A stretch of DNA of 31,373 nucleotides, taken from positions 1 to 31,373 of the IMG/VR virus record IMGVR_UViG_3300032282_002675; one strand, given 5' to 3'. This document shows positions 1 to 31,373 of the stretch, one piece after another (position 1 is the stretch's first letter; every line of letters starts with the position of its first letter). The translations under genes and the position numbers were made by a program. This DNA is from a virus. The notes beneath the pieces are model-generated. The model had not been told where the DNA came from and did not search any database. It was given only the letters and a program-made list of their open reading frames with translations.

Positions 1-51
1 CCCGACGCAGTTTCTACGCCGGGCCGCCCACTACTGGGTACTACTAATTAC

Positions 52-570
52 TTATACTGCGAAGTCAGCGGCGGCTGATGTTGCGCCACCTAATTTCTCA
101 CCATCTTCTAACTTCTGAACATTGTTCAAACCACAAGCGATGCCTTTGGAGCCACTTGTATCGTACGGGTACAATGTTACTGAAGCACGGCCATAGCAAC
201 CACTGTAGAACTCAGATGCATCCAAGATCGGATTAAGTTCTGCATCTACAACGCCAGGTTTCTCATTAGAGTTTGCGTTGAAGAAGTAGTGACCCGCATA
301 TACTGGATCGCTTTTCTCTTCGTCACCATCACGCAAACCACCTTTAAGCATCTTAGGAACTGCACCACCAAAGAACGAAGCATTAGATGCTTTAGTATCT
401 TCAAACGCTTTATTAAAACGCTTTACTGTATCTGTGTCAGACTTTGGAATCAAAATGGATACTGAGTATTTCAGTGTGCCATTTGGAGTCTCCGCTGGAG
501 CAAATACGTGAGCGTATGAGAAACGAACTTTACCAGTTACAAACTTAGTTTTTGTGCTATTTTTAGCCAT
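52..570 (-). CDS. DUF2815-family ssDNA-binding protein
   Basis: A 172-residue protein of the DUF2815 type, a phage family regarded as single-stranded DNA-binding proteins that act at replication forks and recombination intermediates. The N-terminus shows the family pattern: TGKVRFSYAHVF near residues 12-23, followed by KYSVSILIPKSD near 34-45, a beta-strand-rich OB-fold style start. The C-terminus is acidic to neutral rather than strongly acidic. The ATG at 570 follows an AAGG about ten bases upstream. The DUF2800 nuclease lies two genes upstream in the same operon. DUF2815 and DUF2800 are frequent partners in phage replication modules, which supports the call. Family assignment is by recognised pattern; the biochemical role is inferred from the family. 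Confidence 0.85.
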   Translation of the reverse strand: MAKNSTKTKFVTGKVRFSYAHVFAPAETPNGTLKYSVSILIPKSDTDTVKRFNKAFEDTKASNASFFGGAVPKMLKGGLRDGDEEKSDPVYAGHYFFNANSNEKPGVVDAELNPILDASEFYSGCYGRASVTLYPYDTSGSKGIACGLNNVQKLEDGEKLGGATSAAADFAV

Positions 571-594
571 GATTAAATTACCTTTTTAACGTAA

Positions 595-621
595 AGATTG
601 GACTTCAATAGGGGCCAATCT
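595..621 (-). other. small hairpin upstream of the DUF2815 gene
   Basis: AGATTGG and CCAATCT form a perfect 7-bp stem around a 13-base loop in the gap between two minus-strand genes. No clear U-tract follows on the minus strand, so a terminator is not established. It could be a processing or leader structure. Confidence 0.25.
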
Positions 622-632
622 GTCTACCCTTA

Positions 633-890
633 CTACGCATCATGTAGTATACCATGATGTTGTAATGCTTCTCTCATTGCAATTGCTTGTATGAAATCCG
701 CAACACAAGCCTTATCATACAACAATTCTGGATCTTCTGCAACTGCTTCAATTACTTCTTCAACAGAGTCTCTTAATTGTAACACAGATTCTCTGTTGCC
801 ACTACCTGGAAGCCCATCAAAATCTTTGATAAACTTATCTATTACAAAATCAGGTATTTCAAATTTTGAATCGTAACATTGTACCATCAT
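633..890 (-). CDS. hypothetical protein, 85 aa, acidic
   Basis: Not recognised. An acidic, probably helical protein rich in Asp and Glu (for example EEVIEAVAEDPE in the middle), with no signal peptide or membrane segment. It starts with tandem ATG codons at 890 and 887, preceded by AGGTG, a reasonable ribosome binding site. It lies between a small membrane protein gene (15 nt gap) and the ssDNA-binding protein gene, so it belongs to the replication operon by position. No function is proposed. Confidence 0.65.
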   Translation of the reverse strand: MMVQCYDSKFEIPDFVIDKFIKDFDGLPGSGNRESVLQLRDSVEEVIEAVAEDPELLYDKACVADFIQAIAMREALQHHGILHDA

Positions 891-905
891 TATAGCACCT
901 TATTT

Positions 906-1049
906 TTATTTTGCCACCATAACAAGCCCTACATTTCCTAGGGCGTAACCAAGGAACATAATGCCCGTTCCCACGCCCCCTTTATAAAATTGATCACATG
1001 CAACAACAAAATATACTACGCCCATAGCTGCTATTAACCATGTACTCAT
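906..1049 (-). CDS. small membrane protein, 47 aa
   Basis: A short gene starting MSTWLIAAMG. Two hydrophobic segments (about residues 4-18 and 27-45) are separated by a short polar loop (CDQFYKGG), indicating a two-pass membrane protein. The ATG at 1049 overlaps the stop of the DUF2800 nuclease gene in an ATGA arrangement, so translation is probably coupled. Small proteins of this shape are common in aquatic phage genomes. The function is unknown, and a role in lysis or membrane association cannot be judged. Confidence 0.7.
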   Translation of the reverse strand: MSTWLIAAMGVVYFVVACDQFYKGGVGTGIMFLGYALGNVGLVMVAK

Positions 1050-2179
1050 TTGAAATCTTCCTTTGCAGTTTCTTTAACACGAACCAGTTTTGGTGAACCC
1101 TCTGGTCGTTGCACTAAACTGCCTAACCACGATTCAACTTGGCCTTTACCACCTAGCTTAATCAAAGATGGCACAGATTTCATTTTCTTAGGCTCCCAGA
1201 GTTCTGCATCTGATAAACCTTTTTCTACGAGCACTTTAGCTGCTAACTCTTGGTCTACAACTTTGCGGTGTGTTACGGTTGTTCCAAGTTTAAACCCCTT
1301 TGGAATAACTTGTTCAGTAATCGCTTTGTTCAAAGCATAGTCTTCTACATCAACTGCCCACTGCCTTAAATCTTGGGCTTTGGCGAGGACTTCGACGAGC
1401 TCTTCTTCGTTGAGGAGGGGAGGCTCTTTAAACTCTTGCTTGGCGAGCTCTTGGTTGTAATCACTGCGAGCACGGCACTGCGCTTTGGCTTTGCAGAACT
1501 GGCACCAGTCACCGGGGAGGAAGTCGCCTGAGCCGCTCCACGCTTTCTTGGCTTTTGGTTTGACAAAGTAGTTGGCCCAGTCGACAAGTTTACTGATCGT
1601 GGTACCATCGGTACTGATACTGTCAAGTCGGGGCTGATGTATCGTGTAACTGACCTCTTTAATTTCTGGGAACTCGTCTTTGAACTTGCTGTACGCACCG
1701 AGGGCGTAGAGGCGGAGCTGCGTGTTGTCTTGCGCCGAGACGGGGATGCCTTTTCCAAACTTAAGGTCGATGACCCGAATGGAATACTTAGAAAGTATAA
1801 CCACATCGGCTGTACCAAAGCCATCAGGAACCCAGTCAGAGAAGTCAACACGTTGCTCAAATAGAGGGGTATCACCTTCACCGATCTGGCTGCGGACGTA
1901 TAAAACGTAACTATCGACGTGAGCCTCGAAATCGTCGTTGTAGTAGGGTGTTGCTTTGATAATTGCTTCTTCATGTTGGTATTCCTCTATTCCAATTTGT
2001 CCAAAATGGTGTCTTAATTTAGCCTCTGCAAATGAGTGCGCCATCGTGCCTTCTTGACTAAAGTCAAATGCACCTGAGGGGCGTTTTTGTTCTGGGAGGG
2101 TTGCTTCGAGTTTTGCACTGGGGGTACAAGATAACCATCTTTTTGATGCTGAAGCGGAAAGCATAGCGTGAGCGGTCAT
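1046..2179 (-). CDS. DUF2800 nuclease (PD-(D/E)XK, RecB/Cas4-like)
   Basis: A 377-residue protein of the DUF2800 family, part of the PD-(D/E)XK nuclease superfamily that includes RecB and Cas4 nuclease domains. Visible core: an Asp at 125 (GTAD), the strand VIDLK with Asp138 and Lys140, and a following QLRLYALGA helix (about 154-162), matching the D...ExK...QxxxY plan. Cys18 near the N-terminus and Cys226, Cys229 and Cys235 near the C-terminal side of the core match the split four-cysteine iron-sulphur cluster of Cas4/AddB-type enzymes. The start at 2179 has TAAGG five bases upstream. It probably processes DNA ends in recombination together with the DUF2815 protein. The reaction is inferred from the family. 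Confidence 0.87.
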   Translation of the reverse strand: MTAHAMLSASASKRWLSCTPSAKLEATLPEQKRPSGAFDFSQEGTMAHSFAEAKLRHHFGQIGIEEYQHEEAIIKATPYYNDDFEAHVDSYVLYVRSQIGEGDTPLFEQRVDFSDWVPDGFGTADVVILSKYSIRVIDLKFGKGIPVSAQDNTQLRLYALGAYSKFKDEFPEIKEVSYTIHQPRLDSISTDGTTISKLVDWANYFVKPKAKKAWSGSGDFLPGDWCQFCKAKAQCRARSDYNQELAKQEFKEPPLLNEEELVEVLAKAQDLRQWAVDVEDYALNKAITEQVIPKGFKLGTTVTHRKVVDQELAAKVLVEKGLSDAELWEPKKMKSVPSLIKLGGKGQVESWLGSLVQRPEGSPKLVRVKETAKEDFK

Positions 2180-2211
2180 ATTAGCCTTATTAGTCGGTTT
2201 AGTCGTATTAC

Positions 2212-2242
2212 TACTAATGCAAATTATACACTAGTTTTTGCC
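2212..2242 (-). promoter_or_regulatory. putative phage promoter element, weak upstream box
   Basis: TGCATTAGTA (complement of 2212-2221) stands 32 bases upstream of the DUF2800 start. The position where other copies carry GGGCG, 21 bases upstream, here reads GGCAA, so only the downstream box is well conserved. It overlaps the end of the preceding endonuclease gene. Confidence 0.5.
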
Positions 2243-2649
2243 AAAAATTTTGTATATTTATTTAAATATTTTTGGGCGGATTTTAAAATTTTTATGGAAT
2301 CTTTTGCTTGCCCTAAAAGAATGTTGCAATTTGTACACAAAATCCCACGTATTTTGTTTGTGCTATGGCAATGGTCGACACAAGTATGCCTATCTTTTGT
2401 CAATTTAATGTCACATATGGCACATTTATTTTCTTGTTTTTCAAGCATTTGCAAATATTGTTCTAAAGAAATGCCGTAAGATTTATTTAATCTTGTATTT
2501 TTATTTCGATTTAAATTATTTTTATACCATTTTGTAGCGCGTGTTTTATTACATGGCTTACACTCACCATGGTGCCCGTCTTTTGTTATTTTGTTTTTAT
2601 AAAACTCAGAAAGCGGTTTTTGTTTACCGCAGGCATTGCATTTTTTCAT
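2224..2649 (-). CDS. recombination endonuclease VII-like (HNH) protein
   Basis: A 141-residue protein of the endonuclease VII/HNH type, related to T4 gp49, which resolves branched DNA and trims replication intermediates before packaging. The C-terminal half holds the signature: Cys76-Cys79, then VDHCH with Asp92, His93 and His95, then Cys105-Cys108 with CTNCN and a Leu-Leu-Gly tail. These match the zinc-binding cysteines and the beta-beta-alpha-metal active site. The N-terminus adds a second zinc ribbon (Cys4, Cys7, Cys30, Cys33). The start has AGGAG five bases upstream. The gene is more AT-rich than its neighbours (poly-Lys and poly-Asn codons), as is common for mobile HNH genes, so it could be either a resolvase or a homing-type insertion. 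Confidence 0.85.
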   Translation of the reverse strand: MKKCNACGKQKPLSEFYKNKITKDGHHGECKPCNKTRATKWYKNNLNRNKNTRLNKSYGISLEQYLQMLEKQENKCAICDIKLTKDRHTCVDHCHSTNKIRGILCTNCNILLGQAKDSIKILKSAQKYLNKYTKFLAKTSV

Positions 2650-2680
2650 TGATACTCCTAACAGTTAATTGGTGGACTAT

Positions 2681-2698
2681 CCAGTAGTTAGGTACTGG
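2681..2698 (-). other. hairpin in gap upstream of the endonuclease VII gene
   Basis: CCAGTA and TACTGG pair perfectly around a six-base loop in the 84-base gap between two minus-strand genes. No T-run follows on the minus strand. Possibly a leader or processing structure. Confidence 0.25.
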
Positions 2699-2733
2699 CA
2701 GGGGAGCTACCCTTTTCGTCCTTTGATATTATA

Positions 2734-3129
2734 CTACGATTTTAATGCTTTAATTAAATCTGATATTTCTTTGTTAAAGTCAATTTTTACTTCTAATTTG
2801 GCATCGATTTTATTGTCTCGTGTTTCCCGATAGTCTTCTTGAAATTGGCCTCTAAGTGCTATTTCGGCCACTCTTGAATTAAATGCTTTATTTTCTACAT
2901 TTGAAAGAAGCATGTTTTCCCAAAAGGCTTGGGCATAAACTGTAGCTAAATCAAGGGTTTCGGCAAAATGTTCGTTTTCTTTCTTCCATCTTCCCGCAGT
3001 ATTTTTACTGATGTTGATGGCCGCAAACATCGCTTTTTGGGATGCGCCTTGCCTACCCAAATCTAAAATAGCTTCCGCCATTTCTTGGGTAAACTCTTTT
3101 TTATTAGCTGGTGCTTTTTTAGCTGCCAC
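2734..3129 (-). CDS. terminase small subunit-like HTH protein
   Basis: A 131-residue protein with an N-terminal helix-turn-helix pattern: helices around residues 14-28 and 33-41 ending in ISKNTAGRWKKEN, followed by a helical central region (HFAETLDLATVYAQAF) and an ARG-QF-DY segment. This is the plan of small terminase subunits that recognise packaging sites and stimulate the large subunit. The start is GTG at 3129, just after a purine-rich AAAGGTGGAA, and overlaps the upstream stop by 11 nt. The large subunit is over 20 kb away on the other strand. The alternative is a generic phage HTH regulator. Confidence 0.5.
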   Translation of the reverse strand: MAAKKAPANKKEFTQEMAEAILDLGRQGASQKAMFAAINISKNTAGRWKKENEHFAETLDLATVYAQAFWENMLLSNVENKAFNSRVAEIALRGQFQEDYRETRDNKIDAKLEVKIDFNKEISDLIKALKS

Positions 3130-3526
3130 ACTTCCACCTTTTTAGACTTGCTGCTTTACGGGTTGGTTTGCCGTTCTCGTCCCTCATAGGACCTGGCATA
3201 CCGGACATTCTTGCACAGAATGAGTCTTTACGTGCCCCGCCTTCTGGTTGAGGGGCTTTTAGATTTGATCCTGTTGCTGCGTTGTATTTGGCACGGCCTT
3301 TGGCTGTAAGCCCAGCGCCCTGAGACACCGGTAGCTTTTCACCACGGCCAATGGCTAGTGACACTCCACCACCTTTTTTCATGGTAGCGGTCTTTGCTGA
3401 TTCTTTAAATGCTGATGCTGTTGGGGCGCCTTTGGCACCCGGCTTGCGCATCTTCTCACCAGAGCCCGCTTTGATGCGTTCTTGCTTGGCGTGGATGTTT
3501 GCGTAAAGTCCGGGTTTGGTTGCCAT
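3119..3526 (-). CDS. hypothetical basic phage protein (DUF6321-like)
   Basis: A 135-residue, very basic, Gly/Ala/Lys-rich protein with the recognisable patterns MATKPGLYANIHAKQERI at the start, KGRAKYNAATGSNLKAP in the middle and SFCARMSGM...KAASLKRWKC near the end. This matches a family (DUF6321) that is common in aquatic phages and has no established role. The basic, probably disordered composition suggests nucleic-acid or virion association. An AAGG lies about five bases before the ATG. It overlaps the small-terminase-like gene by 11 nt, so the two may be packaged or virion-related; this is inference from position. Confidence 0.7.
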   Translation of the reverse strand: MATKPGLYANIHAKQERIKAGSGEKMRKPGAKGAPTASAFKESAKTATMKKGGGVSLAIGRGEKLPVSQGAGLTAKGRAKYNAATGSNLKAPQPEGGARKDSFCARMSGMPGPMRDENGKPTRKAASLKRWKCGS

Positions 3527-3534
3527 ATTGCCTT

Positions 3535-3792
3535 TTAGAATAGTACTGAAACGCCTGACATTTTTTTAACAATGCCAGCCAATTCTTTGGTTGTTTGACC
3601 GCTTACAAAGGTATTGATTTCAATAGCCTTGTCAATGATCTCTTCCATTGTTGGAAACTTAGGAGCCAATTCTTCGGCTTCTTTAGATGTCTTGCTGAGC
3701 ACTTCCCACGCAGCCATGTTGGCTTCATGCTGTTTGACCATGAGGTCTTTTGCTGTGTTAAATACGGAAAAGCGTAGTTCAAATGGATTCAT
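3535..3792 (-). CDS. hypothetical protein, 85 aa (MNPFELRF type)
   Basis: The start was placed at ATG 3792 because AGGAG stands six bases upstream; a longer frame up to 3828 would lack a site. The protein begins MNPFELRFSVFNTAKDLM and is mostly helical, with a hydrophobic C-terminus (GIVKKMSGVSVLF). Proteins with a similar beginning occur in other aquatic phages. The function is not known. Its mRNA would start at the promoter-like element at 3910-3940, giving a leader of roughly 110 bases. Confidence 0.65.
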   Translation of the reverse strand: MNPFELRFSVFNTAKDLMVKQHEANMAAWEVLSKTSKEAEELAPKFPTMEEIIDKAIEINTFVSGQTTKELAGIVKKMSGVSVLF

Positions 3793-3909
3793 GTAAATCT
3801 CCTGTGTGTTGTGTGTGATTGCCCGCATTTGGGTACAAAATCCTTACTGTCTTGGGCGTTGTAAGAATAGGGTTCCAAGCGTCTCACGACGAGTTGTACT
3901 ACCTATATC

Positions 3910-3940
3910 TACTAATGCAAAAAACAGGGAAAATCCGCCC
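3910..3940 (-). promoter_or_regulatory. putative phage promoter, GGGCG-N16-TGCATTAGTA
   Basis: Read on the minus strand, GGGCG (3940-3936) is followed after 16 bases by TGCATTAGTA (3919-3910). The spacing is identical to the three plus-strand copies, and the sequence between the boxes resembles the copy at 26,126. It lies in the 148-base gap between two minus-strand genes and would drive the 85-residue gene and everything downstream. Confidence 0.6.
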
Positions 3941-4171
3941 TCACATATCGTCTGGCACGATAATAGTCTTTTTTGGTGCAGAAGGAGGGGTATTGCTACC
4001 ATGTTCCTTGTGGTACCGTAGGGCATCGTTTAGCATCATCTTGGTCATAGCCAAAGCCTTTTCTTGGTGCTCCTGCTCCATCTGGGCGTTGGTTTGTTTT
4101 GCTTTACGCTCAACTTCCTTAATGATGTTGTTGCTGATACCTGCTTGTTTAAGAAGTTGCTTTAGATTCAT
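3941..4171 (-). CDS. hypothetical protein, 76 aa
   Basis: Not recognised. A helical, charged protein that starts MNLKQLLKQAGISNN, which could form a short helix-turn-helix-like hairpin, and has a proline-rich end (TPPSAPKK). It overlaps the preceding gene by 23 nt. It is the last gene before the promoter-like element at 3910-3940. Confidence 0.6.
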   Translation of the reverse strand: MNLKQLLKQAGISNNIIKEVERKAKQTNAQMEQEHQEKALAMTKMMLNDALRYHKEHGSNTPPSAPKKTIIVPDDM

Positions 4172-4382
4172 CTTGAGCCTTTGCCACAGCAGCTAAACTT
4201 TCTTCTGCTTTTTTAACTTGGGGTCCTGCTTGTTGCTGAATTGTATTGATAAACGCTGCAAGCGTGGTTGTAGGAGCCACATTTGGAGTGTTTAATACAT
4301 TAAGTAACACATTGATGTCTCGCACTGCAAACTCTAGCGTTACGTTAAAATCATCTAACGGATTTCTTACTTCCTGATTCAT
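4149..4382 (-). CDS. hypothetical protein, 77 aa
   Basis: Not recognised. A mostly helical protein with LNVLNTPNVAPTTTLAAFIN in the middle and an Ala/Glu-rich tail. The pattern (short helix, TPNV..., Ala-rich helix) recalls small phage proteins of unknown role. It is linked to the upstream gene by an ATGA overlap, and GGAAG lies seven bases before the start. Confidence 0.6.
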   Translation of the reverse strand: MNQEVRNPLDDFNVTLEFAVRDINVLLNVLNTPNVAPTTTLAAFINTIQQQAGPQVKKAEESLAAVAKAQDESKATS

Positions 4383-4675
4383 TTTTTACTTCCTTTCTTT
4401 TGCTTAACTGGAAAACCTAAACTTTCTCTTGCTGCCAATTTAACTGGATCAGTACAATACTGATTTAATTCAAACACCCTGGCTGACATATCTAACAACT
4501 GCCAGCAACGCATCTCATGCATCTGTTTAAGACCAATCAATGCGTTTGCTACTTCATCTTCTGTCATTGGCTTTTCGGCGTCACCATGGTATTTATACAA
4601 CGTTTCAATATCATCGGCTGTTTGCCATACTTTGTATATGGCGTCTTCCAAGTCAAAATGAGTGTATTTTTTCAT
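4379..4675 (-). CDS. hypothetical protein, 98 aa
   Basis: Not recognised. A soluble, helical protein with MKKYTHFDLEDAIYKVWQT at the start and a basic KQKKGSKK tail. It has ATGA overlaps at both ends, so it is part of a tightly coupled run of small genes. No catalytic motif is visible. Confidence 0.65.
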   Translation of the reverse strand: MKKYTHFDLEDAIYKVWQTADDIETLYKYHGDAEKPMTEDEVANALIGLKQMHEMRCWQLLDMSARVFELNQYCTDPVKLAARESLGFPVKQKKGSKK

Positions 4676-4887
4676 TTCTTTTTAGCCTTTTTAATTTCTT
4701 TTTTAAAATCTGTTGAATACCAATTACCTACAAGCATAATTGCTGGAAGAAGTTCTTTCCAAGCAGCTACATCATCTTCATGCCAACTAGCACCGTTCTT
4801 CATCATGTCTGATACTCCGGCATAACTTTGTGCCAAATTAGCAACGGTGATTTCGTCTGTAAAGTCATCGTCTAATTCTAAAATCAT
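4672..4887 (-). CDS. hypothetical protein, 71 aa
   Basis: The start was chosen at ATG 4887 (MILELDDDFTDEIT) because GGAG lies seven bases upstream and the codon forms an ATGA overlap with the preceding stop; a longer frame reaches 4917. The protein has an acidic N-terminus, a Trp-rich middle (ASWHEDDVAAWKELL) and a very basic tail (KKEIKKAKKK). No known family was recognised. Confidence 0.65.
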   Translation of the reverse strand: MILELDDDFTDEITVANLAQSYAGVSDMMKNGASWHEDDVAAWKELLPAIMLVGNWYSTDFKKEIKKAKKK

Positions 4888-5072
4888 ACTTTTTCTCCGG
4901 TATCTATGCGCATACATTGTGCTGCCGCCAAAGTAACACTTGGTCTAAAAGGCAGCGTTAAAAACTCTTTCTTAAGTACTTGGCATTGATCGTGCGAAAT
5001 TGGTTGGGTACTAACCATAAAATCACAACTCTGGCCAATGCACATAACAGATACAAATATAAACTCAATCAT
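4884..5072 (-). CDS. small exported or membrane-tethered protein, 62 aa
   Basis: A hydrophobic start (MIEFIFVSVMCIGQSCDF) is followed by a polar region with four cysteines in total (Cys11, Cys16, Cys30, Cys53), compatible with a short signal sequence and disulphide-bonded periplasmic domain. It has ATGA overlaps on both sides. The role is unknown. Small secreted cysteine-containing proteins recur in this phage (see 13,233-13,367). Confidence 0.55.
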   Translation of the reverse strand: MIEFIFVSVMCIGQSCDFMVSTQPISHDQCQVLKKEFLTLPFRPSVTLAAAQCMRIDTGEKV

Positions 5073-5302
5073 CTACCGCACTCTGGATCTGACTGGTCTC
5101 CCCTTGTGCGCTTGGCAATCTCTCGATCAATATACCAACGAGCTTTACGCAGATCTTCTACTGCATCTTTTTTAAGATCACAGCGCCAAATATATTTCAA
5201 AGCATTACCAAGGTTAAATCCCATATGTTCGGTGATCTGAATGCAATCAACGCCAGATGGGTGGCTTGTGTAATGTTTAGGATGGTTGACTGGATCTTGC
5301 AT
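5069..5302 (-). CDS. DUF3310 protein
   Basis: A 77-residue protein with the clear DUF3310 signature: DPVNHPKHYTSHPSGVDCIQ at the start, then NALKYIWRC, then DLRKARWYIDREI. This short helical family is common in phage replication regions and is sometimes labelled nucleotide-kinase-like without proof. The ATG at 5302 has GGGAG seven bases upstream and lies 26 nt inside the preceding gene. It is coupled to the next gene by an ATGA overlap. Confidence 0.9.
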   Translation of the reverse strand: MQDPVNHPKHYTSHPSGVDCIQITEHMGFNLGNALKYIWRCDLKKDAVEDLRKARWYIDREIAKRTRGDQSDPECGR

Positions 5303-5471
5303 GTCTCATCTCCCTAAGTTCTTTTTCCATAGTCTGTAACTCTTCGACGCTGTCACAAACCCAGATTCCCAATAAATCTTTAAAGCGGCTCGTGTCGATA
5401 TCCTCCACACCAGTGATGGTTTCCATAACATAATTGCCTTTGTATCTATGTTCTACAATAAAGTGGCTCAT
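5277..5471 (-). CDS. hypothetical protein, 64 aa
   Basis: Not recognised. It begins MSHFIVEHRYKGNYVMETI, likely beta strands, followed by an acidic helix (DSVEELQTMEKELREM). It has an ATGA overlap with the upstream gene and a 26-nt overlap with DUF3310. Confidence 0.6.
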   Translation of the reverse strand: MSHFIVEHRYKGNYVMETITGVEDIDTSRFKDLLGIWVCDSVEELQTMEKELREMRHARSSQPS

Positions 5472-5764
5472 AGCTTTAGTTCCTTTTTAATAAACTCGAT
5501 ACCTTTCTCAAAATGGTACCGCCAGTGCTTTTCAGTCACATGAATGTCATTATAACTCAAACCATTTAGAAACGCCAGTAAAACTTCTTGGGGTTTAGGC
5601 GGCATATGGTGTTCAATAAGATAACGAATGTCCAGTATGTCCTCTGGGTCCCATGGAAACCAGCCTTCAATGAGTTGTGTGGATGTCCCCTCCACATCAT
5701 CTTGCTCTAATGGATCTGGATCCTCATCAGATAGTCTCGGAGTAGTTGCTTTTATTTTATTCAT
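5468..5764 (-). CDS. hypothetical protein with sigma-region-4-like HTH, 98 aa
   Basis: The N-terminal half is acidic and probably disordered (DEDPDPLEQDD). The C-terminal half, about residues 54-96, reads PPKPQEVLLAFLNGLSYNDI followed by a recognition-helix-like segment and EKGIEFIKKELKL. This parallels the layout of sigma region 4 (Glu-Val-Leu...GLSY-Ile...helix...Leu). It could be a DNA-binding regulator. It follows the ketosynthase gene with an ATGA overlap. The match is by eye to a short motif, so confidence in the function is low. The phage sigma factor at 13,886-14,473 lacks region 4, which makes this small protein worth testing as a partner. Confidence 0.5.
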   Translation of the reverse strand: MNKIKATTPRLSDEDPDPLEQDDVEGTSTQLIEGWFPWDPEDILDIRYLIEHHMPPKPQEVLLAFLNGLSYNDIHVTEKHWRYHFEKGIEFIKKELKL

Positions 5765-6870
5765 ACTCTTGTGTCAAAAATTGCCGCTGCGTAAATGTTT
5801 CCCATGCCTGCCGCTAAACTTAAAATCTTAGGGGAGCGTTTCATTATTTGAGGTTCTGATAAGAACACCGGATCACTTTCGGTTCTATTAGGTATAGCTG
5901 GTACTAGACCAGACTGTAAACTGTCTAGTAACAGGCATGTCTCCAATAATCCTGATGCCCCCATCGTATGTCCTATTCGTTGTTTAAACGACGTCGCAAT
6001 AAACGGCGTATGAAACAACGTTTGTAAAGCGGCTTTCTCAGCCACGTTATTTGACTTAGTGCCTGTGCCATGCGTCTTAACAATTTGTATCTCCTCTGAT
6101 CCTATATTAGCAGTTTTAAAAGCGTTCTCTGCTGCCCGTGCAAACCCTTGTCCGTCTTCACGCTCACCGATAGCGTTGGTACTAACCTCACTAGCTATGC
6201 CAGCACCAATTAAACGGGCATGACTATTTTTTGCCACACGATTGGATTCAAACACTGCAAACACCGCACCTTGACCTAAGTAAAAACCAAAATTACGTTT
6301 GTCAAAAGCCGACGGCTTTATACCTGTCTGTTCTTGTTCGTGTGTTAAGCTGGCATTTGTTTCGCCAAAAAATCCTAAGACTTTATCGCTGATAACGTCT
6401 TCTACAGACAGCACAATCACTCTGTCAAAGTTCTGATATGCAATTAGCTGGTATACATCAGTCAAGACTTTTAAACTAGAAGCACAAGCACTGGCATCAG
6501 TCATAACCAAATCCGATGCGCCACAAACCTGAGCCATACGTCCAGCGTACACTTGAGTTAATGTAAGAGGCAAGAACTTATAACCATAAGTCAAACGGCT
6601 AGGCGGTGTTGGGCCTGGGTTGTAAAGACCAGCTAGATGCGAATTACCCGATGCAAAGATAAACGCCGTTTTGCATGGCGTCTCACGTAGTTGCGCCAGT
6701 AAATCTCCGGGCATGACTCGCTCTGCTAGTTTGTGTGGCACATATGTCAAGCCGTTCTTTACACGACTGTATAGCTCAGGAAACCAATGCACCCGTTGCG
6801 GGTATGTAATATCCTCTAGCAATTCAGTGTTATGGGTGCATACTGTTCTGTATGCTGTAAGATGGATCAT
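5761..6870 (-). CDS. beta-ketoacyl-ACP synthase (ketosynthase)
   Basis: A 369-residue thiolase-fold enzyme of the KAS I/II type, which condenses an acyl chain with a malonyl group carried on ACP. All catalytic elements are visible: nucleophile Cys129 in TDASACASSLK, His267 in KTHGTGTKSN, and Lys296 with His301 in SFKQRIGHTMGASG. A FabF-like strand FDKRNFGFYLGQGA lies near 189-202. It is shorter than FabF (about 410) because the usual N-terminal beta strand and glycine turn are replaced by a divergent segment. It is linked by ATGA overlaps to the ACP upstream and a small HTH-like gene downstream. No ketoreductase, dehydratase or malonyltransferase gene is present in the window, so the host must supply these or the product is a simple beta-ketoacyl chain. 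Substrate unknown. Confidence 0.9.
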   Translation of the reverse strand: MIHLTAYRTVCTHNTELLEDITYPQRVHWFPELYSRVKNGLTYVPHKLAERVMPGDLLAQLRETPCKTAFIFASGNSHLAGLYNPGPTPPSRLTYGYKFLPLTLTQVYAGRMAQVCGASDLVMTDASACASSLKVLTDVYQLIAYQNFDRVIVLSVEDVISDKVLGFFGETNASLTHEQEQTGIKPSAFDKRNFGFYLGQGAVFAVFESNRVAKNSHARLIGAGIASEVSTNAIGEREDGQGFARAAENAFKTANIGSEEIQIVKTHGTGTKSNNVAEKAALQTLFHTPFIATSFKQRIGHTMGASGLLETCLLLDSLQSGLVPAIPNRTESDPVFLSEPQIMKRSPKILSLAAGMGNIYAAAIFDTRV

Positions 6871-7190
6871 TGAATGCTCGCAATAGCTTCTTCTAAAGTA
6901 GCAGGTTTCTTTGTAGCGTGATCTTCCATATACTTAAACATGTCACGGACTGTAAAAGACTTTGGCTCTTCACCTTCCACTGGGGGCTTGGGTTGTAATG
7001 CTTTTAAGTCTTCCTCTGATACTCCATATACGTCACTTAAATACACCCCCACCATAAGAAAGTCGAGACTATCTAAGCCGGTGTCTTTCATTTCAATGTC
7101 AAGAGTTGCAAGCTTTAATTCTTCAGCAGACACAGGTCTTGCCAAAGTAATAATATGGTTCATCAATTCTATTTTTTGTTGGTCGTTCAT
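6867..7190 (-). CDS. acyl carrier protein
   Basis: A 107-residue ACP. The phosphopantetheine site is Ser41 in GLDSLDFLMVG, an almost canonical DSL motif, preceded by a helical start and followed by the recognition helix (VGVYLSDVYGVSEEDLKAL). It is longer than bacterial AcpP (about 78) because of a proline-rich loop (PKPPVEGEEPK, about 67-77) and a C-terminal extension (KKPATLEEAIASIQ). The start forms an ATGA overlap with the helicase stop, and its own stop overlaps the ketosynthase start, so the two are coupled in order ACP then KAS. The phage also encodes a holo-ACP synthase at 10,315-10,638 that could load it. Confidence 0.88.
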   Translation of the reverse strand: MNDQQKIELMNHIITLARPVSAEELKLATLDIEMKDTGLDSLDFLMVGVYLSDVYGVSEEDLKALQPKPPVEGEEPKSFTVRDMFKYMEDHATKKPATLEEAIASIQ

Positions 7191-8533
7191 TTTGTTTGTT
7201 CCATGTTAAGTGATTCTAATAACGCTTCTTGTAAGTTTATTTTACCGTCTAATACCCGCACTACCTGTTCATCAATACTATTATGCACATTTAAGTGGTG
7301 TATAATAACCGGCTTCTCTTGCCCCTGGCGATAGATGCGGGCATTTGCCTGGATATAGTTTTCAGACGACCAGGGGAGGTCGTACCACACTGTTTGTGCT
7401 GTGTCACCAACATTGCACTGTAAATTGAGCCCAATGCCTCCTGATTGAGGATGGGCCAAGAGCATACGAATTGAGCCACGACGCCACGCTTCAATGTTGT
7501 CATCGTCCAGCACCACAGCTTCTGGGAACGTAGCACGTAACCTCTGGAGGCTGTGTTTGAAGTGATAGAATACGAGCGTCGGGGAAGAAGATTCCTCCAT
7601 GATCGACTCAAGATATTCCAGCTTACCGCGGTGTACTTCTTGAGCCTCTCCCGCTTCATTGTAAACCGCTCCTGATGTGAATTGCAAGAGCTTGTTCGCC
7701 AATGCTGCCGCTGTCGGAGCTGTGATTTGCTCCCCGGAGATACTAGTGACCATCTCTTTTCTAAGTTGTTCATACTTGGCTCTCGTGTCTTTGTCTATTT
7801 CAATTTTGTGATAAAGCGACGTGCAGCTAGGTAATTGCAAATAATCCTCAGCCTTAAGGCTAAAACAAATATCTGAAATCTTATCTTTAATTGCCTGATC
7901 TGCACCTTTTTGTAACTCCCACTTATATACAACGTGTGTATGTCTGTTTACCTGACCCGGTCTAAGGTACTTTGCCCTAAACGCTGTCAGGCTAGTCTCC
8001 AAACGGGCGCCTAAGTCCAATATACCCACCTGTGACCAGAGATCCGCCATGCCCTGAGGGGTGGGTGTACCCGTTAAGATAATACGCCGTGAGAACCCCT
8101 TTAAATGCTTTCTAATCGCCTTAAAACGTTTGGTGCTAGGATCCTTAAATCTGGAGGACTCATCAAGCACTAAGTTAGTGAACACTAACTTGGGTTGAGC
8201 CTCTGTAAGCCATACTAGGTTTTCCAGATTGACGAGGTAGACATCCGCCTCAGTCTGCATCCCATTTAATCTTTGTGCTGGAGTACCCATAATTTTGGAC
8301 ACCCTCAAATGCGAGAGGTGTTCCCACTTTGTTATCTCTGTGTCCCACACTGTTTCCGCTACTCGCTTGGGGGCTACTATCAACGTCTTGCCTTGCATCT
8401 GCTCCGCAATGATGGTGAGCGTCGTCGCTGTCTTCCCCAATCCTGGAGGTAAGAAGAGCCCCATGTTTGGACACGTCTTTGCCTTCTCTATGATGTCCAG
8501 TTGGTACTGGTGAAGCTGATTTCTGTTGAGCAT
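7187..8533 (-). CDS. SNF2-like superfamily 2 helicase
   Basis: A 448-residue DNA-dependent ATPase of the SNF2/SF2 type. Motif I is PPGLGKT (about 29-35), motif Ia is LIVAPKRVAETVW, motif II is the DEAH-box variant DESSRFKD, motif III is LTGTPTPQG, and motif VI is QANARIYRQGQEKPV near the C-terminus. Phage proteins of this size occur in replication modules and probably remodel forks or displace bound proteins. The start at 8533 lies 284 nt inside the frame of the upstream endonuclease-like gene. The ACP gene is joined at its end by an ATGA overlap. Confidence 0.92.
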   Translation of the reverse strand: MLNRNQLHQYQLDIIEKAKTCPNMGLFLPPGLGKTATTLTIIAEQMQGKTLIVAPKRVAETVWDTEITKWEHLSHLRVSKIMGTPAQRLNGMQTEADVYLVNLENLVWLTEAQPKLVFTNLVLDESSRFKDPSTKRFKAIRKHLKGFSRRIILTGTPTPQGMADLWSQVGILDLGARLETSLTAFRAKYLRPGQVNRHTHVVYKWELQKGADQAIKDKISDICFSLKAEDYLQLPSCTSLYHKIEIDKDTRAKYEQLRKEMVTSISGEQITAPTAAALANKLLQFTSGAVYNEAGEAQEVHRGKLEYLESIMEESSSPTLVFYHFKHSLQRLRATFPEAVVLDDDNIEAWRRGSIRMLLAHPQSGGIGLNLQCNVGDTAQTVWYDLPWSSENYIQANARIYRQGQEKPVIIHHLNVHNSIDEQVVRVLDGKINLQEALLESLNMEQTK

Positions 8534-8954
8534 CTTCTATTCCCTTAACCATTGCCTTTAACACTGGTAGCATTGTTTCTGTTCCGTATTCTGCTAATGC
8601 ACAATTTACAGCCCACAGTATAACTCGAGTATTGTCTTCTGTATAGTGTTTATGTTTACTAATTCTGTCTAACGATGGAGCATCCCATCGCCTTGTAACT
8701 CCTGAAGGTGGAGGTGCTAAGTTAAATGGCATGCCTGTTATTTCACAAGTTCCTCGGGTTAGATGTTCCTCTACCCAAGCCTGTGTTACTTCCATGTTAA
8801 TATTCTTTTTTAAAGACCTAGCCCTTGCATTGTTTATTAGAACAACGGCTCTCCCGTTAACAGTTTGTTTGCCTTTAATTCTATATCCCTTAGCAGCTTC
8901 TCTTTCTGCAAGAGTGCTTTTATAAGGTAATCCAGTTTTAGGATTTATTTGCAT
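8250..8954 (-). CDS. endonuclease-like protein with overprinted C-terminus
   Basis: A 234-residue reading frame. Residues 1-140 resemble small phage HNH-type or zinc-finger endonucleases: a basic helical start (RAVVLINNARARSLKK), CEITGMPFNL, then PSLDRISKHKHYTEDNTRVI and a helix WAVNCALAEYG. A classical His-Asn-His triad is not evident, so nuclease activity is uncertain. Residues from about 141 to the stop are translated in another frame from the first 284 nt of the helicase gene and look like low-complexity overprint (Ser/Asp/His-rich). The recognisable domain ends almost exactly where the helicase starts, so an ancestral stop codon was probably lost. The start at 8954 overlaps the VRR-NUC gene by 17 nt. 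Confidence 0.6.
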   Translation of the reverse strand: MQINPKTGLPYKSTLAEREAAKGYRIKGKQTVNGRAVVLINNARARSLKKNINMEVTQAWVEEHLTRGTCEITGMPFNLAPPPSGVTRRWDAPSLDRISKHKHYTEDNTRVILWAVNCALAEYGTETMLPVLKAMVKGIEDAQQKSASPVPTGHHREGKDVSKHGALLTSRIGEDSDDAHHHCGADARQDVDSSPQASSGNSVGHRDNKVGTPLAFEGVQNYGYSSTKIKWDAD

Positions 8955-9219
8955 ATTGAATAAAGTCTTCTACGTCTTCTTTGCTATGTAGCACATGAAC
9001 AGGAAAACCCTGCTCCCCCAAATCATCAAAAACTACTTCTTGCCTAGGACTCAGTTTTCCCGTCGCTGTCTTCAGTTCCACTAAAAACACCTGATTGTTT
9101 ATGAACACTATCCGATCCGGGACCCCTGTCACGGTGCTGATCCACTTGTAACTTAGTCCCCCGGACTTTTTTACCAAGTTCACTAAATGCTTTTCTATCT
9201 CTTTCTCCAGCACGTTCAC
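8938..9219 (-). CDS. VRR-NUC nuclease
   Basis: A compact VRR-NUC domain of about 93 residues, a PD-(D/E)XK-fold nuclease family found alone in many phages and fused in FAN1. Using the GTG start at 9219, Glu5 lies in the first helix, Asp35 in TGVPDRIVF, Glu48 and Lys50 in FLVELKTATGK, and Gln60 in LSPRQ: the complete active-site set. The GTG was chosen because GGAGG stands eight bases upstream; longer frames reach ATG 9240 and 9273 but lack a site. It overlaps the upstream metallopeptidase-like frame by about 176 nt. It probably cuts branched or flapped DNA during replication and recombination. Confidence 0.88.
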   Translation of the reverse strand: MNVLEKEIEKHLVNLVKKSGGLSYKWISTVTGVPDRIVFINNQVFLVELKTATGKLSPRQEVVFDDLGEQGFPVHVLHSKEDVEDFIQYANKS

Positions 9220-9622
9220 GCTTGTCTTCCTCCGTAGCATAAATGCTAAACACCTGTTTAAAAATATGCTCACCTAAATATGAGCGGGACTCGTCACCAA
9301 TCTTGGTATCTTCTTCGCCAATGTATTCAAACACGTGAGTAACAGTGTGGCTTACCTCATGGTAGATCACCCCCATACGCTCTAGTGCCGTTTCTTTAGC
9401 CATTTCTTCGTAGTTAAACACAATCGCCAGCATGGCATTGGTTGTGCCTTCCTGTTCAATAAAGTGTGACTCTGCCAAGCCCACATCTAAAGCATTATGG
9501 CGGGTTGTAATTCTTGAGTCTCGGACGGCTTGCTGAAATGCTGCATCAGAAAAGCACACCTTGATATTGATACCAAAGTGTCCGGTATCTGCGATGTAGT
9601 ATGGTTTTTTAGTGGCGGACAT
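9044..9622 (-). CDS. zinc metallopeptidase-like protein with overprinted tail
   Basis: The start is ATG 9622 (MSATKKPYYIADTGHF), which overlaps the preceding stop by 14 nt; a longer frame to 9697 runs through the upstream gene. The HExxH motif is YHEVSH (His88, Glu89, His92), followed by an acidic region (IGEEDTKIGDESRSYLGEHI), as in small phage proteins annotated as putative metallopeptidases. The domain seems to end near residue 130. The remaining 62 residues are Gly/Asp/Lys-rich and are mostly read from the overlapping VRR-NUC sequence in another frame. The substrate is unknown. Confidence 0.65.
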   Translation of the reverse strand: MSATKKPYYIADTGHFGINIKVCFSDAAFQQAVRDSRITTRHNALDVGLAESHFIEQEGTTNAMLAIVFNYEEMAKETALERMGVIYHEVSHTVTHVFEYIGEEDTKIGDESRSYLGEHIFKQVFSIYATEEDKRERAGERDRKAFSELGKKVRGTKLQVDQHRDRGPGSDSVHKQSGVFSGTEDSDGKTES

Positions 9623-9824
9623 TTTTGCGGTTGAACGATTCCAATATCTCTTGCTGCTCTTCAAACGGCAAATCTTCAACTCTTTCGGCGTTTTCAAATA
9701 TCTCTCCTGTTGTTACTAATTGTCTAATTCCATCAATAAGGGCGTCATATTCTTCTTGGTTAAGATCTAATTCATCCGCCCACCCGGGCACAAACTCTAC
9801 ATCTAACTGTTTCTTTTTAGTCAT
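9609..9824 (-). CDS. hypothetical acidic protein, 71 aa
   Basis: ATG 9824 (MTKKKQLDVEFVP) was chosen because it forms an ATGA overlap with the upstream stop; a GTG lies nine bases earlier. The protein is acidic and helical (WADELDLNQEEYDALIDGI), with no recognised domain. It sits between the MSDGGKGD-type protein and the metallopeptidase-like gene. Confidence 0.6.
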   Translation of the reverse strand: MTKKKQLDVEFVPGWADELDLNQEEYDALIDGIRQLVTTGEIFENAERVEDLPFEEQQEILESFNRKNVRH

Positions 9825-10078
9825 TCCCACCACCCCCGTACAAAAAATGAATCACCCAGCTTATCAATCTCCGTTTGTGGGTAACCGTTTTGGATTAACC
9901 AATCACGTGTGTTGTCTACGTCCTCTGGTATCTCTTTTGGAAAACCATACTTCCACCCAGATGGGGGATCAATCATCTTGCGTTTTGGTTTCTTAAATAT
10001 TGTATCCCAGTTAGAATTAAACTGTTCTTCGGGTACTGCCAATGGTCGTCGTACGTCACCTTTGCCACCATCACTCAT
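9821..10078 (-). CDS. hypothetical protein, MSDGGKGD type, 85 aa
   Basis: The start was set at ATG 10,078 because AGGAGA lies immediately upstream with good spacing, and because the resulting N-terminus MSDGGKGDVRRPLAV matches a widespread family of small phage proteins that begin with MS-GGKG and contain NWDTIFKK. A longer frame to 10,237 would run through the previous gene. The C-terminus is aromatic and acidic (DSFFVRGWWE). The function of the family is unknown. Confidence 0.75.
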   Translation of the reverse strand: MSDGGKGDVRRPLAVPEEQFNSNWDTIFKKPKRKMIDPPSGWKYGFPKEIPEDVDNTRDWLIQNGYPQTEIDKLGDSFFVRGWWE

Positions 10079-10079
10079 A

Positions 10080-10328
10080 CTATCTCCTAAACTGTGGAAC
10101 GTTTTTGCGTCTGCCAAATGCTTTGCGAATCTTTTGTGCTGTAATGGTTCCGTACACTTTATTGCGCCAGCCTTGATGGCATCTACGTAGCCACTGGATT
10201 TTAAATTTACGTTTGCGTGGTTTATGTTTTGGGTCATAATCAGTAATCAAACGTCGCTTTCCAACACCACCAAAGATGATATTGAATAGCTTGCGCTTGA
10301 TGATTCTAGGAAAATTAAACTTTTTCAT
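10080..10328 (-). CDS. hypothetical very basic protein, 82 aa
   Basis: Not recognised. Lys and Arg are spread over the whole length (KHKPRKRKFKIQWLRR, KAFGRRKNVPQFRR), suggesting nucleic-acid binding. It overlaps the holo-ACP synthase gene by 14 nt and carries the ribosome binding site of the next gene within its last codons. Confidence 0.55.
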   Translation of the reverse strand: MKKFNFPRIIKRKLFNIIFGGVGKRRLITDYDPKHKPRKRKFKIQWLRRCHQGWRNKVYGTITAQKIRKAFGRRKNVPQFRR

Positions 10329-10638
10329 AATACGCTATTGCCACCGCTACTGCATAATCTTTTTCATCACTAATACTGAGCATGATACGATAGTCTTCTA
10401 AATATTCACTCACTACGTAGGGCGCCCCAGAGGGTTTGTTTAATATCTGGATGGCTGATACAGGGATAATAAGACCAGTGGCTTTGATGCAAGCCTCTTT
10501 GGCAGCAAATCGTTTAGCCAAATACGCTGGCTTGTTAATTGCGTCTTGGTACTCAATCTTTTCTGCCTCACCCAGTATTTGATTGGCTAGTTTGTCTGAA
10601 GTAAACCTAGCTACTTCAACGATATCAATACCTAGCAT
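10315..10638 (-). CDS. acpS: holo-ACP synthase (4'-phosphopantetheinyl transferase)
   Basis: A 107-residue AcpS-type enzyme that transfers 4'-phosphopantetheine from coenzyme A to the serine of ACP. The N-terminal metal-binding motif GIDIVEVARF holds Asp5, and the second motif AKRFAAKEACIKATG holds Glu48 and Lys47, the hallmark pair of the family. It is slightly shorter than bacterial AcpS (about 120-126). The ATG at 10,638 shares one base with the primase-helicase stop (TGATG). It lies 3.1 kb upstream of the phage ACP gene in the same leftward direction, so it probably serves that ACP, although it could also modify host carriers. Confidence 0.9.
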   Translation of the reverse strand: MLGIDIVEVARFTSDKLANQILGEAEKIEYQDAINKPAYLAKRFAAKEACIKATGLIIPVSAIQILNKPSGAPYVVSEYLEDYRIMLSISDEKDYAVAVAIAYYEKV

Positions 10639-12959
10639 CAGAACACCCCTTCTTCGTCAATCAAGTTCTCGTCAACATACTTCTGAGCTTTTTCGTTGAG
10701 CTTTACGCCACGGTAGATGTGTTTACGCACACCATTGGCTCTCAGTAAATCTGATTCTACCATGTGTTCTTGGGTTGATGCAAGGAAGCGACGTTTAAAC
10801 GATTGCTCAGTACCAAACGGCATGTTCTTCTTTATCGCCCAGTGTTTAAAGCAAGCAAAGACTTCATCCTTGCCAACTGTGCCCATCGGGTCAAACTCAA
10901 GGGCTTCATCAACAAACGCACCAAGGGGGTTGCCCAACTCTGCCATAACATCAAGCAAGTCTTTACCACTATCAGGTTGTAGAAAGTAACCACCACGTGC
11001 AATCCTGCGTTGTAACCCGACCATCGCCCAGTTAAAGATGCCTGATAATTCGTTGGTTAGTTTGTGTGATAAGTCTGTGTCTTCCTTGTTGTAGAAAGAC
11101 TTGGTCATCTTTAGCACGATCATGCGCCCGGTGAGTGCGTTGGAGTTTTCTGTTAGCTGAAGAACCTCGTTACTGTATATAACAATGCGAGTAGGCAGAT
11201 AGCCGTTCCAAGCCTCTTTGTTCTTACGGTTAACAGTAATGGTGTCGCCACCCACAATACGAAGAAGCTGAGATACAACAGAAGATCTGTTTCGCTCAGG
11301 TGCTCTTGCGTCAGTAAAAGAAGCGAGGAGCTTACCAAGCCAAGGCTGCAAACCAAAAGTATCACAAAGTTCTCCTAATTCAGGTGCGACTGTGTTATGT
11401 TGCCCAAGTAGGCTGACTAGCACTTTATTGATTGTGCCTTTGCCTGAGCGACGTGGACCGATAATGTTAAAAAACTTCTGCTGTCGGGTATCGCCTGACA
11501 GGATGTAACCAAACATCTCTTGCAAGGTGTCTTGTGACTGTTGATCCTCAGGCCACACAGATGATAGAAATGCATCCCATGTTGGGCAAATAGCGTTTGG
11601 GTCATAAGCAAACGGCAGTGAGTTCTGTGTGTAAAAACCCAGTGAGTGTGGAATCATCACTTGGTCTTCCAGGTGAAACAAACCATTTTCTAGGCTAATG
11701 AGCTTAGACGCATCGGGCTTGTTCTGCTTGTATGAATCAAACCATATCGGTGGTCGTGTGTTTGCGTGGTTGGGTAAATGCACAATCGACTTAACCGCAT
11801 CTAACGCACCCGACACACTTGCTGGAGCTGGATTGAACGAAATCAACTCACCCTTTTTACCTGACTTCTTGCACTTGTCTAGAAACTTATAGGTCTCAGA
11901 GCGAATGGTTGCCTCTTCGATGATCTCGTAATGAGTGCCTACATACGCATAAAAGTCGTCTGAGTAATGCACCAGCTTGTAACCTTCTTCGCAAACAAAG
12001 TGGTTGTCTAAAAAGGTACGGGCATGGTTCATCGCCCCGTTATCTAAGATAATCTCGCCACGTGCTAGGGCTTGCTTTCTTTCAACTTGGTTAATCTTAA
12101 ACAGCAGTGAGCGCAAAGTTGCCCCTGAGCCTTTAAAGGTTGACCACTTCTTATCACAAGCATTTGGTGTGTAGTTAGGCACTGAGCCATCCCCATACGA
12201 CCATCTATCCCACAACTCCAAGGCTTCCATATCGCCTGAGAACTGGTGGTGTAGAGCAAAGCCTACATTGAGCCAGTTTGTGTAACCTTCCGATGGATCT
12301 AGGTTGGCAAGGACTTCGGTCTCTACACGATGGATATCATACCCCTCAACTGGCGGAGTGTAGTCTGCAAACGAATCGCCTGTCCTACGAATTTCCCGAT
12401 CGGGAATAACGCTACTTAAGTCTTGGAGGTCTGAGGGAACTACGCCACTGATGTGATGCCCCGTAACAGTGAAGTACCTGCCCTTTGGATAGAACTCAAA
12501 ACCTTTGTCGTGGTCGACATGGGAGTTATGGGTATCTGCCCTTGTAAATATCTTTACCCCTGTGCCAGATGGACTAACTTCCATGTAACCGTGCACAGAT
12601 TCGGCAATTTGCTGCAGTGCAGCATCTGTGAAACTTTGGGTTTGGTGGTCGTAGCAATCATCTAAATCAATGCCCACCAGATTGTCATCTCCGCTAAATA
12701 CAAACCCGACACCATCAAAGCGGTTAGGTTGGTTGATGTATGCGTTTTGGACTGTTAGGAAGTCTGCCCATGTGTTAGGGTTGGTTGATGAGGCTGATTG
12801 ACCTGATGGCTGGGTTGGCAATTTAGACCAGCGTTTGGTTATTTCGTCGCCAATCTCTACATATCGCCATAAAACCCACCTTGGAATCATCTTCAATTCC
12901 ATTGGTATATTGTCAAACTGAACTGGTAGTGTGTGTGGTTTTGTGTTCATAATTTTCAT
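10638..12959 (-). CDS. primase-polymerase/SF3-type helicase
   Basis: A 773-residue replication protein. Residues about 25-190 form a primase-polymerase domain of the type seen in phage NrS-1: metal-binding Asp98 and Asp100 in VGIDLDDC, then YMEVSPSGTGVKIF and FYPKGRYFTVTGHH. A PriCT-2-like domain follows (NWLNVGFALHHQFSGD...LWDRWS). The C-terminal half is a D5/P4-type helicase with Walker A GPRRSGKGT near residue 500 and a Walker B/sensor region (ASFTDARAPERNRSSV, then VIYSNEVLQLTE). It is probably the main replisome protein; no separate family A or B DNA polymerase was seen. The start lacks a Shine-Dalgarno and stands seven bases after TGCATTAGTA. Confidence 0.9.
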   Translation of the reverse strand: MKIMNTKPHTLPVQFDNIPMELKMIPRWVLWRYVEIGDEITKRWSKLPTQPSGQSASSTNPNTWADFLTVQNAYINQPNRFDGVGFVFSGDDNLVGIDLDDCYDHQTQSFTDAALQQIAESVHGYMEVSPSGTGVKIFTRADTHNSHVDHDKGFEFYPKGRYFTVTGHHISGVVPSDLQDLSSVIPDREIRRTGDSFADYTPPVEGYDIHRVETEVLANLDPSEGYTNWLNVGFALHHQFSGDMEALELWDRWSYGDGSVPNYTPNACDKKWSTFKGSGATLRSLLFKINQVERKQALARGEIILDNGAMNHARTFLDNHFVCEEGYKLVHYSDDFYAYVGTHYEIIEEATIRSETYKFLDKCKKSGKKGELISFNPAPASVSGALDAVKSIVHLPNHANTRPPIWFDSYKQNKPDASKLISLENGLFHLEDQVMIPHSLGFYTQNSLPFAYDPNAICPTWDAFLSSVWPEDQQSQDTLQEMFGYILSGDTRQQKFFNIIGPRRSGKGTINKVLVSLLGQHNTVAPELGELCDTFGLQPWLGKLLASFTDARAPERNRSSVVSQLLRIVGGDTITVNRKNKEAWNGYLPTRIVIYSNEVLQLTENSNALTGRMIVLKMTKSFYNKEDTDLSHKLTNELSGIFNWAMVGLQRRIARGGYFLQPDSGKDLLDVMAELGNPLGAFVDEALEFDPMGTVGKDEVFACFKHWAIKKNMPFGTEQSFKRRFLASTQEHMVESDLLRANGVRKHIYRGVKLNEKAQKYVDENLIDEEGVF

Positions 12960-12966
12960 ATGTCTA

Positions 12967-12976
12967 TACTAATGCA
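12967..12976 (-). promoter_or_regulatory. putative promoter box for the primase-helicase gene
   Basis: TGCATTAGTA on the minus strand lies seven bases before the primase-helicase ATG. A GGGCG is present nearby but at a shorter distance (starts 9 rather than 21 bases upstream), so the two-box spacing is not conserved here. Confidence 0.45.
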
Positions 12977-13032
12977 AATTCGCCCATATTTCTAAATATC
13001 TTTTAGTTATATGTATATTACTAAAAGTAATC

Positions 13033-13231
13033 ATTTGTCAGGGTTGTCAGGGTTTGATTTTTTTGTGTTTCCATTTTTACGCTCCAATAAAATCAAAGAC
13101 TTACAAGCGATTTGTCAGGGTAGTATGGGTAGTACCCCTCTAAATGACTTTTTCTAGATTTTTAAAAAATAAAAAATAAATATTCTAGACTAACTGCGTT
13201 TAAACCCTGACAACCCATACTACCCTGACAA
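13033..13231. repeat. left TTGTCAGGG array, origin-like
   Basis: Three direct TTGTCAGGG units (13,035, 13,044, 13,112) face two inverted units (CCCTGACAA at 13,205 and 13,223) across an AT-rich core of about 60 bases (13,143-13,200). The unit at 13,112 continues into TAGTATGGGTAGTACCCC, which contains a GGGTA-G-TACCC palindrome. The layout (repeats flanking an AT-rich stretch next to a primase-helicase gene) is what one expects of an iteron-type origin or a strong operator. A larger relative is at 23,068-23,381. With the 3' end of the small gene at 13,233, this accounts for the gene-free stretch 12,960-13,232. Confidence 0.75.
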
Positions 13232-13232
13232 T

Positions 13233-13367
13233 TTAGATACAAGTTACTACACCTTGCATCACGATGCAGGGCTTCGGACCCCCTTCAGCAGGGTTAAAAA
13301 TAAGGATTTCAGCCATTGAGACTGTGCTAAACGATAGAAACGCCAATAAAATCAATAACTTATTCAT
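13233..13367 (-). CDS. small secreted protein, 44 aa
   Basis: A very short gene with a clear signal peptide: MNKLLILLAFLSFSTVSMA, with a likely signal peptidase cleavage after Ala19. The mature part has about 25 residues with two cysteines (Cys34 and Cys43) and ends in VTCI, suggesting a disulphide-bonded periplasmic peptide. The ATG at 13,367 forms an ATGA overlap with the upstream stop. It is the last gene of the leftward accessory block before the repeat region. Similar tiny exported proteins occur in other aquatic phages; the role is unknown. Confidence 0.65.
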   Translation of the reverse strand: MNKLLILLAFLSFSTVSMAEILIFNPAEGGPKPCIVMQGVVTCI

Positions 13368-13561
13368 TTTAATACCTCATATCCAAGTTGGTTAATCATT
13401 CTGTATGCCCATTCACGGAACTTAACGCGGTTATCAGATGTTTGTTCATCCCGCGGATCCCATACTACCTGTACTATAAATTCACCTGCACCATCGTGAA
13501 AGTCAATTTTAGCCATGTTGCCATCACCAGCATATACATCGGTTGGTATTGCCTTTTTCAT
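13364..13561 (-). CDS. hypothetical protein, 65 aa
   Basis: Not recognised. A soluble protein with alternating beta-strand-like segments (AKIDFHDGAGEFIVQVVW) and a C-terminal helix (FREWAYRMINQLGYEV). It has ATGA overlaps at both ends. No catalytic motif was seen. Confidence 0.6.
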   Translation of the reverse strand: MKKAIPTDVYAGDGNMAKIDFHDGAGEFIVQVVWDPRDEQTSDNRVKFREWAYRMINQLGYEVLK

Positions 13562-13893
13562 TTGTCCTCCTTTAGTTTTGAATAGCTGTCCGTTACGCCA
13601 CTGTTTCTATCTTCCCATGAGTCTTGTGTACCATAATCACCTCGGCTCATACGCATCCGATCTCTGTCCCTAAATGCGGGTTCGATTGCCAGCCAGGCAG
13701 CAAACGCTTCTTTATACTCCAGCCAGTCGTCATTGGCTATATACATGGGGTGGTTTAAACCCGTTACATCCACACACGCTAGGATGTCTTTGAGGGGTAT
13801 CCATTTGCCTCTACGCTTGACAATGCCCACCTTATCCCTTGCAGTTATAAAGCGGTCATATGCTCTTTTCTGCTCCGGTGTTAAATCAATCAT
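13558..13893 (-). CDS. hypothetical protein, 111 aa
   Basis: Not recognised. It begins MIDLTPEQKRAYDRFITAR, followed by a strand-rich middle (KWIPLKDILACVDVTGLNHP) and an Arg/Asp-rich, probably disordered tail. Its start overlaps the sigma factor stop by 8 nt and it is coupled to the next gene by ATGA. It contains one GTTTAAAC, read as Leu-Asn. Confidence 0.65.
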   Translation of the reverse strand: MIDLTPEQKRAYDRFITARDKVGIVKRRGKWIPLKDILACVDVTGLNHPMYIANDDWLEYKEAFAAWLAIEPAFRDRDRMRMSRGDYGTQDSWEDRNSGVTDSYSKLKEDK

Positions 13894-14473
13894 CGTTGTT
13901 CTCCTCCATGAATTTTTCTTGTTTTAAGTTATTTAGTGAAACAGGTTCTTTGCTGATGTGGCTTTGCAACTGGTGTATCTTCGCTTCAGATATTCCCATA
14001 ATGGTCGACAGTTCAGCAGTCTTGGGTTCACGACCCAGTATTTGAGACAGATTACGCTTGTTGTAGTTAAGCCTTTTAATCTGTTCCATAATGTTAATTG
14101 GTAGCCTAATGAGGTTGGATGTGTTATCTAGGTCACGCCTGACACCCTTCTCAATGAACGACTTTGCGAATGTGGCAAACCTTGCGTTGTTCTTTGGCTT
14201 CCATCTTCTTGCTGCCATAAACAAAGCCTCGTTGCCCATCGCCAGCATATCTTCGACAGGCACTTTGCCATGATGCCAAGCCGTCATCTTACGCACTATA
14301 TAAACCACAAAGCGTAGGTTGTGGGTGATGAGCTTTTCTAGGGCTTCATCATCTCCAGCTTGTATCTGTTTGGATAACTGGTGTTCTTCCTCTATGGATA
14401 GGGGTTCAACACCATATAACGATTGTAGGTAATCACTTAGTAAATCATTTTCTTTCACCTGTTGTTCCTTCAA
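13886..14473 (-). CDS. sigma-70-type RNA polymerase sigma factor lacking region 4
   Basis: A 195-residue sigma factor. Region 1.2 is at about 12-43 (DYLQSLYGVEPLSIEEEHQL). Region 2 is at about 47-120, with the core-binding NLRFVVYIVRKM and the -10 recognition part RWKPKNNARFATFAKSFIEK. Region 3 follows at about 128-170 (EQIKRLNYNKRNLSQILGR...TIMGISEAKIHQLQ). The protein ends shortly after in EENNDD, with no region 4, so it should not read a normal -35 element. T4 gp55 is a known precedent in which a separate protein supplies the region-4 role. It probably directs transcription of a phage gene class, possibly from the TGCATTAGTA elements. The start overlaps a small membrane protein gene by 29 nt. 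Confidence 0.88.
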   Translation of the reverse strand: MKEQQVKENDLLSDYLQSLYGVEPLSIEEEHQLSKQIQAGDDEALEKLITHNLRFVVYIVRKMTAWHHGKVPVEDMLAMGNEALFMAARRWKPKNNARFATFAKSFIEKGVRRDLDNTSNLIRLPINIMEQIKRLNYNKRNLSQILGREPKTAELSTIMGISEAKIHQLQSHISKEPVSLNNLKQEKFMEENNDD

Positions 14474-14609
14474 ATAGGTATTGCAGTAAATTAGGGAAAA
14501 CCATGACAGTCCCTACAATTATCATGGCAAGCAATCCCCATGTAACCCCACCACCATGGTTGATGGCAGATATGCTGGTAAGCACTAACAAAAATCCAAT
14601 GTATTTCAT
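14445..14609 (-). CDS. small membrane protein, 54 aa
   Basis: MKYIGFLLVLTSISAI begins a first hydrophobic segment and TWGLLAMIIVGTVMVF a second, with a short polar C-terminus. This is a likely two-pass inner membrane protein. The ATG at 14,609 makes an ATGA overlap with the upstream small gene, which supports it as real. The 3' end runs 29 nt into the sigma factor gene. Function unknown. Confidence 0.55.
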   Translation of the reverse strand: MKYIGFLLVLTSISAINHGGGVTWGLLAMIIVGTVMVFPNLLQYLFEGTTGERK

Positions 14610-14770
14610 TTTTCAACTTTCAATAAGTTTGTTACAATTCTACCACAAAAAAGGTCAATTTGTCGAGGAAATTCAAAATAGGTTAAGTCCTTATGGGAAA
14701 ACTTAAAAATTTTTTTGTGTTCATCCCCCTGTTTAAACGCTGTGCGATGGTCTGCCCCCTGTTTAAACAT
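14606..14770 (-). CDS. hypothetical protein, 54 aa, FKQG repeat
   Basis: A short gene with overlaps on both sides (TGATG upstream, ATGA downstream). The N-terminus has two copies of FKQG (MFKQGADHRTAFKQGDEHKK), each encoded by GTTTAAAC followed by AGGGGG. The rest is basic and aromatic. The repeated DNA word therefore creates a repeated peptide. No function was recognised. Confidence 0.55.
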   Translation of the reverse strand: MFKQGADHRTAFKQGDEHKKIFKFSHKDLTYFEFPRQIDLFCGRIVTNLLKVEK

Positions 14771-14898
14771 CACATCACCGCCTCACCTAGTTGTTTAAAC
14801 AAGGTGTCAAAGGTAAATTTTTTTGGCTTTCGTTTTGGCTTAGGTGGTTGTTTCCACAATAGCTCACCAAAATCATCGTATCTGCTATTCGATGACAT
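14770..14898 (-). CDS. hypothetical basic protein, 42 aa
   Basis: A short Lys/Pro-rich protein: MSSNSRYDDFGELLW, then KQPPKPKRKPKKF, then TFDTLFKQLGEAVM. It starts 14 nt before the upstream stop and ends in a TGATG overlap. The proline-lysine stretch suggests a flexible, nucleic-acid-binding or protein-binding peptide. No homologous family was recognised. Confidence 0.5.
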   Translation of the reverse strand: MSSNSRYDDFGELLWKQPPKPKRKPKKFTFDTLFKQLGEAVM

Positions 14899-15232
14899 AA
14901 TAGACATTCTCCGATACTTTTTGCCCTACACCATCGATAGTCGTGCCTGATTCGCATATCTGCAAGACTGCGATTCTCTCTTTAACCCATTGGGGCATAG
15001 ACCCTATGTTTAAACGATCTTTGGTAGGTAAATTTTTTTCTGTTGCGGGCATGGCAAAACTATACATTGCAACTGTGTCATCATCATGGAATCTAACCCG
15101 CCACACCTGTTCTAGCGGGTGGTTTAAATCTTCTGCGATCATCATTCTGAAATCGCTAGGGCTTATAGTCGGGCTTTTACCCTCCATGATGATCTCATCT
15201 ATGCGTTCTATGCTGATACTGCTCTGTGCCAT
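14885..15232 (-). CDS. hypothetical protein, 115 aa
   Basis: Not recognised. A soluble alpha/beta protein beginning MAQSSISIERIDEIIMEGK, with VWRVRFHDDDTVAMYSFAMP in the middle. Its ATG follows directly after GTTTAAAC, whose TAA is the stop of the preceding gene. No Shine-Dalgarno is evident, so reinitiation after the upstream stop is the likely way it is translated. Confidence 0.65.
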   Translation of the reverse strand: MAQSSISIERIDEIIMEGKSPTISPSDFRMMIAEDLNHPLEQVWRVRFHDDDTVAMYSFAMPATEKNLPTKDRLNIGSMPQWVKERIAVLQICESGTTIDGVGQKVSENVYYVIE

Positions 15233-15234
15233 GT

Positions 15235-15432
15235 TTAAACTGCTCTCATGATGTCATAAACTTCTTTGGTAATCTCATCATAATTATCGGTATTAGTATG
15301 CACAAATCTATGTGCATCATCTCGCCATATTTCAAAACTGCGTGAGGGTTGCATACCCATCTTCGCAAAGTTTGGAAGATCAGCAACACCCGTAAAGTTT
15401 CCACTTTTATGCACAAAGTATCTTCTAGTCAT
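15235..15432 (-). CDS. hypothetical protein, 65 aa, ITKEVxDIMR tail
   Basis: A small protein with a beta-rich body (MTRRYFVHKSGNFTGVADLP) and the C-terminal helix DEITKEVYDIMRAV. The same tail ends the upstream gene at 15,435-15,638, so the two probably arose by tandem duplication or share a tag. The stop codon is the TAA within GTTTAAAC, and the next gene starts two bases later. Function unknown. Confidence 0.6.
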   Translation of the reverse strand: MTRRYFVHKSGNFTGVADLPNFAKMGMQPSRSFEIWRDDAHRFVHTNTDNYDEITKEVYDIMRAV

Positions 15433-15434
15433 GT

Positions 15435-15638
15435 TTAAACACCCCTCATTATATCAGCAACTTCTTTGGTTATCTTAGTTATTTCGTGGTGTGCGGTTCG
15501 TAAAGTTTCAAAGTATGTTTCACCATTAACATTTATATGAATATCCACTATGCCACTATTGGCATAGATCGACCATACTTGACCGACTATGCCATCGTTG
15601 CACACCACCCAATCGCCAATGTCTAGGCAATTATCCAA
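15435..15638 (-). CDS. hypothetical protein, 67 aa, SH3-like, TTG start
   Basis: Starts with TTG at 15,638, overlapping the preceding gene by 16 nt; no ATG is available in frame until the last residues. The pattern GDWVVCNDGIVGQVWSIYANSGIVDIHINVNGETYFE suggests a small SH3 or KOW-like beta barrel, and ITKEVADIMRGV forms the tail shared with the next gene. It ends with GTT TAA inside GTTTAAAC. It is similar in plan to the 46-residue protein at 20,336-20,476. Confidence 0.55.
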   Translation of the reverse strand: MDNCLDIGDWVVCNDGIVGQVWSIYANSGIVDIHINVNGETYFETLRTAHHEITKITKEVADIMRGV

Positions 15639-16459
15639 TACGCACCATCATTCTCTTTTAAACCGATGTCCTCTACAAACTCTTGCTTGTCTGTAATATC
15701 TAGCACAAACAACTTGCCTTTGATCTCATCAGGTAGGGCATCTTTAGATGGCACTATAAATGGCATCTGACCTTTGGTAGAGTTTAAACGATACTGCACC
15801 TCGTTGTCTTTAACCAATACAAAATAGTGATCGGGATTGTAATTGACATACTTCTTAATGTCCTCTTGGTTTTGCACCAAGTATGCGACCATCTTCTCTA
15901 CTTTGGGGTTCACAAAATTATGCCCTTGATAATGCAACTCAATTAAATCCTCTTTGAATGTGTCGATGTCCGAACAAGTGTTGTTGCGTAAATTCCATGA
16001 GGCACGACTGCCAATCGAATCAATCTCTTGCCGAAACTTTCGTCTTGCCCTGTCTGCAATTTGATCGAATGTGAATGGTTTAAACACCTTCTTAGCTACC
16101 CGCACAATGTTTTTGCTATGGATAGAGTATTTGTATGCACCTTCGCCCCCGTATGTATGCCTACCATCATCGATGTTGATGCTAGTAATGCCATACTTGG
16201 GTTTGTGTCTGTCGCAATTATTGTAGTAATTTGATACCTCCAAGATACCGATGTGGTTGTTCAGATCGCTAGAATGGAAAGCAAATACTGAATCACAAAC
16301 ACCATTGGGGTATTCCTCTTTAACAACTCCCCATGTATTTATGTTATGGTGTTTAAACGATATGTTGGGCATCACCTTAGCAATGTCGTTCATGAGGTTA
16401 GACAAAAACTCTACTGTGTCTATGCCATTGATGTTTACTGTTTGTATTTTGTTTGTCAT
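15623..16459 (-). CDS. hypothetical protein, 278 aa
   Basis: Not recognised. A soluble protein with no membrane segment or known motif. The N-terminal half is beta-rich with many Asn/His/Tyr residues (GILEVSNYYNNCDRHKP). The middle is helical and basic (DQIADRARRKFRQEID), and the C-terminal third is again beta-rich (HYFVLVKDNEVQYRL). It carries three GTTTAAAC sites. Its neighbour of 316 residues has a similar Tyr/Asn-rich style. Both may be phage-specific accessory or DNA-associated proteins, but nothing in the sequence decides this. Confidence 0.7.
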   Translation of the reverse strand: MTNKIQTVNINGIDTVEFLSNLMNDIAKVMPNISFKHHNINTWGVVKEEYPNGVCDSVFAFHSSDLNNHIGILEVSNYYNNCDRHKPKYGITSINIDDGRHTYGGEGAYKYSIHSKNIVRVAKKVFKPFTFDQIADRARRKFRQEIDSIGSRASWNLRNNTCSDIDTFKEDLIELHYQGHNFVNPKVEKMVAYLVQNQEDIKKYVNYNPDHYFVLVKDNEVQYRLNSTKGQMPFIVPSKDALPDEIKGKLFVLDITDKQEFVEDIGLKENDGAYWIIA

Positions 16460-16460
16460 C

Positions 16461-17411
16461 TTATCTATACCAATTCTTATATCTGTCGTGGGTTAGTGTT
16501 CCAAGTGGCACTTCTGTTTTCTTACATGGTTTGACAATCCTAAATAGATCGTTGCATATCTCTTTAGGCAACTTGTGTCGTTGATATGTATTGCTATTGT
16601 TTCGGTAATCATACCCTGTAATTCTATGCTTGTAGCGTTCCACCATACCTAACCACCCATCAGGCACACTACCATCTTTGGCTGGTTTAAACAATGCTAT
16701 CGCCTCCTCTGCATACATCATTCGGTCATCATTACCGACAACTGCTTTATAGATTGGGTTGCCATAATCCCATCTGCCACTTCCCTCTACAATGTTGTTC
16801 ATGAGATCAAAGTATTCCATGAATGGTTTAATACTCTCACGCAACTGCTTTGTCTGTGTGCGGTCTATGGTGTGTTTAAACTCCCTATGCACCACTAGCG
16901 GTAGCCAATGCTTTTCGCCCACCTTGCGTTGGAATGTAATATCGCCCAACTCGATAGAATAAAACTTATTGTCATAGCGAACATACTTACTAGCACGATG
17001 GTTTACCATTCCAAATTCAGTCGGCAAATTGAAATCATAAAACCAAAATGTTGATGATGACGAAAATGCTCTAGGGTGCAAATCCATTGATGGTGTTGAA
17101 CCCCATACTTTTTTAGGGGTGTGGATTATCATGGTTTCCATGTCCCCGTTTAAACTCCATGTAATCGCTTTGTTGTGAATGGTGCGATGCGTGTAGTAAT
17201 CGAATGTAATGTAATACTCTGTATCGCTTACCTTAATCATGCGTTCCCATGCCCGATCTCTGCGATTGATAGGGCGAATGTTCTGCTCTTTGCGTTTACC
17301 CCGTAATGGGACTGTATCTTCGTAATGCTTTTTGATTCTCTCAAAATCAAATCTTTGACCTTGATTGTTTTGCACATCGTATGGACTGCACGAATGTCTA
17401 TAATATCCCAT
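16461..17411 (-). CDS. hypothetical protein, 316 aa
   Basis: The start is placed at ATG 17,411 (MGYYRHSCSPYDVQN), which has AGAGAG eight bases upstream and follows the preceding stop by one base; the longer frame would begin with TTG at 17,429. A soluble protein rich in Arg, Tyr and His, with an N-terminal basic part (VPLRGKRKEQNIRPINRRD) and a beta-rich central part (WYFDFN-type aromatic strands). No known family was recognised. It contains three GTTTAAAC sites, read as Phe-Lys or Leu-Asn. It sits between the VWA protein operon and the 278-residue unknown. Confidence 0.7.
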   Translation of the reverse strand: MGYYRHSCSPYDVQNNQGQRFDFERIKKHYEDTVPLRGKRKEQNIRPINRRDRAWERMIKVSDTEYYITFDYYTHRTIHNKAITWSLNGDMETMIIHTPKKVWGSTPSMDLHPRAFSSSSTFWFYDFNLPTEFGMVNHRASKYVRYDNKFYSIELGDITFQRKVGEKHWLPLVVHREFKHTIDRTQTKQLRESIKPFMEYFDLMNNIVEGSGRWDYGNPIYKAVVGNDDRMMYAEEAIALFKPAKDGSVPDGWLGMVERYKHRITGYDYRNNSNTYQRHKLPKEICNDLFRIVKPCKKTEVPLGTLTHDRYKNWYR

Positions 17412-17412
17412 G

Positions 17413-17577
17413 TTAATTCTCTCTTTCAATATCGTAAATTGCTAACCATTGTTTAAACACTTCGGGGTATGCCCCTTGAATCCAATCGTATAAATGTATC
17501 GGGGGCGATTCGTCTTTGCTAAGACTATGCAATCTGTCCTCGATCTGTTCATTCACCCACCAATCGTCATCATACAT
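17413..17577 (-). CDS. hypothetical acidic protein, 54 aa
   Basis: The start is ATG 17,577 (MYDDDWWVNEQIEDRLHSL), one base after the VWA gene stop and behind GAGGTG; a longer frame to 17,688 runs through the VWA gene and was not used. Acidic, helical, with WIQGAYPEVFKQWLAIYDI at the end. The pattern resembles small phage proteins of unknown role. One GTTTAAAC is read as Val-Phe-Lys-Gln. Confidence 0.6.
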   Translation of the reverse strand: MYDDDWWVNEQIEDRLHSLSKDESPPIHLYDWIQGAYPEVFKQWLAIYDIEREN

Positions 17578-17578
17578 A

Positions 17579-18733
17579 TTACACCTCGATCTTGATGGTT
17601 TGACCAATCGGGGACTTGATGTCGCTTGTGATTGTCCACAATGTAGGACAATTCCAATTACCACCCCAATCGTTGCCAACATAGCCATCGGTCAAAATAA
17701 TGGCACATACTGGGTCAATCTTATGCTTTGCCATGTAGCGTGTGATGCACGATGGACTTGTGCCACCACCACCTTTGGGCTTGGTTGTTGATGTCATGCG
17801 GTCTGCATCGTTTAAACCATATACCTCATGCCCCGCCACTTGTGAATCCCAATAGAGAAGATCAACTTGTTCGGGGTTCATGTTTTGCATAACACTAGCC
17901 ACCTCACTAATGAATCGGTTTAAGACATCACCATAAATACTGCCCGATGTATCAATAGCCACAACAACTCTACCCATTGATTCGCTAACAGTCGATGGCA
18001 TATAGATGTCATGTTGTAGCCATCTGCGGTTAGGTTTTCGCCATGTTGAATCGTCTTTACCTTGCGATACGCTAGACACAAACTCCCTTAGTGCCTCTTT
18101 CCAATCTACTTTGGCACTCATCAGGTCGGTGAAACTGCGGTCAATGTTGCCACCTACCTTACCCGCTAAGATTGCACCTTGTCTGATTGCTTGGTCGATC
18201 TCTTTGGCTAGGGCGGTTTTCTCATCCTCGTTTAAACCATCTGCCCCATCCCAATCGTGTTCGTCAAAACCCCCGCCACTACCCCCGCCATCTTGCGGTT
18301 GGGTTGGCAATAAGGCAAACACCTCGGCTGAGTTTAAACCACGATACTTTTCGTCAATCAATGCCCCATCGGGTAGGACTACAAACCTCTGCGACCTTTC
18401 CGATTCGTCTTTGATCTCTAGGTTAATAACATAATCACAAGCCATATTCGCCCTGTGTGGGTCTTGCTTGTGTAGATGTTTCCAAGTAAGTAGATGGCGA
18501 TACATCTTATGCTTTGCCTCATGCAAGATCAAACCCCGCAACTGTGGGTCGTTTAAACTCGCTACAAACCCTCTGCCAAATTTAACATCTTTGCCATTGG
18601 TGCAAGCGGTTGGTATGTTGTCATCGACCTTAGTTTCCCCGATCATCAAGATGCCCGAATAGGCAACAAATTGCGGGGACTTCATTAAGTCTATATGACA
18701 CCTTTCAATTCGTTGTTCTGCGGTCAATGCCAT
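17579..18733 (-). CDS. VWA-like protein with metallopeptidase-like N-domain (DUF2201 type)
   Basis: A 384-residue partner of the MoxR ATPase. The N-terminal domain has LILHEAKHKMYRH with His71, Glu72 and His75, the zinc-peptidase-like motif of DUF2201 proteins. A Gly-rich linker follows (QPQDGGGSGGGFDEHDW). The C-terminal von Willebrand A domain has the metal-site motif AIDTSGSIYGD near residue 260, then GGGGTSPS and ILTDGYVG. ATG 18,733 was chosen because GGAAAG lies just upstream. MoxR/VWA pairs act as ATP-driven chaperones or remodelers that insert metals or disassemble complexes. In phages the target is unknown. Four GTTTAAAC sites fall in the gene. Confidence 0.88.
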   Translation of the reverse strand: MALTAEQRIERCHIDLMKSPQFVAYSGILMIGETKVDDNIPTACTNGKDVKFGRGFVASLNDPQLRGLILHEAKHKMYRHLLTWKHLHKQDPHRANMACDYVINLEIKDESERSQRFVVLPDGALIDEKYRGLNSAEVFALLPTQPQDGGGSGGGFDEHDWDGADGLNEDEKTALAKEIDQAIRQGAILAGKVGGNIDRSFTDLMSAKVDWKEALREFVSSVSQGKDDSTWRKPNRRWLQHDIYMPSTVSESMGRVVVAIDTSGSIYGDVLNRFISEVASVMQNMNPEQVDLLYWDSQVAGHEVYGLNDADRMTSTTKPKGGGGTSPSCITRYMAKHKIDPVCAIILTDGYVGNDWGGNWNCPTLWTITSDIKSPIGQTIKIEV

Positions 18734-18911
18734 TATCTTTCCTTTCAAACCCTAAGTTTAAACAGTCTGCCATTCGTTCTGCACTCTTGGCACTCTTATA
18801 TGTTCGGTTATATCTTTCAAACTGATACTTACCATTTATCACCATGTTCCTACCGATACCAAACCTCTCGTCTGTATGGTCTAGTGCGTAGGCTTCCCAT
18901 TCAAATATCAT
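18705..18911 (-). CDS. hypothetical protein, 68 aa
   Basis: Not recognised. Begins MIFEWEAYALDHTDERF and is rich in Arg, Asn and Tyr (YQFERYNRTYKSAKSAERM). It overlaps the VWA gene by 29 nt and the upstream gene by 11 nt. One GTTTAAAC is read as Leu-Asn. It lies between the two halves of the MoxR/VWA pair. Confidence 0.55.
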   Translation of the reverse strand: MIFEWEAYALDHTDERFGIGRNMVINGKYQFERYNRTYKSAKSAERMADCLNLGFERKDNGIDRRTTN

Positions 18912-19122
18912 AATTTTCCTCGTAGGTTAGATATGGTTTAAACACCTTGCGATTTTCCCCAAATATATAAAACAATGGGTTTACTTCTGCCACAACTGCC
19001 CGCTTTTCTGCGGGTGTCGTGGCTTGCGTGATGCGATGTTGCATAGATTTTTGATAGACTTCCTCTATCAAATTGGCTCTGCGTTTTCGATAACCCAAAG
19101 TGTAATGCTTGTTCGGATTCAT
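18901..19122 (-). CDS. hypothetical basic protein, 73 aa
   Basis: The start was placed at ATG 19,122 (MNPNKHYTLGYRKRRANL) because it follows the MoxR stop by five bases and repeats the GTTTAA-AC-N-ATG junction used elsewhere in the block; an in-frame ATG at 19,170 would overlap MoxR by 43 nt. A basic helical N-terminus and an aromatic C-terminus (FYIFGENRKVFKPYLTYEE). No recognised domain. Confidence 0.6.
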   Translation of the reverse strand: MNPNKHYTLGYRKRRANLIEEVYQKSMQHRITQATTPAEKRAVVAEVNPLFYIFGENRKVFKPYLTYEENYDI

Positions 19123-19127
19123 AGCGT

Positions 19128-20207
19128 TTAAACACTCTGTGCGAATAGGTAATTGTTTGCGGTAGCCCATTTAATAAACCCCTGTGATGTGCCTACTGTT
19201 GTCTTTTTGCTTGTTCGCATGACGCTAGTAGCGAATAGCCCCTGTGCCTCTTTGGTTAGTCGATTCATGTATTCAATCCACTTGTTGATGTTGTCCTTTT
19301 CTACCTGTTGGATAGCGGAATAAACTAACATACAAACTGCACTCGGACTATCAGGCACTTTGGTCTTGGTTGGCTCTTTAATGATCTGTTCCCATGTTGG
19401 CAATTCGTCTGTTAATTGAATGATCGAGAGCATATCGTAGGTCGCACGATTACCGATTGTTCCTTTAAGTGCGTGTGCCATTATGTCGATGCCTAGTGGC
19501 TTAGACTTTTTGATAATGTCCGATGCCCTGTTTAAACTGCGTGGGGTGCAAAATGCGGGGCGGGGTGTGCGTGGGTCGTAGATGTATTCATTGTCTGATG
19601 GGTTGTTGAAATCCTCGAATGATGCCAACATCTGCGGGAATTGTTTTACAGTCATTAAAACTTCGGGGGTGATGTCGTTATCTAATGCCCATTCAATCCA
19701 CTCATCTGCTGATGGTTTACGCACCTTGACCACACTAATGCGGTTTCGTGCGTGGGGTGGTAGGTTGTCCCCTATTGCCTCGTTAGCTAGATTGGTTGTG
19801 GCAAATACTATCGAACCCTCGGGCAATGAATAAGTGCCTAGCTTGCGTTCTAGCATCAATCTAAGGCAAGCGTTCATTACTGCCTTTGATGCCTTGCCGA
19901 TCTCGTCTAACATTAAAACGATTGGCTTATCATGGTGAAATCCAAATTCCTCGTTAGGAATAAAAGAACATACCTCGGTGTTGTTTAAACTGCGTATCTT
20001 CGGGACTAGAAAATCACCGACATCTTTCGTAGTCATATCGCCATAACAAAAATGGTGCGTGGTGTTTAAACGATCATGCAAGATTTTAAGCATAGAGGAT
20101 TTACCTATCCCCATCTCGCCCTGTGCTAATACTGTTGTCGTATCCCCAACTGCGAGGATAAGGTCTGCGGTTTGTTGTAGTGAAAGCGATTTATATAAGT
20201 CTGACAT
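19128..20207 (-). CDS. MoxR-family AAA+ ATPase
   Basis: A 359-residue AAA+ ATPase. Walker A is GEMGIGKS (30-37), Walker B is VLMLDEIGKA with Asp101 and Glu102, followed by a sensor segment (IVFATTNLANEAIGDNLPPHARNRI) with the arginine finger region. Helical C-terminal lid. ATG 20,207 (MSDLYKSLSLQQTADLIL) was chosen over a frame reaching 20,312 because AGAGG stands seven bases upstream. It pairs with the VWA protein encoded just downstream, a classic two-component chaperone arrangement. The last codons are Gln-Ser-Val followed by TAA inside a GTTTAAAC site. Confidence 0.9.
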   Translation of the reverse strand: MSDLYKSLSLQQTADLILAVGDTTTVLAQGEMGIGKSSMLKILHDRLNTTHHFCYGDMTTKDVGDFLVPKIRSLNNTEVCSFIPNEEFGFHHDKPIVLMLDEIGKASKAVMNACLRLMLERKLGTYSLPEGSIVFATTNLANEAIGDNLPPHARNRISVVKVRKPSADEWIEWALDNDITPEVLMTVKQFPQMLASFEDFNNPSDNEYIYDPRTPRPAFCTPRSLNRASDIIKKSKPLGIDIMAHALKGTIGNRATYDMLSIIQLTDELPTWEQIIKEPTKTKVPDSPSAVCMLVYSAIQQVEKDNINKWIEYMNRLTKEAQGLFATSVMRTSKKTTVGTSQGFIKWATANNYLFAQSV

Positions 20208-20233
20208 GGTGTTGCCTCTCGTGGTTGGTTGGT

Positions 20234-20332
20234 TTACTGCTGAAAACTGGGAGTATATAGATCGGGTGCAAAACAAAAAACTAGGAATAACCCGATAAGT
20301 AATAAGGCACAATAAAAATCATCTTTAGTCAT
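20234..20332 (-). CDS. tiny single-pass membrane protein, 32 aa
   Basis: MTKDDFYCALLLIGLFLVFCFAPDLYTPSFQQ-type peptide with one hydrophobic segment (residues about 7-22). It starts two bases after a stop codon embedded in GTTTAAAC (GTTTAAAC-A-ATG junction), which argues for reinitiation and for a real gene. No function known. Confidence 0.45.
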   Translation of the reverse strand: MTKDDFYCALLLIGLFLVFCFAPDLYTPSFQQ

Positions 20333-20335
20333 TGT

Positions 20336-20476
20336 TTAAACATCCTCTAGGTGTTTTATGTTAGTAATCGTGGTGCTATGGGTATCGGGAAAGCGGATAG
20401 TAGCCCACTCGCCCGATATGCTCACGATCTCGACAATATCAAGCCCGCACCACAATGCTAGATCGCCCTTAGTCAT
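20336..20476 (-). CDS. hypothetical SH3-like protein, 46 aa
   Basis: A short beta-rich protein (MTKGDLALWCGLDIVEIVSI, then GEWATIRFPDTHSTTI) resembling the small barrel at 15,435-15,638. It overlaps the upstream membrane protein gene by 8 nt and ends with GTT TAA in GTTTAAAC. Unknown role. Confidence 0.5.
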   Translation of the reverse strand: MTKGDLALWCGLDIVEIVSISGEWATIRFPDTHSTTITNIKHLEDV

Positions 20477-20630
20477 CGTGGTTAATCCCAAAAATGACCC
20501 CTAAGGCAAATACTAGGGCGATCAATAGCAAGGTAGGTAGTGCGGGGGCATCGTCTATAACTGCCCCCAAAACTAGCATAATCATGCCTACTAAAATTGC
20601 CACAACTCCGATAAATATATTGTTTAGCAT
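20469..20630 (-). CDS. small two-pass membrane protein, 53 aa
   Basis: Two hydrophobic segments (about residues 5-24 and 31-49) with a short acidic loop (DDAPA) and a polar end (INHDD). It starts two bases after the GTTTAAAC that ends the upstream gene. Possibly holin-like in shape, but no lysis gene is adjacent, so this is not proposed. Confidence 0.55.
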   Translation of the reverse strand: MLNNIFIGVVAILVGMIMLVLGAVIDDAPALPTLLLIALVFALGVIFGINHDD

Positions 20631-20633
20631 TGT

Positions 20634-20837
20634 TTAAACTCCCTCTTGTTCGGTTTCGTCTATGGTTAATTCGCAACTGTCTAGCCAATCATCAAACCCG
20701 CAACTGTAAGCGATTGGGTCGCACTCTTTGAGAATGGTAGAGGCGGGAATGTCCATTATTTGATTCGGGTGGCACTCGTCTAGCATATCGTCATATTGTT
20801 GATAGGCTTCGGTTTCGTCAATGTATGTATATGTCAT
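20634..20837 (-). CDS. hypothetical acidic protein, 67 aa
   Basis: A strongly acidic protein with four cysteines and the pattern DPIAYSCGFDDWLDSCE in the C-terminal half, recognisable from small proteins of other phages with no known role. The ATG follows GTTTAAAC directly, and the gene ends with GTT TAA in the next copy. It resembles a DNA mimic in charge only; no evidence supports that. Confidence 0.65.
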   Translation of the reverse strand: MTYTYIDETEAYQQYDDMLDECHPNQIMDIPASTILKECDPIAYSCGFDDWLDSCELTIDETEQEGV

Positions 20838-20839
20838 GT

Positions 20840-21082
20840 TTAAACACTCCCTAAAAGATCGTCAAAATATTCCTGTGGTTGGTCGATTGCCTTTGCACCA
20901 TCTAGCCATTTATTGATGTGGCGGGTGGTTGTCATACTCCATTTTGTGCTTGTGCGGTTAAATGTATAAGTGCCTTTATCAAAACTTGCGACAGGGGTCG
21001 CATAACTGAATAAGACAATATGGGCGGGGGTTTCTAGTAGGGTCATGTTTGATGCTACGGGTTTAACTGATAGATTGGTCAT
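20840..21082 (-). CDS. hypothetical phage protein, 80 aa (SYxTPVA...RHI family)
   Basis: Contains the recognisable series FSYATPVASF, then KWSMTTTRHINKWLDG, then QEYFDDLLGSV, seen in many small phage proteins of unknown function. The mixture of strands followed by a helix suggests a compact DNA- or protein-binding fold. It ends with Val-TAA in a GTTTAAAC site, and the next gene starts two bases later. Confidence 0.75.
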   Translation of the reverse strand: MTNLSVKPVASNMTLLETPAHIVLFSYATPVASFDKGTYTFNRTSTKWSMTTTRHINKWLDGAKAIDQPQEYFDDLLGSV

Positions 21083-21129
21083 GGTTTATTGCCTTTCAAT
21101 TTTAAGGGGGTTTTTAGCCCCCGATTGGG

Positions 21130-21333
21130 TTAGATGGTGGGCTTGCCTAGCATATTGGCGAGATCGTTATAGACATCGGTTTTAGTGCCTTTTAGCCCTA
21201 ATTCCTTTTTAATGAGAGCATACATCGAAAGCCCTCGGGACATTCTTAAACCCTTGATCTCAAGCCCTAAGCCCCGCAATAAGGTGAGATATCTGAAGTG
21301 GGCTATCTGTGTTGGGTTGGTTAGCATTGTCAT
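21130..21333 (-). CDS. hypothetical phage protein, 67 aa (HFRYLTLLRGL family)
   Basis: Matches a common small phage family with HFRYLTLLRGLGLEIKGLR in the first half and a helix-rich C-terminus (YALIKKELGLKGTKTDVY). The short helical, basic design suggests DNA association. An AGG lies eight bases before the ATG. A GGGGG/CCCCC hairpin (21,106-21,122) follows the stop codon. Function unknown. Confidence 0.75.
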   Translation of the reverse strand: MTMLTNPTQIAHFRYLTLLRGLGLEIKGLRMSRGLSMYALIKKELGLKGTKTDVYNDLANMLGKPTI

Positions 21334-21337
21334 GGTG

Positions 21338-21508
21338 TTAGCCTTTCACTTGGTTGATTATGGTCATGCCCTGTAAGTATTGGGCGAATTGCCTAGCCTG
21401 TTTTAAAGTCTTAAAGGTGTGGATTTTATCGCCCGTTTTAATGGTGTATTTTATCGCCCTTGCTTTAAGGGTTTTGGCACTTGGGAACATATCGGTATGT
21501 TTTAGCAT
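21338..21508 (-). CDS. hypothetical basic protein, 56 aa
   Basis: A small basic protein beginning MLKHTDMFPSAKTLKARAIK and continuing YTIKTGDKIHTFKTLKQARQFAQYLQG, a strand-strand-helix pattern. AGGAAA lies about nine bases upstream. It ends four bases before the next gene. No family was recognised with certainty. Confidence 0.6.
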   Translation of the reverse strand: MLKHTDMFPSAKTLKARAIKYTIKTGDKIHTFKTLKQARQFAQYLQGMTIINQVKG

Positions 21509-21546
21509 GGTGTTGGTTTTCCTATTGGTTGGTGTTGTTTAAACAT

Positions 21547-21565
21547 GGCGGGGGATTGCCCCGCC
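21547..21565 (-). other. GC-rich hairpin after the SprT-like gene
   Basis: GGCGGGG and CCCCGCC form a 7-bp stem around a five-base loop, ten bases after the stop of the SprT-like gene. The next bases on the minus strand are ATGTTTAAAC, not a T-run, so it may be an attenuator or RNA-stability element rather than a full intrinsic terminator. Confidence 0.4.
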
Positions 21566-21575
21566 TGTTGGTTGG

Positions 21576-22226
21576 TTATTCCTCGCCATCATCGCCATTA
21601 TCCCACCAGTCAGTCTGACCGAATGGGCTTTCCATTGTGGAATTACAAGCGGGGCAAGCGGGAACGGCTACCTTTAGCCACTTGCTAGATATCCGCATGG
21701 TGTAGCCACACCCGCCATTGCGACAGACTGTTTTATACATACGGGTTGTTTGCTTGCGTAATTTGACATCAAGCGATGCATGGGGATATTGTCCTAATTC
21801 ATTGACCCATTCGAGAATCAGGGCTTTCAATTCCTCGCTTTCACTTGTGCTAGTCATTTTCCCAACTAGCCCAACAGCATTGGCACATTGTTTAAACACA
21901 TGGTCATGCCCATGCGATGCGTGATCGCCATTGACTGTGGCATGGCACAATTCATGAATCAAAGTGCCAACAACATCAATAGATTCAGACAGACTAGGCA
22001 CAATGATAATTTCGTGGTGATTGTCCCCCGATGCTCTAGGGCTTATACATTGACCCATCACAAATGATTTTTGGTGGCTCTTAGTGTGTGCCCCTTTGGT
22101 GCTAAAGGCACATGACATCCTGATATTGTCGGGGATGGTGTAGCCCGCTTTTTCAAAGTGGGGGCGAATGTATTGGGTAGTAATAGCGTTTAGCCATGTT
22201 TCCCGATTGGTGGTGATTGGTTGCAT
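21576..22226 (-). CDS. SprT-like zinc metalloprotease
   Basis: A 216-residue SprT-family protein. The active-site motif is LIHELCHATV with His91, Glu92 and His95, followed by DHASHGHDHVFKQCA holding the third zinc ligand. The C-terminal zinc ribbon has CRNGGCGYTMRI and CPACNS cysteine pairs. Related proteases (Spartan/SPRTN in eukaryotes) digest DNA-protein crosslinks; bacterial and phage members are less studied. It is the first gene of the leftward block, next to the divergent control region, so it is probably among the earliest expressed. It has one GTTTAAAC (read as Val-Phe-Lys-Gln) near the ligand helix. Confidence 0.85.
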   Translation of the reverse strand: MQPITTNRETWLNAITTQYIRPHFEKAGYTIPDNIRMSCAFSTKGAHTKSHQKSFVMGQCISPRASGDNHHEIIIVPSLSESIDVVGTLIHELCHATVNGDHASHGHDHVFKQCANAVGLVGKMTSTSESEELKALILEWVNELGQYPHASLDVKLRKQTTRMYKTVCRNGGCGYTMRISSKWLKVAVPACPACNSTMESPFGQTDWWDNGDDGEE

Positions 22227-22631
22227 AATGTTCTATTCCTTATAGGTTAGTAATCTAAAAAATGTGGTGATATTCCACACCACAATTACACCACACAAAA
22301 CCACGATTTGATTTCACATTGTGAAAAAGGTAGTAGGTGTTTACCCTAACTCCCACTAACCCTTATATCTATTGGATTGTGGGGGCTAAACCTATATATC
22401 TATTGGGCGAGGTGGCGAAACCTACCCGCTAACCCGCATGGCTATGGGATTCCTAGAGATTGTAAGGGGTGCTAGGCTACCCCCTTAAAAAATGCAATGG
22501 TGGGCTAAAAACCCTCTTAAAACGATTCCTATTGGATTCTCATAATGCGGAATGAATAGGGGTGCGATGGTGCGGAATACCCACAATAAGAGAGGGGTTA
22601 AACCTAGCCACCCTCGCACCCGCATCACCAC

Positions 22632-22726
22632 ATACCCACAATGCCAACATGGTTATTATGTTGCACCGCAACATGGCACATTGTTTAAACACCCACCCCA
22701 TATAACCATGTTGGCATTGTGGGTAT
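22632..22726. repeat. 25-bp perfect inverted repeat with nested hairpins
   Basis: Arms at 22,632-22,656 and 22,702-22,726 are perfect reverse complements over 25 bases, separated by a 45-base loop. The loop contains TGTTGC-ACC-GCAACA (a perfect 6-bp hairpin) and one GTTTAAAC. It could extrude as a cruciform or form a long RNA stem. It suggests an origin, a binding platform or a regulatory RNA. Confidence 0.8.
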
Positions 22727-22855
22727 TATGTTGCACCGCACAATGGCGTATCAAATATGTTGCACCGCACAAAGACCATGATGGCGTAATGGTTATGTTG
22801 CACCGCACCATTGTGCCTATGTTGCACCGCACCATATAGGCTATGTTGCACCGCA
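22658..22855. repeat. six copies of ATGTTGCACCGCA
   Basis: The 13-mer begins at 22,658, 22,728, 22,757, 22,795, 22,819 and 22,843, all in the same direction, with the last three spaced 24 bases apart. This regular, near-helical spacing suggests a protein-binding array. The related TGCACCG appears again at 23,031. Confidence 0.85.
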
Positions 22856-23113
22856 ATATGCGTTCCGCATTATGAAATGTCATACCACAATGCGAGATAG
22901 GGGGTTTAAACGATGAGGCAATACCCCTTTTTGCAGACCCCCCTCCCCCTGGCCCCGGGGGCCCCACAAAGCTCAAGTTTTTATAAATCCCGCAGCCGAA
23001 AATTTTTTTTGTAAAAATACAACACTTTTATGCACCGTTTTGGTGCACGGTAAAAACGCCACCTAAAATTTGTCAGGGTTGTCAGGGTTTGATTTTAAAA
23101 TTGTCAGGGTTTA

Positions 23114-23132
23114 AATGAGAATGATTCTCATT
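23114..23132. promoter_or_regulatory. Fur-box-like 9-1-9 palindrome
   Basis: AATGAGAAT-G-ATTCTCATT is a perfect inverted repeat, and its inner part TGAGAAT-N-ATTCTCA follows the 7-1-7 plan of Fur-type operators (TGATAAT-N-ATTATCA) with one symmetrical change. It lies between TTGTCAGGG units. Confidence 0.5.
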
Positions 23133-23320
23133 CACTTTATATGAATCAAGGAGTTACAAGGGAATTGTCAGGGTAGTATGGGTAGTACCCCTCTATATCA
23201 CTTTATTTTAAAATTTTAAAAAATATAAAAAATATATTATGGGTAAAGTGAGTTTAGACCCTGACAACCCTGACAACCCTGACAATGGGTTGCTAAGTTG
23301 TTGATTCATATGGGTCCAAA

Positions 23321-23335
23321 TGAGAATAATTCTCA
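23321..23335. promoter_or_regulatory. second Fur-box-like 7-1-7 palindrome
   Basis: TGAGAAT-A-ATTCTCA is the same palindrome as at 23,116-23,130 except for its centre base. The two are 205 bases apart, one on each side of the AT-rich core. It may be an operator for a host metalloregulator or a phage repressor. Confidence 0.5.
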
Positions 23336-23393
23336 ACAACTGCCCAAAATCAAACCCTGACAACCCTGACAACCCTGACAATTTTGAAATAAT

Positions 23394-23424
23394 GGGCGTG
23401 AAACCCCCATTTTTTGCATTAGTA
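23394..23424 (+). promoter_or_regulatory. putative promoter of the rightward operon
   Basis: GGGCG (23,394) and TGCATTAGTA (23,415-23,424), with the same 16-base spacer as other copies. The ATG of the first rightward gene follows after only five bases (AGATT), and no Shine-Dalgarno is present, which suggests a leaderless transcript if this is the promoter. Confidence 0.65.
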
Positions 23425-23429
23425 AGATT

Positions 23430-23735
23430 ATGAGTGATTATGCATATCAAATCAAAGGAGCGTTGGAAAACGCCCAGGGCCATTTTATTGGTCTGCGAGT
23501 CTTGGTGTGTGATCCTTTGAACTTTGAGATCGTGGATGTACCAGCTGAAGTGCTCGATGCAGAGACCACTAAGTTTTTACAATTCCGACTTACTGTTACG
23601 GATGTGATAGATATCCAGCGCTTACCTATCCCAATCCAAAATAAAATACGCGCTCCCCTAGGGAGATGGCTCGATTACTGGGTCGTTAAAAATTTTCATG
23701 GCAATTTTGGCAAACGAGAAGGTACTAACTCTTGA
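23430..23735 (+). CDS. hypothetical protein upstream of the Hint/terminase genes, 101 aa
   Basis: Not recognised. The first gene of the rightward operon, beginning MSDYAYQIKGALENAQGHFI, with a beta-rich centre (LRVLVCDPLNFEIVDVPAEV) and a basic end. It starts immediately after the TGCATTAGTA element without a Shine-Dalgarno. It overlaps the Hint gene by 38 nt. Its place before the terminase might suggest a packaging role, but no HTH typical of small terminases is visible. Confidence 0.6.
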   Translation: MSDYAYQIKGALENAQGHFIGLRVLVCDPLNFEIVDVPAEVLDAETTKFLQFRLTVTDVIDIQRLPIPIQNKIRAPLGRWLDYWVVKNFHGNFGKREGTNS

Positions 23736-24690
23736 CTATTGGAAACCCGCATCTAAACTGCAGGTAGGCGATTACGTGTTTGACCGCAATGGTCAAATTG
23801 TACAAGTTAAGTTGGTTCAGCAATATAGGGCAGCTGAGTGTTTTGAAGTAACATTCAATGATCATCTGCGCCTATCAGGAGATGAGCACTTAGGCTTTTC
23901 TTTGGAAACTCCAAAGTACCGCAAACGGGTGTACCAATACAAACACGTGCAACCATTTCGCCGTCCTTTAAAACACTTCACGGCGTCTATGCTTGACATG
24001 CTTGAGCTAAAAGACCACAGAGGTAGGCTCATATTCTCTGTACCCACCACAAAACCCCTAGCTCTCCCCCACCAAGACCTACCGGTACCGCCGTTTATCT
24101 TTGGATTCTGGTTTTTTAACCAACGAACCCATGGTAAACTGGCCGCGCCTCCCAATATGGCGGAGTACATCCACCAAAAATTCAAAGACCATGGGTATAA
24201 AGTTATCCCTGGACGTACTTTGAAAAGTGGTGAGCACGAGTTTGACACTATTCCGTCAATTCGTTCCCAGTTAATCCCAAATCCCCCTACTAAGATACCG
24301 GAAAACTACCTCTTAGCTTCACCTGAACAACGAACCGAGCTGCTTTCTGGCATTTTGTATTCAAAATCAAGGCAATACAACAAAAGAAACGATAAATTTC
24401 GGTTTACATCTAGCCATTATGGTACAATATTACAGATACAAGGCTTAGTGGAGTCACTTGGCCATCGGTCTAGTGTATCTTTTGACGACACTTACAAATA
24501 TTACACAATTTATTTTAAATCTCGCACCAAATTGACGCAAGAACAAAACTCTCCCCCTATCCGTGTGCATCAAGCTCGTAGGTATATCAATAAAATTAGT
24601 TTAATTCCAGACCAATTGTGTGTACATATTGAAACTACTGCCCCGGATAACACCATTCTTGTTGGAGAAGGGTTTATTGCATGTCGTTAA
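23698..24690 (+). CDS. degenerate intein-like Hint/LAGLIDADG protein
   Basis: A 330-residue free-standing protein with the layout of an intein. N-terminal Hint block A is recognisable in EKVLTLDYWKPASKLQVGDY, and block B in LSGDEHLGFSLE. A central region around residues 205-260 (TELLSGILYSKSRQYNKRND...IQGLVESLG) resembles a LAGLIDADG endonuclease, but the catalytic Asp position is replaced (GILYSKS). The C-terminal block F is CVHIETTAPDNTILVGEGFIACR-like, ending in Cys-Arg instead of His-Asn. The first residue needed for splicing is also missing. It overlaps the terminase start by 10 nt. It is likely a degenerate or repurposed intein, perhaps once inserted in the terminase. No splicing is expected. 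Confidence 0.75.
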   Translation: MAILANEKVLTLDYWKPASKLQVGDYVFDRNGQIVQVKLVQQYRAAECFEVTFNDHLRLSGDEHLGFSLETPKYRKRVYQYKHVQPFRRPLKHFTASMLDMLELKDHRGRLIFSVPTTKPLALPHQDLPVPPFIFGFWFFNQRTHGKLAAPPNMAEYIHQKFKDHGYKVIPGRTLKSGEHEFDTIPSIRSQLIPNPPTKIPENYLLASPEQRTELLSGILYSKSRQYNKRNDKFRFTSSHYGTILQIQGLVESLGHRSSVSFDDTYKYYTIYFKSRTKLTQEQNSPPIRVHQARRYINKISLIPDQLCVHIETTAPDNTILVGEGFIACR

Positions 24691-26126
24691 CCCCTAAACA
24701 AGAGCTAACGCTCAAAAAGTTTGCAGAATCCCACAAACATTGGCCTAAAGCCCAGCTTGAAGCGGCAATATGGCAAGTTAAATGGAGCCTACAAGCCCTA
24801 CCCCACCAACAGGAGCCAGAAGATGGCGAATATGATACGTTTCTTATGCTTGCCGGTCGTGGATCAGGCAAAACACACACTGCCAGCCATTGGATTGGCA
24901 TTCGTGCTTGGCTTTTTGACAACACCCGCTGGCTCGTCACTGCCCCCACATCCAACGACATACGAGCGACTTGTTTCGAAGGAGATTCCGGACTCCTTAA
25001 TATTATCCCAAAGTCTCTCATCAAAGATTACAACAAATCCCTTTTTGAAATCACTCTCACCAACGGATCGCTCATCCAAGGCATCCCAGGTTCCGAACCA
25101 GAACGCTATCGTGGTAAACAATATCATGGCGCCTGGTTTGACGAGCTGTGTGCTTTTGACTACATCGATGATGCGTACGATGGTGTTCAGTTCACGTTGC
25201 GTCTTAGAGACCCAAGAATCCCTCGTGTCCAGCAAATCATCACAACAACGCCAAAACCAAAAGAACTCATCGTTGATCTTAACGAAGGAAAAGTCGGAGG
25301 GGATGTATACGTTGCCAATGCCTCGTCATATGACAATCGAGCCAACCTTTCTGAAACGTTCTTCAAACAATTAGAAACGTACGATGGCACCGATATTGGT
25401 AGGCAAGAGATTTATGGTGAAATTCTTGACCCAGAAGCTGCCGGTATTATCAAACGCAAACAATTCAAACTGTGGCCAGCAAATAAACCAACGCCAGACC
25501 TAGAATACGTGATTGCTTCATATGACCCCGCTACCTCAGAAAAAACCATGAACGACCCAACGGCATGCACCATCTGGGGTGTGTTTGAACAAATGGATGC
25601 GGGCACATCTGTAATTCTCTTAGATGCATGGGACGCGCACTTATCATATCCAGAGCTGCGTCGTAAAGTCATTGAAGACTTTAAAGAAGTTGTGTATGGC
25701 GCCGACAACGATTTTGGTAAAGGGCGTAAAGCGGACCTGATTTTAATGGAAGACAAGTCAGCAGGTATTTCCCTAATTCAAGAACTTCAGAGTGCTGGCG
25801 TCCCAGTCAGGGGATACAACCCCGGTCGTGCCGATAAGGTTCAGCGTTTAAACATTGTGGCGCCGTTAGTTGCCAAAGGTAAAGTATTTATTCCGGAAGA
25901 ACCCAAGCAAAAAGGCGAAGTGGCGGATTGGTCTAAACGGTTTATACGTCAGGTGTGTTCGTTCCCTGAGGCGGGTGGCCATGATGACTACGTGGACTCA
26001 CTATCACAAGCCCTGCGTGTTCTCAGAGATTCAGGCTGGATTCAGCTTGACCCTTTGCCTGCCCGGGACTATGACTACGCGGATGATACATACGGTAAGA
26101 AGTTTGTTAACCCTTATGCCCAGTAG
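24681..26126 (+). CDS. terL: terminase large subunit
   Basis: A 481-residue packaging motor. ATPase domain: Walker A is LAGRGSGKT (57-65) and Walker B is GAWFDEL with Asp154 and Glu155, followed by the coupling motif IITTTPKP. Nuclease domain: IASYDPATSEK, then LILMEDKSAG, then GHDDYVDSLSQAL, giving the three acidic clusters of the RNase H-like fold. It cuts and translocates concatemeric DNA into proheads together with the portal. The start ATG lies inside the last codons of the Hint gene (ATGTCGTTAA). Intact and full-length. One GTTTAAAC lies inside (25,846). Confidence 0.95.
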   Translation: MSLTPKQELTLKKFAESHKHWPKAQLEAAIWQVKWSLQALPHQQEPEDGEYDTFLMLAGRGSGKTHTASHWIGIRAWLFDNTRWLVTAPTSNDIRATCFEGDSGLLNIIPKSLIKDYNKSLFEITLTNGSLIQGIPGSEPERYRGKQYHGAWFDELCAFDYIDDAYDGVQFTLRLRDPRIPRVQQIITTTPKPKELIVDLNEGKVGGDVYVANASSYDNRANLSETFFKQLETYDGTDIGRQEIYGEILDPEAAGIIKRKQFKLWPANKPTPDLEYVIASYDPATSEKTMNDPTACTIWGVFEQMDAGTSVILLDAWDAHLSYPELRRKVIEDFKEVVYGADNDFGKGRKADLILMEDKSAGISLIQELQSAGVPVRGYNPGRADKVQRLNIVAPLVAKGKVFIPEEPKQKGEVADWSKRFIRQVCSFPEAGGHDDYVDSLSQALRVLRDSGWIQLDPLPARDYDYADDTYGKKFVNPYAQ

Positions 26127-26156
26127 GGCGGATTGACCCTGTTCTTTGCATTAGTA
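26126..26156 (+). promoter_or_regulatory. putative promoter before the portal operon
   Basis: GGGCG starts on the last base of the terminase stop codon and TGCATTAGTA follows at 26,147-26,156 with a 16-base spacer. The next ATG is five bases further on (GTATT-ATG). No Shine-Dalgarno is visible. Confidence 0.65.
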
Positions 26157-26161
26157 GTATT

Positions 26162-26413
26162 ATGGACCTATTAAAAACCCCGCACCAACTGCTAATGGAA
26201 GAAGCTGGAGCCCATATTGACGGGCAAGGCTTACTAATGACGCCCAAACAAAAGTTGTTTCAAGAAGCGGGCATGGTACCTAAATTTGCCAAAGGCAAAA
26301 AAGTAATCTCCCCAGAGGACATGAAAGCAGAACTTTTTGTGCACAAAACCGCAAAAGCCCAACCTGCTACCCATCCAGAGCTCGCAAAAGCTTGGAATAA
26401 TCTTTTTAAGTAA
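26162..26413 (+). CDS. hypothetical protein between terminase and portal, 83 aa
   Basis: Not assigned to a named family. The N-terminal half has an imperfect internal duplication: TPHQLLMEEAG and TPKQKLFQEAG, 20 to 25 residues apart. The C-terminal half is basic and helical (FAKGKKVISPEDMKAELF). It lies between terminase and portal, so it is probably a virion assembly or head-related protein. The start lies directly after the promoter-like element and lacks a Shine-Dalgarno. Confidence 0.65.
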   Translation: MDLLKTPHQLLMEEAGAHIDGQGLLMTPKQKLFQEAGMVPKFAKGKKVISPEDMKAELFVHKTAKAQPATHPELAKAWNNLFK

Positions 26414-26416
26414 AAC

Positions 26417-29305
26417 ATGGCAAATCCACAAATTCCAATGCAAATGGGCGGCAACCTGCCCGGCCTTGACACCGAACAAAACATCGAAGAAGCTCAAATG
26501 CAAGATGTTGAGATGGACCATTACGAAGAAGTATTGGGTCTTGATCCGGAAGAAGTTGAACAAGAAGTTATTGAATTGGAAGATGGCTCTGTTGTTATCA
26601 ACATGCAGCCTAAAGAAGGCCCAAAGAAAAACCCAGAGTTCTATACTAACTTAGTAGAAGAATTTGATGAAGATGTCTTAATGACATTGGCAACTGAGTA
26701 TCTTGACTACATCGATGTAGATAAAGAAGCTCGTAAACAAAGAGACAAACAATACGAAGAAGGTCTTCGTAGAACTGGCTTGGGTAAGGACGCACCCGGA
26801 GGCGCAACCTTTGATGGAGCCTCCAAAGTCGTCCACCCAGTTATGGCAGAAGCTTGCGTAGATTTTGCAGCGTCTGCTTCAAAAGAACTGTTGCCACCAG
26901 ATGGATTGGTTAAGTCCAACATCAAAGGCAACTCAGACAGAATTAAAGAAGAAACTGCAGATCGTAAAGTAACCTTTATGAATTGGCAGTTGACAGAACA
27001 AATTGCCGAGTACCGTGATGAGATGGAGCAATTGCTTACTCAGTTACCTCTTGGTGGATCCCAGTTCCTTAAGTGGCGTTTTGACACAGAACAAAAGCGC
27101 CCTATTTGTGAATGGGTTCCAATTGACAACATCATTCTTCCGTACTCATCTACAAACTTTTACACATCTCCTCGTGTAACTGAAGTACAAGACATTACAG
27201 AAGACATTTTCTTGCAACGTGTTGAGCAAGGTATCTATCGTGATATCGACTCCATGTATAGCTCTGACGCTCCGCTCACGGACCAGACCCGCAGCCAAGA
27301 AGCTAACGACAAAATTGAAGGTAAGTCAGAGCCATCTAAGAACGTAGATGGTTTGCGTCGTATTTATGAGATTACCTGCTTTATGCGTTTGGAGCAAGAC
27401 CCTGAAACAGAAGGTCGTCGTGCTCCATACATTATGATGATCGACGAAACCACTGGCGATGTTATTGGTCTCTACCGCAACTGGGAAGCAAACGATGAGA
27501 AGCTCGAAAAATTGGATTGGTATGTTGAGTTCAAATTCATTCCTTGGCGCGGCGCTTATGCTATTGGTCTCCCCCATCTTATTGGTGGTCTGTCTGCTGC
27601 TCTTACTGGCGCTTTACGTGCTTTGTTGGATGCTGCTCATATCAACAACAGTCAGACAATGCTTAAGCTCAAAGGTGGACGAATTGGTGGCCAGAGTGAC
27701 AGAATTGAACCCACACAAGTAGTTGAAATTGAAGGTGCACCTGGTGTTGACGATGTTCGCAAGATTGCAATGCCAATGCCGTTTAACCCGCCGTCATCGG
27801 TATTGATGGAATTAATGGGCTGGTTAACAACTGCTGCTAAAGGCGTTGTAACTACCTCTGAAGAAAAGATTGGCGAAGCAAACAACAACATGCCGGTTGG
27901 TACAGCCCAAGCTCTGATTGAGCAAGGCGCTAAAGTATTCTCTAGCATTCATGCTCGCATGCACCGTAGTCAAGCCAAATCATTGGCAATTGTCTCCCGT
28001 CTAAACCATTGGTATTTAGATGAGATGGATAACCAATCTGGCACTGAAATCCAGGTTCGTGACTTTGCTTACAACAATGACGTACGCCCAGTATCAGACC
28101 CTAACATTTTCTCTGAGACTCAGCGTGTTGCACAAAACCAAGCCCTCCTCCAGATGGCTACTGCAGCAAATCAATCAAGCCCAGGCATGTTTGATATTCG
28201 TGGCGTTTATCGTCGCGTATTGCAACAACTTAAAGTTCCTAACATCGATGAGATTTTGCCAAACCCATTGGGTGCAAAAGAATCTAATCCGGCGTTAGAA
28301 AACGTTGGTATGACTATGGGCCGTCCAGCTGCAGCGTACCCAGACCAAGATCACATCTCTCACATTAAGATTCACTTAGAATATGCCGCTAATCCCGCTT
28401 ACGGTGGTAACCCTGTTATTGGCCCTGTGTTTGCTCCTCATGCTTTAGAGCATATCAAGCAACACTTAACATTGCATTATCTCCAGTCTATGCGTGGTTA
28501 CGTAGCGCAAGCATCTGGCGGTCGCGATGTGCTTGAACTGCACCAAGAAAAACCACTTGACCTCGAAGCGCAACAAGCTTTGGCGCTTGCATCGCAAATG
28601 GTTAACCAAGACTCACAGCAAACCATGCAAGAATTTGTACAGCAGATTCAACAACTTGCTCAGAAAGTTCAACAGGGCAAACAAGCACAAGCTCAAGCTG
28701 CTGCAGAATCTGATCCAACAGCTCAGGTATTGCTCAAGACTCAAATGGCCGAGACACAACGCAAACAGCAAGAATCACAAGCTCGTATGCAGCTCGAAGC
28801 TAAAAAACAAGAGCAAGACTACGATCTTAAGATTGCTGAATTGGAACGTTTGGTTCTGGATCTCAAATCTAGATACGAAACTCAGTCGCAAATTGACTCT
28901 AACAAAACAGCTACCCAGATTGCTATTGCAGACATTAATAACGCATCTAAAGAACGCATTGCAGCTATTAACGCTCAAATGCAACTTACCACAGATCAAC
29001 AAGCAATGGTTCACGAGCAAAATATGACTGCTTTGGAAGCATCGCATCAAGCGCAAGCTGATATTCGTCAACATGGCATTACTGTAGAACAACAAGCGTT
29101 CCAAAGCCAAGCCGACTACGCAAAAGCGCAATTAGATGCGCAACAACAAGCGCAACAAACTGGTTTAGAGCAAATGGGCGCGATGCAACAAGCTGATCAA
29201 CAGCACCAACAAACTTTAGTTCAAGGCGAACAGCAAAACCAAAACGCTTTAAACCAAATGGCAGCACAACCACAACCCACAACACCCCCAACAGGAGCAG
29301 TATAA
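26417..29305 (+). CDS. portal protein with long Gln-rich C-terminus
   Basis: A 962-residue portal protein. The first 85 residues are acidic. The core (about 90-690) shows the portal signature: GASKVVHPVMAEACVDFAAS, DPETEGRRAPYIMMID, and WRGAYAIGLPHLIGGLSAAL with the following ALRALLDAAHINNSQTMLK. From about 715 to the end it becomes a helical Gln/Ala/Lys-rich tail with heptad-like coiled coils (LEAKKQEQDYDLKIAELERL), ending in a Pro/Thr-rich tip. It forms the dodecameric channel at the unique vertex, binds the terminase and nucleates the head. The extra tail makes it longer than most portals (about 450-750). Confidence 0.88.
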   Translation: MANPQIPMQMGGNLPGLDTEQNIEEAQMQDVEMDHYEEVLGLDPEEVEQEVIELEDGSVVINMQPKEGPKKNPEFYTNLVEEFDEDVLMTLATEYLDYIDVDKEARKQRDKQYEEGLRRTGLGKDAPGGATFDGASKVVHPVMAEACVDFAASASKELLPPDGLVKSNIKGNSDRIKEETADRKVTFMNWQLTEQIAEYRDEMEQLLTQLPLGGSQFLKWRFDTEQKRPICEWVPIDNIILPYSSTNFYTSPRVTEVQDITEDIFLQRVEQGIYRDIDSMYSSDAPLTDQTRSQEANDKIEGKSEPSKNVDGLRRIYEITCFMRLEQDPETEGRRAPYIMMIDETTGDVIGLYRNWEANDEKLEKLDWYVEFKFIPWRGAYAIGLPHLIGGLSAALTGALRALLDAAHINNSQTMLKLKGGRIGGQSDRIEPTQVVEIEGAPGVDDVRKIAMPMPFNPPSSVLMELMGWLTTAAKGVVTTSEEKIGEANNNMPVGTAQALIEQGAKVFSSIHARMHRSQAKSLAIVSRLNHWYLDEMDNQSGTEIQVRDFAYNNDVRPVSDPNIFSETQRVAQNQALLQMATAANQSSPGMFDIRGVYRRVLQQLKVPNIDEILPNPLGAKESNPALENVGMTMGRPAAAYPDQDHISHIKIHLEYAANPAYGGNPVIGPVFAPHALEHIKQHLTLHYLQSMRGYVAQASGGRDVLELHQEKPLDLEAQQALALASQMVNQDSQQTMQEFVQQIQQLAQKVQQGKQAQAQAAAESDPTAQVLLKTQMAETQRKQQESQARMQLEAKKQEQDYDLKIAELERLVLDLKSRYETQSQIDSNKTATQIAIADINNASKERIAAINAQMQLTTDQQAMVHEQNMTALEASHQAQADIRQHGITVEQQAFQSQADYAKAQLDAQQQAQQTGLEQMGAMQQADQQHQQTLVQGEQQNQNALNQMAAQPQPTTPPTGAV

Positions 29306-29515
29306 ATGGCAGACGAAAATTTAAAAGGCTTTCGCCAAACTTACCAAGAAACTGGTAAAGCATCAAGCGGCGGCGGCCCAGGCGAAAAAACTCTCGATGC
29401 AGGTCCATCTGGATCCAAGCGTCCTAACAATGCCGTAAAAGGTAAACCAGCCCGTTCCTCTAAAGTAGGTCCAGGTAAAAACCTTAAAGATATTGGCGGC
29501 GGTAATTTTTATTGA
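29306..29515 (+). CDS. hypothetical Gly/Lys-rich protein, 69 aa
   Basis: A short, probably disordered, basic protein (TGKASSGGGPGEKTLDAGPS, then KGKPARSSKVGPGKNLKD), with no known domain. AGGAG lies eight bases before the ATG. Its position between portal and co-chaperonin suggests a head-assembly or DNA-binding accessory. Function not established. Confidence 0.6.
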   Translation: MADENLKGFRQTYQETGKASSGGGPGEKTLDAGPSGSKRPNNAVKGKPARSSKVGPGKNLKDIGGGNFY

Positions 29516-29520
29516 TTTTA

Positions 29521-29551
29521 GGGCGGAAACCTTCGTAACCTTGCATTAGTA
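29521..29551 (+). promoter_or_regulatory. putative promoter before a small virion gene
   Basis: GGGCG (29,521) and TGCATTAGTA (29,542-29,551) with the conserved 16-base spacer. The ATG at 29,557 follows five bases later (AGATT), identical to the arrangement at 23,415. Confidence 0.65.
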
Positions 29552-29556
29552 AGATT

Positions 29557-29748
29557 ATGAAGGACTTTATCTCAGAAATTATCTCTCGTACGAGAGACGA
29601 ACAATCAAAATTGGCGGAAACCCTTACCGCTGGACATAATGTCAACTCATTTGAAGACTACCAACGATTAATTGGTAGATACGAAGGTTTTAAAGCAGTA
29701 CAAGACATTATTAATGAAATTTTAAGGGAAGACGAAGAAGACCTGTAA
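29557..29748 (+). CDS. hypothetical helical protein, 63 aa
   Basis: A short helical protein (MKDFISEIISRTRDEQSKLA, then EDYQRLIGRYEGFKAVQDII) with an acidic end (REDEEDL). Similar short proteins are found next to portal and co-chaperonin genes in aquatic phages. It may be an assembly chaperone or scaffold helper. No catalytic motif. Confidence 0.65.
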   Translation: MKDFISEIISRTRDEQSKLAETLTAGHNVNSFEDYQRLIGRYEGFKAVQDIINEILREDEEDL

Positions 29749-29768
29749 AGGTTAAGGAGCACTGGATA

Positions 29769-30209
29769 GTGTTTGATTTAAAAGGCAATGACGAGCCGGA
29801 TACACGATCAGAGGAAGAATGTTTTCCTAATATCGACACCGGTATTGAAGTAGCTGGAGACCGTGTTTTAGTTCAACTAAGACGCGAAAAGTCAACCAGT
29901 AAAGGCGGAATCATCCTAGTGGATGAAACCAGACAGACGTTACGTTTCAATGAAACAGTTGCAAAAGTGGTGCAAATTGGACCACTGGCATACCGTAACC
30001 TAGACGCAGACTTATCCCCATGGCCAGAAGGCCCTTGGTGTAAAGAAGGTGATCTAGTACGTACTATCAAATACGGCGGTGACCGTTTTATTGTTAATCC
30101 TGACGATGAGGGATCACCAGTGGTGTTCATCACATTGCAGGCACGTGAAATCATTTCTCGCATTAAGTCGTTTGAATATGCGCAAAAAATGAAAGCGTTT
30201 GTAGACTAA
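29769..30209 (+). CDS. GroES-like co-chaperonin
   Basis: A 146-residue Cpn10 relative. After a 25-residue acidic lead, GIEVAGDRVLVQLRREKS forms the first strand, followed by the mobile-loop-like segment TSKGGIILVDETRQTL that would bind GroEL. Later strands match GroES: KVVQIGPLAYRN, CKEGDLVRTIKYGG, DRFIV and VVFITLQAREIISRI. Phages T4 (gp31) and RB49 use similar proteins to fold capsid proteins with host GroEL. It starts with GTG at 29,769; AAGGAG lies eight bases upstream. No phage GroEL partner is present in the window. Confidence 0.85.
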   Translation: MFDLKGNDEPDTRSEEECFPNIDTGIEVAGDRVLVQLRREKSTSKGGIILVDETRQTLRFNETVAKVVQIGPLAYRNLDADLSPWPEGPWCKEGDLVRTIKYGGDRFIVNPDDEGSPVVFITLQAREIISRIKSFEYAQKMKAFVD

Positions 30210-30226
30210 CTTTGTAGAAAGTATAT

Positions 30227-31210
30227 ATGGCAGAAAATAAAGACGTTCCCATTAAGGAACAAGAAGATGGCTCAGTTTTAGCCAAAGTCGAACACGAAGA
30301 TCACTTCGAAGACGACGAAAAGGAAGAGAAAAAAGCTTCCGATGAAGATGATGCGGAAGAAGAAGAGCAACAAGACGAAGAGTCTGACTCTGATGAATCC
30401 GAATCAGAAGATACAGAAGACGAGCGGGAAAAAATCCGCGAAGCAAGACGTGAAGAGCGTAGGCTAAAGAAAGAACTTCAAAAGCAACGTGAAACGTCAG
30501 CCCGTCACAAGATTAGTGCATTAGAAAAAAGAAACGAAGAGCTAGCTCGGCGTTTGGCTGCAGTAGAAAATACAGCCTCATCTTTTAAATTTGCGCAGAT
30601 TGACAAAGCAGTGGAAGATGAAGCCACTCGTGTTGAATATGCCAAAATGAAGATGTTGCAAGCAGCGCAATCTAATGACGTAGAAGCACAAATGGAATAC
30701 TTGGAGCAGTTAACAGACGCTAAAGATCGTTTAAAACAAGCTCAGTTCCAAAAGAAACAACAGCTTGAGCAAGCTAAGTCACCTAAGCAAAATGTTCCGA
30801 CTCCTGTTAGCACAGAAGTTCAACAAAATGCTACCAAGTGGCTAAAGCGTAATTCTTGGTATGATCCAGATGCTCGAGATACAGATAGTAGAATTGCCAA
30901 AGTAGTTGACCAAGAACTTGCCGCAGATGGTTGGGATCCAAGTGATTCTGAATACTGGGAAGAGTTAGATAATCGTTTACAAACCCGTTTGCCACATCGC
31001 TATACAGCAAAAGGCAACAGCAACCATAAACGTGCAGCAGGCCCAACAGCCTCAAGCCGGGTTGCAGAAGCTAGCGCTAAGCCAGGCACAATCACACTTT
31101 CCCGTGATCGTGTACAAGCAATTAAAGACGCTGGCGCATGGGACAATGTAGAAAAACGAAACAAAATGATCAGAGCATATGCTCAGTATGATCGTCAAAA
31201 TAAAGGTTAA
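30227..31210 (+). CDS. scaffold-like capsid assembly protein
   Basis: A 327-residue protein with a strongly acidic, disordered N-terminal third (Asp/Glu/Ser-rich, residues 20-65), a coiled-coil middle (REKIREARREERRLKKEL to LEKRNEELARRLAAVE), and a basic C-terminal domain (DRVQAIKDAGAWDNVEKRN). This is the usual plan of internal scaffolds that guide head assembly and leave before DNA packaging. It follows portal and co-chaperonin and precedes another virion gene, which fits. A major capsid gene is expected just outside the window. Confidence 0.75.
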   Translation: MAENKDVPIKEQEDGSVLAKVEHEDHFEDDEKEEKKASDEDDAEEEEQQDEESDSDESESEDTEDEREKIREARREERRLKKELQKQRETSARHKISALEKRNEELARRLAAVENTASSFKFAQIDKAVEDEATRVEYAKMKMLQAAQSNDVEAQMEYLEQLTDAKDRLKQAQFQKKQQLEQAKSPKQNVPTPVSTEVQQNATKWLKRNSWYDPDARDTDSRIAKVVDQELAADGWDPSDSEYWEELDNRLQTRLPHRYTAKGNSNHKRAAGPTASSRVAEASAKPGTITLSRDRVQAIKDAGAWDNVEKRNKMIRAYAQYDRQNKG

Positions 31211-31215
31211 TGAAA

Positions 31216-31373
31216 ATGGCAAATACAAGAATAAAACGTGACTTAGATGATCGCATGGCCGATCGAGCACAAGAAGTAATTGAGCGCGCTACAACAGCCG
31301 CTCCTGATGACATTGCACGTCGTGAACGCCTTGATGCGTTTAGAGACAAGTGGGCAAATAGTGCGTTGCCCGA
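31216..31373 (+). CDS. virion operon gene, truncated by window end
   Basis: An open frame running off the window: MANTRIKRDLDDRMADRAQEV at the start, then ERLDAFRDKWANSALPD. ATG 31,216 is preferred over the overlapping ATG 31,210 because an AAGG lies nine bases upstream. The pattern matches small or medium virion proteins that follow scaffold genes in aquatic phages. It is incomplete, so no function can be assigned. Confidence 0.6.
   Translation, partial: MANTRIKRDLDDRMADRAQEVIERATTAAPDDIARRERLDAFRDKWANSALP

Follow-up and report, generated by a model that had tools for sequence, protein, structure and literature searches.

Organization of the Palindrome Array

The window, the whole 31,373-nucleotide stretch of viral DNA analyzed here, contains 36 copies of the 8-bp palindrome GTTTAAAC. 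It is the most frequent 8-mer in the window, and 100 dinucleotide shuffles averaged 0.94 copies and never exceeded three. As originally predicted, 32 of the 36 copies lie in a block at positions 13198-22911, which recurs in relatives, and 30 lie within 14731-22911; an exact recount gave both figures. Between 14.7 and 22.9 kb, copies occur at a mean density of one per 282 bp and are spaced more evenly than random (CV of 0.58 vs. 0.95; P about 0.001), with a CV of 0.45 in the densest core.

Copies outside the block are isolated and located in a DUF2800 gene (1288-1295), a ketoacyl-synthase-like gene (5982-5989), the primase gene (10793-10800; kept in 13 of 18 relatives), and the terminase gene (25846-25853). 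The block starts with a copy in a left flanking repeat (13198-13205), followed by one in a 111-aa gene (13753-13760), a cluster of three (14731-14738, 14761-14768, and 14793-14800), and one within a 115-aa gene (15008-15015). At the gene junctions at 15233-15240, 15433-15440, and 20838-20845, the site forms the TAA stop of one gene and touches the ATG of the next; at 20632-20639, it also forms the TAA stop and the next ATG is 1 nt away, as is the ATG that follows the junction site at 20334-20341. Three sites are in a 278-aa gene (15782-15789, 16078-16085, and 16351-16358), three in a 316-aa gene (16685-16692, 16874-16881, and 17148-17155), and four in a DUF2201/VWA gene (17810-17817, 18230-18237, 18332-18339, and 18551-18558), with others in small genes (17451-17458, 18756-18763, and 18936-18943). 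The gene of a MoxR-like ATPase has a site overlapping its stop (19126-19133) and three more (19530-19537, 19983-19990, and 20064-20071), of which the one at 19983-19990 is kept in 17 relatives (alignment column 343 or neighbours). An intergenic site (21537-21544), a site within a sprT-like gene (21890-21897), and two sites upstream of that gene, the second of which is the final copy (22904-22911), complete the block.

Coding and composition do not account for the array. Copies were seen in the frames that had been claimed for them, with Phe-Lys and Leu-Asn as the two coding frames and Val-stop at gene junctions. Protein coding was rejected as a cause because genes of the block hold 18 copies, compared with a mean of 3.1 and a maximum of 8 in 2000 codon-preserving shuffles. 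Chance and composition were rejected with a control palindrome, CAAATTTG, which gave 6 loci compared with 55, with at most five copies each and no SprT-like protein. Promoter-like matches in the block are no more numerous than in shuffles.

An SprT-Like Protein Accompanies the Array

The sprT-like gene (21576-22226, minus strand) encodes a 216-aa protein (phrog_6361; Pfam SprT-like, E of 7.8e-7) that scores 29.4 bits on the PF10263 profile, above the cut-off of 25.6; of 28 aligned members, 21 match this profile at E values up to 1. Its translation has the HExxH metal site as HELCH at residues 91-95 (21942-21956, minus strand). Most members keep HExxH, and it is missing from six members in array-bearing groups. 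The C-terminal zinc-ribbon-like domain, residues ~146-203 (21618-21791, minus strand), survives alone in other array-bearing phages and is the candidate DNA-binding part; profile and fold searches returned no significant match to a solved relative. Within it is a KQTTR motif (residues 158-162; 21741-21755, minus strand), in which residue 160 covaries with a letter of the palindrome.

Sites are strongly conserved among relatives. In comparisons with relatives at 40-85% identity, restricted to unchanged amino acids, GTTTAAAC was exactly kept in 95-100% of cases and other 8-mers in 17-36%, so the conservation at synonymous positions that had been proposed as a check is indeed seen. All 26 close relatives are enriched in GTTTAAAC around the same gene module as in the window, and copies in relatives reach 56; no near match to the window was found among named phages. 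The SprT-like protein is encoded in 25 of 26 loci of the site-bearing clade (the remaining locus is cut off) and in 0 of 54 site-free relatives. The ATPase/VWA module was rejected as the cause of the array, as records of the sister clade, which shares the module genes, contain 0-2 sites each and lack an SprT-like protein.

This association extends far beyond the clade. In a blind scan of viral contigs for three spaced sites, dispersed arrays turned up in unrelated phages whose GC content differs widely. Dense arrays hold dozens of copies at even intervals, and in phages R26L and Stuff the even spacing spans whole genomes. Across the ten array-bearing phage groups, the SprT-like family is the only protein family found in all of them at the level of BLAST grouping. 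In the reverse test, 76 of 80 loci fetched by the SprT-like protein alone are enriched in GTTTAAAC, in a set that partly overlaps the loci first found by their arrays.

Natural Losses Implicate the Zinc Domain

Three natural experiments, namely loss of the protease, decay of the zinc domain, and a switch of motif, implicate the C-terminal KQxTR zinc domain. First, arrays persist where HExxH is gone from the SprT-like protein and also in phages that lack the protease part, down to a 55-aa zinc-domain remnant. Second, in phages with the protease and a degenerate, cysteine-free C-terminus, neither GTTTAAAC nor its one-base variant GTTTACAC is present. Third, actinophages with KQGTR have 16-42 copies of GTTTACAC, which is their most enriched 8-mer and occurs in both orientations (mostly one in KeAlii). 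These actinophages first seemed a contradictory exception, with an SprT-like protein and no array, that GTTTACAC resolved; another candidate word, CGAGCTCG, was largely attributable to composition. Four clade-A type proteins with KQGTR accompany GTTTAAAC rather than GTTTACAC, and residue 160 is therefore not the sole determinant of the word.

Locations of sites relative to genes and promoters vary among phages. In 15 of 20 phages, a site is located within 100 bp upstream of sprT, compared with 1.7 expected, and in the sprT promoters of Bas97, PT1, and G020, it is at the -10 spacer or the start point. Sites of actinophages are likewise in promoter spacers and at start points. In the window, the 100 bp upstream of sprT are free of sites, the closest (22683-22690) being 456 bp away. 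No general rule of sites following -10 boxes was found outside sprT promoters and actinophages. In array-rich phages, most sites are within genes and away from recognisable promoters.

Proposed Function of the Array

We suggest that the SprT-like protein encoded by the phage itself probably binds GTTTAAAC and would act as a regulator of transcription. Comparisons of sequences strongly support the SprT-like protein as the candidate reader, and we infer direct binding, dimerization, repression, and a role for intragenic sites. In the proposed mechanism, the KQxTR zinc-ribbon-like domain would read the word YGTTTA(A/C)ACR (GTTTAAAC in full being YGTTTAAACR), and the palindrome would probably be bound by a protein dimer. 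At promoters, including its own, the protein would repress transcription from a position over the start point or within the -35/-10 spacer. Inside the operons of the block, which are probably early, it would fill the evenly spaced array and hinder transcription or organize DNA. Among the readings offered originally, only the binding site for a nucleoid-like protein survives, and it is the binding-site part that stands, with the SprT-like protein as candidate.

It is unlikely that the sites are instead addresses for a protease, at which the SprT-like protein is tethered along phage DNA to remove or cleave DNA-bound proteins such as host silencers and crosslinked or defence proteins, in the manner of a sequence-directed Spartan. 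Retention of HExxH in most members is consistent with this, as is SPRTN, a DNA-dependent protease with a DNA-binding zinc domain (PMC12279946), and the even spacing across the R26L and Stuff genomes suggests coverage of DNA. However, arrays outlast the loss of HExxH, even when nothing but the 55-aa zinc domain remains, and promoter-type placement is not predicted by this model.

Still less probable is that the word is read by some other phage protein, small and quick to evolve (a helix-turn-helix repressor, for instance), which accompanies sprT and has the SprT-like protein as its protease or its neighbour. Short DNA-binding proteins can slip past BLAST grouping, and a separate "DNA binding protein" is encoded near sprT in actinophages. 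But that protein has no relative in the set outside those actinophages, no second family is shared by array-bearing groups, the motif disappears with the zinc domain and not with the protease, and the motif stands before sprT itself.

The original prediction also invoked a methylation mark, naming HIP1 as a comparable case, and a packaging or recombination signal. HIP1 and alternate HIPs of cyanobacteria (GCGATCGC) are chromosomal and go with methyltransferases (PMC4390886). Like HIP1, GTTTAAAC is an 8-bp palindrome iterated through coding sequence and between genes and kept against mutation (PMC4390886), and in this reading the word would be maintained by a methyltransferase and an associated repair or recombination bias. 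In contrast to HIP1, GTTTAAAC is viral, tied to the SprT-like protein, present at promoters, and limited to one block in some phages. At BLAST sensitivity, array-bearing groups share no methyltransferase family that could be specific for part of the word, placement at promoters and before sprT is not predicted, and the word was not seen iterated across a cellular chromosome in a three-site scan. We consider a HIP1-like mark very improbable. A packaging or recombination signal leaves unexplained why the site tracks one protein family and changes a letter with it.

That scan, for three spaced copies, covered 84,980 bacterial and archaeal genomes, and nearly all of its matches were CRISPR arrays and other repeats; sparse arrays would escape such a pattern. 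The viral arrays are neither CRISPR arrays nor tandem repeats, which have identical flanks at each copy: unlike in cellular matches, flanking sequence differs at nearly every viral copy. The array as the imprint of a former host, also part of the original prediction, was rejected, as dispersed arrays came from the viral scan and from no cellular genome. Together with a translation-start element at gene junctions, to which the sites that form a stop and touch the next ATG and an excess of ATG after sites in the window clade (18 vs. 7.4 expected) would point, a host imprint is the least credible reading, given that the word is common to phages of Methylophilales, Pseudanabaena, Dinoroseobacter, and E. 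coli, that most sites are within genes, and that several array phages lack the ATG excess.

A regulatory SprT-like protein with its sites invites comparison with the stoperators of cluster A mycobacteriophages, to which the intragenic array would be analogous in function. Stoperators, bound by repressors such as those of L5 and TipsytheTRex, are proposed to halt initiation and elongation; they are asymmetric 13-bp sites in intergenic spaces, oriented with transcription, and are read by a monomeric two-domain repressor (PMC9283540). Both systems have a phage-encoded DNA-binding protein, a candidate here, and more than 20 dispersed sites (36 in the window), some at promoters, as in actinophages and before sprT in Bas97, PT1, and G020, and others within transcription units. 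They differ in that the site described here is a (near-)palindrome of 8-10 bp, mostly intragenic and without consistent orientation, and that its candidate reader is a protein of the SprT fold. In SprT/Spartan proteins too, a zinc-binding domain follows the metalloprotease domain. However, the zinc domain of SPRTN binds single-stranded DNA (PMC12279946), whereas sequence-specific binding of double-stranded DNA is proposed here and some phages can do without the protease. The literature searched yielded no sequence-specific SprT protein.

This raises a broader possibility, which we hold more tentatively than the regulatory role itself: that a DNA-repair protease of the SprT/Spartan fold was retooled to bind DNA at specific sequences, with evenly spaced sites embedded in coding sequence and with word and reader coevolving (GTTTAAAC with KQS/TTR and GTTTACAC with KQG/ATR), and that such proteins form a widespread class of phage nucleoid-type organizers and transcription silencers. 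The pairing of GTTTAAAC with the SprT-like protein is apparently a widespread and undescribed viral system of gene control or DNA organization; no description was found in the open-access literature. Cultured phages, including E. coli Bas97, Arthrobacter and Microbacterium phages, and Dinoroseobacter R5C, allow a direct test. If correct, a function would be assigned to a family that 163 records of the phage collection label simply as "SprT-like protease," "transcription elongation protein," or "hypothetical," and blocks of palindromes in phages that differ widely in host and base composition would be explained. It would also show a repair protease turning into a sequence-specific reader of DNA, in some phages after its catalytic part was lost.

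Results

Within the window, GTTTAAAC is the commonest 8-mer, with 36 copies against 0.94 expected in the 31,373 bp of this virus record. A recount reproduced exactly the 36 copies originally reported and the 30 lying within 14,731-22,911, and the excess also stands against a codon-preserving null (18 copies observed in block genes versus 3.1 when shuffled, with a maximum of 8 in 2000 shuffles). Copies in the block (13,198-22,911) are spaced less irregularly than random. Within genes they fall in two frames (Phe-Lys and Leu-Asn), and at several gene junctions (15233, 15433, 20632, 20838) the TAA stop codon of the first gene comes from the palindrome, which abuts or almost abuts the ATG start of the second. 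A pyrimidine usually precedes GTTTAAAC (69% of copies in the window; at least 97% in the genomes of phages G029, Pan1, R26L, and R5C), which gives an extended site, YGTTTAAACR.

The MoxR-like ATPase gene (19128-20312) was used to fetch 80 viral loci. GTTTAAAC is present in all 26 of the nearest relatives, at 7-40 copies each, absent from loci of the adjacent clade (ATPase identity of 67-74%), and found zero to two times in remoter relatives. Across whole records of relatives, copies are concentrated in ∼8-12 kb around the ATPase module. The sister clade and the window have the module genes in common but differ in phage backbone, and the SprT-like gene is missing from this clade. Conservation of sites among relatives, which the original prediction had made decisive, was borne out when four block genes were aligned by codon: at positions whose encoded amino acids are identical, GTTTAAAC is exact in 95-100% of comparisons versus 17% (40-55% identity) to 36% (75-85% identity) for other 8-mers, a very large gap, though pairs are not independent. 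In distant relatives, positions of GTTTAAAC also turn over. In remote ATPase relatives that lack GTTTAAAC (L044-L046), TTTCGTAC/GTACGAAA occurs 12-15 times and is a further candidate for an iterated word.

The word extends beyond these relatives. Viral contigs and bacterial and archaeal genomes were scanned for three copies separated by gaps of 187-217 bp. Viral contigs yielded 55 stretches, versus six for a control palindrome; most have no backbone protein in common with the window, span a wide range of GC, and have non-repeated flanks, and a few look like chance matches (e.g., L138 and L162, with three copies each). Cellular genomes yielded almost only CRISPR arrays and repeats. Copies number 34 in Methylophilales phage Venkman, 16 in Pseudanabaena phage Pan1, 20 and 17 in Dinoroseobacter phages R26L and R5C, and 4-7 in a Jilinvirus-like group that includes Escherichia coli phage Bas97. 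Pan1, R26L, and R5C have a GC content of 0.62-0.63, and every TTTAAA in the genomes of Pan1 and R26L falls within GTTTAAAC. Some phages carry the array throughout the genome, others in a single block only.

Arrays are associated with a SprT-like protein (21576-22226, minus strand, in the window). When array-bearing contigs were grouped by common proteins, SprT-like was the sole family present in all ten groups; the runner-up is in five and is also found in array-free phages. First-scan contigs without a SprT match are either short or chance hits, or they come from a group in which SprT is present in the other members. Conversely, 76 of 80 loci picked by protein patterns only, some overlapping earlier loci and with related phages counted separately, have at least three copies of GTTTAAAC and exceed expectation more than fivefold.

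The protease domain is not needed for arrays. One phage group has lost the HExxH motif, and some members keep only a 55-57 aa protein corresponding to the C-terminal domain (e.g., MARHAAQENAVKQTTRLRKVLCEVDGYIARISRSTLITYGSPICPACNQPMREAR in contig L143); contigs of both kinds have many copies of GTTTAAAC. The protease domain is followed by a C-terminus lacking cysteines and KQxTR in Bordetella phage FP1 and in Pseudomonas phages Psa21-HRN and Epa5, and in these phages neither GTTTAAAC nor GTTTACAC is in excess. AlphaFold2 models of the window and 55-aa proteins have mean pLDDT of 84 and 83, respectively, the latter predicted to form a beta hairpin, a short helix, and a CPxC knuckle; Foldseek matches were weak and of zinc-ribbon type only. 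The zinc domain of SPRTN binds DNA in single-stranded form (PMC12279946).

Actinophages bearing SprT lack GTTTAAAC. Upstream of their sprT genes is GTGTAAAC or GTTTACAC, a one-base variant of GTTTAAAC. This variant word is the top 8-mer in all four of UtzChips, Mabodamaca, KeAlii, and Stuff (23, 16, 22, and 42 copies; 0.2-2 expected), and most of its copies have the Y..R flanks of GTTTAAAC. At the middle position of KQxTR, proteins of GTTTAAAC loci have S or T in 86 cases and G in four, and those of GTTTACAC loci have G in five and A in one. Because this change takes one to three events on the tree, the joint change of word and residue is suggestive, not proof.

Of 20 phages, 15 have a site no more than 100 bp upstream of the start of sprT, where local density would predict 1.7 (related phages counted separately). 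The distance is 15-20 bp in Bas97, PT1, Arya, Mano, and Mica, with 8 nt from TATAAT to the start of the site in Bas97 and PT1. In phage genome G020, TTGACC, an 18-bp spacer, TATAAT, and 9 nt precede GTTTAAAC. Ten sites in UtzChips and Mabodamaca occupy the 17-18 bp spacer of promoter-like TTGCGC/TAnnnT sequences, and four in KeAlii directly follow the -10. Such placements are classical repressor positions. Upstream of sprT in the window, five repeats with core TATGTTGCACCGCA (22628-22859) are possibly another operator array. Pan1 (L260-L263) and R26L (L264-L267) have 14 and 15 copies (0.01 expected in Pan1) of a second dyad, ATAA-N5-TTAT (consensus TATAACTCGCTTATA; e.g., Pan1 56467), one of them between a GTTTAAAC and sprT. 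The record of Microbacterium phage UtzChips (L286-L288) has six copies of CGCAA-N6-TTGCG (0.01 expected), a candidate second operator.

Discussion

The simplest account is that a phage DNA-binding protein would repress promoters, including its own. Most sites in array-rich phages are intragenic and evenly spaced, genome-wide in R26L and Stuff, so promoter control alone is insufficient as an explanation. The same protein may also sit on intragenic sites, as roadblocks or in DNA organization. Stoperators are bound sites with a proposed roadblock role, to which intragenic GTTTAAAC sites may be likened (PMC9283540). The protease domain may add removal of DNA-bound proteins, or self-inactivation.

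The block is probably an early region because in the window and Venkman it carries genes for regulation and replication along with small genes, as opposed to virion genes. It may also be an exchangeable cassette. Direct repeats ∼10,050 bp apart (13033-13242 and 23068-23392) flank it, with 29 nt at 100%, 89 nt at 81%, and 84 nt at 79% identity, and are rich in TTGTCAGGGT. An adjoining gene (13886-14473) encodes a sigma-70-like protein (regions 1.2, 2, and 3) that may govern transcription of either the block or late genes. Elsewhere, a gene at 5761-6870 matches beta-ketoacyl synthase domains, which is unusual for a phage.

Among the published, mostly open-access papers searched, we found none joining GTTTAAAC, GTTTACAC, or GTGTAAAC with phages in such a sense; the cluster AZ phage paper names the SprT-like protease solely as one of the shared genes. 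Dispersed repressor sites are already known. New here are the proposed SprT-type reader, the palindrome arrays within genes, and the coevolving words, and there is a substantial chance that the GTTTAAAC system is more than a variation on dispersed repressor sites.
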